Assembly: GCA_006384855.1 (NCBI GenBank)
Contig: VCJN01001422.1
Coordinates: forward strand, 1-64,000
Length of the DNA: 64,000 nt
From: Tetraselmis striata
Taxonomy: Eukaryota > Chlorophyta > Chlorodendrophyceae > Chlorodendrales > Chlorodendraceae
Direction: 5' to 3'
Shown: positions 1-64,000 of the stretch, one piece after another
How positions within the stretch are numbered: position 1 is the first letter of the stretch
How the letters are laid out: each line of letters starts with the position of its first letter
The notes under the pieces: generated by a model
The model's database searches: none
The model's input: the letters and a program-made list of their open reading frames with translations, nothing else
Told to the model about the DNA's origin: nothing
Position numbers and translations under genes: made by a program

Positions 1-439
1 TGAAGGCGCAAAGATGAACCGCCGATTTGTCATTTTTAGTACTCTCGTATAGTATTGCATTGAACCTGAAACGGGCCCGAAAAGAGGGTATATATTCCAG
101 CCTAAGCCATCACGTGGGGGGCACATTTTTGAGTCCATGAATAGGACCGTTTTGACTCAAAAATGCCCCATGTACCGGATTGCTATCGGTATTTGCGCTG
201 AGGCCGACAGCAACATGCCGGCCTAGCTGCGCCGGAGGCGGTGGCGGCGGCAGTGCAGTGCCGGTGAGGGTTGTGCGGTGCGTATGGAACGGCGGTTAGT
301 TGGAGCCGGTAAGCAAATTGGAAAGTGTAAGCATCAAAATTGCTGAAATTCCTACCACTACCATCGTGGCCACCAAGGAGGAGTCCGTGATGTTGGCACC
401 ACTGCGGTAGTGCCGGCAGTCAGCATGCCAGGGCCCGAG
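1..439. other. Unassigned left-edge sequence
   Basis: No convincing coding region is seen. Open frames here are short and show no recognisable motif. The stretch ends at the target-site duplication of the adjacent LTR element. Confidence 0.5.
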
Positions 440-444
440 TTCCA
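440..444. repeat. Target-site duplication, left copy (TTCCA)
   Basis: TTCCA directly precedes the TGTTACAG start. The same five bases directly follow the 3' LTR at 4670-4674. This is the main evidence that 445-4669 inserted as one unit, including the rearranged 5' LTR. Confidence 0.7.
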
Positions 445-2058
445 TGTTACAGCCCCCTTAGGACTTAGGCCGAATAGTGTTATGTACTCTACACTGCTGT
501 ACTTAGTACTGCGGGAGCCGACGAAGGAGCGAAGAAATGGCGACTGAGGCGGACGAGAACGAGTACAAGCCAAGCGAAGTACGAGTATGAGCATTGCGAG
601 TGCGAGTACAAGTGAAGGCGAAGTACTGGTACGAGGACGACGAGGCGTCAGTACGAGCGACTACAAGGCGACTAGTAGTGCAGGACAGTATTACGAGTAC
701 CCACATGGGGTGCGAGTAACCTGTATGTACCTGCGTACCAGCAGCGGCGATTGTCGTACGCTATGGTGTCACCTGTTAGAGGATGATGATACCAAAAGCG
801 TGAGATGGAGCGCTGCCTTAGTGGAGTGTTAGTAGTAGGTACTAGAACCTACTAGAACCATCTAGAACGCTATAGCATTTGCTATAGCAATAGTAGAGAA
901 ATATAATAACCGCTGTGCTGCGGACAGACGAAGGTGCTAGGAACCGTGTCTGTATTTAGTAGTGTATGACTAAAATAGCGACGGGCCGCGGATTAGGACC
1001 GGACACGTCGATTTTAGTATGAGTCTAGTAGTTACACGCAGCACAAGTGGCGGAAATTGGATCGGTACACAGCGCACGGAATGACGAAAACCAACGACTA
1101 TAAATAGGCCGGCAAAACCACCGCCGGGCCAGTCACCCAGGTTACCGGCTTCCGGTACTGTAAGAATCCCTTTTCCCAAATCTCGGCTCATTATTCCTGG
1201 CCGTGTGGAATAACGATCCAATGGGCCCTCGACTCAGCTCCTGCCTTAGGACTTAGGCCGAATAGTCGTCTAGCCATAGATTAGTCCTAAAGCAGGAGCT
1301 GAGTCGAGGGCCCATTGGATCGTTATTCCACACGGCCAGGAATAATGAGCCGAGATTTGGGAAAAGGGATTCTTACAGTACCGGAAGCCGGTAACCTGGG
1401 TGACTGGCCCGGCGGTGGTTTTGCCGGCCTATTTATAGTCGTTGGTTTTCGTCATTCCGTGCGCTGTGTACCGATCCAATTTCCGCCACTTGTGCTGCGT
1501 GTAACTACTAGACTCATACTAAAATCGACGTGTCCGGTCCTAATCCGCGGCCCGTCGCTATTTTAGTCATACACTACTAAATACAGACACGGTTCCTAGC
1601 ACCTTCGTTTGTCCGCAGCACAGCGGTTATTATATTTCTCTACTATTGCTATAGCAAATGCTATAGCGTTCTAGATGGTTCTAGTAGGTTCTAGTACCTA
1701 CTACTAACACTCCACTAAGGCAGCGCTCCATCTCACGCTTTTGGTATCATCATCCTCTAACAGGTGACACCATAGCGTACGACAATCGCCGCTGCTGGTA
1801 CGCAGGTACATACAGGTTACTCGCACCCCATGTGGGTACTCGTAATACTGTCCTGCACTACTAGTCGCCTTGTAGTCGCTCGTACTGACGCCTCGTCGTC
1901 CTCGTACCAGTACTTCGCCTTCACTTGTACTCGCACTCGCAATGCTCATACTCGTACTTCGCTTGGCTTGTACTCGTTCTCGTCCGCCTCAGTCGCCATT
2001 TCTTCGCTCCTTCGTCGGCTCCCGCAGTACTAAGTACAGCAGTGTAGAGTACATAACA
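445..2058 (+). repeat. Rearranged 5' LTR containing an inverted LTR duplicate
   Basis: Bases 445-477 match the first 33 bases of the 3' LTR. Bases 478-1244 are then the reverse complement of 1292-2058, and 1245-2058 again reads as LTR in the normal direction. The arms are about 767 bp around a 47-bp centre. I found one mismatch, near 923/1613, where the third copy at about 4224 agrees with the left arm. Every ORF in one arm recurs in the other at mirrored coordinates summing to 2536. The TATA-like CTATTTATAG at about 1430 lies in each copy. Confidence 0.85.
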
Positions 2059-3843
2059 CTCTCACCCTGTTAATGAACAGCGGCCGCGCTGTTCGCCAGT
2101 ACGTTCAGCAGAACTCGGTCGTCGTTGTAGAGTCGCGTAGCCAGAATATGTACAGATATGTACAGTGGTGACACTCGCCATAGAGGCAGTCCCTTCGGAA
2201 AAAAAATCCTCATAGTCGAGCATCATCTGGTGGTGCAGCAAGTCGCAGCAAATCGCCACCAATGGCACCGATAGGTGTCGTTCGGTGGGTAGCCACAGAA
2301 ATGCAGCATTCTTCGAGCTCAGCCTCGTCGCGTCGAACTGTCGCAAGTCCCCATTGACTCGTAGCGTGTGCGCCATCGCTCCCGTCATCGGAACGCACAC
2401 TTGCGTAGTCGTGGTCTAAGATCATATACCATAGGCTCTTGCGTCGCAGTTCGCCGAGTTAGCAGGCTCGCATCTTCTCAGCGGTGTCGGCATCGGCACG
2501 CAGCTGTCGCTCATCGCTTAGCAGTAGGTCGTCGCTGCTCGCGATGTCGTCGGTGCGTCACATGTCGCGCCCGATACAAAGCACTCGTGCTCGCAGTCGC
2601 TCACTCGCTGAACCGTAGTCGCATGTCGTCCACGGATTTTTCTACTCTCGATTTCGGTCAAAGCTCGTAGCAGGGCTGGTAGAGGGAATCATCGGCCAGT
2701 ACCTTACATTACTTCCGCAAGTAGATAACCGTCCCATACCGGATACCTCCTCGCCATTTGTAGTCGTAGTCATCTTCTCATCGCAGCAGTACAATACCTC
2801 CGTCCCATACCGGTGATACTGTATTCGGTTCTGATGCATTGAGTCGTAGACATACTTCTGCAAATATCCTCCTGTTTTTCCTGTATTTTGCACTCTTGGC
2901 CTCCACAGTAGTAGATTCGTAGTCGCTGCTTCGGTATCTCCTACTGTGGTACGACGCGCATCGTTCGGTACCGTACAGCATACAGCATGTACAGGCAGGT
3001 GACGCGCCGTATCTCGGTCGCCTCTTCGCAGCTCCCATCGCGCCATCGTCGCGTTGGCCGTCGTCGAGTCTTCTGTCTTGGCAGTAGGCAGCAGGGTCTC
3101 CTCCGCCATACCGCATCATGTCGAGAGAAAGGCGTGCGTCCGGACATTGAGCCGTGGTCACCCAGGATTTTCACCTGACGGCTCATGTCATAAATCTCGC
3201 AGCGCTCCCCTCGAATCTGAGTCTACAGCTGTTTTGTGCTCGCGTACGAAATTAATCGTACCAGCACCTCATGGTTGTACCGGTAACCACAGCTGTTCTG
3301 TCTTCTTCTTCTTCAGTCCGATTTTCGTGTGGCAGGTTCATTCTTCATCGCAGAAAAAAAAATCTGCGGTTCTTCTCGTTCGCTATACCTGCTCGTTACC
3401 AGTACTGTACAGATAACAGCAGATACAGGTCGGTTCTGGTCGATGTCGCGCCATCGCCAACTCGCGTCGTCGGAACTGTAGCTAGGGTCGCGAGTCGCAC
3501 GTTGCTCCGCCCTCATGGCTTCGCAGCTTGCAGCGTCATCGTTACACATCTCAGATCGAACGTTCGGCTGCTCCTTGGTACTCGCGATCTTCGTCCCTTC
3601 GCTAGTTCATAAAGTCGCGCGCTCGTTGTCGCTTCCTCCTCATCGTCGCTACATTGTTCTCGCCACGTCGAACTTGACTCCATCTATCAAAGCCGGTGCG
3701 CATCCTCGGTGGGCGTCCCCGCCATAGGATCCTTGACATCTGAAGTCTTCTTCTGTCCCTATCTCGCCTCTCGCTCTCGTCGCTATGCCGCTTCTTTTGT
3801 GGAATCCGGAACCATGTGCTCCGGTCACCGCTCCGAAACCAAG
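2059..3843 (+). other. Internal region of LTR element, non-coding
   Basis: Short overlapping ORFs in several frames (for example 2642-3109 minus, 155 aa) share no retroelement motif and look like chance frames in sequence rich in CGTCG/TCGCAG words. No primer-binding site is obvious after the LTR (it continues CTCTCACCCTG) and no strong purine tract precedes 3844. Confidence 0.5.
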
Positions 3844-4669
3844 TGTTACAGCCCCCTTAGGACTTAGGCCGAATAGTCGTCTAGCCATAGATTAGTCCTA
3901 AAGCAGGAGCTGAGTCGAGGGCCCATTGGATCGTTATTCCACACGGCCAGGAATAATGAGCCGAGATTTGGGAAAAGGGATTCTTACAGTACCGGAAGCC
4001 GGTAACCTGGGTGACTGGCCCGGCGGTGGTTTTGCCGGCCTATTTATAGTCGTTGGTTTTCGTCATTCCGTGCGCTGTGTACCGATCCAATTTCCGCCAC
4101 TTGTGCTGCGTGTAACTACTAGACTCATACTAAAATCGACGTGTCCGGTCCTAATCCGCGGCCCGTCGCTATTTTAGTCATACACTACTAAATACAGACA
4201 CGGTTCCTAGCACCTTCGTCTGTCCGCAGCACAGCGGTTATTATATTTCTCTACTATTGCTATAGCAAATGCTATAGCGTTCTAGATGGTTCTAGTAGGT
4301 TCTAGTACCTACTACTAACACTCCACTAAGGCAGCGCTCCATCTCACGCTTTTGGTATCATCATCCTCTAACAGGTGACACCATAGCGTACGACAATCGC
4401 CGCTGCTGGTACGCAGGTACATACAGGTTACTCGCACCCCATGTGGGTACTCGTAATACTGTCCTGCACTACTAGTCGCCTTGTAGTCGCTCGTACTGAC
4501 GCCTCGTCGTCCTCGTACCAGTACTTCGCCTTCACTTGTACTCGCACTCGCAATGCTCATACTCGTACTTCGCTTGGCTTGTACTCGTTCTCGTCCGCCT
4601 CAGTCGCCATTTCTTCGCTCCTTCGTCGGCTCCCGCAGTACTAAGTACAGCAGTGTAGGGTACATAACA
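3844..4669 (+). repeat. 3' LTR, 826 bp
   Basis: It is collinear with 1245-2058 at an offset of 2,611 bp and carries the same ORF shadows. It starts TGTTACAGCC and ends TACATAACA. Near its start is a small hairpin, TTAGGACT and AGTCCTAA, about 30 bases apart (3857-3901). A TATA-like CTATTTATAG lies near 4040. It is the only unrearranged copy, so it defines the LTR ends. Confidence 0.8.
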
Positions 4670-4674
4670 TTCCA

Positions 4675-5235
4675 TGTCGTGGCTGCACCCACGTTGGGCC
4701 AGGCAGGGCTAGCTATCAAATTTAGACCTTCAATTTTATCTTGGTGTATTGTGGCACATCAAGGACGTGGAGGTGGGGGTGGTGCCGCCGGGCCTGCCGC
4801 ACCTAGGATCCTCCGCGCCTGGTGGTCGCTGCCGGGCGGCGGGCGCCGCCGCTATTGGAGTGGCCCGGGATTGTGTGCTAGGGAGAGCGTCCCTACTGCG
4901 CGGAGCGGCGGCTAGCGGGTGGCGATGCCTGGTCGGTGCTTTGGCTGCCATGGCGGTTCCCGCCTCTGGTGGCCCGTAGCTGGATTTCCTTCCGGATTTC
5001 TGTATGGGTTTCTTGAATGTTGTAGCTAGCACATGTAATCACCTGTGGCGACTATTGGTACTTGCTACACGGGTGCTCGAGGGCGCTCGGCGCTGGTAGG
5101 CCAGCAGCTGACGCGGCGCGAGTACCGGTGATGTGCTGCCCATGCCGCGCTGCTTGCAGTGCGCTAGAAGTCCGACGGAGGTGCCGCTCATCATTCCCCT
5201 CCTTCCACCTATTACTCACCGTGCGTAATCCGCAA
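4675..5235. other. Unassigned GC-rich spacer
   Basis: Open frames occur on both strands (for example 5052-5450 minus) but none shows a recognisable domain, and the strands mirror each other as expected from GC-rich composition. I see no RNA gene. Confidence 0.35.
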
Positions 5236-8200
5236 ATGGCTTCGAGCCAGTCCCCGGTGCAATGTCTCGCGGCGGCCAGCGATGAGTCAGTTCGAGAAAC
5301 ATACTTCAACATAGTAGCAAGGATGCACATGGCAAGGTCGTTGGGGTGCCGTGCCGTAGTGTGTGCAAGAAGACACTCGGCGGGACCAGCCGCCACTTCA
5401 GAGAGCGCCATCTCAAATCTGCAGCGAACCCTACCTGCTTGACAGAGCAAGCCCGCTTACTGGCAAGTGTCCGTTAGTGCCGACACGTAGGTCTACGATG
5501 TATGGAGTGCACGCATAAATACATAGCCATCAGCGAAACGTTCACCCCCAACCCTTTTCTCAGATGAAAAAAACATTAGCTCGTCGCCGTCGCAAACGCT
5601 CGATGAGCTTGCTGACATGCACTATTCAGCTGGAGCGCATCCAATTCTGAAATCATGATTGTGGTGTTTGGGCCGCATGAAGGGCCAAAAACTGGGATTT
5701 TCTTGAAGGAAACCTTCGCTGCGATGAAGCAATCAGAGGAGCAGCCCCTTCCGTTTGGCCGGCGCTACGCCGCGCCATCGTTGTCAGGTACGACTAAGGC
5801 ACCGCCAACTACTGATGGTAACCCCCCCCCCCCCCCCCCCCCCACCCACCCCCCACCTTAGCGCTTCAAATTTCTCTGGGGGCATGGCAGCGCAGGGTAG
5901 CCTAATGTCCTGAGTGTTAGTACGTCAAGTTGCTGCGCAGTATGTTCACGTAGAATAATATGACTGGCGCAAGAAATATATATATATAGGTGCATTTATG
6001 TCCATTTATGTGCAAGATGTGCTAATATAATGTGCTCTCTCATCCTGAACATTATGACATATATATGTATATATACTATTACAAAATATACTCGCCCAAC
6101 GTATGTGTGGCTTGTGCAAATGCAGATGCCGCCTCCGCCCACCCCCCGGCCCGCATGCCCCAGTAAAGTGTTCCTTGGAGCGCTTCACAATGACTACCCT
6201 GCCAGGTACAAGCTGACTGGCAAGAATTACCATGCGGCTTTCTTTGCCCGCATGTGGTGCCTCTGGTAGGGCATCCACTTGGACGGGGCTGTGCGCTTCT
6301 TGGAGTACTATGCAGCCGCCGCAAACACTGTGTCATCAAGAGTTCGCCCATGTTCTGCCCCCGGGAAACGGAGTGAGGGATACGCAGGTGCAGCAAGAGG
6401 GCAAAGCGCAAAAGCAATGCATCACGGAGGTTCTGCGAGATCCCTGACGACAATGCGTCCAATCGTGCTTTGCCGGCGCGGATGGCTCACTCCTCACGGA
6501 CACCGAGCTGGAGGCCCTCCAGCGCGCCTCCGCGGCTGCCAAGCTGCACGAGGGACTCACTGGCCCCGGCCATAGCATGTGCATGCTGCATATTACATTC
6601 TGGGCGCCACATTTCAGTATTGTGAACTCTCACGCTCTGTCGTAACATCATGCCCTCCTGTTGGAGGTGGTGAAGACGATTTTGCTCGGGATGGGGGAGG
6701 TGCATGTGCGGTCATGTGGCACTGGCAGCGCCATTAGCAAGTTCAAGAATTTCTATTGGGTGTGACGCCCTTGCCCTGTCTGCGTGTTATTCATTTTTGT
6801 TAATACTGTGTTGTAGTCCAGCGACTCAGATGTAACTGCTTCGTTTGTGACGCATGCAGATATACGATCAGCGAGTGAAAAAACATCAAGGTGAACAATG
6901 ACTTCGGGCGGCCTCCCTTTATCATCATCATGGGCGGCTCTTCCATGCTTCCGAACTGGACAGCGGAAAGCTTTCAAGACCATCTTTACATACTCGCATT
7001 CGGCCATGGAGTGCGCCCCCCCCCCCCCCCCCCACACCCCCTTCTAAAGTTTCATATTTCTCTTTTGTGGATTACCGTGCCTAATGCGGACCAGCCACTG
7101 CACATGCATGTTGCCGTGCTGCGCGCAGTGACCTCTTAAAGAAGCTGCCGAAGCACTGACACACCGCTTTCATGAGCCTAACTGTAGTATGCTGTCATTA
7201 CCTGTAGGCAAATGCGGCAGTATATGCCAAGCTTGGTGAGGCAGAGGCGTCGCTGCTTGGGCGGATACTGTAGACGGACACCGCCATCGACAACCGTCGC
7301 CCTGATGGCGCAGCCAACCTGATACAGTTCGCGAAGATATGCGAGCATCTCTGCGGGGACTTGCGATTGATGTGCAACACCCCGCACGTGCTTGTGTGCA
7401 GCTTGGCAGCTCATGAGACTTCACAGCCCGGGAGGCTGAGATGTTCCAGGAGAGGGGGCCGGGGTCAGCCCCCCCCCCCCCCCCCCCCCCCCGCCCCCCG
7501 CGCCCCCCCCCGGCCCCCTTCGCGCTGCGTGCAGGTCTGGTACTTCCGGAAGGTCATTGTTGGCAAGTGGAGCAAGGACCCAGAAAGGGCTTTCGATGTA
7601 GAGGTCATAAATCAGGTGCCCCCCCCCGCTCCCCGCCGCCCTGTGTCCCGCTGCCCCTATGTTGTCATGCATTAGTCTCATTGCCCATGTTGCTTTGCAG
7701 ATGAGGCTAGAGGACTTTGATCAGCTTTACAATGACACATGCTCACCAGCATGCGCTAGGATCGGGGCAGTGAATCAACAACGGCGAAGAAGGCACACGC
7801 CGCTTTGGGTGGTAATGGGGGGGCAGTCGGCAAGGCGCGGGTGCAGGAAGAGTTCTGCGAGGAGGGGGGTTGATGTCCACGCATACACCGTTGCTCTCTT
7901 CAATACATCTTTGGAGGAGTTTGACCCATCCGGGCTGAAGGTGCATGACATCAGGGAGGGTGCAGCCAACATCAAGTAAGCGTTGTTGGCATCCGTGTCT
8001 GCCAGGGTAGTATGTGTAACTATCTTACATTCATCATTTTGATTTTATCACTACCCCCGTATCGCTAGGCTTGCCTACTATATGGACGAATGAAGGCCTT
8101 GAAGCCCGACCAAGAGTCCTACTCAGTGTACTGCTCCCGTGCCTACAGCCGTCTGCCGAAAGGCAACACGTGGGTGCTCACCGCCCATCGATGGGAGAAT

Positions 8201-8805
8201 TGGGGTGCTGCAGGGCTCGTGCCGGCGGACTTCTACACCCGCCAGACTGCTGAGCAGCGGAAGGACCCGGCATTCATGCCAATCGGCTTTGCAGACGCCG
8301 AGAACCAATACATGTTCCTGGAGATCATGTAAGTCAAGGTAAGTTATTTCGTTGTCGCTGAGCGCCAACTCAAAGACAACGCGATGGCTTCGTATGTCGC
8401 TGTGTTTGCAGTTGGAGATGTGTGCCATCAATGCCTATGAGCACTGGACTGTGGGAGGGCCCGATCAACACTGTCTTCCAGCAGGACATCGTCTTCCCGC
8501 GCCCAACATTGTGCATGGCAGACTAGTCACATATGCATGGACATGAGCCATCAGCATTGCTGGCAGGGGGCGGCGGCAAAGGGCCGCTGGTGACGCTGTG
8601 CCGAGGCAGATGATCAGGTGATAGACCACCTGTGTTATATGTTATTGCAGTAGCGTCCTATATGTTGTTATTGCTTTGCTGCACTTTGCGCTGATGTTGA
8701 TATTGCAGCCCGGCACATGTGGTGCTCCTACGTGAAGCACTCCCATGCCAAGGACATCGCCGCCCTCGATGAGGATGATGGCGGTATTGATGCCATGCAG
8801 TAGTA
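5236..8805 (+). pseudogene. Decayed multi-exon gene of unknown family
   Basis: Short coding-like blocks lie in series, bounded by plausible GT/AG sites. The clearest are 5655-5787, 6126-6268, 6892-7008, 7208-7440, 7533-7615, 7701-7977, 8090-8330, 8411-8480 and 8708-8803. Segments such as NDFGRPPFIIIMGGSSM, YFRKVIVGKWSKDPERAF and SYSVYCSRAYSRLPKGN read as real protein, and the last block ends in an acidic tail. In-frame stops interrupt it, for instance TAG after about 6266 and at about 7269, and frame changes occur near 6300. Poly-C runs follow or lie near several putative donors (5822-5843, 7016-7033, 7469-7492). I recognise no domain. It could be a dead transposon gene or a poorly resolved host gene. 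Confidence 0.45.
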
Positions 8806-9949
8806 GTAGCATCTAGGCAACAACCGTGGCGTTTGTGAATTGAGCATATCCAGATGTTGCGGAAGCATGTGCACAGTATTTTCATGTGCGTAGTTTCCAA
8901 TGTATTTTCAAGCAATATTATCTTATGAAACATGGCCAATCTGCATTATGCTTGCATATGCATGCTTCACTGATATTTTTCCTTACAAATAACTCACAAC
9001 AGTTTGTTTTCTGACAATGACAACATGGGCCAATGTTGCGCATGGATGCCGCAATGTACTGCGGTATCGTCGCGAGCATATATCGTCAACCGATGTTGAC
9101 ACAAAAGTTTGCATATGTCTGACGTTATCCAGCCGAGCGTCGATTTTTCGGCGGTGAGCTTTATTGCCGTACGGGTACCCGTACAGTGCAGCGGATCGGG
9201 ACTACAGGTGCATGACTAAAGCGCTTATGTACTGGCATGTACTACTAATTTTATAATCCACCCACCCACCCACCCGCCCGCCCACGGTCCTTAATTACAC
9301 AGCCATCCGATTACGATCTCACGGTTGGGAGGCTATGAGTACGGGTACTCGCTACTCGCTGCTGGTAATGGAATAAAATAAAAACCCAGGTACTTCAAAG
9401 CGCTGGCAATGCGAACGCTCGCTGCTGGTACTGGTACTCGCTACTCGTTGCTGGTAATGGAAAAAACAACTATGGTACTTCAAAGCGCTGGCAATGTAAA
9501 CGCTCGCTGCTGGTACTGTACTTCAAAGCGCTGGCAATGCAATTCATGGAACCGGAAGCCAGTGATATAGAACCCGTTCTTTTAAAATTTTCTGAAAAAT
9601 CGACGCATCGCTGATTCAACTGTCAAGTTACTTCATATACATATGTACTTCTGTGAATTTCATGTCATTTGTGGTATGTATGTTGATAGGCATGTAATCC
9701 GTTCAACAATAAGATTACATAGAAACGCATTGTGGATTACAACATGTGCATCGTAGTGCCATTGATAATGTTATTGCGGCGCCCCCGGTACCGAGGTACG
9801 ATAGTTAGTCGGGACTTCTGATGTAATGATATTAAAAACGTGATTGCACGTGGTAGTCACAAGCCGCGCGCGCACTTTCACTTTTTGTCTCAGCACTTCC
9901 TCGCTCGCTGCTTCGCCTAATTATGCTGACCGCTTCGCACGATTGAAGA
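8806..9949. other. Spacer with degenerate tandem repeats
   Basis: AT-richer than the surroundings and without a convincing gene. A partial tandem repeat at about 9343-9545 holds two to three copies of a unit containing CTCGCTGCTGGTA and TACTTCAAAGCGCTGGCAAT. A CCCA/CCCG run lies at about 9258-9283. Confidence 0.5.
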
Positions 9950-11560
9950 GCCGATCGCCCTACTCGCCCCCGTGCCACCAATGCCTCCGTCAGCACCTTC
10001 CATGCCGCTGTCTGGACGGATGACGCCTCGTGGGAAGACATATTGCTGCCGAGAGGGGCACGCGAGCCCGCGCTTGTCCCGCGCGGCCCGCCCCTGCGCT
10101 ACTACCTCACGACCGGCAACGCCGATGACTCGTTGAGTGTTTCTGACGGGGTCAAGCTGAACGGCCCCTTGACCAACGCCCGCCAGTGCGAGGCCATCAG
10201 CAACGACACCCAGGCTATGCAAGGGGTGTCCGTATTCGTCTCCCTAGCGGAGGCGCAAGATAAGACATATCGGGGCTTCGACGCGGCGTTCGTGTGCAGC
10301 TGTCACAGCTAGAGGAAGCCGGGTTTCGCGTGGCCGGCGGTGGTCTTGTCAAGCTCTACACTCGCCCGACCGCGGTATCGCATACTTTTCAGCGTCGGTG
10401 ACCGGACTAGGCAGCGCCGTCACGCAGCTCACCTCTGAGACGTAGCAGGCGATCGCCGGCACGGAGAGGCAGCGGTATGAACGCGCCATCCCAGGTGCCC
10501 CCTCTTCCCATGTATCCAGCGGTTTCTTGTTATTTCATGTTCAACGAAATAGAGACGAACCTAAAACTCGAATCCGCCTGCTGCCACTTCCCGAGCAGCG
10601 GAGCTCAAGCAACCCTTCGATGCCGCTTTCGACGCCTTCTACCCCATCGACGGTGTCAACGGACTGCCCTACCTGCACGACCGTCGAAATCCTAGGGTAT
10701 ACAAAGGGCCACATTATCAAGCGCTTCAAAGAGCTCGCTGCGACTGCCACCGGCTTCGCCTACGACATCATCCCCGGTGCGCCCACCGACAACGTCATGC
10801 GCAAGCAGATTCAAAAGGCCGCCGGCATCCGCAAGAGTGACTGGCCACTTTCCAAGAAGTGGCTGGAGAGGAAGACCAAGGTCATCCAGCTCTAAGCAGC
10901 AACGTGGAGGGGAAAGTACTACACGGAGTCCGTCCCCAAAGGGACGACCGCCATCTCCCCGCCCTAATTGACCGTGGAGGAGAAGCAAGTTGCCTTGCTT
11001 AAGTCAATGAAGCCGACGCATGCAGCAAAGGTTCTTTGCATCCCCAGTGCAAAGGTGCGCTTGCCGGCTGGTTTACATGCTCATCGTGTAGCTGTTGATG
11101 TTGTCGCTGCTTGAGTCTCGGCGACTTGGTGTTTTTTCTTTCATCACTACAGCATGTCCGGAATCGACCAGAATGGCGCTCCGGTGCAAGACTTGTCTAC
11201 CGGCTGCAGTCCCCCTCCCCCGCTCGCTCGACGAGCTCGTGTTCCGCGTGCGGCTACATCCCCATCGCTTCAGGGGCAGGACGCTACTGCAAGGATGCAG
11301 GTTGGACGCTAGAAGAAGCAAGCACAACGGGGTCGCGCGGCGGCATTCAGGTCAGCCGCGTCAAACAAGCCCCTTAGCCGTGGGGCGCAGATGGCAACAG
11401 CTGCCATGAATAGCATACCCGCAAAAGTAGCTGCAGGCAGCAAGGAACGGTCAGCCCCCGAGCCCGCAGGGGGCATAACACCACATGCCGGAGGCAGGAA
11501 GAGGCCGGCGGCAGCGGAGCCAGCCGGCCGCAGGGGAGGGCGGGCGTGGGGGCGGTAGTC
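9950..11560 (+). pseudogene. Decayed gene of unknown family, basic C-terminus
   Basis: Coding-like blocks run from 10043-10312 (89 aa), through 10380-10494 with a TAG at about 10442, to 10527-10895, which holds GHIIKRFKELAATATGFAYD and KSDWPLSKKWLERKT. Recognisable frame continues past a TAA at about 10893. A last block at 11155-11559 opens MSGIDQNGAPVQDLS, is broken by TAG at about 11311, and ends in an Arg/Lys/Gly/Ala-rich tail. A putative donor GTGCCCC at 10495 resembles others in the window. The family is not recognised; repeated stops suggest a relic, possibly of a transposon. Confidence 0.4.
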
Positions 11561-11767
11561 GACCAATTGTAATCAAATTTCTTGTATTTCCCGAATACGT
11601 TATTCAGTTGCCGACCCCTCCGCCATGAATCCGAAAGTGTCCGGTGCCTTGACGCCATATTTGACAGCTAGGAGTAGGCGCGCCTATGTCCGCCTCACCA
11701 CACCCCGAAGCTCGACGCTCATTGGCCGTTGATCCAGCCTGGCACCTCCGCTTTATTAAATCACCAA

Positions 11768-12160
11768 ACCAACCGCGATACCGCGCACTGCATTATTGCA
11801 ACCGTTGTTGTGTATGTCAGTACCACCATGCCCCGCTTGCTCGTCATCATCACGCGGGTATCTTCCGCGCGTGCTCGTGATAGGTGCGTGCCTATAGCAT
11901 ATATGAATGGCGGCGATGCCTGTAAAAAATATAGTGATTCGTGTACTAGGGTCGTATTTTGTGCACTCGTGACTACCGAGTACCCGCTACTCGCTATAGT
12001 ACTTTAATGCAGGGCTCCGCTGCCGTACTCATCCTTCCCGCCAGTTTTAAAGTACTGGGACGCCTAACGCTAGACCGGGATTAGGCGCTATATATTCAGG
12101 CGACTACTCGCGCCTAATAGTCGTTAGGCGCGGTTAGGCGGACCCCGTTTCGACGAGTGC
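11768..12160. repeat. Dispersed ~390-bp repeat, copy 1
   Basis: Clearly homologous to 37918-38310 in the same orientation, with small indels. Shared words include CGCGGGTATCTTCCGCGCGT, GTGACTACCGAGTACCCGCT and the ending CCCCGTTTCGACGAGTG. Both copies carry GCCTAAC/GTTAGGC inverted motifs in the right third. A solo LTR or MITE is possible but no clear termini or target duplication were found. Confidence 0.75.
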
Positions 12161-14509
12161 CTTGCCGCTAATGTGTCGGTGCACCTGGACACGTCACATC
12201 TTGATGTTCTATCCCGGCGAATATACCGTTAATAAATATGTTAGGTAGGATAGGGTAAACATCGCACCCCTGTTGGGGGCCACGCTCTATGGTTATGGGG
12301 TCTGATAGTATTCCTAGGGCCACCCATGTCTTAATTCGTAACACATGGTTCGTATATAAGTTTCAATGAAGGTAAGCATATGACATGTAACTCATATATA
12401 TGGCTTGTAGTTTCAGGAATAAAAGCTTGTGAGGTGCGGTGCCATATGCCTTCCCAGAGATCGATTAATCCCGCATACGTGAGTAGACCTACCGCTTATC
12501 GGCGACGACCCGCGATATCGATCGTCGGCGAAGTTGGCGACTTGCACCCCCGCGTTATTCGATCGCGCTAGAGTGTTATTATCAAATTAGTTGCGCAATG
12601 TTATAAATGAATAGTCGATCATGTTTCTGACCCTTTACGAGCGGACCCGGGCGGCGCCATAATTCGCGTTTTTGCGCGCCTTTCTAACGAGGGGCCGCGG
12701 CCGGGACATCACCTTCCGTCACAGCGGACGACCGGTCCACTCTCCTTTGCTGCGGCACGCTCCATCAAGTGCACCACAGCAAAATTGCGGTATTTTTTGC
12801 CGCGCATGGTGGTGGTCTTCCGCCATCGCACCATGTACGGTGAGCGTAGCCTTTGGGATCCCCTCTCGAGGAGCCCCGTAAGGGTTCGTATGATTGTTGG
12901 AAACCTGCCGCATGCGACGGGAATCCTCGTGCCTACATACGGACAAGTTGCTGATTATTCGCCAGTGAGAAGCAGACGCAAAGCCGCAGCGCTTCCCCAC
13001 TCAGCGGAACAAGGGCCAAGCCCTTCGCTCGGCCGTGCCGACCAACCGTAAACCATGGCTGCCCTCCCTTGGGCATGCAATGGCGCGATTAGCGCTGGCG
13101 CCCATTCGGCGGTGGTGCCGGGGTGCGCTCTTTTCGGGGCGCGTTATTGCCGGCACATGCGCGCGGATTACTGTACATGCGTGCGATCGGCGACACATCC
13201 CTGTCCCTTTGCCAAGGGCCAAGCCTATGTTTATTGGCAAATGGCTTCTCAGCACACACCACGGCACTCCTGCCGTCCCGCGCGCCGTGCATCACGACGC
13301 CGATTCGAACAGAGCCGGCAGAACGACAAGGCGTTCTGTCCGGCCTTCCTGTGACCCCATCGCGCCAACTTTTGAACTCACGAATCCCCGGTTATATGGG
13401 ATATCGCGTCCGCCGCAACGTCGACCACCGGCGAGCAGCTAGGGTGAAGAGCCGCGTACGTTCCCAACTGGATCGCGCGGAGGCTTCGCGTACCGTTTCT
13501 CAATGGGCACGCTCCCATGGATGTGCACGGTACAACAGCATCTCCCTGTCCGTCCGCTACACCCGCTCCGCGGCTGATAATTAGGTTGACCGACCCAATC
13601 TCGGAATCGACCGTGACGACTAGCAGTTCAACCCGCTTCTTTTCTAGTCCCTCAATACCGCATGGGGGCCGTACTGTGTTGCTATGCCATGCTACTTCGC
13701 GACGATCGAAAACGCCCAGCTCCCCCCATTCAACGCTAGCTGCGAGGCGGTCGACTGCCTAATCTCCTAATCTCCCAATCTCCCAATCTCCTCCTTTACC
13801 TCCCGGATGATGCGCGGTGTTGCGAGCGCGACTAGGGCAACCCACCCCTAATAACATGTGCTCATGGACCTTGTCCTGAAACTCGAGTCTAGTTGTGCAG
13901 CTGTCGTTGTCGCCCCCTGCTGGCCTTACCGCGCATGGTTCCAACGAATCTCGGAAATATGCTCCGATTGGCGCATCTGGAAACCTCGCAACGGCATGTT
14001 CGCCCTTGGCCGCACTGGCGGTCGCCCCTTAGTTGGGCCGCCACGTTGGCACGTCGTTGCCTTCCGCATCCATGACCGTGACCCCCCCCCCCCCCCCCCC
14101 CCCCCGCACCCCCCACCCCCCGCCCTTCTCCCGGTTGGCTTGCTTCTGCCGGCGTTCTTACGTCGGCAAACCAGACATTTCTTGTGAAATACTCTAAACT
14201 AGTTTATGGGGTTTCCGCACCTTTACGAATTACGAGCGGACCCGGCCGGCGCCGCAATGCGCTATTGCGTGCGCTTGACGCGGGGCCGGCCGGGACTACC
14301 ACCTGCCCTCACGGCGGACGACCGGTCCAATCTCCTTGGCTGTGGCACGATCCATCGACCGCACCATAGTCCCCCCCCCCCCGCCCCCTTCGCGGGTTTG
14401 TGTGCACGCAAACTCCCGGTTTGAAAAATGTGTAACCAGAACTGGAATTCTTCGGCAAACCAGAGGTTTCTTGTGAAACGACGATGATGACGATATTCAA
14501 AGTTGTGCT
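12161..14509. repeat. Unassigned region with diverged direct repeats
   Basis: Segments 12640-12790 and 14218-14370 are diverged direct copies; both contain CGAGCGGACCCGG, GGCCGGGAC and GCGGACGACCGGTCCA. A second short repeat, CGGCAAACCAGA followed by TTTCTTGTGAAA, occurs at 14162 and 14453. A 24-base C run is at 14082-14105. ORFs between (for example 13123-13584) have no recognisable motif. The arrangement could be a collapsed LTR element, but no RT or integrase is seen. Confidence 0.4.
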
Positions 14510-16030
14510 TTTTTTTTCCGCCCCCGGGACAGAAATGGCAGTGAAACCTTTGCAGCGTCTCTACGACGGCCGTTTAGGCAGCAATCCAGTTACGGAAATT
14601 CCTGGGTAGGCCACGCTCCGTTATAGTCATCAAGCAAATTGCCGAAGCATTCTGCAAGACTAATTAGAGGCCAGTGACGGAATATCCAACACTTTTGGAT
14701 CGCCGTCTAAAACACTGCCATGAAAATACCCAGCACTTACCACGAAAGGTCCGCCCTACCCGTTTGGGCGTCGGCCCATTCGAGTAATGCGAGTTGGGCA
14801 GGCAAGCATTTCGGGAGCAAAGCATTTCGGGAGTACGATACATGTGCAACAAAGAAGGCAATGTGAGGGAGGGCCCGACGCCATAGCTGGGAAAAATCCC
14901 ATTCCCAGTAAAATCCAGGGCGCCGTGAAGGGAGGGGGGGACCCCGCCCAAAATAAAGGCAGTTAAGTCCTCGGGTGCTGACGCAATAACCTGACTACTA
15001 ATAGAATCCGTGAACTCCGGAACTAACAACCCAAAACTATGACGGTGATACCCCCACCGCGGGCACTCCACCAACATATGTTCGATAGTCTCAGATTCAC
15101 CTCCGCCACATGCAGGGCAGTCTTCCATGAACCGCTCAGGCATGGCATGAATCCGGGCCAATCGGCGGGCAGTGGGAATTACTCGGGTGCGTAATTGTAT
15201 CATCATGTGCAGCCCGGCCACAACCCCTGCGGGGACACCCACACCGTACTATGGCAACGGGTTTGACGCATAGGACGCCTGGACATATATACCCCAGGTT
15301 GCGTGCCGACGATTCATAAATATCTGGAGTATAACGATGCCGGCGATTCGTAACGCGCCCACACCGATGCTTTAACTAGTTTAACGGCATCGCGCGCGGC
15401 TAGTGACCACCACTCAACTGGAAGGTGCGCCCCCTCAGCTAGCCCTACGTTCGCCCTAGCTAGTCGAGCTATCCGCCCCACAGTCCCCGACGTCCACGTG
15501 TTAGGGCGCGCCCGACTTCGCTGATCTACTAAATGGGTTATGCATGTATTCAAGTCGGATGCTTTAAGGAACGCCCGAGCCCGGCCGCAGCGGTCGTAGC
15601 CTCTATTGACGCAATATTTAACTCATGATGCACCGATGCACCGAGCCCGGCCGCATCATCGGTGCAGTGGCCACCCCATGGGAGTTTTTACCCACCCCAA
15701 TGAGGCACCGCAAGCACTGATTGAGTACGGTTTGTAATTTATTCGCGCCGCTAGTTCTATCCATGCCCCATACTTCACACCAGTAAGTTAAAACCGGCAG
15801 TACACACTCAGGCCATAAAGGCAGACATACGCACATTTATAGGAATTATGTCCCGCCCACCGACTAATAGTTACCGAATCGAGCGCCTCAATGGCGCGCT
15901 TACCCTTCTTAACCCGGTCGCCTACTATGTGTTGCATACCTAAATCCGACTTAATGAACTTACTCAAATACCTATATTCATTTACAACCGGTGCCCGTTG
16001 CCCCCCAAGCTGCCATCGGGCAGCTTATTC
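14510..16030 (-). pseudogene. 5'-truncated LINE (non-LTR retrotransposon) ORF2 remnant
   Basis: On the minus strand the order is an RT-thumb-like segment at about 16027-15850 (NEYRYLSKFIKSDLGMQH), then 15836-15618 with VLTYWCEVWG and KLQTVLNQCLRCLIGVGK, then 15553-15314, then 15242-14664, which carries the C-terminal zinc knuckle CPACGGGESETIEHMLVECP (C-x2-C, H-x4-C). These are hallmarks of the region after the polymerase core in LINE ORF2. Frame changes and stops separate the blocks and the catalytic RT motifs are absent. A run of nine A on the minus strand at about 14510-14518 may be the remnant poly(A) tail. Its upstream end stops next to the 16060 inverted repeat. Confidence 0.8.
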
Positions 16031-16059
16031 GCGTAACGCGGTCTCGTCGGAATATCGGC

Positions 16060-16090
16060 CAACAGTAATTTAACCCATTTTGCGCCGTGG
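16060..16090 (+). repeat. Left terminal inverted repeat
   Basis: Reads CAACAGTAATTTAACCCATT and continues TTGCGCCGTGG; it pairs with the complement of 28290-28320 at 27 of 31 positions. Similarity weakens inward, though both ends then share a TAGGGTTTG word. Confidence 0.6.
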
Positions 16091-16258
16091 AATTCATTTT
16101 GCACCGTAGGGTTTGTCTATACCCTAGTTCCCGGGTTATACTATCACTACTTAAGACTCACTGGTGATGTAGCTTGGGTTTGTAGACCTTGGGTGCAGTG
16201 CAGCATTCCACAGCATGAAGGCCAGCCGCGACGCATATCCAATGTTGGTTTTGGAGCA

Positions 16259-16277
16259 TTTTGTCCAAAATGGGACA
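16259..16277. promoter_or_regulatory. Subterminal TTTTGTCC...GGGACAA motif
   Basis: An imperfect inverted pair, TTTTGTCC then GGGACAA, downstream of gene A's stop and 170 bp inside the left end. It matches the palindromes at 16931 and 16981 and those near the right end, so it may be a protein-binding site of the element. Confidence 0.4.
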
Positions 16278-16329
16278 AGATGAGGCAATGAAATCAATAT
16301 TTATTATGATTATTACATCCAGCGGCTAG

Positions 16330-19300
16330 CTAGCCACAAGACGTTGCTGATAGTTTATTCGTTGAGCATCCCCAACTCAAGCAAGTCCTTCTTCGTGGCT
16401 GCATTAAACTTGACGACTCCGCCGGGTTTGCGTTGCGCTGGGGTGGTTGACATGACGTGGACGCAGTTGTTTCGTGGCTGGCTGATTTGCCACCAGTTTG
16501 CGCATATGTCTTCACGACTTGGACGCTTTTACCGTACCACTTCTTTCTGACCATGGTGCCGTCCTCGTTGAACACCTCTCGACTTCCCGACGCGTCGTGG
16601 ATGGCCTTCGCGTACGATAGGGGGACGGCTTCAACAAGCTTCCAAGGAAGCGTCAGGCACTTCTCCCAGCTTGTGTCAACTGGCTTCTTCCCTCCTTTTG
16701 TCTGCGCGTACAACCATAGGGGCATAAGGGGTTTGCCCTTTGCATCGGCATGGAAGGGCTCGTATACGGCCACGGTCAACGTGTCTTCGGTAGTCTCGCG
16801 CGACTTCACAAGCCCGATGACGAATCTCGACTCCCAATCACCAAGAGTTTCAGGACACTTGTCTTCCTCATGCACCTAACGATGACCAAGACCGCGAGCT
16901 ATGTTAGTCCCGAGCGACACGCCACGCCATTTTTGTCCCAGCTGGGACAAAATAACAAGCAAGGTAGAAGAACCAAATTGTTTTGTCCCGTAAAGGACAA
17001 AAATGACAAACAATGGGACTCACATCGGAGACGTCGATGACAACGAGGTTCGAGCCCTTTGCATCGCTGGGCGATGTGTTGTCATGAAGCCTCTCCTTGG
17101 CGCCGGCGTGAACTCCCCGGAAGGCGCTGTCATCTTGAAGCACTTGAGCATGAACCTCGGCTTCCACGCGAGCGGCTTCGGCATTGTTGAGGTCTGCGTT
17201 GGTAGCCATCGTGTGACGTGCCTCAGCAGGCGCGGTCTGCCCGTGCTCGCGCAAGAAGTCGTCAACTTCCTCTTTCCGTTGCGGCCAGAACCCGGAGAAA
17301 GCTGCCGAAGGAGCAGTTTGCATCTCATCCAAGTCGTCGAGCAGATTCTTCCAGCTCTCGCGCTCGACTGGGGAGAAGTGCCACTGGACCGCCAGGTCCG
17401 TGATGTACGACCTGACCTTCTTGAAATCATCCAAGTACCTCTGGACCTTCACCGCGTCGGGCTTCTTTTTGTCGCAGAGAGCGTACAAAAGGGGCCTGCC
17501 CGCACGAATCTCGGGCGTCCCAGTTGGCGCGCTCTTCAAGATCTGCACGGGCTCCGAAAGCGGTGTGTTGGACCACAAGGCGGTGCGCAACGAGCCGCCA
17601 GACGCGGCGGCGTCGTCACGGGTGAACTCGAATTTGTGCGGCTTACTGATGTCCTGAATGTGGTCTTGGAAATGGGGCCTTAACCACTCAGAGAAGTCGA
17701 GGGAGAATGAGAGCTCAGCAATCTCCGGAGTGGGCGAGAATGCCTTCGCCACCAAGTCAAGAAAGGCCTCGATTGTGTAGGCGGAGCTGCGAGATAGCGC
17801 AAGACTGATGCGGCTGAAGATCTGGTCAACCCGTTCGTGAGTGTGCCCGACAGGCAAGAAGACCAAATGAATGACGTCGCAGATGCCGATAGACACAAGC
17901 CAATTGCAGAGGGCCGCCACGTTCCTATTCTTGTTCTCCCTGACGGTGTTGTCCATCTGGATTCTGATGTACGGAATCTTTCTACCACGGTGTTGAATTT
18001 CCTGCATCGCAGACAAGCTTTCATCAGTCCATGGCTACCGGACAACCACGGCGAACCTATCGGGAGGCTAACGAGCTCACCTTCATGATCGTGATCCATA
18101 TCAGAGTGCACGTCGTGGACGAATCGTGGGGGATGGTGTTGGTGTAGTAGTAGATGTCGTCCGGGCGGTATCCGTCGTACTTCACACAGGTGAGGTGGTA
18201 CTTGAGGAGCATGTCGGGCTTCACAGTCTTGGGGATGCGAACCCAGTGAGGCAGCAGGGTCTTCGCGGAGTCCATGCTATCAATTTCGAAGAAGAAGAAG
18301 TTTCCATGGCCAAGGCGCGACTGGAAGACGGCGTTGTTCAGATCCCTTCGTTCCTGGCGCACTCTCTCGAGGTGTACCTTCTGCTCAGCTCTGACCTGAC
18401 GCCTCACCAGCTGCTGATGTTGACGGTGCACTTGACGTTCCTCTGGCGTCATGTCCTTTGTGCAAATCTCGCGAGCTTGGTCTCTGAGTGCTTTGCCCGC
18501 CGCGCATATGGGACAGTGGCTGAATCGCTTCACCTTCGGCGTGGTGACATCCGGGAAGTCTTCCTTCCAAGTCCGGCGGAAAGTGTCGAACGATGCGAGC
18601 TTCACTTCGCTCTCGGTAGCCAAATCTACAAAGGGGCAGGGGCGTGATATGTCGGTATACAAATAAGGTCTCATAATGCGAGACAGAAAAGTTCGGTCTG
18701 AAGTGGGTCGAAATAATTATATCGGTAGTGGGTGAATAATTCTGTAATCAGCATGGCGAAACAATCTGTCAACAGTGTGACGAAACGGTATGTCAGTAGT
18801 GGGACAAAACCGTATCTCAGCAGTGGGACAAGACGTTCTCTCTGCAGTGGGACGATATCGGCTAATTATGTGGGACAAATACTTTTGCGGTCGGTGGGAC
18901 GAAACGGTATGCCATGAGCGGTGCGAAACGTTCTGTCATCAGTGGGACGAAATCGGTCCGGCGTCGGTGGGACTAAACGTTCTGGCGATAGCGGGACGAA
19001 ACGTTCTGTCATCAGTGGGACAAAACGGTTTGTCATCAGCGGGACAAAACGGTTTGTCATCAGTGGGACGAAACGGTTCGTCATCAGCGGGACAAAACGG
19101 TCTGTCAGCAGCGGGACAAAACGGTTTGTCATCAGTGGGACGAAACGGTTTGTCATCAGTGGGACGAAACGGTTTGTCATCAGTGGGACGAAACGGTTTG
19201 TCATCAGTGGGACGAAACGGTTTGTCATCAGTGGGACGAAACGGTTTGTCATCAGTGGGACGAAACGGTTTGTCATCAGTGGGACGAAACGGTTTGTCAT

Positions 19301-20221
19301 CAGTGGGACGAAACGGTTTGTCATCAGCGGGACGAAACGGTCTGTCATCAGCGGGACGAAACGGTATGTCATCAGTGGGACAAAATGGGCCTCACCACGG
19401 AGAATGGCGTTGTCGTCCTCGGCCCACGACTTGTAGTAGTAGTAGACGCAAATCTTGGTCATCCAGGGAGGTAGGTGCTTCTTGAAGGTCTCGCTGTTTC
19501 CGTCATGAAAAGGCATGATCTCGACGTGACCGAGGTCATCCGAGAAGAAGTGCTCGAGAAACATGCGCACATGCTCCCTCGGTCCGGTCTGTCTGCTCTC
19601 GTATTGCTTGCGCTGCCTGATGTACGTGGGTTCGTTATCCACCACCGACCGCTGGATCACGAGACGTCTGTGTTTCGAGACCTGATGCAAGACCTCCCAC
19701 GCACGCCCACACGTGTAGATGGGGCCGCGATGATCGAAAGATCGCAAGTAGCCACCGTGATCGAACATGTAATCGAACTTGTCGGATGCCGACTCGTAGC
19801 CACCCCTGAGAACCTGAGCGAGCCGGTCAAAGGAGCGGTTCTGATTGCCAGAGTATACGGTCAACGCACGGTCCAACACGGCATCAACGAGGGCCTCTCC
19901 GCACTGTGTGTATAGCTTGTGCACGCACTTGCGCGAACAGCATGGCGACTGCTCGCTAGCCTCCTTGGCGAGCATGAGGCGGATACAATCGCGAGAGGTG
20001 CGCTTGCTGATCAGAGACGAGACCTTGCCATTACCGCTTTCGGCGACCTCATCGCAGCCCTTGCCCCACGTGTACTTCCTTTTCTCAGGCTCCTTACGAT
20101 CAGTCGCACGCGCGTCGCAATCACACGAGTATCCACTGCGGCACGAACACAGCGGTAATGTAACTGTAGTGTCCGACGCGCCGGATCCTGGAGAAGAGGC
20201 CATGCTTTCGACCGCCGCCAT
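16330..20221 (-). CDS. DUF7869-type protein (putative transposase/recombinase)
   Basis: Four exons fit with phases conserved: 20221-19396, 18625-18081, 18001-17024 and 16875-16330, about 960 aa. The diagnostic block in exon 3 reads QMDNTVRENKNRNV then FLPVGHTHERVDQIFSRI, which I recognise as the DUF7869 family, multi-copy in algae, plants and invertebrates. A Cys cluster lies near the N-terminus (CSCRSGYSCDCD) and a C-x2-C pair in exon 2 (HCPICAAGK). The conserved D, E and H residues suggest a nuclease-like fold, which is inference. The start at 20221 (MAAVESM) avoids a poly-C tract upstream. Intron 1 (18626-19395) is mostly minisatellite. In exon 4 the frame probably slips near 16500: a better C-terminus (TKKDLLELGMLNE, TAA at 16356-16358) lies in another frame. 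Confidence 0.75.
16931..17002. promoter_or_regulatory. Two GTCC/GGAC palindromes in intron 3 of gene A
   Basis: A perfect 22-bp palindrome, TTTTGTCCCAG plus its complement, lies at 16931-16952. A second, TTTTGTCC-CGTAAA-GGACAAAA, lies at 16981-17002. Both resemble the array unit and the subterminal motifs, so they are candidate binding sites for a dimeric protein. Confidence 0.5.
18730..19390. repeat. 24-bp minisatellite, array 1 (intron 1 of gene A)
   Basis: About 27 units. The part from about 18996 is regular (unit GTTTGTCATCAGTGGGACGA then AACG); the part before is degenerate, still with CAGTGGGAC spacing. The array occupies most of a 770-bp intron and is antisense to gene A. The unit is a multiple of three with no stop in most frames, giving long meaningless ORFs with RFVPLMTN or SVGRNGLS repeats. 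Confidence 0.92.
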
Positions 20222-20766
20222 GCAGCGCGGGGCGAGTGGGTGGGGGGGGGGGGGGGGGGGGGAGGACTGTGATCTGTGGTGAGGAAGAGTGACGGCCGAT
20301 GACCGTTCTCGGACGGGCCGTTGACCGGGGTGCATAATATCCAGGTACGGGTCAAAATAATTGATGACTCAAATACCGTGCTATTTCGTGCTTCTTTCGT
20401 ATGTCGGAAATAGTTCTATACTAGTAAGTACACCCGAATCCAATCCAAGGAATATATCATCCCATGAAGGAATATTATTGCCACGCCACTGTACTCTCGT
20501 ACCGTTATGACTCTCGAGTAGGGAATATTTTATCTTCCAGTAATAGTAATATATAGTCGCAGTAGTTAGCCCTGTATATTCGTCGCGGTGCAAAATACAT
20601 GAACCTGATGACGACGACGAGGTACACTATAGTGTGCGCACGCGCGCCGTTGGTCCAGCAGGGGTCAGAGCGGCGGCAGACGGAAACCACGTCATTTCCA
20701 CCTCTCCCTCACCGCTTCCCACCAAGAAACACGCTCATCTACCGCGTCAACCTACCTACCGCCAGA
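20222..20766. promoter_or_regulatory. Divergent intergenic region between genes A and B
   Basis: A 545-bp gap separates the two start codons and must hold both promoters. A 21-base G tract at 20242-20262 is C on the gene A transcript side. AT-rich sequence at 20340-20600 is the likely core-promoter zone, but I see no decisive TATA box. Confidence 0.45.
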
Positions 20767-23700
20767 ATGGCGCCGAAGAAGAACGAGCCTGCCAAGGACA
20801 AGGAAGACAAGGACGACGCCACCCCAGGTGAGTTGCGCGCGCGTACAGTAGCTGCCTGCCTGCTCGACGCGTGATACGGCCAGATCTAGCGAGTTCGGTT
20901 AGGGTTCACTGTAGAAGCGGTGTAATCTAGGACCACTCGAGGTGTAGGCAGACGAGTGGCAGCGTACAGTAGCCGCCTGCCTGCTCGACGCGTGATGCGG
21001 CCAGATCTAGCGAGTTCGGTTAGGGTTCCCTGTAGAAGCGGTGTAATCTAGGACCGCTCGAGGTGTAGGCAGACGAGTGGGAATATAAACACAAACGAGA
21101 CGAGCGGCATCAGGGTCCTGCATGGTAGTATTACGTCCCGTCGAGGCAGCTGTTGCAAGCAGTAAGGATGCTAATTGGTGGTGGGAGGGGGTGGGGGTGA
21201 AGAGCGGCCAGGGGGAACCTCTGCCTGTACTCCGCCGTAAGGAGTGGTTTAATATTAGTGTGAAGCGCAGTACTTACAGACATTACATTATTAAACCGCA
21301 GTACATAATGTATTGAAAATAGTTTTGTCATCAGTGGGACAAAACGGTTTGTCATCAGTGGGACGAAACGGTTTGTCATCAGTGGGACGAAACGGTCTGT
21401 CATCAGCGGGACGAAACGGTCTGTCATCAGTGGGACGAAACGGTTTGTCATCAGTGGGACGAAACGGTTTGTCATCAGTGGGACGAAACGGTTTGTCATC
21501 AGTGGGACGAAACGGTTTGTCATCAGTGGGACGAAACGGTTTGTCATCAGTGGGACGAAACGGTTTGTCATCAGTGGGACGAAACGGTTTGTCATCAGTG
21601 GGACGAAACGGTTTGTCATCAGTGGGACGAAACGGTTTGTCATCAGTGGGACGAAACGGTTTGTCATCAGTGGGACGAAACGGTTTGTCATCAGTGGGAC
21701 GAAACGGTTTGTCATCAGCGGGACGAAACGGTTTGTCATCAGCGGGACGAAACGTTCTGTCATCAGTGGGACGAAACGGTTTGTCATCAGTGGGACGAAA
21801 CGGTTCGTCATCAGTGGGACGAAACGGTCTGACAGGATATGATATTTTTAGGTCGAAGGTCCAAGCGGACATCAAAACCTACCGAGAAAGCAAAAGAATT
21901 CGATGCGCTCGGAGCGCTAGTCGGGAGAAAACACAAGGCGTCATCTTCTGTGCCCGAGCAGCCGGCGGCGAAGAAGAGCCGTGCAGCCTCAGCTTCTGCA
22001 GCTGGAGCCGGCGCTGAGGCATCAGGTAACCCCTGGAAACCGAGCCTTTTAGGAGGTAGGGTGCCGGCTTACGGCACGCACTCGCAAGGAGAAAGATCGG
22101 CCGCCTTGCTTTTGAGGGCCCGAATCAAGAGCGGACAAGTCCTCTCAGATGCTCAAATGCAGACAGCGCGAAGGCTAATCGATTACGAAAAACTCATGCA
22201 AGCTTACTATCAATCAGGTCCTTGCCTCTCCAATCATATAATTTTTGTGAGTGCACTGTGTCATATTGACATTGGTTGAAATCATGTGTGTTGACAGGTT
22301 CGAAAGGACGCGCACATGAGCCAGTAGCGACTAAAGCTTCAAAGGAATCCAAGGGAAAAGAAAAAGTTTCAGAAACGATTGTGACTCCAGGTAATTGTGA
22401 CTGAAAGTATCAATCCCTGCCTTTGTGAGTGCACTGTGTCATATTTACATTGTTTGAAATCATGTGTGTTGACAGGTTCGAAAGGAAGCGCACATGAGCC
22501 AGTAGCGACTCAAGCTTCAAAGGAATCCAAGGGAAAAGAAAAGGTTTCAGAGACGATTGTGACGCCAGGTAATTGTGACTTAAAGTATCAATCCCTGCCT
22601 TCTCACTCCCTTCGATTACTTTCTCGTCAATGAGTTATCTGACGTTCCAACAGGTCGTAAATTGGCGCAGGCAACCGCGTCGGAAGCAGCTGGTAGATCG
22701 GGATCCCCAGGTAAGAAAAATTACGCTTGGCTATGATGGTGTATGGCGATACCGTTCAGTAGTTAATCGTGACGCCCACTGCAGGTGTGTTGAGTACTCT
22801 CTACTCATTCTTTACAGGTTCCCCAAATCAAGGCTCTTCTTTGTCTAAAGGCCCATCTCAAGTACCGGAAACAGAGCCTGAGCCTGAAATAGAGCACACT
22901 GAGCCGGAGCCGGAGCCCGAGCCGGCGCCTGAAACAGAGCCCACTCAGATGGAGCCGGAGCCCGAGCCGGAGCCCGAGCCCACTCGGCTTGACCCGGCGC
23001 CAGAGGCCGAGCCCGAGACTCCAGCGCCGACTACCGGGCAAGCGTCTGGTTCTGGAGCCTCTGGTTCTCGAGCCCCTGTTGCCGAGGCTCCGAGAAGGGT
23101 TCCTGAATTCCTCAGTATGTGCACGGATGAAGAGGTCTTCGGCACAGAGGAAGAACAGAGGCAACGGGCGGCAGAGAAGCGAAAGCAAGCTCTCGACATC
23201 ACCGGCACTCCTGGACCCGAGAGGAAGACAAAGCTGATGACGGTCGCCTCTTACGACGACTTCTTTGACGAGAGGGACGGGTCCCAAGAAAATGACTCCT
23301 ACAGCGACTTTACCTCAAGGAGCTGGACTATCCACTGGTTCAAGAACGCAAGTGCTGAGGTAGAGATCTATTTGTACATCGAATTGCACAAGGCGAGCCT
23401 GCTGACTGGCAAGGACTTTTTCGATGATCCGAAGGGGCCACTTCTCGCGTGTATCGGAAAGATCAAGGACGTCGAGCTGGACTCGGCCGGAAACTACGAG
23501 GTGAGTAAAGCTTACATGATGTCTGAATTCGTGTCAATGTCGTGTTTTAATAAGTATTAATATTGTTATGCTTGTTACCGCAGATCTCCCTTGAACCTTA
23601 TCGCTTGACAGTGCACAAGGAGTTCAGGATCGATGTCAGCTTTGAGAGGTTGCTACTCCACGCGATCCAGCCGCCACTCTCCTTCCAGCCGCGGTTCCAG

Positions 23701-26700
23701 TCTTACTACGCATGGACTTTGGTCGAGCGCAATGTGCTGGCGCAGGCGCTGACAGGTTTCGCGTCTGGTCAGATTGACATCGATGACTTGGCCAACATTG
23801 ACAAGGATTTTAAGAACGCGCTTCCATACGTCAACACGTTGGCCGTCCCGCCGGCCTTGAATGGCTTCAACAACACCGGTGCCGTCGACTGGATCTCTTA
23901 CGGCCACCTCAGAGTCGAGATTGCTGATCCAGAGGTGAAGACATCTCACGGTGGCGACATCAACATGTTATACGCCGACAGAGTCAACCTCGTGGTCAAC
24001 AAGGATACGGGGCTGCCTTACATTTTCAGCTTCATATCCGATAAGTTCGTCGCTCCGCCGCCGGAATTTGAATTCCGTTCCCCAAAGCTGCAAGACTGCA
24101 ATATGGTGGCGCAAAGCTACAAGGTAAAAGCCTATCGCGACCTGTTGTACCTATCCGGATCAGATATGTGTAGTTACATATAAATCAATACACGATGCAA
24201 CTTACTGACATCCATTTCTTGCATTTGTTATTCAGAGAAATCCTTCCCTGTCCGCCGAGAATTTCTCGGTGTCCTTTCCAGTAGTCCCTAAACAAGGTTT
24301 TTTCTCCGATGAGTACGAGCCCCTCGCTCAGACCATGGCCAACTTCAAGGAGCTAGTCGCAGCAGACGAAGGCGGGGAGAACCCGAGGTTGGCGGATTCA
24401 AGTTCCTACAAGCCAGAGATCGACGTCATCGTCGAGTTTCTTGGCGCCCACGGCGCGCGTCAAGCCAACATCGACGGCAGCCACAGACGGGAGGCGAAGC
24501 GCATGGTGAAAGAAAACTACCCGGAAATCTACAACGCCAACAAAGGCATCCACCTCACGTCGACTAAGATGTACATCGGCCTCTCGCCGGAAGTCTGCCG
24601 CTACATGTCTATGAAGCTCAACGAGGCAGGTCACACCGTCGTGGGAGACACGTCGATGCACAAACTCCTGGTGAGTGACCCATTCTCCCAAATTACTATT
24701 TAGCTAACCGTGGCAGCAAATAGGCGTAAAGTGTGACAAAAGTCGTTAGCGGGTTAAAAATATGTGACAGAACGTGGGACGAAACGGTTTGTCATCAGCG
24801 GGACGAAACGGTCTGTCATCAGTGGGACGAAACGGTTTGTCATCAGCGGGACGAAACGGTCTGTCATCAGTGGGACGAAACGGTCTGTCATCAGTGGGAC
24901 GAAACGTTTTGTCATCAGTGGGACGAAACGGTCTGTCATCAGTGGGACGAAACGGTTTGTCATCAGTGGGACGAAACGGTTTGTCATCAGTGGGACGAAA
25001 CGGTTTGTCATCAGTGGGACGAAACGTTTTGTCATCAGTGGGACGAAACGGTCTGTCATCAGTGGGACGAACCGTTCTGTCATCAGCGGGACGAAATGTT
25101 CTGTCATCAGCGGGACGAAACGGTTTGTCATCGAGGTACAAGCGTTCGGAATTTTGAAATCGGTGCAATTGTTTCTGCAGAACCTTCGCAGATGTTTCGA
25201 GAGCTGGTATGCAGAACAGGATGCAAATCGCCCCGGCTTTAGGGCACTTCCGCAAATCAGGGTAGTGAAGGAGTTCAAGAAGTCTGAAGTTCTTCAAGTT
25301 GAACTTGAGAAGATCGGCATCAAAGATGAGAAGAGCGGCGAGTTCTCAAATTTGATTGACCTCTGCTCGCGCCCACAACGGTGAGCTGCGTACATGATGA
25401 AAATTTATCGTGTTGTTAATGCTGCTAGATTCTGACAAATGATTTGCGCAGTGTTTTTGAGCCCCTTGAGCAGATTTCTGAAGCCTACCGGCACGTGGAC
25501 CTCGGGGTTCGAGGATGGGACGAAGCCAGAACCAAACTCGGAGACCTATTGGTGTACTACGAGCAAGAACTCGATAGAGTCAAGCGCCTCAATTACGGCA
25601 GGCAACTCACCCAGAAGGAAGTGAGCAAGGTTTACGAAGCAATTCGGAAGCCTATCAATACAATCCTCGATAACAAGAAGTACGGCTTCGGGAAAGACAG
25701 AGCTCACTTCCGAGTCGCCCTCATGGAGGTAAGTTGTGACCGACCCCAGTGTCTTAATCATATGGAATACTATCATTGATTCCTTTCTCCGTACTGAAGT
25801 TTGTTTTTCGACCCAGGATGTCGGCTTTGGACCCCATGCGCCCTGGCTAGACGAGCCGTCTCTTGCCAAGCAGAGCGACAGCGCGGATCTCCCTGTGGGC
25901 CAGATGTACCTGGTGGTTGGACTGCTCATCCAAGGCGAGCACAGTGTGACCCCGAGCCTCTACGAGCTGGTGGATGACATAAAGCATGCCGGCAACAATG
26001 GCCCCATGGCTGTTACGCACACCAACGCGGAGTGGCTCGCGATGATTGAGACCTGGCGGTTTCGCGATCTCTTGCGTCGAGCAAGCATCAAGCTCATGAA
26101 TGCTATTGGCACGGCAAAGGGACACGGACAGGAACTCCAACTGCTGACGCCGGACGAACCGGCCAGGAACTGGGGGAAATATCTCTCGGACCACATCATC
26201 GAAATGGATGTGGATGACAAAGTGTCGGATGAGCAAGCGGCCGCTCGCCTTGACGCCATCACCAAGTTCCGAGCCAAGGTTGATGACCTCGGCCCAACAG
26301 GCTTCCCAAGAAAGTTCCAGGATTTGTTCAAAGGTGCTCATCGCTCCGGTCCTTTGATGGTCTTGCTGACCCCTCCTGCCAGATGGGGGGACATGAAATC
26401 CGCCGATTGTCTCACACCACTACCGGTTCGAGAGCATATCGCGGCCACCAACACCACCATCAGGAGTGAGGCGTATCGCATCAAGAATCAGATGCCGGAC
26501 TTGGTCATCTCCTTCTTCACAGAGTTTGCTCTTCTGGCATGTGCGCCGGAGCTTATCGCGGTTTCCGCTCCGAATGTTTCTAATGAGCTGTGGATATCGA
26601 TGAAGGTAACTAAGATCTTGTGCAACCACAAATGCTCTTCTGAATTTTCGTTGTGAGCTATTAACCCGAATCTGTTTTCTAATACACACAGGCCGAGAAA

Positions 26701-27973
26701 CTTCCGGTGATGCCCAAGGGCCATGAGGTCGACAAGGATGAGGAGGTGTGGTTGAACACGGAGCTTTGCAAGACTTGCATTGTGGAGGGGAACTTCAAGG
26801 CTCCCGCGACAAAACAATTCGTCGCGGACGCCATGTCGGCAGTTCGTGCCAAAAAGGCAACAGTCTTCATTGCCGACGCGCTTTTCGGAGCTGGTTCGCA
26901 CACATGGGACTCGAAGGATGCTGCGTGGGGTACGGACGACTTCAACGACGTGTTTGCTTTCGCCAGGCAAGACAACCCCCACAACCCCGGTGCGTACTAG
27001 ATGACTGTGCTTTCATTTATCTCATTCCCGATTTACCCCCGCGCAGGCAGTTGAATATCCTGACTGGATCTTCTGACGTCCACACTGCTCTCGATGGGTG
27101 CCATTTCTTCATTCACCTCTCGGACCAGCAACTTGGATCCGCAATCACAGCCGTTCAAAAACAAGCTGAGGACCTCATCTATCACGTCCTGACTTGGGCC
27201 AAGGATTGCGGGATGAAGATGGGCAGCTCTCTGCGTCACGACGCTGAGTACTACCTCTACGTCAGGAAGCCCCCGCCAAGCATCATAGCTGACAACATCC
27301 GTTTCAATGATCCCCGAAGGTGAGATTTGATCCGTGGAAAATAGCCGGCTTGTATATTCTACTCGCTAAGCCGGTTGTGCCTTTCCAGGTTCTCTACATC
27401 CATCATGTTGGGTCACTTCAAAGACAGTTCGAAATTGAAGGACGAGAACAGACAGACGGTGAACAAGTACCAAAAGCCTATCGCTCTCTTCGCCAAGCAC
27501 CTTAAGATGGCGGCAACAGACGGGACAACAATCGTCGACGTCACAGCCGGAACCGGGACAACCGCGGTGCGTGAGGGGTGCAACCCGGGTGAGTGTCTTA
27601 ATGGGGTCAGCATAAAAAAATTAACGCCTTGTGCGGTTTGCCACGCCTTTTCCAGGTCGCTGCGGCCTTTTCCGTGTGGTGGGACCATATGGATCATAGC
27701 TACTCGTTCACACACAGGAACTTGAAGATGATCCTCATTGACAACCAGAAGACGCAAATCGCTGGGATGAAGTCCAGGATGACCTCATGGTTCAAAGAGA
27801 AGCCATGGGACGAGACTCAAAGACTGCGTCCAAGTGACTTCGAGAAGTGGCCGGGTCTACCCCTTCCAATGACCGAGTTAGAGGAGCGGGAAGAGCGTGC
27901 AGCGGCGGAGAAGAGGAGGCAAGAGGCGGCAGAGCGCCGAGGGGATTATGTGATCGAAGATGATGATATGTAG
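20767..27973 (+). CDS. 1,490-aa protein with beta-class amino-methyltransferase-like C-terminus, catalytic motif degenerate
   Basis: Fifteen exons join in frame: 20767-20827, 21852-22025, 22298-22390, 22476-22568, 22654-22710, 22818-23500, 23584-24123, 24236-24670, 25181-25380, 25452-25728, 25817-26605, 26692-26993, 27047-27319, 27389-27566, 27656-27973. The N-terminus is Lys-rich and disordered; exon 6 encodes a Pro-Glu repeat; the central ~700 aa are unrecognised. The last four exons follow the IV-X-I order of beta-class N6A/N4C methyltransferases: FIADALFG then WDSKDAAWGTDDF (about residue 1194, where DPPY is expected), YQKPIALF (about 1356, motif X), and DVTAGTGTTAVAAA (about 1380, motif I), then MILIDNQKTQ. 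Motif IV has lost both prolines and the Tyr, so catalysis is doubtful while SAM or DNA binding may remain. Motif I is intact only if intron 14 uses the donor GTGCGT at 27567. Confidence 0.78.
20841..21082 (+). repeat. Tandem 121-bp duplication in intron 1 of gene B
   Basis: Two nearly identical units, 20841-20961 and 20962-21082, each with GCCTGCCTGCTCGACGCGTG and CGAGTTCGGTTAGGGTT. They differ at a handful of positions. No function is apparent. Confidence 0.85.
21314..21833. repeat. 24-bp minisatellite, array 2 (intron 1 of gene B)
   Basis: About 22 very homogeneous units of the same repeat as in gene A, in the same genomic orientation and hence sense to gene B. The intron ends just after it at the acceptor TTTTTAG (21851). 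Confidence 0.93.
22298..22568 (+). repeat. Tandem exon duplication (exons 3 and 4 of gene B)
   Basis: Exons 22298-22390 and 22476-22568 are 93 bp each, begin GTTCGAAAGGA and differ at few positions. Flanking intron sequence is duplicated too, for an offset of 178 bp. Both are phase 1-1, so the duplication adds a second ~31-residue Lys/Glu/Ser-rich segment without disturbing the frame. Confidence 0.88.
24776..25133. repeat. 24-bp minisatellite, array 3 (intron 8 of gene B)
   Basis: About 15 units of the same repeat in the same genomic orientation, within the intron from donor 24671 to acceptor 25180. More AAACGTTTTG and AACCGTTCTG variants occur than in array 2. Confidence 0.92.
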
Positions 27974-28013
27974 TACAATTCCGCAAAATTAGCCGCTCAT
28001 ATGTTTTGTCCCG

Positions 28014-28178
28014 GCTTTGACAGAGTTTCAGCCCCGGACGGCACAAACTGCTTGTAGCCATCACGGCCCCCGCACTTCTTTTTGTCCCAGTTTGGACAGA
28101 GTTTCAGCCCCCGATGGCGCAAACTTCTTGTAACCATCCCGTTTCCTTCACTCTTTTGATTTGTCCCTGCTTGGACGG
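28014..28178. promoter_or_regulatory. Three subterminal TTTGTCCC...GGAC motifs, right side
   Basis: Copies at about 28014-28033, 28078-28099 and 28160-28178 share TTTGTCCC then a (T)GGAC half. The first two are followed by AGAGTTTCAGCCCC and CGGCACAAACT/TGGCGCAAACT-like words, so this 3' flank is a loose 65-75-bp tandem repeat. They mirror motifs at the left end. Confidence 0.5.
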
Positions 28179-28289
28179 AATTGGTTTCCCCGACTTGGCA
28201 CAAAATGAACCAACCGGCATTCATATTAGCTTTCAATCCCACAGCTGCCCCCAAACCCTAATTTAGACCTAACCACAATGCACCGCGTG

Positions 28290-28320
28290 CCTCGGGGCAA
28301 AATAGGTTACATTACTGTTG
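28290..28320 (-). repeat. Right terminal inverted repeat
   Basis: Its complement reads CAACAGTAATGTAACCTATT and continues TTGCCCCGAGG, matching 16060-16090 at 27 of 31 positions. Sequence beyond it (AAGCAACTTAAG) does not match the left flank, so no target duplication is evident. Confidence 0.6.
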
Positions 28321-29219
28321 AAGCAACTTAAGTCCCGTCCTAGTGGCAATTTATACCGTACTGGTGATGCCCCATCCCTGTGTCTGTACCTAATTGATTA
28401 TAACTCCCTGTGTAACTTGGCTCGCTTATGTCCGTGTACGGGCCCCGCCAGACCGGCCACTGTTCTTTCATCTGTTGGATCTTTCGGTCCCAGCCGACCC
28501 CCACTGTGAGATTCAGATGTGACATACAGGTGACGAAGCACTACTACTAGCGACTATTATTTATCCGTGAAGGCTGCTGCTGGTGGCGGCACGTCCATCC
28601 AGTTACGTGCGAGTACATCCGGCGTTATTGCCGGCGGGCGATAAATCCTTTTTGTCATCATTCTGGTAGTCGTACCAGCCCGGTGAAGCGTACATGGCAC
28701 TGACGTACAAGGTACAAGGTTGTCCGTGTAGTACCGGGTAGTACGCGATATATTTATTACGCCGGTACCGGGTATCTAGTACCCGGTACCTGGTACCCGG
28801 GCACGATGGAGAGTGGTCCTGTGGATAACTACGACTATTAGTACATGGGAGCGCAAATCTCAGCCGTACTTTTTGGCCAAAGTGGGGAATTTTGTGTACA
28901 TTATAGCTAGTACTTCTGAACGGGCCTGCCAGCCGTCCGATCAAAGGTCATCAGATGGGCGGTTTGGCTGCCATGTTTTGCCAAAGAGTGCTCACGTTAC
29001 ATAAATATTCGCGAGGGGGAGGGCGGGGGCAGGCAGCGGTTTGCCGAAGAATGATTGAATTACAATATTCGCGACAGCTGCCATCGGGGAATGTGGCCCG
29101 GCGGGGGGGGGTGGGGGGGGCGGGCGGGCGTGGTCCCCCCGCCGCCCCCGCGCCCCCCCCCCCCCCCCCCCCGCCGCTCCCGCCGGGGGAGTGAGGGGAG
29201 GGGGGTAAGGGGGCGGGGG
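28321..29219. other. Unassigned spacer with palindromic GGTACC-rich stretch
   Basis: No gene is supported. At about 28760-28802 several overlapping GGTACC/GGGTACC words form a self-complementary stretch. A 47-bp mosaic at 28477-28523 matches two separate places near 37 kb. G and C runs at 29103-29172 precede the next ORF. Confidence 0.5.
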
Positions 29220-29810
29220 CTACTGCTTGTTCTTGTTCTTGCGTGCCCGGGGGACCCTCCGCTTCGACGATCTCGCTGCCTCCGCCTCCGCCTCCGCCTC
29301 CGCCTCCGCCTCCGCCTCCGCCTCCGCCTCCGACTCCGCGACCGTCAGTTTCTTACCTCGGCGTTTCTTCACTGGCCTCTTCCGCTTCTTGTCATCCCTC
29401 AGTGTCTTCACCACCCCGGGAGGCTGTGCCGTCGACGACGCCGCCATGAGCTTCCTTACCTTCGCGTCGGGACGCCCCCTGTGCCCAGACACCCACAACA
29501 AGCCACAATCGTTTCGCCTTTAAGCGGCTGAGGATGCGGCCTCCTCGGCCACCACGAGTTGCGCCGCTGGCACTGTGGAAGCCTTGGCGTTGAGGTGGGC
29601 CTTACGGCGCTCCCGGACGAACCTGCGCGCGGCACAAGTTAGCCACGAGTGGGTGCGTGCTAATGTGGAGGATGGAGTGTTTTGTTGCGCGCCCACCTTG
29701 TCACGCGTTTCCTCATGTCTTTCTCGTCCTCCTCGATGCCGGCGGCGCGGACACGCGAGACAACAAGGCTCGCCGCCCACTTTTGCCCGGGGGGGCGAGG
29801 TCGGCCATGG
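29220..29810 (-). CDS. Candidate small basic/acidic protein with Glu-Ala repeat
   Basis: The minus ORF 29501-29220 encodes KKRKRPVKKRRGKKLTV, then an uninterrupted Glu-Ala run from a GAGGCG hexamer (29275-29335), then a basic tail ending KNKNKQ. Upstream blocks (FVRERRKAHLNAK in 29867-29520; MADLAPPGKSGRR from about 29808) read plausibly in other frames, so a spliced gene is possible but I cannot fix the junctions. The lysine-rich ends suggest nuclear localisation. The hexamer array alone would keep a frame open, so the call is weak. Confidence 0.35.
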
Positions 29811-30231
29811 CGCTGTGAGCGGTGAAGGGGGGGGGGGGGGGGGCGGCCGAGGTGGAGAAACTAACACCCAGTCGACGACCGCCTTCCGCAGCAGTCAACG
29901 ACACATCGGAGGCGAGGAGCAGCGCGCCACTACTATTTATATGCACGTATTGTCAAGAGCTAGTCGGTGCGGCATTGTGTCGGTGTAATTTCGCAATGTT
30001 TATTGTTGAAGTAGCACGGCGTAATGGATACGGCGAGTGAATCCGGGATAATGTGTGCGACGAATGTGCGCGCGCATCGTTGTGCGGCGGTGTGCGGCGG
30101 TGTGCGGCGGTGTGCACCGATGTTAATATAGTGTGAATATTATATCGGCCGTAGACGATCAGGTCTGGCAGCACCGCCCGTGCTTGTAAATAAGCGACAA
30201 TGGATCTAGTCTCCCGCTAGTCTGTGCACCG

Positions 30232-31750
30232 CCAGTGCACTCCGCAAGCCTCGCCTCCATCCGCGTCGGAACCGGTAGTAAGTGTTGTTGTGTGCGCACA
30301 TCGTGACAACATTACACCGTGGCAATTGCAATTATTAGCGGTGGATAATGTGAAGGCGTTTTCGAAATCGACAGAGAATGAGGCGGTGCTGGCGGAGTGC
30401 ATTGGCGGTGCATAGAATAGCGTGTTGCTGGGGTTTTGGCTGCATCGGACGCCGTATTCCCACCCATCCGGCACGGAATGTCCGGTTTTCACACATTTGT
30501 GTGTTAATAAAGTGTGAATATTACGCGTCTTTTACGCCGGGTGGATGGGCATCCGGCGTCCGATGCACCCCAATTATTTGCAGCACGCTACTCTACGCAC
30601 CCCCAACGCACTCCGCAAGCCTCGCCTCCATCCGCGTCGGAACCGGTAGTAAGTGTTGTTGTGTGCGCACATCGTGACAACATTACACGGTGGCTATTGC
30701 AATTTAGCGGTGGATAATGTGAAGGCGTTTTCGAAATCGACAGAGAATGAGGCGGTGCTGGCGGAGTGCATTGGCGGTGCATAGAATAGCGTGTTGCTGG
30801 GGTTTTGGCTGCATCGGACGCCGTATTCCCACCCATCCGGCACGGAATGTCCGGTTTTCACACATTTGTGTGTTAATAAAGTGTGAATATTACGCGTCTT
30901 TTACGCCGGGTGGATGGGCATCCGGCGTCCGATGCACCCCAATTATTTGCAGCACGCTACTCTACGCACCCCCAACGCACTCCGCAAGCCTCGCCTCCAT
31001 CCGCGTCGGAACCGGTAGTAAGTGTTGTTGTGTGCGCACATCGTGACAACATTACACGGTGGCAATTGCAATTAGCGGTGGATAATGTGAAGGCGTTTTC
31101 GAAATCGACAGAGAATGAGGCGGTGCTGGCGGAGTGCATTGGCGGTGCATAGAATAGCGTGGTGCTGGGGTTTTGGCTGCATCGGACACCGTATTCCCAC
31201 CCATCCGGCACGGAATGTCCGGTTTTCACACATTTGTGTGTTAATAAAGTGTGAATATTACGCGTCTTTTACGCCGGGTGGATGGGCATCCGGCGTCCGA
31301 TGCACCCCAATTATTTGCAGCACGCTACTCTACGCACCCCCAACGCACTCCGCAAGCCTCGCCTCCATCCGCGTCGGAACCGGTAGTAAGTGTTGTTGTG
31401 TGCGCACATCGTGACAACATTACACGGTGGCAATTGCAATTAGCGGTGGATAATGTGAAGGCGTTTTCGAAATCGACAGAGAATGAGGCGGTGCTGGCGG
31501 AGTGCATTGGCGGTGCATAGAATAGCGTGTTGCTGGGGTTTTGGCTGCATCGGACGCCGTATTCCCACCCATCCGGCACGGAATGTCCGGTTTTCACACA
31601 TTTGCGTGTGAATATATATAGTGTGAATATTACGTACGCGTCTTTTACGCTGGGTGGATGGGCATCCGGCGTCCGATGCACCCCGAATCTCACCAACACG
31701 CTACTCTACGCACCCCCAACGCACTCCGCCAGCCCCGCCTCTTTCCGCGC
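30232..31750. repeat. ~368-bp tandem array, about four copies
   Basis: Units begin near CGCACTCCGCAAGCCTCGCC at about 30237, 30607, 30976 and 31344, with a partial fifth at about 31719. Period is 368-371 bp. Each unit holds an internal imperfect inverted repeat of roughly 100 bp: TGCATCGGACGCCG with CCCACCCATCCGG on one side and GGATGGGCATCCGGCGTCCG on the other. The unit can therefore fold into a long hairpin and may be a tandemly amplified MITE. ORFs within repeat every unit and are not genes. Confidence 0.88.
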
Positions 31751-31837
31751 AGGTCCTACGTTCCATTGTATGTATATACATACGTACATGTACTGCTCCG
31801 AAACCAGCCCAAACTTAATGAGTGCACAAGTGTAAAT

Positions 31838-31986
31838 GGGGGGGGGGGGGGGGGGGGGGGGGGTGTGGCGGCGGGGCATCCACTCACACATACCCCGGCG
31901 ATGCATGACAGATATTACATGCCGTGGCGGGTCGGCGGGCCGACCCGGCGGGCCGACCCGGCGGGGGGGGGGGGGGGGGGGGGGGG
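31838..31986. repeat. Two long G tracts with GGCGGGCCGACCC repeats between
   Basis: G26 at 31838-31863 and G24 at 31963-31986 flank about 100 bp that includes a repeated CGGCGGGCCGACC. They are potential quadruplex formers and likely hard to sequence accurately. Confidence 0.8.
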
Positions 31987-32726
31987 CGTCTATTCAACTA
32001 CACGTGCGACAGTGTCGTTTCGTGGAGCAGTATATGTGCCCGGCCTCATTTATACCGCCCCCTACCTGCGCTGCATGGTCCACCCCTACGAATTACTTAG
32101 CACAAACCGCCATTACTTAATAGGAACCTAGCACAGCCAGGCTTATATGCCCGCTTTGCCGATCAACTTCTACGCACTTTCCGTCCCTTAACCGCCGGAC
32201 ATGGGGGTTAAGCCGCCAGCCTCGGCAGTTGCTTAGCCAGACTTGGCATCCCGTACCGTGTCCATGGCTTCGCAGCTCTGCCGCCGGCACACGCCGAGTC
32301 CGGCGCTTGCTGCCGCGGGGTTGCGCACGCATGCACGCACGGTAATACGCCGCCGACGCCGCCACGCTTATTTCCACCACCTTCGCCAGCCGCAGCTTCG
32401 CACGCCTTTCCGCCGACATACGAAACGCACGAATCCCCCCCCCCCCCCCCCCCGTCCCCGCGTCATGTATATTATATTCGAGGCGACTATGCGGGGCGCA
32501 GCACACGCCGCGGCTTGGGTCGGCGGAGCGGCAGGCGGCGGGAGCCCTAATGGCCGGGCAGTATTCACACCCACACAGGCACCGCCGCTCACCTCCGACG
32601 CGGATGAACCGCCTCCCAAAGGAAACATGCCGGTTGGTGGTAATCCCAGCAGGCGTGGGGTGCCGGCGCCGGTACTGGTGCGACGGAGCTGTCGCGTCAG
32701 GAACCGCACCGCATGTGGAGCAACAC

Positions 32727-33356
32727 ATGGCGGTGCCGGCCCCACCTATGTCTAGGGCCACCTCCTCACAACACCCCGCCACGACGGCGTCGGCCACCGC
32801 CGACGGCGCCGTTGCGGGGGGGGACGCCCTGCCAGGCGACGATGATGCGCCTGGTGCGCCGCGTCAGGAGGCGGAGGAGGCCGTGGTCGAGGCGACTGAT
32901 CGGGCTGAGGGGGTTGTCGAGGCGAGCGAGGCTGCGCTCGCGCCACCCGCCCCGCAGCCACCTGCGGGACATGCCGACTTGCTCGTCGCCATGTTGACCG
33001 GAGCACTACGAGCAGTGGCGGGAGGCGGCCACATGCACTATCATGTGCGTGTCCTGGCCGGACGCCCGTCATGCGTGGACTGCGGCCAACGGACGGACTG
33101 GGAGTGTTGCTGCGACGGCACCCCGGCTTTGTGCGGCCCCAAGTACCCATGCATGGCGACCCATCAGCGGGCAGTCCTCTGCCCGACCACGGCCACGGTG
33201 AGGGCGGAGTTCCGCCATGTCAGGGACGCGTTCCACGACGCGACTCGCGCCGCCGTGTGTGAGGCTTCCGAGAAGGCACGCGCGGCTGGTAGGGTGCGCA
33301 GGGTGAGGCGGCGGACGGCCCAGGAACTGAAGGAGAGCGAGACATGCCGTCAGTGA
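32727..33356 (+). CDS. Protein with PiggyBac-like C-terminal zinc finger
   Basis: An intact 209-aa frame starts MAVPAPPMSR. The first half is Ala/Glu/Asp-rich and probably disordered. At about residues 112-155 it carries CVDCG, CCCDG, ALCGPKYPC and a His, in the order C-x2-C...C-x-C...C...C...H, resembling the cysteine-rich domain that ends PiggyBac transposases. A basic tail, RRVRRRTAQELKESETC, follows. No DDE core lies upstream, so this is either a C-terminal fragment, a separate exon, or an unrelated zinc-binding protein. The frame is open further upstream to 32550 but that sequence does not look coding. Confidence 0.45.
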   Translation: MAVPAPPMSRATSSQHPATTASATADGAVAGGDALPGDDDAPGAPRQEAEEAVVEATDRAEGVVEASEAALAPPAPQPPAGHADLLVAMLTGALRAVAGGGHMHYHVRVLAGRPSCVDCGQRTDWECCCDGTPALCGPKYPCMATHQRAVLCPTTATVRAEFRHVRDAFHDATRAAVCEASEKARAAGRVRRVRRRTAQELKESETCRQ

Positions 33357-33399
33357 GGTCGGGCGCAATGTCATTGGGTGGGGCACACGGACGTGTAAC

Positions 33400-33720
33400 A
33401 CTTGCACTTTGCGCGTACTGCTGGGTTACATCCAAGCGGTGTCACACTATGCAACCGGAAAGGCTGCGTTGCTACTGCAAACGATGCTACGCCTCACTCG
33501 GTAGCAACCGCTGCCCCGCCTATCCCACAGCCGCTGCCCCCCCCCCCCCCCCCCCCCCGCGCGCGGGATCCCCGCCATCAGCAGCTTGCACTTGCACTTT
33601 GCGCGTACTGCTGGGTTACATCCAGGCGGCGTCACACCGGAAAGGCTGCGTTGCTACTGCAAACGATGCTACGCCTCACTCGGTAGCAACCGCTGCCCCG
33701 CCCATCCCACTCGGGATGCT
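33400..33720 (+). repeat. Diverged 125-bp direct duplication around a C22 tract
   Basis: Segments at about 33402-33535 and 33594-33716 share CACTTGCACTTTGCGCGTAC, GGAAAGGCTGCGTTGCTACT and CGCCTCACTCGGTAGCAACC. C22 at 33537-33558 lies between. The second copy ends GCCCCGCCCATCCCACTCG, which is also the interruption word in the minisatellite 600 bp away. Confidence 0.85.
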
Positions 33721-34021
33721 GAGAGCAGCTAAAGGGCACCGGGGGCGGGGCAAGAGGGAGCAGGGCCAATGATTGTGGAAGAGCGGGGACCCGCTTGCAT
33801 GCCATCGTATTATATCTTGCACAATATCTGTTGCTGCACTCATATCTCACATCACTAGCTTAGCTATAGTGATTCCCCCCCCCCCCCCCCCCCCGCACCG
33901 CGTACGCACAAGCCTGGGTATACGCATCAACTGCCCGCCGGGATGAGAAACTGGTATTGGTAGTGTGTCTGTGGGGTGGAGGGGGGGCAAAAGAGCTGCC
34001 AATTGCTGCCAAGCTGGTGCG

Positions 34022-36760
34022 TTACATTGGGGCAGGCGCTGGGCAGACAATTGGGGCTCGCTTCAGAGCATTGTCTAGTGCCTATGCGGCTGCGCCGCCT
34101 CCGCCGCATGCAGACTCTCCGGGCTCACCAGCACCGCCACCTCAGTCATGCGGCCCTGCAGCCCGCAGCCCGCCGCCGCCAGCCAGATCAGAGGTATCCA
34201 GAAGCCAGTGCTGGGGTTGTTGCGGCATGACCGCATAGTTTTCAGCGGCTGCCGTCCACAACTTGTAATGCATCCCTTTCCGCCGATTCCGCTGTATGCG
34301 CTGTCTTGGCGCCGCGCTGCCCCGGCCGCCGCGCCTTGGCGCCGCGCTGCCCCGGCCGCCGCGCGTTGGCGCCGCGCTGCCCCGGCCGCCGCGCCTTGGC
34401 GCCGCGCTGCCCCGGCCGCCGCGCCTTGGCGCCGCGCTGCCCCGGCCGCCGCGCCTTGGCGCCGCGCTGCCCCGCCCATCCCACTCGCGTTGGCGCCGCG
34501 CTGCCCCGGCCGCCGCGCCTTGGCGCCGCGCTGCCCCGGCCGCCGCGCCTTGGCGCCGCGCTGCCCCGGCCGCCGCGCGTTGGCGCCGCGCTGCCCCGGC
34601 CGCCGCGCCTTGGCGCCGCGCTGCCCCGGCCGCCGCGCCTTGGCGCCGCGCTGCCCCGGCCGCCGCGCCTTGGCGCCGCGCTGCCCCGGCCGCCGCGCCT
34701 TGGCGCCGCGTTGCCCCGGCCACCGCGCCTTGGCGCCGCGCTGCCCCGGCCGCCGCGCCTTGGCGCCGCGCTGCCCCGCCCATCCCACTCGCGTTGGCGC
34801 CGCGCTGCCCCGGCCGCCGCGCCTTGGCGCCGCGCTGCCCCGGCCGCCGCGCCTTGGCGCCGCGCTGCCCCGGCCGCCGCGCCTTGGCGCCGCGCTGCCC
34901 CGGCCGCCGCGCCTTGGCGCCGCGCTGCCCCGCCCATCCCACTCGCGTTGGCGCCGCGCTGCCCCGGCCGCCGCGCCTTGGCGCCGCGCTGCCCCGGCCG
35001 CCGCGCCTTGGCGCCGCGCTGCCCCGGCCGCCGCGCCTTGGCGCCGCGCTGCCCCGGCCGCCGCGCCTTGGCGCCGCGCTGCCCCGGCCGCCGCGCCTTG
35101 GCGCCGCGCTGCCCCGGCCGCCGCGCCTTGGCGCCGCGCTGGGTATCGAGTCCTCCCCTCCCTAGTGAGCGCGTCCACCTGCGCCTTGCGCTCGGGGCCG
35201 TCCTCCTCCGTCACCACATTCTGCAACCCCCACCGCGTGACGAACCACGCAGCTCCTTGCAGGCGCTTGTACATGTGCCCAAGCACCGCCAGTCGTGACA
35301 CCGAACGCACCACCGCTGGGGACGCGAGCTCCTTCTCGGGCATGATCGCCTTCACCCGGGCCTCCTCGAGGAGCGGACCGGCGTTAAGAATGGAAAACGT
35401 TTCCATGTGGTGCAAGCAGTCCTCCATGACCCAGCCGGGCTGCACCGTCACCTTGCCTGACCCTGCAGTCATGGAGGGGAATGCCGTCACGCCCACGCCC
35501 ACGCCCACGCCCGCGGGGGGGGGGGGGGGGGGGGGGGTTTACCTTTCGATTCTTGGACACTGCAAACGAAGGGCGCAACCCGCGTTCAAAGTTGCTGGGT
35601 ATCGGGACTAAAGCCTGGCGCCGGTCTTCCTGCTTCATAGCTCGGAATCCAATGTGGCCCTTGCACGGTGACAAATTTCCTCCAGAAGTCCCTTCCCAAG
35701 CCAAAAAAAAACAGGTGGAACGGCGCGAGGGGGAAGAGGTTGACCATGCTGACATAGCCCCGGACCACATGCACATGGCACACGCCATGGCAGCCAGTGT
35801 TCTGCTTGGCCTCCGCCAGCCGGGTTGTGTTGACCGCACGCCGGGCAAGGTGCGTGATTCACTGGACAAGTCATCGCCTTCATGGACGGTTACCAAGCGA
35901 GCCTCCCCGTCCGCATCCACAGGGGGGTGCTCCTGGGCAGCCGTCATAGCCTCCACAACCTGCCACGCCGACCGGGCGGGTGCGTGTGATTCCATACAAC
36001 CGCAGTTGAGTGGTGCCACCAGCACGCAGGCCGGGCCCACTCACCTCTGAACGCAGAAGGCCCACAATGCCCCCGTCCTCGAAAACAGCGCGCCACTGGG
36101 TCGCCCCGCCGTAGTCCTCCAACACCCACTCGGTAACGACGCCGGTTATCACGCCGTAGTGCCATACTCCCCGGAACTTCTTGGCGATGACCTTCATGTA
36201 GAAGTCGCCGGGATCGCCTTTCCATATCACGCCCTCATCGCGGGTTCCACGCCCGCCGGCGGCCACGCAGGCGCGTCGATGTCCATACCGTCTTCGCCAA
36301 CGGGGTCCTCCCCCACGCCCATCACATCGTCCACCTTCGAGCCGCCGTCGTCCGAGACCGGCGCCGGCGGGCCGTTTCCGACGGCTGCAGCTACTCCTGC
36401 TGCCGCCCCTGTTGTTGTTGCTGCTGCTGCTGCCGCCCCTGCTGCTGCTGCTGCTTGTGATAAGGCGGCCTTGCGGCGCAACTTAGCCGCACGCTTCAAC
36501 GAGTGGCTACAGTTCGGGAATTTTAGGAAGTGCCGCTCTCGCGCCATCTTATCACAAGTGCCCGTCACGTTGCCCCGGCAGTGCTTGCATGAGTACACGC
36601 CATCCTTCGACACACTCGCTATCCATCCCTTTGCCGGCATGCCTGCTGCCGCGCGCGGGGGGCGGGGGGGGGGGGGGGGGGGTTGAGAGTTGGGGTGGAT
36701 GTAACCCACCACCGGCAGGCAACACAGATGCGAGTGCGCGGCTGTCCGCGCTTGATTCAA
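34022..36760 (-). pseudogene. Decayed BED-finger transposon-like gene, interrupted by minisatellite
   Basis: Minus-strand blocks in order: 36640-36290 with a BED-like finger (YSCKHC ... RERHFLKFPNC) and an Ala/Thr-rich linker; 36240-36042 with a Tudor-like stretch (FYMKVIAKKFRGVWHYGVI, QWRAVFEDG) ending at a GTGAGT donor; 35960-35590 with shifted frames including LFFFGLGRDFWRKFVTVQG; 35470-35170 with PGWVMEDCLHHMETFSI and AVLGHMYKRLQGAAWFV; and a C-terminal relic at 34290-34140 (HWLLDTSDLAGGGGLRAAG). The last block recurs at 51.1-51.4 kb, so this is a repeated family. The finger followed by a large decayed body suggests a DNA transposase, but no catalytic triad can be assigned. Poly-C on this strand (36664-36682, 35515-35537) flanks exons. 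Confidence 0.5.
34305..35140. repeat. 30-bp GC-rich minisatellite with higher-order structure
   Basis: About 28 units of CTTGGCGCCGCGCTGCCCCG plus GCCGCCGCGC. At about 34471, 34771 and 34931 the second half is replaced by CCCATCCCACTCGCG, giving blocks of unequal length. With a unit divisible by three and no stops, it yields 230-490-aa ORFs in at least six frames, none of which is credible as a gene. Confidence 0.95.
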
Positions 36761-36799
36761 CGGTGAGCGGCGGTGACCGTGAGGCGACCCCGTACTTCA

Positions 36800-37917
36800 T
36801 GCGCGTGCTGGGGCGTTACACAATCATCAGCAGTTAGGGCGGCTGCATTAAAACGCGCACCTACGAACACCACCTACCGCCTACCACCTACCGTACCACC
36901 TACATCCGCCCACACCTCCGCCCGTCGTGCCGCACATCGCGGCACACCGCGGGGTCAGCGGTCAGCGATGTGCGGTCAGCGATGTGCGGCGATGTGCAAT
37001 GAGTGCGTACATCCGCCTGTACTTAGCCCGGGTGCTCCGCGTCGGCGGGCGACACGCGAGCCCGCGTGCGCATATCAATTTGATGAAATTATGGAAACGA
37101 GAAATTCATATAGTACTTTACAGGTCGCGCGCGATAGTCGTCGCTACTGGGTATGAAATCAACGTCCCTCGTCCGTCCCGTATCGTCCCCGTATGTCGTC
37201 GTTCGTCACCAGTAGGGCACATTTACGTCACATCTGAATCTCACAGTGCCCGTACATTTTGATGCAAAATCTACGCTGTCTAGCTGCGAAAACTGTAGGG
37301 TTTCCTTGGGAGGAACGACCTAGGAAACCCTGGTTTTCGCAGCGCCGTCAGGGTTAAGTGACGACCCTGCCGGCCCGGTACGCCAGTACCGGCCGGCGCC
37401 GGTCCGGCGCCGCCCTTTAACCGAGTATAAAGGGCGGCCGCGGACCGGGGGCGCCTTCAGTTGTTGGAAGGCACCCGACTATATTGTCTCCCACCCACCC
37501 GCCCGGAGACAATTATTCGCTTGTGTAGTACGTTTCCGGATGCTGCTCGATTTAGAATTAGGGATAGTCTGGTTAGTTGTGAAAGCACCTGAGGTGGGGA
37601 GTGGATATCATTTTGATATACGTCATCCCACAGGGGTGTTGCGTGTCCGATAAGCCCAGGTGTGGCAGCAATTAGTCAGGCTTTCCCAGCATCTTAGCCG
37701 TGATGAGAGGCCGAGAGCAGCATAGCGGAATGTACTGTCCTGATGAGCCACGTAATCGCTGGTGGCATGTAATTTACAAACACCGGCGGGGGCTCGGGAC
37801 GCGCGGCGCCTTTCCGGACACCATCCGGTCTGGCGGCCCCGTACCAGTCGTGGATCTTTCGGTCCCAGCCGACCCCGTACATTTTGATGCAAAATCTACG
37901 CTGTCTAGCTGCGAAAA
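36800..37917. repeat. Mosaic of short repeats and a hairpin
   Basis: A 43-bp direct repeat starting CGTACATTTTGATGCAAAAT lies at 37251-37293 and 37876-37918. A near-perfect hairpin (GCTGCGAAAAC and TAGGGTTTCCT, then AGGAAACCCT and GTTTTCGCAGC) spans 37283-37343. GGATCTTTCGGTCCCAGCC at 37852 also occurs at 28477. Repeated GGTCAGCGATGTGC lies near 36956-36990. No gene is supported. Confidence 0.7.
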
Positions 37918-38310
37918 CCAACCGTGACTACCGTGTAATGCATTTTTGCAGCCTTTGTTGTGTATCGACCAGTACCGTACTGCCCCGCCTGCTCGTCATC
38001 GTCACTCGTCATCACGCGGGTATCTTCCGCGCGTACTCGTGAGGAGGCGCGCGCCTAATAGCAGATGTGAAGGGCGGCGATTGCCGTAAAGTACAGTGAC
38101 TCGTATACTCGTCTCGTACTTTGTGCACTCGTGACTACCGAGTACCCGCTATTCGCTATAGTACTTTGATGCAGGGCTCCGCTGCCGTACTCATCCTTAC
38201 CGCCAAGTTTAAAGTACTGTGACGCCTAACGTTAGGCGCGATATATACATGCGACTACTCGCGCCTGGTAGTCGTTCAACGCGGTTAGGCGAACCCCGTT
38301 TCGACGAGTG
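37918..38310. repeat. Dispersed ~390-bp repeat, copy 2
   Basis: The second copy of the repeat at 11768-12160, same orientation. It starts directly at the end of the 43-bp direct repeat and ends CCCCGTTTCGACGAGTG, after which the two loci diverge. Confidence 0.75.
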
Positions 38311-39229
38311 TACAACATGCGGACTTGCTACTCTCCACTGCCCAAGCCGAGTTGTTTTTACGACATGCTTTATCTAACCGTTGTATGTGAGAACCCTAAG
38401 GATTACGGATGCAGCTTCCGGCCTTCCTCCTTGTCGCCTGCGCCCCTCCTCCTTCCATGCCGCTTGGTATTGTCCCCCCCTGCCGTGTCGGGGGTGTCGT
38501 GTACGGTGGTCTGCGGAAGCGTGTATGTTAACGGTGGGTGTGCGTTCGGGTTTGTGGGAGGTAAAGGGGTTGGACATGGCAGGTTTGAGGGGCTGTCGGG
38601 ATATCGTGAGGAGAACATGTAGTCATCCGATTGAGTGTCGTTGGAGTTTCCTACAAAGGCGGATTGCAGCGGCTCTAGGAGGCGGAGAGGGTTTGTGCGG
38701 GGGTTGCTTCTTGGGGCGGAGGACTATGGATAGCTTCTAGTGTGAGTTTGTGCATGGTGCCGCTGCGGCTGAGGGTGACGGAGATGATTTCAATCGGACG
38801 CTAGCTGCTAGCCTTGTGGACGTTGGGCGCTCACCATTTGTTGGTATTTTTCGCGGATGAGAGTGTGCACGGCGGTGGCATGATTGAGATCAGGAAAGTA
38901 TTTGAATTCGATTATCTGTACTTTTTGGACTGCTCTGGGATCGGAGGTGGGAGATATGGTTTTGGTGGCCGGGGTCCTAGTCAAATCCGATGATGTGTAC
39001 TGCGTCCGGCTTGCTATGTTTATGGCGGTGGTGAGACGGTAGCATGCTCGTGGGGAGCAGGTGGGTGCTTGGGCGGCGTTGGAACGTTCGATTGCCTCTT
39101 CTTGTGTGTCCGCTAGGCGATCTGGGATGTTGATGCACGGGACTGTGTGTGTGTGATTCTGTCGGTTAGGTCGGAGATCATGGCGTCTCTGTTGGGGGAG
39201 AAGTCAGCCACAAGTGTGTTGCCCGCGTC
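38311..39229. other. Unassigned, GT-rich on the plus strand
   Basis: The sequence shows strong G/T skew on the plus strand (TTGTGTGTGTG, GGTTTGTGG). Short ORFs have no motif. It could be the untranslated leader or decayed 5' part of the DIRS-like element downstream. Confidence 0.35.
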
Positions 39230-41200
39230 CGTAGATAGTACGTAGTTGGCTCGCTTTCTGGTTTGCGGCGCGTGGCAGGAAGGCAACTGCTCGCGGTGTG
39301 TTTATTCTCGGTTGTTCCTCGTACCTAAGCATGGCGTCAACAAGTGGCGGCTCATCATCGACCTACGACCCCTCAACGGGCACTGCGGGACATGAGTTTC
39401 GGTTTCGAGACCCCCACGCGATTGCGTCACTTGGCTCGGCCGGTTGACAACATGGTCTCCATGGACTTACAAGACGGCTTCTACATCGTCCGCATCGCTC
39501 CTAAAGCCCGAGACTATTTTACGGTCAACAACCGCGGCAAGCTCTACCACCTGGCGGGGCTCCCCATGGGATGGAGCCTGAGCCCCTACTACTTCTCCTC
39601 TCTCGTTGCGGCGCTGAACCGCCATCTACGACGCCCCGACTTCACAGTGACCTCCCAAGGAATGCGTCGCGCCAAGCTCAGCATGGGGCGACGTCAAGCG
39701 ATGCGCAGCCACTTTCGTGGCTGCCGCATGCTCCCCTACATGGACGCCTTCTTGTTTTTTGCGTCCAGCCGGGCGCAGGCCTATGCTGTGCGCGACTGCC
39801 TCACCTCCCTACTCGGACGGCTAGGTCTCAGCCGACACCCCGACAAGGGCTAGTGGGAGTCGGTACAACGGCTGTAGCACCTCGGTCTATAGTTCGACTC
39901 ACGGAGCGGAATCGAGCCCCCCCTCTACCCCCCCCCCCCCGCCCCCCCCCCCCCCCCCCTCGAAAACTCTATTCACTTGCTACTATAGCCCTCGGCCTCA
40001 TCCACCGTGCTATTTATATACGAGACAAGCGGCGGTTGACTGTGCCAGACCTTGCGTCCTTGCCATGTCGTGCCTAGTTCATGTTTCTCGCCATCAAGCC
40101 ACTTGGGTTATACTTGCGCGAGATGCAGCACGACGTGCTCCGCACGAAGAACTACTGTGGAGCGGGCGCGTCTAGATGACGCATCATATGACGCACAAGG
40201 TCCGACGCGACTTCGAATGGTGTGCGGCGGTCCCAAACCACAGCAACGGCCGCTCCATCTACAAACCCGCAGTGGAGACGGCCTACATGCATGTCGACAG
40301 CCCCGGCTATATATCCGGGTGGAGCGCCATCCTCAATGAGTCCACCGACGCGCGCGGTTACTCGTACGACGGCGACCGCGAGCTGCACATCACCTATAAG
40401 GAGCTCAAGGTCGATCGGTACGTCGTGCTCACCATCTACCTCTCGGAGCTGCGAGATCGACATGTGCTGCTCCACGAGGAGAACATGGGGGTGGTCCACG
40501 TCCTCGCCAACCTCACCTCCCGCTCCCCTTTGCTCAAGACAGAGTTGCGAAACTGTGATTCATCCTTGACTCCAACGACATCTCCATCCATGCGCGCTAC
40601 ATCAAGACCACGGCGAACATCTGGGCCGACCGCCTCAGCCGCGAAATTGACTACGATGACTGGGTGTTCAGCCTACGCCACTTCAACCACCTCGACAACA
40701 TCAGGGGGCGTCACACCATCGACCGCTTCGCTACCATGGAGAACGCGCGGCTCCCGTGCTACAATTCCCGCTGGCGTTACCCTTGCAGTGAGGCTACCGA
40801 CAGCATGCGCCTCTTCGATGGCGTCGGGAGCACATCTGGTGCAACCCCCTTGAGGCCTCATCGACGACCTCGTCATCAAACTCCACACCTCCGGCGCGGC
40901 GGCCACGCACCGTCATCGTAGGTGCCGCCCTACTGGCCCGACCGGCGCCTCTCGGAAATGGCATCCGAGGCGGTGGTTGTCTTCCCGCCGTCCCCGTACC
41001 TCATCGCGCCGGGCCGCCTCGGCGTGCGTGCTGGCATCGGTCCTCCCAAGTTGCAGGTGGTCGCCTTCCGGCTCCCACTTCATCGCGGGCCCAGTGCTTA
41101 GCCCCGGGTTTTCGACCGCCCCTCGTCTGCCCCTCGGGCCGGCCGGCGCCCCTCTTGCGTCGTGCCCCAAGACGATCGAGCTCGGCAAACCACCCCTTTA
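39230..41200 (+). pseudogene. Decayed DIRS/Ty3-like reverse transcriptase-RNase H
   Basis: RT motifs appear in order: LFLVPKHGVNKWRLIIDLRP (about 39317), a frame change near 39395, then DNMVSMDLQDGFY, GLPMGWSLSPYYF, and MLPYMDAFLFFAS at about 39730, then LGLSRHPDKG. The catalytic YMDD is YMDA. Stops follow where the family continues (TAG at about 39851, 39875 and 39890). After a poly-C stretch, an RNase H-like part follows (YMHVDSPGYISGWSAIL), then NIWADRLSREIDYDDW, HTIDRFAT and YNSRWRYP at about 40610-40790, typical of DIRS-type elements. Traces continue to about 41200. No tyrosine recombinase or methyltransferase is seen, so the 3' part is missing or unrecognisable. Confidence 0.8.
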
Positions 41201-41876
41201 AAATGTTTACTTCCTATAGTTTGAAGGGTTTACAGCTATACATCGTTCTAAAACACGGTAGTACGACGCGTGTGCTTCCAAGTTGTTGAAACACCCAAAA
41301 TCTCCCCGAGAGAGAAACTGCCGTACAAACGAGCACGGTCAACTCCAGCACTCGAGGTAGAATTCTGATAAAAACTAGCGGGCTATCTACTGCTGTCCCC
41401 ATCTTCCATCTTCGCGCCCCGCCTACCATGTGGCGGGCCGCGTCCCTCCCTCCCGCCCTCACTTCGCGCTCTCAGTTCTTGCGGGCTGCCGGCAGGCTTT
41501 TGCATTAGAAAACTGTAACCCCAACCAAAGCGGCGTTTCGGCAAACCTCACAGCACCCTCCCTTTGAAACGGCAATCGCTCACTACCCTACTGTACAATG
41601 CAAGCAGCCCGCGAGGGATTGCGAGTGGGATTGCGAGGTACCACAGTAGCCAGGCCAGCAGGCGGCACACAGCAGCAGCAGGGATCATATACACGCGTAC
41701 AGGGTACTATAGTCGCCGGCCGGGCTGGAGGAAGCGACGGCAGCAACTCCCGACACCACCACCACGGGCCAGACTGTAATCGCCGTCCCCAGGACCGAAC
41801 TCTGTCCTCACCGGCCGGAAGCGCCGAAGGTTCCCGTCCGTGTTGGAGTCTTCGAAACTACACCCGCACAGGACCG

Positions 41877-42238
41877 CGATGGGCAGCATGCAGATGGCAC
41901 TGTCATGCGTACCCGCACTGCGCCGGTCGGGCCTGGCGGAGCCTCTGCCGCGAGGAGGCTCGCAGTGGCACCGCTATGTCGGCGCGACTCGGAGCAGGCA
42001 GCAGCTGCTTGCGCGTGTGCCGCCGACCTGCGCCCCTCGGGCGTCTGCATCCCCGTCGCCAGGCGCGGACGATCCCTCGAGGGCAGACCCCTCCTCGGAC
42101 CCCGCCGCAGACCACGGATCTGAGGCCTGGCGAGAGCGACCCGCCTCCCTGGCGCTCCCCGACAACCTGAAGTCCCCCGGCGCGTGGTTTGTGCTAGCCG
42201 GTGTCTTAAAGGTCCCCGCCCAGCCCCTAGTCCCCTAA
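41877..42238 (+). CDS. Candidate small protein, possible organelle-targeted
   Basis: The frame from MGSMQMALSC runs about 120 aa. The first ~60 residues are rich in Ser, Arg and Ala with few acidic residues, like an organelle-targeting peptide; an acidic Pro/Ser/Asp stretch follows, and a short hydrophobic segment (AWFVLAGVLKV) ends it. Competing frames are also open because of GC-rich composition. It may be the first exon of a gene continuing at 42335. Confidence 0.3.
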
Positions 42239-42334
42239 CTCTTGCGCACTGTTTTGCGCCTTTCCTCCTGATCCCGTCCGCTAAGCGCCCACGCGGCATT
42301 AGAGGCGCGATGCTGGCGTGTGACTCTACCTGCC

Positions 42335-42637
42335 ATGCCGATGCTGTTTCGACAGGTTATGTTTCTGATGTATGCCAGCACGCCGGTGTCGCACATGCTC
42401 ACCGTCTTCGGGTCACCAATCCTGGGCACGATGCTGACCGTGCTCCCAGTCGCCATCGGGCTGGGCCTGCTGGCGAGGATGATCGTGCAGAGGGGGCTCC
42501 ACAAGCACCGCCTGTTCCTGCCTGTCGCGTTGCTCGCGGTGCTGCTCTTCTGCGGCCTCTGCAGCGCCTTCACAGAGGCGACCACCCCCACCCAGCCCAC
42601 CATCAAGGCGACCACCGTCACGCGCACCGTCCCCTGA
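42335..42637 (+). CDS. Candidate small membrane protein (100 aa)
   Basis: From MPMLFRQVMF the frame encodes two or three hydrophobic helices: VMFLMYASTPVSHML, LGTMLTVLPVAIGLGLL and LFLPVALLAVLLFCGLC. A basic loop, QRGLHKHR, lies between, and a Thr/Pro-rich tail ends it. The hydrophobic periodicity is unlikely by chance. The family is not recognised. An in-frame GTG at 42320 would extend the start slightly. It could be spliced to the 41877 frame. Confidence 0.45.
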   Translation: MPMLFRQVMFLMYASTPVSHMLTVFGSPILGTMLTVLPVAIGLGLLARMIVQRGLHKHRLFLPVALLAVLLFCGLCSAFTEATTPTQPTIKATTVTRTVP

Positions 42638-43602
42638 ATGAACCCAGTTTTGTTCTGTCGCACTGCCACCAGTCACGCACATGCACACAAGCTGGGTGCC
42701 CTTGGTGGTTGGGGAACCACACATGGACACCGGGGCTGAGTGCCCTAATTGATGGAGAGGCAATACTATCTAGCTCATGAGCCAGAAGATCCTACTAACT
42801 AACCACTTCATCCCCCCCCCCCCCCCCCCCCCCCCCAACATCTATATTCCTGAGACCTCCAGGAAGTACAAAGGCATTAACTGGCATGTCCACTGTGTGC
42901 GCACATAGTATCACGCGAAGGCAATATAGATCGATGCAATGGAATCAGACCACCACTTGCTAGATGCAGCCCGATGCGCCCGCCCTTTGCTTCAAGGCAT
43001 GATATGCCATACTGCATATGCACATACCGTTGCGGAAGCTGCCCCGGGTCCCGGTCGACTACTCATGTGAAAGTGAGAGCATGCCGCATAATGACGGATT
43101 TATGTACAGGCCACTGCGGCCCAATTGTGTACCGGGAAGATACCGCAATAAATGCTCCAGGTCCAATCCTGTGTTAGCGACTACGCACCAAATGAAGACC
43201 CCAGCCACCGTGACTCGCATTGGTGCCTGCCGGTGCTTCTTGCAGATGTATACAGCACTCTCGTACATAATCAAGTGAAAACCGCGCTGTATTTAAAATA
43301 ATGCTGTGCTACAGGTGATGATGTATATGTAAGTGATATTCTATATGTGTGATAATAGTTGCATCAAGCTCACTTGGACCACAGCACTTATGGCCAATGT
43401 GCTTGTGAGTAGGAAATCAAAGGAATTGCCCGCCTTTTCTGCTGTATTGCCCATTCTCTATCCTGACTGACAGTGCTCAATCTGTCTGATTGAGGGAGCG
43501 TAAATATGACCCTGGTTATTGCGCCTAGGCCTGTGGCTTAGATCCGGAAGTACTCGACACTGTGGGAGGGGCTGAGATTGTGGGCGGCAGGCTTCCATCC
43601 GC
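42638..43602. other. Intergenic with C25 tract
   Basis: C25 lies at 42812-42836. Otherwise no coding or RNA signal is seen. The right part would contain the 3' end of the minus-strand gene that follows. Confidence 0.5.
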
Positions 43603-45753
43603 TCATGTTGACCCGGAGGCCTCTCTGGCAGAATCAGCCACCAAGGGGTATGTCGAAAACTTTTCGACGGCCGTAACCAGGGAGTTTGTCCTTGTGCTCT
43701 TCGTCCCAGGGATCCGCTTTAATCTCTCCACCGCGAACGCCCCGGGCTGCTGCGGGTTCTGCAAGGCTGTAATCTCATCGTCCTCTGGCACACTGTGCGT
43801 TGGGAGGTGCTCCGTGGAGCCTTTCCTTGTGACGGAGGTCATCCACCCGGCGGAGAGCCGCATTGCGGGCGCAACCCTGTTGATCGCCAGCAGCCGTGCG
43901 TTGACGTTTGCGCCGGAGGTGAAGAGGGGCTTGCCCATGAAGTTTAGCTCGTCCAGGCGATCCACCGGGATGCGCATCAGCCCCGTGTGCGTCTGGTCAA
44001 CATCAGCCAGGCAGTAGATCATGATGCAGATGCCGACAACGGTGAGCGCGCACAGCGTGATGTCTAGATTGGCCCAGCCGGACTGCATCATCATGACGCC
44101 CCAGAACATGAGCATAGAGCTCAGGGTGATGAACGCCCACAGGATAACGGGGATGTGCTTCTGGCTTTGGCTCCAGCGCTGGTATCGCAGGTTGCAGAGC
44201 TCCCCAATGGTGCTTAGCATCACCTCCGAAATGGCCCCGCTGAGCTGCGCGTATGCGCGCGAGTCGTCGTGGTCCTTGCGCTGCACCACATGCTGTAGCG
44301 CGGGCACGATCGCATACAGCTTGGTCATCACCTCCACCTGCTCGTTCTCATAGCACATGACGCCCGTCGTCATCTCATAGCGGCACTGGCTGGTGTAGTG
44401 CTCCAGGCTTTCCAGCATGGCGGTGATGGCCTCCGGCTCCACTGACACCGTCTGCACCAGCAGCACCAGCTTGTGGATGGCACTCACTTCGGCGTAGAAG
44501 GTGTCCGTCATGCTGTCGAATCGGGTGTACGAGCGCCCGAAGATGAAGGCATAGACTAGGCCGAACATGATGCCTGCGTTGGCCAGGTAGGCGCTCATGG
44601 CATCGTTGATCTCGTAGTAGGCGGGCTCGGCCTCGGGCTGCCCACCCGTGCCGTCCAGTAAATCACCAGCCAGCCCAGAGGAGCCTCCCGCAGAGCTGCT
44701 TTTGCGAGCGGCGGCTGCGAACGTGGGCTTATTGACCGTCACTGGCTGCCGCCCTGCGGCTGCGGCTGACTGCTGGGGCTCCTGCATTGGCGCCATCGTG
44801 GGGGCTTCTGCGGTCCGTGGCATGCTGCGCCGCTGCACGCTTGGCTCTGGCGTAGGGGCCGGCTCAGGTGCAGGATCCGACTCGGGCTCCGGCTCCGACT
44901 CGGGTTCAGGCTGCGGCTCTGCTTGTGGCTCCGGTTCCGGTTGGGCAGGGGCGCCAGTCACAGCCTCAATGACCTCTAAGTCCGGAACCACGTTGGCACC
45001 GTCTGCTGGTTCAGGTGTTGCCGTCGGCTCCGGCGTTGCCTCGGGCTCCAGGTTGCCATACAGCCTACTGGGACCAGGCATCATTGCCCGCTGAAACTCC
45101 CTGCGAAGGCAGAACATGTTCTCGCACGTTCAGATAGTGTAATAACATTTAAACAAGGAGGCCAATGCACAAGGGACGCAAGCTCAGGGAACACCGTGGT
45201 CTTAGACCCACTACCTGCACAACATGCGGGTTGCGTTTTAATCCGACCGGTTTTCGTATATATATACATACATATTTGGATGGCTGGTTCGCACTCGCCA
45301 CACCCATCAGGGCAGAGCGATATACTGACAAATACAAAGTGCGCAATCCGGCGGCAGTCAGGCAGAGGGTACGATATTGGTACCGTACGACCGCGTGCGC
45401 TCGCACTCCCGCACGGGCCTGACCACCGCGCATAGCAGGCAGCGAGCGACAACCACCGGGGCAAGGGCGGGCACTCACATGCGGTAGTAGAAAACTACGG
45501 CCGCAAAGGCGAACCCAACGAGGAGCGGCAACCACATGCGCATAACTCGCGCTGACCGCAGCTTCGGCGCGTTGCGCAGCGGGGCCAGGTCGGAGCGCGC
45601 CGTGTGGCGCCGAGCCAGACCACCGGAGGAGGGCCTCCCGCGCCCCTTCGCCGTCTCCATCCTACCCGCGACTGGCTCTCCACCACGGCACACAGGACAG
45701 TCGTTGTGGAAGGTGCCGTCAATTTGGGAGAGGGGCAGCGAGTTGCGCTGCAT
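43603..45753 (-). CDS. DUF4239/bestrophin-like four-TM membrane protein
   Basis: Two exons join in frame: 45753-45479 (donor GTGAGT) and 45100-43603 (acceptor CTTCGCAG), giving 590 aa. Hydrophobic helices are MWLPLLVGFAFAAVVFYY (about residues 71-88), AGIMFGLVYAFIFG (about 260), PVILWAFITLSSMLMFWGVM (about 410) and LDITLCALTVVGICIMIYCL (about 435). Two separated pairs around a long hydrophilic middle match the DUF4239 (bestrophin-like) topology. Between TM1 and TM2 lies a Pro-Glu-rich low-complexity segment. A CPVC pair near residue 20 is unexplained. The reading frame is intact and the intron clean, so this is the best host-gene candidate in the window. Transport function is inferred from the family name only. 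Confidence 0.72.
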
Positions 45754-47580
45754 AAGGCAGCGACTCTATGCGATTGTGATATGTCGCTACGGCAGTGCCA
45801 GTGGGTACGGTGCAACTGGCAGTGGGGAGACAGGCCAGGGCAGTGTGATTTATTGGCTATCTGCCTGCTGTGCTTCGCCTTGCTGCTGCTGCTGCTGAAC
45901 GCGGTGTCGTACGAGGCAATCCTTATATCCTATGTACACACAGTGTACATACACTACACCAGTACTGTATGCTGTCCGTCTGTTCGTCTAGTACGCGCGT
46001 ACAAGGCACATTCCGCCTGTCATCACCAGCGGTGGTTGTTTTGCCGCCTGCTCGCGCGAAGGGCGGCGGGTGAAACGCACGACGCTGAAGGGCGCGGGAA
46101 CGTGGGACCCTGTGTGGTCGTGTCGTACCGGCTCTTAGGTGTGTCAAGGTCGGTTGTCGTCGGCGTCGCAGAAGACCCACCGACTCGTAAAGCTGTCGCC
46201 GTGGGTCTTTCTTCGTGGAGAGTGGTGAGCCGGCCACGCCGTTGCTTCACCAGCGACGGCTACTGACCACCTCACAAGGCGCATGCTTAGGATGACGCCA
46301 CAAAATGCGCAAGTCGCGTTAGGTGTCGGAGCTGTCTCACGGGGGGCGGCTCGTGATGTTGTCACATTTGAGATGTTGTGACATCGGGGGCGCCAGGTTG
46401 GCCGGCATAGAGGCACTTGCAGCATGTGCCGGCCCGTAACGATGCCAATGATTGTCGGGGCGAGGGTGACGACGAGGCGACCGCTGCTATTCCACCAACG
46501 ACGGTCGCCGAGGTTCCAAACCAAGAGTCGGCCAGGGATAGTTACGTACACGACGATACGTCAGGCATGCCATGTGGCAAAGTTGCCCCCCGGCGCGCAG
46601 CTGCAGCAGGTTGTCGTGGTCCTTGTGACGACGACGTTGCAGTATGAGGCGTCGGAGATGCGTCGAAACGAGCCGCACAAACGCCTCCCACCTCGACCAC
46701 AACAAACGTTGCTGAAGCATGATTAGGGCGAGGGCAACGAGCCCTCTCAAAACACCAGCGCATGAGCGGCGCCACCCCGCCGCCGTAACGGTCCAATTAG
46801 GCAAGTAGTTACAGAAAACCACATCGTGTTACGGCCGTCGATGCCACGACGCCTTGCTGCGACGAGGACACGCGGACCGGGTTCACGTGTCTTGCGGGAC
46901 AACAAATGGCCGCCCCGACGACACGGACGCGTCCGCCTCCTACTCCGTCCGCGCCGATTTGTTGCTGCAGGCGTAGTTGTATGTTGTCGTTGACAACCGT
47001 GACGAGCAGCGGCCATGGTGCCGAGCGCGTCCACCTCACCTAAACCTCAAGTTGACTATTGCGAGAGGGTGCTCCACTGCGGGAGCCCCGAACGAAGGCA
47101 TGCTGTACTGCGACTCGACTTCGGGTGTTGAGGTTTAAACCCCCCCAACGGGAACCCCCAGCTCCAATTCCTTGCCTTGCGCATCGCTACCCGAAAACGT
47201 CCCCGCTGCTAAGCCAGGGCGAAAACGAAAAACGACCTCGGGCGCACAAGTAGGGAAAACCACGTTATCGAGGGGTTGTTTATTGTCGCTGCATGATGAT
47301 GTAACGCATGTGCGCGGCACGACGACTAACTACCAAGTGTATGGACCTCGGTGCAGACTTGTTAAGCCTCAGTGACCCTCGCGCGCACAAGTACGCGAAG
47401 CCGCTGTCGAAGGCAGCAAGCTTGACGACGGCAGACGAGTTGCTGGTGGCTGTCCTAAATAGGTCCCCGGCCGGGAGCGCAGGGCTCGCGGGCGATGGGC
47501 GGGGCAGCCCGTACTACGAAACCCGATATGGTATCGGTTACCTAACGGGTAAAAACCACTAACTGACCGTACGGGTCGCA
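45754..47580. other. Unassigned region rich in CGACGACG words
   Basis: Several 75-135-aa ORFs occur on both strands between 46023 and 47040, but they overlap in mirrored frames and show no motif. A short poly-pyrimidine stretch, AACCCCCCCAACGGG, lies at about 47138. No RNA gene is apparent. Confidence 0.4.
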
Positions 47581-50397
47581 CTAGGACAGTTAAATTCGTT
47601 GGGAAACCCCAGAAATACATTTACATCATTTAGCGGCCGTCTCGTATGTAATAGATCCCGGGTTCGAATCTTGGTCGATGCATTTCGGCAATTTCGGGCC
47701 GGCGTGTCCCGGGTTTACCCGGCTGGTGCACTAGCCCTTTCGGGGTTTGAATGAAGCAATGGTCTTAGGGGCATGCCATACCTCCGGCTGCAGTTGGTGC
47801 AAGAGGTCAAGTGTTGGGGCAGCTTCGGCCAACTTCCCGGGGCAAACTTTACTTTATACCAAATTTAGTGCGTGCGTACTGATTGCGCTAAAAGTATCAG
47901 CACGGAAGCCTCGACCAGATACGGTCGTCATAGCCCAGCTCAGGAGAGGTCCTTTGGGACCTAAAGCGTCACATAAGCATTGGGGAAGGTGAGCCAGTGA
48001 CGTATGTGGCGATGCTTGTTGACATCGCGCGCAAGGCACACTCCGCCAACATGACCATCGTAGTAAATTATGTTTTTACTATACTATAGGGGTCATTTAG
48101 TGAACACAACCCAGTAGCTCCCGATGGAAAAATGCACATTATCGGCACTCCAAATAAAGGGCTGTGTTTCTACGGGGTTTCGCTAATGTAGCAGTGTTGG
48201 TACGAGTGAAATACTGAGCTATTGCAATCTGAACTTGAGTTGTCCGTTAATGGCAGAAAATTCGAAACAATGCAGTTTTCAGGTAATAACAATTACATCG
48301 GCCCCGCCGGTGCAAAGCAACCGTATTAATGTTGCATAACCTTCATTCGGAAGTACTCTAACACATATTTGTGGCATTGATGATGGTACGAGGTTTTACT
48401 GATAATTACTTAACGTGCGCGCAAATAATAAGAACATTATTTAGTATGCGCGTCATGCATCAGAGGGTCGTTCGTCTCGGCGGAAAGATACACCGGCCCA
48501 CAAAAGTCTTGCTCCGCTTCTCAAGCATCAATTCTATATTGGCCCATTATCAGCCCTCGCCTTCGTTTCCGGCAGCGCCCTTTCATATGCCATACGTTAA
48601 CATGACATCATGCGTGGGGGAAACCCTAAATCGCGTTTGATATGCTCTTGTTGTAAGAGCCATATACGTGTGCGTGTCACGGTATATGTTCAGGTTCAGT
48701 AATGAATTGGATAACCCAATGGATTCTTAAGCACGTATATCATGCGCTCTATGTGTAGTACGGCTGCACGCCAGGAGTCAGCTCTATCATCATGGAATAC
48801 ATTTACAAATAAATGCGTGCTCTCCCTGCCGCCGGCGTGCAATTAAGTGAGCAGTTCCCGCAAAACGGCCAATACTGCAAATAAGGCTTTCTCCAAAACC
48901 AGCCCACATATATATTGCCGCTTTCCGCATCCAATGCGCCCTTGGTTGAAGCGGACTTCAACCCGTATAATGCGCAGGGGTGCAGCCCCCGAGTCAGCGG
49001 GGTGGATCCATGTGGTCACATGCTACGGTATCGTGAAGGGTATGTGGTAAGGCTGGCCATCAGCAAGACGCTCCCCTCAGTCTGTTATTGGGCTTCGCCG
49101 AGCGGGGCGAGTACATCGCTTTTTATAGGGATGCGAGTCGCGCGGTAAGCCATTGTATTTGGGTTTGAAGGAGAACCTAAAAATATTTGAGCCCCCCCCC
49201 CCCCCCCCCCCCCCAACCCCACTCCCTCGGTTATGTTTCCACTACCAAGACCCCCGGCAAGATTATAAACTGCGCAGAGCGGAATCACAAGCGTAACAGG
49301 TAGGGCCCCCTCTGCCACCTATCACATCTCAAGCCCTTAATTAATATTCAAAGTTACTTATCTCATTTAAATGCCCCATTGTACCACTCGGCGGTCGGCG
49401 GCGCCGGTGCTGACGAGGCGATACGGGCAGATACGTACACTGCAATATTTGGGGGATTGCAATAATATAAGGGGGATTGCATATCCAGGTAGCATGTACA
49501 CTAGTCGATATTTGTGTGAATTACTAAAAAGGCCAATAAACGCATCCAACGCTAATGGCCGTATTAAAAGATCAACACAGCAAGCTGCCCAAAGGCGGCA
49601 AGCACCCCGCACGAGGCGGGTGGATGATGAGTGAAAATGCGCCTAGTTGAGAGTCGGAGTCATGCAGGCACGTGTGTGCGAGGGTGATCCACGGATGCGA
49701 TGTGCAGCTTCGGAAACGGGATGGCGGACGAATCTGCGCCGTCTGAAGAGGAAGCGAGCACGCTCGAGCCGCCACCAAGCTCCGGACCCGAGGAAATCTC
49801 TTGCGAATAAGGTCTCTTAGTGAGTCTAGGGAGTGCACCGAGAGTCTCGCGACGAGAGGGAACCCCGATCCGCAACCAAGCATGCGACAGCTCGCATCGT
49901 GCGGCGCACCCCCTTGCTGGTCACCTAACTCACTATGCCGAAGATCATGCCCGTCACTTGCTTCCCGGACTGACAATGTCTCGTAATTTTACCGTAATGG
50001 CACGTCATCGCGATTTTTCAAGGGAATGTACGTGTAATCGCCGTATCTACTGTGTAGTCGCTACGCTCCGTAGTCGCAATGACGTGCCCGGCTTGCGCAC
50101 GTTCCGTAACATGCTACCATAAGCAGGTTGCGCCATCCCCATAGTACATTGGACCGAGTCACATCGCGCCTCGCACGTGTACTCGTAATCGGTCCGGGTT
50201 TCGCCACACGGTATAACACCTCACAAGCTCCGTGCCGACGCAACAACCAATTGTATCGCATGTCCCAAACCGGCTAAGTTGCAATCCCGCGGATACCAGT
50301 ACACTATACCATGCATCGCAGCATTATGAGCGCCCGTGACTAGCCCCTACCAACACCCGCCGCTGCGAGCCGCTGGCGCCGAGTAGTGTTGATGTGC
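47581..50397. other. Mostly unassigned, AT-richer, with C23 tract
   Basis: C23 lies at 49192-49214. A T-arm-like word, CCCGGGTTCGAATCTTGG, is at about 47658-47675 but no tRNA fold can be built around it. ORFs at 48915-49148 and 49572-49976 are uninterrupted but motif-free. Confidence 0.4.
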
Positions 50398-50398
50398 T

Positions 50399-50900
50399 AT
50401 GGGGCGTCGCAAATCCAAGCACCGTATTCTTTATGGCAAGGAGGGCAAGACCGCTGCCGAGGGGATTCCGGAACCGGTGACCAAGAGAATCCGCTACCGC
50501 GCATGTGGCGCCTGCTTCACGAAAACTCTGTTTTACAACACGCACAGATGGGCGTGCGCCGAGCCGCCTCCGCCCATTGCCGCGCATGTCGCAGCTGGTG
50601 GTGATGGTGATGGCGCCCCTGCGGCAGCTGCCGCACCATACGGCCGTCACCGCCTCTGCTCCGTCCGGACCGGGTTAGACCGAAACGCGGGGCGAGCCGG
50701 ATGCATCCATACCGTCGCCGCCGCCATCGCCCCCGCTGCCCTCTCCGCCGCTCTCGTCTCCCAGAAACGAATCAGCGAGCCCCGCACCCCGCGGCGGGGA
50801 GGGGCGCTCGGTGGCGTTTGATGATGGCCTGGCAGCAAGCATGGCAACGCAGAATATGAATGCCGAACTTAATGTGCGCGCTGTCATAACCAAGACGCGG
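50399..50900 (+). pseudogene. Zinc-finger ORF, probably an N-terminal transposon fragment
   Basis: It starts MGRRKSKHRILYGKEGKTAA and contains CGACFTKTLFYNTHRWAC, a C-x2-C...H-x3-C finger resembling BED-type fingers. An Ala/Gly stretch follows. From about 50690 a second frame reads better (Pro/Ser-rich, then MATQNMNAELNVRAVITK up to about 50899), so a frameshift or small intron lies near 50640-50690. A C22 tract at 50912 follows closely. Confidence 0.4.
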
Positions 50901-51077
50901 GGGAGCTTTCTCCCCCCCCCCCCCCCCCCCCCCACGTTGGCCTCCCCGACGTTCCGTTAAAAATGCCATAGGCCCACTACTGCCGCCATGTGATAGCCAC
51001 CCGTGTGGATCATCCAACATCCAGGTCGCAAGTTGGACATATATATGGGAACACGAGGACGGTGGTGCGTCATATAA

Positions 51078-51360
51078 TGGCAGGGCAGACGCTGGGCAGA
51101 CAATTGATGGGGCTCGCTCCGGAGCATTGTCTATTGCCTATGCGGCTGCGCCGCCTCCGCCGCATGCGGCCTCTTCGGGCTCGCCGGCACCGCCACCTCA
51201 GTCATGCGACCTGCCTCCCGCAGCCCGCCGCCGCCAGCCAGATCAGAGGTATCCAGAAGCCAGTGGTGGGTTGTTGCGGCATGGAATCATAGTTTTCAGG
51301 GGCTGACCTCCGCGGCTTGTAACGCAGCCCTTCCGGGCGATTCCGCCGTATGCGTTGTCA
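51078..51360 (-). repeat. Second copy of the 34-kb element's 3' end
   Basis: About 280 bp aligns with 34022-34300 in the same orientation, with small indels; both hold CTGGGCAGACAATTG and CCAGATCAGAGGTATCCAGA. On the minus strand both encode a relic of WLLDTSDLAGGGGLR. The copies differ by a one-base indel that shifts the frame, so at least one is dead. Confidence 0.8.
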
Positions 51361-51389
51361 CGGATCCTCACCGCTGCCGATGTTGTCCT

Positions 51390-51882
51390 CGCCCTCCGCT
51401 GACTCGCTGCCTACTCATCCTCCGCCCCAAATTCCTCCTCTTCAGCACCGTGCTTGCGCTTTCTCGCGTTGTACCGATGCTGATACAGCTTCGACAGGGC
51501 ATCGCATGCGGCTTGTTTGCTTTGCTCCGCTGATATCTCGGCAGCCGACAGCCGTGACCGCAACTCCTTAACCGTCTCGTGGTGTTATTGCGCCGCCGCG
51601 GCCCTCAGCTCCTTACCCTCCGCGGTCAAACGTAGGTAAGAACTTTGCGGTCAACGCGTCCGCCAATGACACAACGGTTGCCAGCTGCGTCGCCAGGCGA
51701 GGCGCCCGTCCGCCAAGTGCGGCAGGCGGCAGCGGGGGTGGAATGCCGGCCGCGGCCCGCTCGCCGTGGCCCGCCCTCGGCCCGCCGGCATCGGCACTCG
51801 CGGCCGCCGCAGCCGCCGCCGCCGCCGCCGCCCGTGCCCTCACCTTGCGAGACCTCTTACTCTCGTATGCCATTGTTGGCAC
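51390..51882 (-). pseudogene. Ala-rich, coiled-coil ORF with frameshift
   Basis: It starts MPTMAYESKRSRKVRARAAA (51882), passes through a long poly-Ala stretch encoded by GCC/GCG repeats, and stops at 51613. A better continuation exists in another frame at about 51565-51400: ETVKELRSRLSAAEISAEQS and LYQHRYNARKRKHGAEEEE, ending in an acidic tail. A frameshift plus a TAA near 51580 separates them. Heptad-like spacing suggests a coiled coil. It is probably part of the same relic as 51078-51360. Confidence 0.4.
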
Positions 51883-52099
51883 TTGTGAGTGCTAGTGAGT
51901 GCGTTATGGTGGCGATGTGGGTAGAACTGTGTGACATGCCGCATCGGCGCGCATAAGAAATACGGGTATTTGCGGTTTCCGTGCGCTATGATATTTTTAT
52001 TTCGAACAACTCTCGCGAGTAGGCTGCCCCCGTCACACCGAGTCGTCCACCTGTAGGCGGATCTCGGGGAGGTCGACACAAGGCCGAGGTCGTACATGG

Positions 52100-52468
52100 A
52101 TGAATTTTAGCAGGCCCCCGTACATGGTTGCTGCCCGGCGGTGCAAGCAAGCGCTCACGGCGTTCCCGAAACGCGCCGACATCGCGCTTCCTCGTACACG
52201 TCGCGAAACGCTTTTAGTACTTGCTGCAGCACACGCCGAAATCGAATTCAAGGACGAACATCAAAATCACGCCACGGTAGACATCTTAGACATCGGCCAA
52301 TTCGTGGGGTGCACATTTATGTCGGGTAAGGTCGGCCAGCCAGGAAACCCCCTCATGTTTTGGTTTAAGTACAAATACATCACAAATAGTATGTTACGCA
52401 TTACATCTGGGGATCAACACCGGAGGACCGTCGAAACCCTGACAACAGATTTTATAACGGCATCCTAG
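52100..52468 (+). CDS. Uncharacterised 122-aa ORF
   Basis: It is uninterrupted, with a composition unlike chance GC-rich frames: ETLLVLAAAHAEIEFKDEHQ, TVDILDIGQFVGCTFMSGK and PLMFWFKYKYITNSM. No family is recognised. It lies between two retroelement relics and may be a fragment of one. Confidence 0.35.
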   Translation: MNFSRPPYMVAARRCKQALTAFPKRADIALPRTRRETLLVLAAAHAEIEFKDEHQNHATVDILDIGQFVGCTFMSGKVGQPGNPLMFWFKYKYITNSMLRITSGDQHRRTVETLTTDFITAS

Positions 52469-52650
52469 AAGAATTTACCAGCCGTAGAGGTCTACTGTAC
52501 CGCTTTTTAATTTTCGATGTAATTTGATGGCTTGTATTACTTACGGTAGTATCGTGGGTACTCATATGGTCAGGTGCCCGGGTTCTAGGTTCTACTGCTC
52601 CGCTGTCGGGTACGGGTTCGGGTGCGGCCTCCGATGATCAGCCCACGTCC

Positions 52651-53740
52651 ATGGTTGTCCAACCCCACCTCAGCCGTGCGATTCGCTTGCGTGACTTCGT
52701 GGCCCTCGATCTCAACTTCCAGCGTACTAGTGCCGCGGCCTCGCGACTGAATACCTTGCGCATGTACAGCGCGTGCGGGCCGGGCTCCCTATTCCTTTTT
52801 CAGTCGGATCACGAGTCAGCCCCCAAGATTCCCCCCGCTGCTTATTCGGCCGCCGCTGCGCGGGTGCTTGGCCTTTGCCCGTGCGGAGGCTCCGCGCTTG
52901 TCACTTGCCATGGCCCCACGTGTGGTATTGATCCCTTATGGCTTCGCTCTGCGGATGGCTCGAACCGGAGCGCTACGGATTTCATTGTGGATCATCTACC
53001 CATTTGCCCCGTAGCGAACTACAAGCATCGCATGCGTACCGCTTTGAAGAATCTGTGGGCATCTGTGGCAATTGACGCGGGGGCGGTGCTTGACCGGGAC
53101 CGCTCGGGAGCCGGCGACTTGACCCTCGAGACGAGACGAGGCGCCCAGCGGACCGCTCGCGGCCGTCGGACTTGACACTGGCGGGGTGGGGGGGACCGGC
53201 TTGCGATTACATTATCGACTTCGCGTGCGTGTCCTCCACGACCCCCACGTCTTGGAGCAACGACCCCCGTTGGTGCACCCCGGGGATCGCGGCGACCGAG
53301 GCAGAGCATGATAAGTTGGCAGCGGACCGGGCGTCTTCCGCCCCAGTGCAAGGTGTTCACCGGTAGGTACTACCCTTTTGTGGTTGATGACCGCGGCCGT
53401 CGCGGGAAGTCCGCTTTGACGGTGGTCTACATCTTCGCGGTGTTGCTGGCTGTGCGCAACTTCCATGGCGGTCCTTCCGCCCCGACCTCATGCTTCCTTC
53501 GTGGTCAGTCCGTTCAGGCACTTCGGAACTTTGTCGATAGCCAACCTGCGGTGTTCCGCTGTGACCTACTGTCGCGCACACGGCGGGGGCTGTTGCAGCG
53601 GGTCTCTGCTTGCGTGCATGGCACCCTGGGCGGCATTCGCTCTGCCGGTGTGCAAATGGCCAAGTCCGACTCGTGGGCTCGTGCCCATTCTGCATCTTCT
53701 CCTGCCACTGCTTCCACCTCGAAGTTGCTATAGACCTTTC
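52651..53740 (+). pseudogene. Decayed retroelement C-terminus with restriction-like-endonuclease signature
   Basis: Three frames read in series with shifts near 53120 and 53345. The first holds LRDFVALDLNFQRTSAAASR, a Cys/His group (CPCGG, CHGPTCG, then DHLPICP) and YKHRMRTALKNL. The second holds RPSDLTLAGWGGPACDYIID followed by FACV, then AATEAEHDKLAAD. The third holds YYPFVVDDRGRRGKSALTV. A Cys/His finger, then H-R, then PD-like and D about 13 apart, then E-x2-K fits the PD-(D/E)XK endonuclease at the C-terminus of R2-type retroelements; the D is preceded by PS rather than P. No RT lies upstream. Assignment is by pattern only. Confidence 0.5.
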
Positions 53741-53786
53741 CGATTGTCCTTTTTTGGTGATTTTCTGATATCGCCTTTAATTTGCA

Positions 53787-54060
53787 ACTAGCTCATGTAA
53801 TTATATATAGTCATGTGCGAACACGACGTGCAAAGTGTTATTAGTTACATGAGCTAGCTGGAAAAGGTGATCAGGAAAACCACCCGAAAAGGCAATAGAA
53901 AACGTCCACTACGGCAATTGCGAGGTGGAAGCAGCACCAGAAACGGGTGCGGAATGAGCACGGGCAGACGCATCAGACTAGGCCGTCTGCACTCTGGCAG
54001 AAAGAATGCCGCCCTGCCGCGCAAAGTATCGGCGGGTCGGGAACCCCGTGCTACCGGGAC
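53787..54060 (-). repeat. Tail-to-tail second copy of the preceding element's 3' end
   Basis: The complement of 53850-54060 aligns with 53600-53800. Both contain GGGCGGCATTC, a GTGC(A/T)CATTC word and CTGCTTCCACCTCG. A palindrome, TAGCTCATGTAA and TTACATGAGCTA, flanks the junction (53790-53860). The minus copy is diverged and coding-dead. Confidence 0.7.
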
Positions 54061-54866
54061 TACGACTAACTATACCTTGAAAAGCCCCCGTACCGGTAGG
54101 GCTCCCCGGTCGTTGCATGATCCAAGGACCGTCCACAACCGGCCACCCCGCTCAACCCCCCTGCCTTCCGCATCCATGATCCTCCGCTCCTTGCTGGCCG
54201 CTACTTGGCGGCGGGCACCAAGCCGGGCTTCGCGACGACCTTTGAAATATCTCTAGCGTTCAACGTGAACGCACGCTAATGACATGGGGTAGATGAACAC
54301 ATAGCATGGGTCATGATTGCAACGTAGCTCGTTTTTTTCTTTAGTCCGGTCGTCCGTAGGACGTGTAGGTAGGCCGCCGGCGCTCTTGGCCGCGCGCGCC
54401 TCGCTTCTAGTAGGTCCGCAACCTCGCGCACTGCATATAGATGCCATGCCCCCATGTCGCACCGCCTTCACGCCTCGCGAAAGAGTTGCCCCGCCTCCAC
54501 GCACGCTGAAGGGTATTGCCGGTGCACGATGCCGATAGCCTTAGCTGAAAGAGGCCCACCTGCCTGGCACAAGGGCATGCCCGAATATTTGAGTCGCGAG
54601 GCCAAAAATAGATCGACCGGCGCCGGAGATCCCCCCGCCGAACCTGTCATCCTCTCACCGGAAGCATCACGGTGTGAGGGCCCATAACCTATTGAAGCTA
54701 GGAACATGTTAGATCTTCTCGAGGTTCGATGGTTACATGATCCGTAGCTACGAGGCGAGGGGGCTGGGCTGAGTGAAACCCTAATAAATGCCGAGCCGCT
54801 ACATGCCATGGCTGCCTGGCATCTACGGGTGCTCAGGCGGCAGATACATCCCATTGCGTACTACTA
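54061..54866. other. Unassigned spacer
   Basis: Minus ORFs 54253-54504 and 54468-54854 lack motifs. No repeat unit or RNA gene is recognised. Confidence 0.4.
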
Positions 54867-56211
54867 CACCCCTCCACATAAGTCCGGGTTTTGCATTTTC
54901 GATCGCAAAGCGCATGCATGGGCGAGGATCACGCCGGCTGCATGTGCATACATGCTAACTACAGTGGGAATAGTTCGGGCGAACGCCTATTGTGCGCTTT
55001 ATACCCACCCGCGCGACAACACGACCATCTGTGGGCGCCCTTTCAAAAACGCGAAATCATTGCATGGTGCGTTGGCGCCAGAAAGTTGTGGGTTGCGCCA
55101 ACCGTCCAAACCTATGGAAATAGCGGCACTCGTCGCACCAAACTCGGTGGATACGGCCCTTGGCATAAGTTGCACACACCGTGCGTGTAGGCCACTGAAA
55201 GCATGTCGCTGTAGGCACGACGTGACACCCCAACGTCAAGTTGGCCACTGTGGGGAGCAGTTTTGGGGTGAAAATGCTGCTGTTTCTGTGGCGAACGCAC
55301 GTAGGAGAGGCGCTCGATGGCCCCCTTGGCGTAGGGCAATGCTCTACCATGGGGGCGCGTGGTGGAATGCCAGTTGCACCCTTTCGTGGGCGGGGTGGCG
55401 CGGTAGGGGCGTGGATTTTGATTAATATGAAATTCCTTGAAAACTGCTGTGGAAAATGGCATTTTGGCTGGTAGATGTGTGTATCGCTAGGAGGTGGCAC
55501 ATGCCAAGTGTTGGTGGTCCGTGGTCATCCACATACATAACGCTCTCACGCAACTGAGTATGGGGCTTAGACACGCACTTGGCGCAAAGCCACGCGCCCG
55601 ATATGGGTGGGCACATGAGGCAGTGAGGGGCAACTTGGATGATCATCTTTGGGGATTTTTTCCGGAGACCAAAAAAATCGATTTTGTGGTTATGGAAGAG
55701 TGTTCCCGACGCAGAATTGAACGAGGAATCGCGTGATATTTTTTAAAAGTTTTTCTGAGCAAACCCTGAGAAGTTATAGCGTTTTGAAGCCAAGGGGGTG
55801 TTGCTGCGCGTGGCCGACACTGATGGCATGCCAGTATCGCAACGCGACATGCACTGGCCGCCGCCCACACGGCTGCACCCCAACCAAATGCACCCGAGCC
55901 CCTCGCCAATGTGTTTCCTCACGCGTTCATGGCCATCCCGCCGTTTGGTTGTCTATTCACGCGCGTCGGCGTGTGCGTGATACCGACCCCGGTTTTGGTG
56001 CAGTTGCAGGCGACGCCCATCCACGCACCAGGTGCAGCGTGATTCCCTAGTCAAAGGTCATTAAGTTTCGGTTTGAGCCACTCGTCATGCAGGTTTTATA
56101 AAGCCCTCTGAGATTCCAGGGTTTCATCTCATATACCCTACGTTCAGGTACCCTAGACTTGTGAAGTCTTGAGACTGCCGAAAAGGGACCCCAAACTTAT
56201 GTGGAGGGGTG
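54867..56211 (+). mobile_element. 1,345-bp TIR element, copy 1
   Basis: It begins CACCCCTCCACATAAGT and ends ACTTATGTGGAGGGGTG, a perfect 17-bp terminal inverted repeat. ORFs inside (up to about 180 aa, several overlapping frames) show no transposase motif, so it is likely non-autonomous. Outside the left end is TA; outside the right end is TGTTGGCC of the tandem repeat. Confidence 0.85.
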
Positions 56212-56745
56212 TGTTGGCCATGTGTCATTCGGCCATATACGGCCGACGCGGCATGTTTGAATCACCCCAATGCTCCTACTGGCTGCATATGCCCATGATG
56301 CATCCACATGCGAGCCACGGGCTCGAAAGGGCTCACTGTCCCAAGACGCCTTATTGCGACCTCGTCGAGCGCGCTTGGTGCGGCGCACTGTGTTGGCCAT
56401 GTGTCATTCGGCCATATACGGCCGACGCGGCATGTTTGAATCACCCCAATGCTCCTACTGGCTGCATATGCCCATGATGCATCCACATGCGAGCCACGGG
56501 CTCGAAAGGGCTCACTGTCCCAAGACGCCTTATTGCGACCTCGTCGAGCGCGCTTGGTGCGGCGCACAGTGTTGGCCATGTGTCATTCGGCCATATACGG
56601 CCGACGCGGCATGTTTGAATCACCCCAATGCTCCTACTGGCTGCATATGCCCATGATGCATCCACATGCGAGCCACGGGCTCGAAAGGGCTCACTGTCCC
56701 AAGACGCCTTATTGCGACCTCGTCGAGCGCGCTTGGTGCGGCGCA
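56212..56745 (+). repeat. Three tandem copies of a 179-bp repeat
   Basis: Units start at 56212, 56391 and 56570 with TGTTGGCCATGTGTCATTCG and end GCGGCGCAC. They appear identical apart from the last two or three bases (CTG, CAG, CAC). They fill exactly the gap between the two TIR elements. Repeating ORFs in all frames are by-products. Confidence 0.92.
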
Positions 56746-58090
56746 CACCCCTCCACATAAGTCCGGGTTTTGCATTTTCGATCGCAAAGCGCATGCATGG
56801 GCGAGGATCACGCCGGCTGCATGTGCATACATGCTAACTACAGTGGGAATAGTTCGGGCGAACGCCTATTGTGCGCTTTATACCCACCCGCGCGACAACA
56901 CGACCATCTGTGGGCGCCCTTTCAAAAACGCGAAATCATTGCATGGTGCGTTGGCGCCAGAAAGTTGTGGGTTGCGCCAACCGTCCAAACCTATGGAAAT
57001 AGCGGCACTCGTCGCACCAAACTCGGTGGATACGGCCCTTGGCATAAGTTGCACACACCGTGCGTGTAGGCCACTGAAAGCATGTCGCTGTAGGCACGAC
57101 GTGACACCCCAACGTCAAGTTGGCCACTGTGGGGAGCAGTTTTGGGGTGAAAATGCTGCTGTTTCTGTGGCGAACGCACGTAGGAGAGGCGCTCGATGGC
57201 CCCCTTGGCGTAGGGCAATGCTCTACCATGGGGGCGCGTGGTGGAATGCCAGTTGCACCCTTTCGTGGGCGGGGTGGCGCGGTAGGGGCGTGGATTTTGA
57301 TTAATATGAAATTCCTTGAAAACTGCTGTGGAAAATGGCATTTTGGCTGGTAGATGTGTGTATCGCTAGGAGGTGGCACATGCCAAGTGTTGGTGGTCCG
57401 TGGTCATCCACATACATAACGCTCTCACGCAACTGAGTATGGGGCTTAGACACGCACTTGGCGCAAAGCCACGCGCCCGATATGGGTGGGCACATGAGGC
57501 AGTGAGGGGCAACTTGGATGATCATCTTTGGGGATTTTTTCCGGAGACCAAAAAAATCGATTTTGTGGTTATGGAAGAGTGTTCCCGACGCAGAATTGAA
57601 CGAGGAATCGCGTGATATTTTTTAAAAGTTTTTCTGAGCAAACCCTGAGAAGTTATAGCGTTTTGAAGCCAAGGGGGTGTTGCTGCGCGTGGCCGACACT
57701 GATGGCATGCCAGTATCGCAACGCGACATGCACTGGCCGCCGCCCACACGGCTGCACCCCAACCAAATGCACCCGAGCCCCTCGCCAATGTGTTTCCTCA
57801 CGCGTTCATGGCCATCCCGCCGTTTGGTTGTCTATTCACGCGCGTCGGCGTGTGCGTGATACCGACCCCGGTTTTGGTGCAGTTGCAGGCGACGCCCATC
57901 CACGCACCAGGTGCAGCGTGATTCCCTAGTCAAAGGTCATTAAGTTTCGGTTTGAGCCACTCGTCATGCAGGTTTTATAAAGCCCTCTGAGATTCCAGGG
58001 TTTCATCTCATATACCCTACGTTCAGGTACCCTAGACTTGTGAAGTCTTGAGACTGCCGAAAAGGGACCCCAAACTTATGTGGAGGGGTG
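56746..58090 (+). mobile_element. 1,345-bp TIR element, copy 2
   Basis: The same sequence as copy 1 shifted by 1,879 bp. Every ORF inside it recurs with the same translation, so the copies are identical or nearly so. Its right end is followed by TA, as copy 1 is preceded by TA. Confidence 0.9.
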
Positions 58091-59132
58091 TATAATCAAT
58101 CCGGATCTGGTACATTGTGGAGGAACACCAGCAGCACCCATATCTTTTAAATACTCTAGAAAGGACTAGTAGAACACATAGCCACCGCGCGCTGTCGCTT
58201 ATTGTAGCGAATAAACCCAGTAGTCGCTACTGGTGTAAATTACAAAGAGGGCCGTAACAATTCCACCTAACTAATACTGGTACTGATACTGGTGTGATAA
58301 TACCCTGGACGAAAAGTCGTGCCGGCGCCGGCGCCGGTTCATCCAGCGAAGTGGCGCTGCGAGTACACGGTACCCGGGTAGTATGTGAGCCCGGGCCGTG
58401 CTCGTCCTGGCTGCCTCCGCACATGCCGCACGGCATGCCGGACAGTGCGGAGCGGGTAACCAACCCGGGCAGTGCGGTGCGGGTGTGCCAACTCGGCGTG
58501 TACTGAAATCCGTGTCTCCTCCAGGCGGCGCTAGAGACACGCTGTGTGTGCTATCGCTACACTGGTACGGTGGGCTCGGGCAGCTCGCGCCGTCGGGGCG
58601 GGTCGGCCGGTCAGAAGCGAATATGCCGTCAGTGTGCGTGACGAGTAAGAAGCTGTGCTATCCTTGTTGTGGGTGCTAGTGGCGCGAAGATTTAGCTCTT
58701 CGAGTGTGCCAGTTTGAGAAGCGCATTGCTTCCGGGATCGCTCGTTGATACTTCTTCCGTAGACTGTCAAGAGGGAAGATCACGGCGATCAAGATGGTGT
58801 GGAGGATGGCGGAGGTGGCCGGTGGGGGGGGGGGGGGGGGGGGGGGGGGTGACAGATGCCCTCCCTAGGCGACCGTGGATATGATATAAATCGTTGTGGC
58901 TAGGGACCTTCGGAAGGATAAGCGCATTGACAGGAGCCGGGAACATGCGGATGTCGTGCCCTGCGGAGATGGGGAGGGGTACCACAGCACATCCGCAGCT
59001 GTGGAGGCGGGACAGCGGCGATTTTAAAATACCAAGTTGAAAAGCCGCTATTGTCCCGCAGGAGCTGATCCGAGGCTCCAAGGCGGCAGTCGGATACAGT
59101 GTACAGCAGTAACGCACTAGTAAGGGGCAAGG
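58091..59132. other. Spacer and putative 5' region of the coiled-coil gene
   Basis: It includes a GCCGGCGCCGGCGCCGG palindromic stretch at about 58321-58337 and G26 at 58824-58849. ATGGCGGAGGTGGCCG at about 58806 followed by GTGGGG could be a tiny upstream exon with a donor at the G tract, but this is speculative. Confidence 0.35.
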
Positions 59133-60240
59133 ATGGAGGACGTTCCGGAGTTGCTGAACGAGCGGAAGCTCATGACCATGGCTCGGGATGCATCCCATGG
59201 TGTGATGGACAACAATGTGATCCAGGTGCGCACTGCCTGCCAGCACCACTTGCACAGGGGGCATGGGGCATGCACATGACTTCCACCGTAGCCATAGCCT
59301 GACGCATTTTTCTGCCCGTCACGCCAATGCAGCAATTTCAAATGTTGTCCGCCAAGGTGTTGCGCGACCATGGCACGATGCTGGCTGCGGTGCCGCAGTT
59401 CCAGAGCGCAGTGGGTGAGCCATTCCTGCCATTTACCCCCTCCCCCCAACACACCCCTCAAACCTCTATCTTGATTCTCTTCCTCTCAATGCGTTCCTTT
59501 CCTTCCCTCCCAACTCGCACCATCCAAGCACCTGGCCTGCGCAATAGAGCATGTGGTATATTCTCCTCTGAGGCGAAGCCGTGCTGCAGAGCTGTTTGAC
59601 CGGATGGACAGACGGCTGAAGATTGTGGAGGAGGGGCTGTCAAAGGTGCCACACGGAATGAAACATGTTGAGGTAATCCCATGCCTGGCAAGCTTCACAC
59701 CGAGCACAGATCCACGCCCTGAACAGTGTGGCGGCGCTGCCTGGTAAGGGGTGGTTTCGACCGAACCATGGGGTGGTGCTGAATGGCACCGCACGCGCTG
59801 CAGACCTTCACCCGGGCGATCAACGCGCAGCGGGCCTCTCTCGGCGCGAACCAAGCGGATGAGATTGAGGATGCCCTGGTTGAGCATGATAAGCGCTTTG
59901 CGATGCTGTCGAAAACAATAGACGAGCAGGCGGCCAAAATTGCTGAGCTTGAAGGTGCGATAGGATCGCGCGCTGGATCGCTCTGCATTGCTTTAAAGCG
60001 GGTGGGGGTTCCGTCGCAAGCCTTGGTCTCATTGCCCATTTTCTGCCCTCTGGGTGATCCAGTTCAGCTTGCGGGGTCAGCAGCAACAGCAAGCGGCGAT
60101 GCACGCAGAGGCGGTCGCGCAGATTCGGGATGTGGATGAGGCGGTGCAACTCATCGATGTTGACATGGTCATGGAGAGGTTCCCCCCTTCCCCACCACCA
60201 CCACCACCACCGATACCCTACCGGGGAACACTCACCCGCG

Positions 60241-60271
<31 letters not shown>

Positions 60272-62668
60272 ACTTACGGTCCCCATTGTGTATTGCTGGA
60301 AGTATGGAAACAACTTGATATGAGAATTGTACTTTTGTGTGTGTGTGATTGGCAACCACAGGGAGACAAACCTCTTTGTGCTGCACGAGATGGCCACCCG
60401 CGAGTCGACGGCGCGGGCGCAGCTTGGCGAGTGGGTCCGCCGGGAGTTTGTGCCCAACGGGGTGCTGTCGCACGAGAAGGCCCGCTTGCACCGGGAGCGG
60501 AAGCAGGCGGAGGCGCATGTCGCGGCCGCCGAGGAGGTGAGGCACGCAGGCTAATGGTGGCGGTTTGCTACTGTGCACCTGTGCATGCACCCGCACGCAC
60601 TTCATGCACGGGCTGTCCGTCCCAAGCCAAGTAATGTGCATGACTAGCTACGCAATGCCCCAAGCTCTGACGTGCCACCGACGTGCTGGTGCATGCCCTG
60701 CTGCGGCGCAGCGGCTCGCGGCATCACACTCCGAGCTGCGGCGACAAGTGACTGCGAATTCAGACGACATCGCCCGGATAAGGACGACCGTGTACGACCC
60801 ACAGGTGAGCAGAAGCGAGGCATCGCTGCACCCGGTGGCGACGGTCCTGTCTTTGCGATTTGCTGCCAGGTGTTATTTTACGGGTGCCGACGCAGTGATA
60901 AGAACCCGCATTATACGCCTCAAATCGGGCTTGATGCATCATGAGAAACATCCGCCATGATACTCGTCTGTATTCGTCTGAATTTTCGTCTGACAGGTCG
61001 GCAGTCCGTATTTGCAGCGTTCGTTTTATCGTGTCGGCACCGTAGTGGCAGCGCTGAGGCGCTGTATGCTTTGAGGCGCTTTGAGGGCGCTTGCGCGGGC
61101 TGCGGTGTGTGGCAGACGCTGATTCCGGCGCGGGAAGACTGGGAGGCGCTGCACGCAACGCTGGAAGAGATGACGGAGTCGACCGGCAAGTGGCGAACGG
61201 AGGCGTCCCAGAGGATGACAATGCTCAGGACGGTGAGCGCCCATTTCTTATAGTAGAGAAGGCATCGGCTGGTGTGTTTCGGCGGGCGGCTCTGAGCTCG
61301 CCGTGGCGGACCATTTTCGTTTTTTTCTGTGGCGCAGGACATGACGAGCATGCAGATGCGGCACGACGCGTCCCTGAAGGACCAGAAAGCGGATGTGGAG
61401 GCGCTGTTGCAGAAGCAGAACGCGTTCGCGGCGCGCGAGGAGAAGGAGCGGCTGGTGCTGCTGGAGCGCCTGGATGCGGTGCAGGAGGACGAGGAGGTCA
61501 TCAACATGGTGAAGACCGAGGTCTACCAGGTGCGGCCCCGCTCTTGCCGCAACCTCGCTTCGGGTTGGCGATGTGACACTCTTTTACCCCCCCCCCAAAC
61601 ACACCCCCCCCCCAAAATACGCCACGGCATCTCTTACTCATATCATTTTATTTTTGGTGCAAAATAGTAAATTGTTTTGCGTCCCGCTGGTATACATAAG
61701 TCAGGGTATCAAACCCTATACCTCGGCACCCAGTCTATTGCATCCCCACCCCGTTTCCCGGCTGCACACCCACAGCGCATTTGGCGCACTCAGTTCTGTT
61801 CTATGTATGCCCAAGTGGGGTTCCGGGCTCTGCGCTTGATCGGCAGTTGCGGACATGTTTTGAGGCTACGTCCAGTGCCTTTACTTGATGGTGATTAAAG
61901 CTTTGTGGATATTTAATTCATAATTTCAAAATTAGAGAAACATAACTATTAGCTGTCAGCCTATTCACTGTTGCACCTCTGAGGCGCGTCTGGCCTCTGC
62001 CATGCCTGCAGTTTGCTATCCGCGAGGGGATCATTGCCGATCCTGACGCAGAGGAGCCGTCCGAGGAGGAGGAAGAGGCTGAGCCAGAGGGGGAAGCAGA
62101 GGCGGGGGAGGACGGGATGGAGGCGCCGAGAAGTGGCGATCCAGAGCAGCTGACTAAGTCGGTGTCCATCGCGCCAGACGGGCCGGACTTTCGTCTCGGC
62201 TCCGCGAAGAGCACTCGGCTGAACTCGGCGAAAAGCGGCAGGAGCCTGGCGAGCGCCAAGAGCTCGAAGAGCGTGCGAAGCGTGTCGGCACGGCGCAACA
62301 TGCGGGCCAACCCGCTGGAGGTCTGGGAGGTGGAGAACATCTCGTCGGAGATGGTGAGCGAGCTGGAGGCGCGCATGACGGCGCTGCTGGAGGCGCAGTC
62401 GCTCGCGGCCGAGGTCGCGGTGGCCAATGCACGCGAGGAGGCGACGGAGGGGATACGCCGCCAGGGCAAGCATGCCGACATGAAGGTCGGCGCGCTGGCG
62501 GATGACATCGACGCGCTGGGGAAGGCCATCCGGGGCGTAGCGGAAGTGGCGGCGTCGGACGCGGCGGCCCGAGAGGTGCGCAACTCGATCGCTGTGTGGA
62601 TACAGCGTCCCGCCCTCTCGCTATGTACCTCGCGTAATGACAGTGGGCTGAATGCTAGATCGACCATG

Positions 62669-62707
<39 letters not shown>

Positions 62708-63546
62708 CTATATATATTATGTATGTTACATACATATACGAATACATATACATGTTAATATATACATATATGTAAAGATTGTGTGAGTAGTTGTCGCCAT
62801 CGTAATACTAAATTATGAAGATAAATGGTCTATTTATAAAATGTTTGGTAGGCAAATGTACGCGTGTGTATAATATGTATTCTCGTACGCTTTGGATTCG
62901 CTATATATACTGCGCAGTGTGTTTTTTCATGGTAGACGAGGAGAGCAGAGAAAAGTGCATTTATGACTTATCTAGAAAATTACAGAAAATAAAACGAATC
63001 TATCACGGAAACTTAAACTCCATGGCGGAAAACAACTCATTTTCGTGACCCATGGGACCAAGTACCTAGTAGGATAGCTTGTCTGATTATGTATTTACAC
63101 ATAGGTATGGTAGATGACGTCCATTCATGCAATACCTTGTTATTAACCTTTTGCTACAGTTGCCAGCTGATACGTGGCCATATCGCTCTAATCACGTTCA
63201 CTCTGTGGCTGCAGGCAAAGTCGCAGCAGACCATGGAAGCGCTGCTGCAGGCGCTTCAGGAGCAGCTGCAGATAGCTGTAGGCGAAGCACTGGAGGCCAA
63301 CAAGGAGGCGGTCTCCGCGATGGTCGCCCAGCAGTGCGTGCGCCTCCAGGGAGCATGGTCCTTCTTCATGGCAGCGGGGCGAATTCGCGGATACGCCTCA
63401 GTCCCTGACACTGCGGCTGTCTTGCCCGGACCAGGGTGGCCGACATGGAAGCGGCTCTGAGCAGCTCGTGGGAAGCGGTGCGGGCGATGGATGCGGCCAA
63501 GGTGGACTGCACGGAGATGAAAGAGACGCGTTTGGCGATGGACAAG
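59133..63546 (+). CDS. Many-exon coiled-coil protein, 3' end beyond window
   Basis: Exons seen: 59133-59225 (MEDVPELLNERKLMTMARDA), 59333-59414, 59548-59672, about 59710-59743, 59801-59955, 60061-60178, 60361-60537, 60713-60804, 61125-61233, 61338-61530, 62010-62575, 63215-63330 and 63443-63546. Nearly all encode Ala/Glu/Gln/Lys-rich amphipathic helix, for example RLVLLERLDAVQEDEEVI and ALQEQLQIAVGEALEAN, so the product is a long coiled coil. The 62010 exon adds an acidic stretch and Ser/Lys repeats (SAKSGRSLASAKSSKSV). No family is recognised; a cytoskeletal or axonemal role is only plausible. One junction (59743 to 59801) does not keep frame with the sites I chose, so details are provisional. 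Long C tracts sit in introns at 60241-60271 and near 61590. Confidence 0.6.
60241..60271 (+). repeat. C31 homopolymer in intron
   Basis: The longest homopolymer in the window. It sits in the intron of the coiled-coil gene between the 60178 donor and the 60361 exon, preceded by a CCA repeat. Its length is likely uncertain in any assembly. Confidence 0.9.
62640..63110. repeat. AT-rich intron insert with TA microsatellite
   Basis: A (TA)n tract at about 62668-62718 opens a ~450-bp stretch of much lower GC than both flanking exons. It contains an uninterrupted 77-aa ORF (62815-63048) that looks like chance AT-rich frame. It may be an inserted element. Confidence 0.6.
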
Positions 63547-64000
63547 GTGAGAGTTGTTGGACTGCGGCATCGCCTGATGAGTCCACCCCCTCGTGAATAG
63601 TGAGTCTGCCGCCGCAATGTGGTGGGACTCACTCGATGCAAATAGGGTTTCGACCGCCACCACTCCCCCCCCCCCCCCTCTACCACAAAGAATTTGTATC
63701 CTGCATGGGTGCCGACGCAGTTCGAACAAATTAGCTATAAAAAAACTCCTTGCCGTTTGCCAATTTACTCCTGACAGAAACGCAACGCAGTACGACGAAA
63801 CTCAGAAAGTACCACTGGTCACCCCCAGATGTTATTTGATATGGCTTTCTTATAAATGCCCCGGCACCCCTACGAACGTCCACTTTAGCTGTTTGAGACG
63901 CCCTCCCGCGTGGTATGACTAGGCCCTGCCCGGCTATGCGACACGCGTTTGCTTCATCGGAAGGTGGCCGATGTTCTAGCAACCGGCTGGTGTAACTCAA
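63547..64000. other. Right-edge intron or intergenic
   Basis: After the last recognised donor (GTGAGAGT at 63547) no further exon of the coiled-coil gene is clear. C14 lies at 63665-63678. Confidence 0.4.

Follow-up and report, generated by a model that had tools for sequence, protein, structure and literature searches.

The window analysed here, a stretch of 64,000 nucleotides from the green alga Tetraselmis striata, contains a pair of inverted repeats with two genes between them, one encoding a DUF7869 protein and the other a methyltransferase-like protein. Is this locus a transposon to which both genes belong, as a preliminary description of the sequence proposed, and if so, which of the two proteins would move it and what would the other one do? 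The first part of the question can be answered directly: positions 16061-28319 of the window are a full-length DNA transposon of T. striata that is bounded by imperfect terminal inverted repeats of 30 bp and carries two spliced genes in divergent orientation, as is shown by its ends, its copies and its insertion sites below.

The inverted repeats detected in the window (16060-16090 and 28290-28320) are 31 nt long and 87% complementary. When copies of the element are compared, the base just outside AACAGTAAT differs among them, so the outer C/G pair is flanking DNA and the true ends lie one base inward, at 16061 and 28319. After this correction the element reads AACAGTAAT...ATTACTGTT, and its left (16061-16090, plus strand) and right (28290-28319, minus strand) terminal inverted repeats are 30 bp long and identical at 26 of the 30 positions. 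The originally described arrangement, inverted repeats that enclose two divergent spliced genes, thus stands with its repeats trimmed from 31 to 30 bp. A search of the 224-Mb assembly (2,903 contigs) for the terminus pattern with at most one mismatch gave 253 forward and 233 reverse matches, 486 altogether, and the backward control gave none; these numbers, together with the target duplications and empty sites described below, rule out a chance inverted repeat. The copies are about 94-99% identical to the window element across long stretches, and the element is a young two-gene DNA transposon. Two shorter elements of about 7.1-7.4 kb with the same ends, C200 (L019) and C586 (L020), retain ~1,246 bp from the left side of the full element and 750 bp from its right side, along with minisatellite arrays; the full genes are absent from them, and they are likely non-autonomous relatives.

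Do the two genes travel together? We scored the best 150 of 548 candidates in a genome search for DUF7869 and the best 150 of 510 in a search for the second gene with a 79-residue probe, so the counts that follow are lower bounds. At least 83 of the 150 scored DUF7869 matches have a scored methyltransferase-like match within 20 kb, where by our own arithmetic about 4 of 150 would be expected by chance, and in 80 of these 83 neighbouring pairs the genes are divergent, as they are in the window, with a median gap of 9,058 bp. Ten regions around divergent second genes were also inspected: four (C1590, C2394, C326 and C687) contain DUF7869 as well, one (C2781) runs to the contig end, and in the stretch read around the other five (C2202, C1855, C341, C1627 and C904) DUF7869 was not found. 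Some second-gene regions hold pieces that by eye resemble retroelement integrases, and the missing partner may be explained by nested insertion and decay. One JGI model, P0043, has a DUF7869 core fused to a C-terminal methylase-like part; it represents either a derivative of the element that arose by deletion or two genes joined by the gene model. A literature search largely confined to papers outside subscription journals returned no paper naming DUF7869 and, by the titles and opening lines of abstracts listed, none naming this gene pairing.

Target sites were sought in 37 elements, 30 drawn from the 80 divergent gene pairs and 7 end pairs drawn from 100 terminus places among the matches listed; C67, whose two ends lie on one strand, was left out of the count. 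Both ends were readable in 34 of the 37 (the exceptions are C1496, C1531 and C1193). An exact 4-bp target duplication, never longer than 4 bp, flanks 27 of these 34 elements, all of them copies other than the window's, and the remaining seven (C1513, C809, C2449, C2669, C58, C2770 and C200) have none. When the flanks of the 27 were joined with a single copy of the duplication and compared with the window and the loci fetched up to then, nine matched another place across the junction; for eight of these nine (8/27) the match is a related empty site that is gap-free at the junction, and the ninth, C1059, has gaps there in all seven spanning matches. The termini, the recurring gene pair, the 4-bp duplications and the empty sites together show that the whole element moves as a unit. 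None of the three results that the preliminary description had named as refuting it was obtained, and a transposon that includes both genes is supported: copies with the same ends exist, the genes adjoin at other loci, and the ends are dispersed as parts of a dispersed element. The 27 duplications vary in sequence and their sites show a weak palindromic target preference, GC-RNNY-GC. Its right side is the stronger one: the two bases right of the duplication are G in 15 and C in 18 of 27 sites, against 9 and 11 of 27 for the G and C of the left side.

No target duplication surrounds the window copy itself (its flanks are GGCC and GAAG). The end of its left flank and the start of the right flank of C2669 share one dispersed repeat, with a 4-bp overlap that reads GGCC, and the simplest reading is that two copies have recombined or that the assembly has joined them; the window copy looks recombinant. 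The dispersed repeat that adjoins its left end (15464-16060) is an unoccupied relative of the C586 target and is cut at its end by the window element. Other dispersed repeats in the window, at 941-1205, 1331-1595, 3942-4206, 36985-37248, 55540-55997 and 57419-57876, are likewise among the unoccupied relatives of other copies' targets.

Which protein would catalyze the movement? The DUF7869 gene lies on the minus strand, and our spliced model of it encodes 964 amino acids in four exons: exon 1 (19396-20221, with a start codon of our choice), exon 2 (18081-18625, with CPIC at 18492-18518 and EIDSMD at 18258-18299), exon 3 (17024-18001, with QMDNTVRENKN at 17924-17965, GHTHERVD at 17810-17860 and a PF25273 match at E 1e-37) and exon 4 (16330-16875, to the stop). 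The first two joins agree with protein P0002, which is spliced differently at its 3' end, and the model's last join is carried by P0029 and P0030; across the region searched, the window protein shares up to 100% identity with JGI T. striata proteins (Tetstr1). In an alignment of nine diverse DUF7869 proteins (two from T. striata, one from the sea urchin Lytechinus pictus and six from ENA/JGI contigs) the invariant columns include C307, C310, D385, D388, D468, K475, H504, H506 and D510 (P0002 numbering). These give invariant aspartates in the order D..D..D plus a GHTH..D motif, an order and spacing from which we infer a resemblance to DDE/D recombinases.

Nei-Gojobori dN/dS values were calculated for the window genes against 14 copies. 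For DUF7869, eight comparisons gave values, seven of them between 0.21 and 0.36 and one, C140, of 1.0 on hardly any differences. For the second gene, all 14 gave values, 12 of them between 0.44 and 0.62, and the two above 1 (C140 at 1.4 and C326 at 2.2 over 311 codons) are based on few differences. Several older copies contain stop codons, up to nine in C2394. Both genes thus look functional, and the second appears to evolve faster. Because of its invariant aspartates, its GHTH..D motif and its low dN/dS, DUF7869 is probably a transposase; the recombinase role first suggested for it remains a prediction, one that fits the conserved acidic residues and the purifying selection. One protein search found DUF7869 in a sea urchin and in ENA/JGI contigs as well as in the green alga, and the wider distribution of the domain rests on it, since a further alignment-based protein search returned T. 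striata proteins only; a Pfam search across 14 control genomes gave a match in none of them. A second, distant DUF7869 lineage is present in the same genome (P0051, TSEL_009554), about 31% identical to the window's.

If DUF7869 is a transposase, does it belong to a superfamily that already has a name? In Pfam scans of the nine members only DUF7869 was significant, with no named transposase family and no integrase core (PF07592 appeared at a non-significant E of 0.064 in one of the nine), and sequence searches of solved structures in the PDB gave a single chance-level match at E 0.28. Pfam includes a KDZ model, and the KDZ transposase domain was absent from these scans, as was any KDZ or TET/JBP match from the proteins scanned. 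AcademX carries an XPG-type nuclease gene, and neither an XPG-type nuclease nor any other nuclease or helicase domain above cut-off was found among the open reading frames and protein models that were scanned. Kolobok and piggyBac elements duplicate TTAA, and none of the 27 duplications here is TTAA.

The remaining comparisons use features of the named groups as given in the papers cited. KDZ (Kyakuja-Dileera-Zisupton) and TET/JBP transposons resemble our element in that a transposase-like gene is accompanied by a second gene with a DNA-modification fold, but that fold is a dioxygenase there and methylase-like here, and KDZ elements make duplications of 7-8 bp (PMC12730594) rather than 4 bp; duplication length and protein family together rule out KDZ membership, and the analogy with KDZ drawn at the outset fails on both counts. 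KolobokP, KolobokH and Kol0 also encode a transposase and one accessory protein on the opposite strand (PMC9587614), but their accessory genes are nucleases, a helicase or KolX. Ginger1 makes 4-bp duplications (PMC10045372) and so does Sola (PMC10741241), as here, but DUF7869 has no named-transposase or integrase-core match at the thresholds scanned, and Ginger ends read TG...CA (PMC10741241) whereas ours read AA...TT. The duplication length of AcademX, 3-4 bp (PMC10045372), fits as well, and it too has an enzyme-fold gene beside the transposase, but this comparison is by description and not by transposase sequence. Among the superfamilies tested, a set that at protein level leaves aside Academ, Sola and other Repbase families, none fits, and the element possibly founds a new superfamily. 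That DUF7869 instead falls within a superfamily named in Repbase, for example as an Academ or Sola relative, and is merely a new lineage of it, is an alternative with a substantial chance of being right, though somewhat below even: the AcademX and Sola duplication lengths speak for it, and the lack of a significant Pfam transposase match and of a nuclease or helicase domain in the material scanned speaks against it.

What might the second protein do? Its gene is spliced and occupies about 20767 to 27970 on the plus strand, with exon joins that are partly estimated. The N-terminal and middle exon blocks (20767-26997, with JGI models P0059-P0069 as part of the evidence) are 20767-20826, 21854-22216, 23105-23530, 23584-24156, 24236-24691, 25820-26614 and 26692-26997, and the C-terminal blocks, with the match to PF01555, are 27150-27317, 27390-27569 and 27656-27970. 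The long N-terminal part has no known family. PF01555 matches the window reading frame 27345-27725 at E 1.7e-4 and three of the four models scanned at E 2.5e-5 or better, the best score (26.2 bits) being below the Pfam cut-off of 26.7; weak methylase matches were also found in NCBIfam, PADLOC and PHROGs. Its relatives are eleven T. striata proteins, and none outside T. striata was found among 8,000 scored candidates. A SAM-type motif I, DVTAGTGTT, is present in the window (27528-27563, within the C-terminal blocks) and in four of the eleven models, the other seven being without that exon. It lies after a presumed motif IV region (IADALFG...W, 26863-26955), an order that, like the C-terminal domain, is shared with the CcrM-like bacterial N6/N4 methylases of PF01555, and from this we infer an N6/N4 methyltransferase fold. 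The catalytic motif IV of N6/N4 DNA methylases is DPPY, or more generally (D/N/S)PP(Y/F/W). At the position expected for it, ADALFG stands in all eleven T. striata models, and this, with the long N-terminal part, sets the protein apart from the CcrM-like enzymes.

This replacement makes it doubtful that the second protein actively methylates DNA, and a role in DNA binding is the likelier one. Of the DNA-recognition or epigenetic partner that had been envisaged, the epigenetic half thus loses ground and the DNA-binding half is favoured. DNA-modifying genes in TET/JBP transposons may protect the element or time its movement, and the second protein could likewise be an active enzyme that methylates the DNA of the element or of the host to either end. 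The repeated though weak methylase matches, the SAM-type motif and the purifying selection are in keeping with such an enzyme, but with ADALFG in place of DPPY in every model we think it unlikely.

We consider it probable, then, that this element is moved by a DDE/D-type DUF7869 transposase with a probably non-catalytic, methyltransferase-fold DNA-binding partner, in the following way. DUF7869 would bind the element ends, free the element and insert it into a target whose two strands are cut with a 4-bp stagger; the second protein, having kept its N6/N4 methyltransferase fold and probably lost catalysis, would recognize the ends, the repeated GGGACRAAA motif (below) or the target; and the same-ended elements of about 7 kb that lack the full genes would be moved in trans. 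More tentatively, DUF7869 might be the catalytic core shared by a eukaryotic transposase superfamily that has no name yet, spread from green alga to sea urchin, and that in Tetraselmis recruited a catalytically dead methyltransferase-fold recognition partner; if true, a base-recognizing domain would have become a subunit of the transposition machinery. Since the element is complete, its ends are defined, its duplication is fixed at 4 bp and empty sites exist, the function of the unexplained DUF7869 domain can be tested directly, and its partner offers a case in which to ask why DNA-modification folds are present in some transposons and whether one of them can serve without catalysis.

Could the roles be reversed, so that the second protein, or both together, would supply recombination and DUF7869 would be accessory? 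Both genes are kept and under selection, and the five divergent second-gene regions in which DUF7869 was not found in the stretch read would suit such a division of labour. The second protein, however, shows a methylase-like domain only, and the scoring of 8,000 candidates turned up no relative of it in other organisms; it is DUF7869 that occurs in other organisms and has the invariant acidic residues, all of which makes the reversal very improbable. An integrated virus or Polinton-like element is barely credible, since, although such elements have inverted repeats, carry a methyltransferase in some cases and are present in Tetraselmis (PMC10120064), no capsid, packaging ATPase or polymerase domain was found in the models scanned and the scanned part of the 92 listed frames and no relatives were confirmed in viral contigs, grounds on which we reject a viral origin, and the duplication is 4 bp and not the 6 bp given for Polinton (PMC10045372).

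The same 24-bp minisatellite is present in introns of both genes, as originally described: one array is in DUF7869 intron 1 (18767-19385), and the other two fall within introns inferred for the second gene, the first intron (21324-21828) and a later one (24774-25132). All 60 occurrences of the core GGGACRAAA in the 64-kb window are inside the element, 55 of them in or within 30 bases of the three arrays and five elsewhere, three on the left side (16931, 16944 and 16981, within 16931-16989) and two on the right (28004 and 28080, within 28004-28088, minus strand). Array sizes vary among copies, the shorter C200 and C586 also carry arrays, and the divergent copy C1590 has single motifs only. A binding or regulatory role of the repeat is possible. 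The third array in one frame matches the ice-binding repeat model PF21300 above cut-off, which we take for an artefact of tandem repetition. The window holds further large tandem repeats, namely a 368-bp unit repeated 4.1 times (30215-31749), a GC-rich 30-bp unit repeated 27.5 times (34305-35141) and a 179-bp unit repeated 3 times (56211-56747), and a minus-strand reading frame at 14664-15248 resembles, by eye, the C-terminal end of a non-LTR retroelement.
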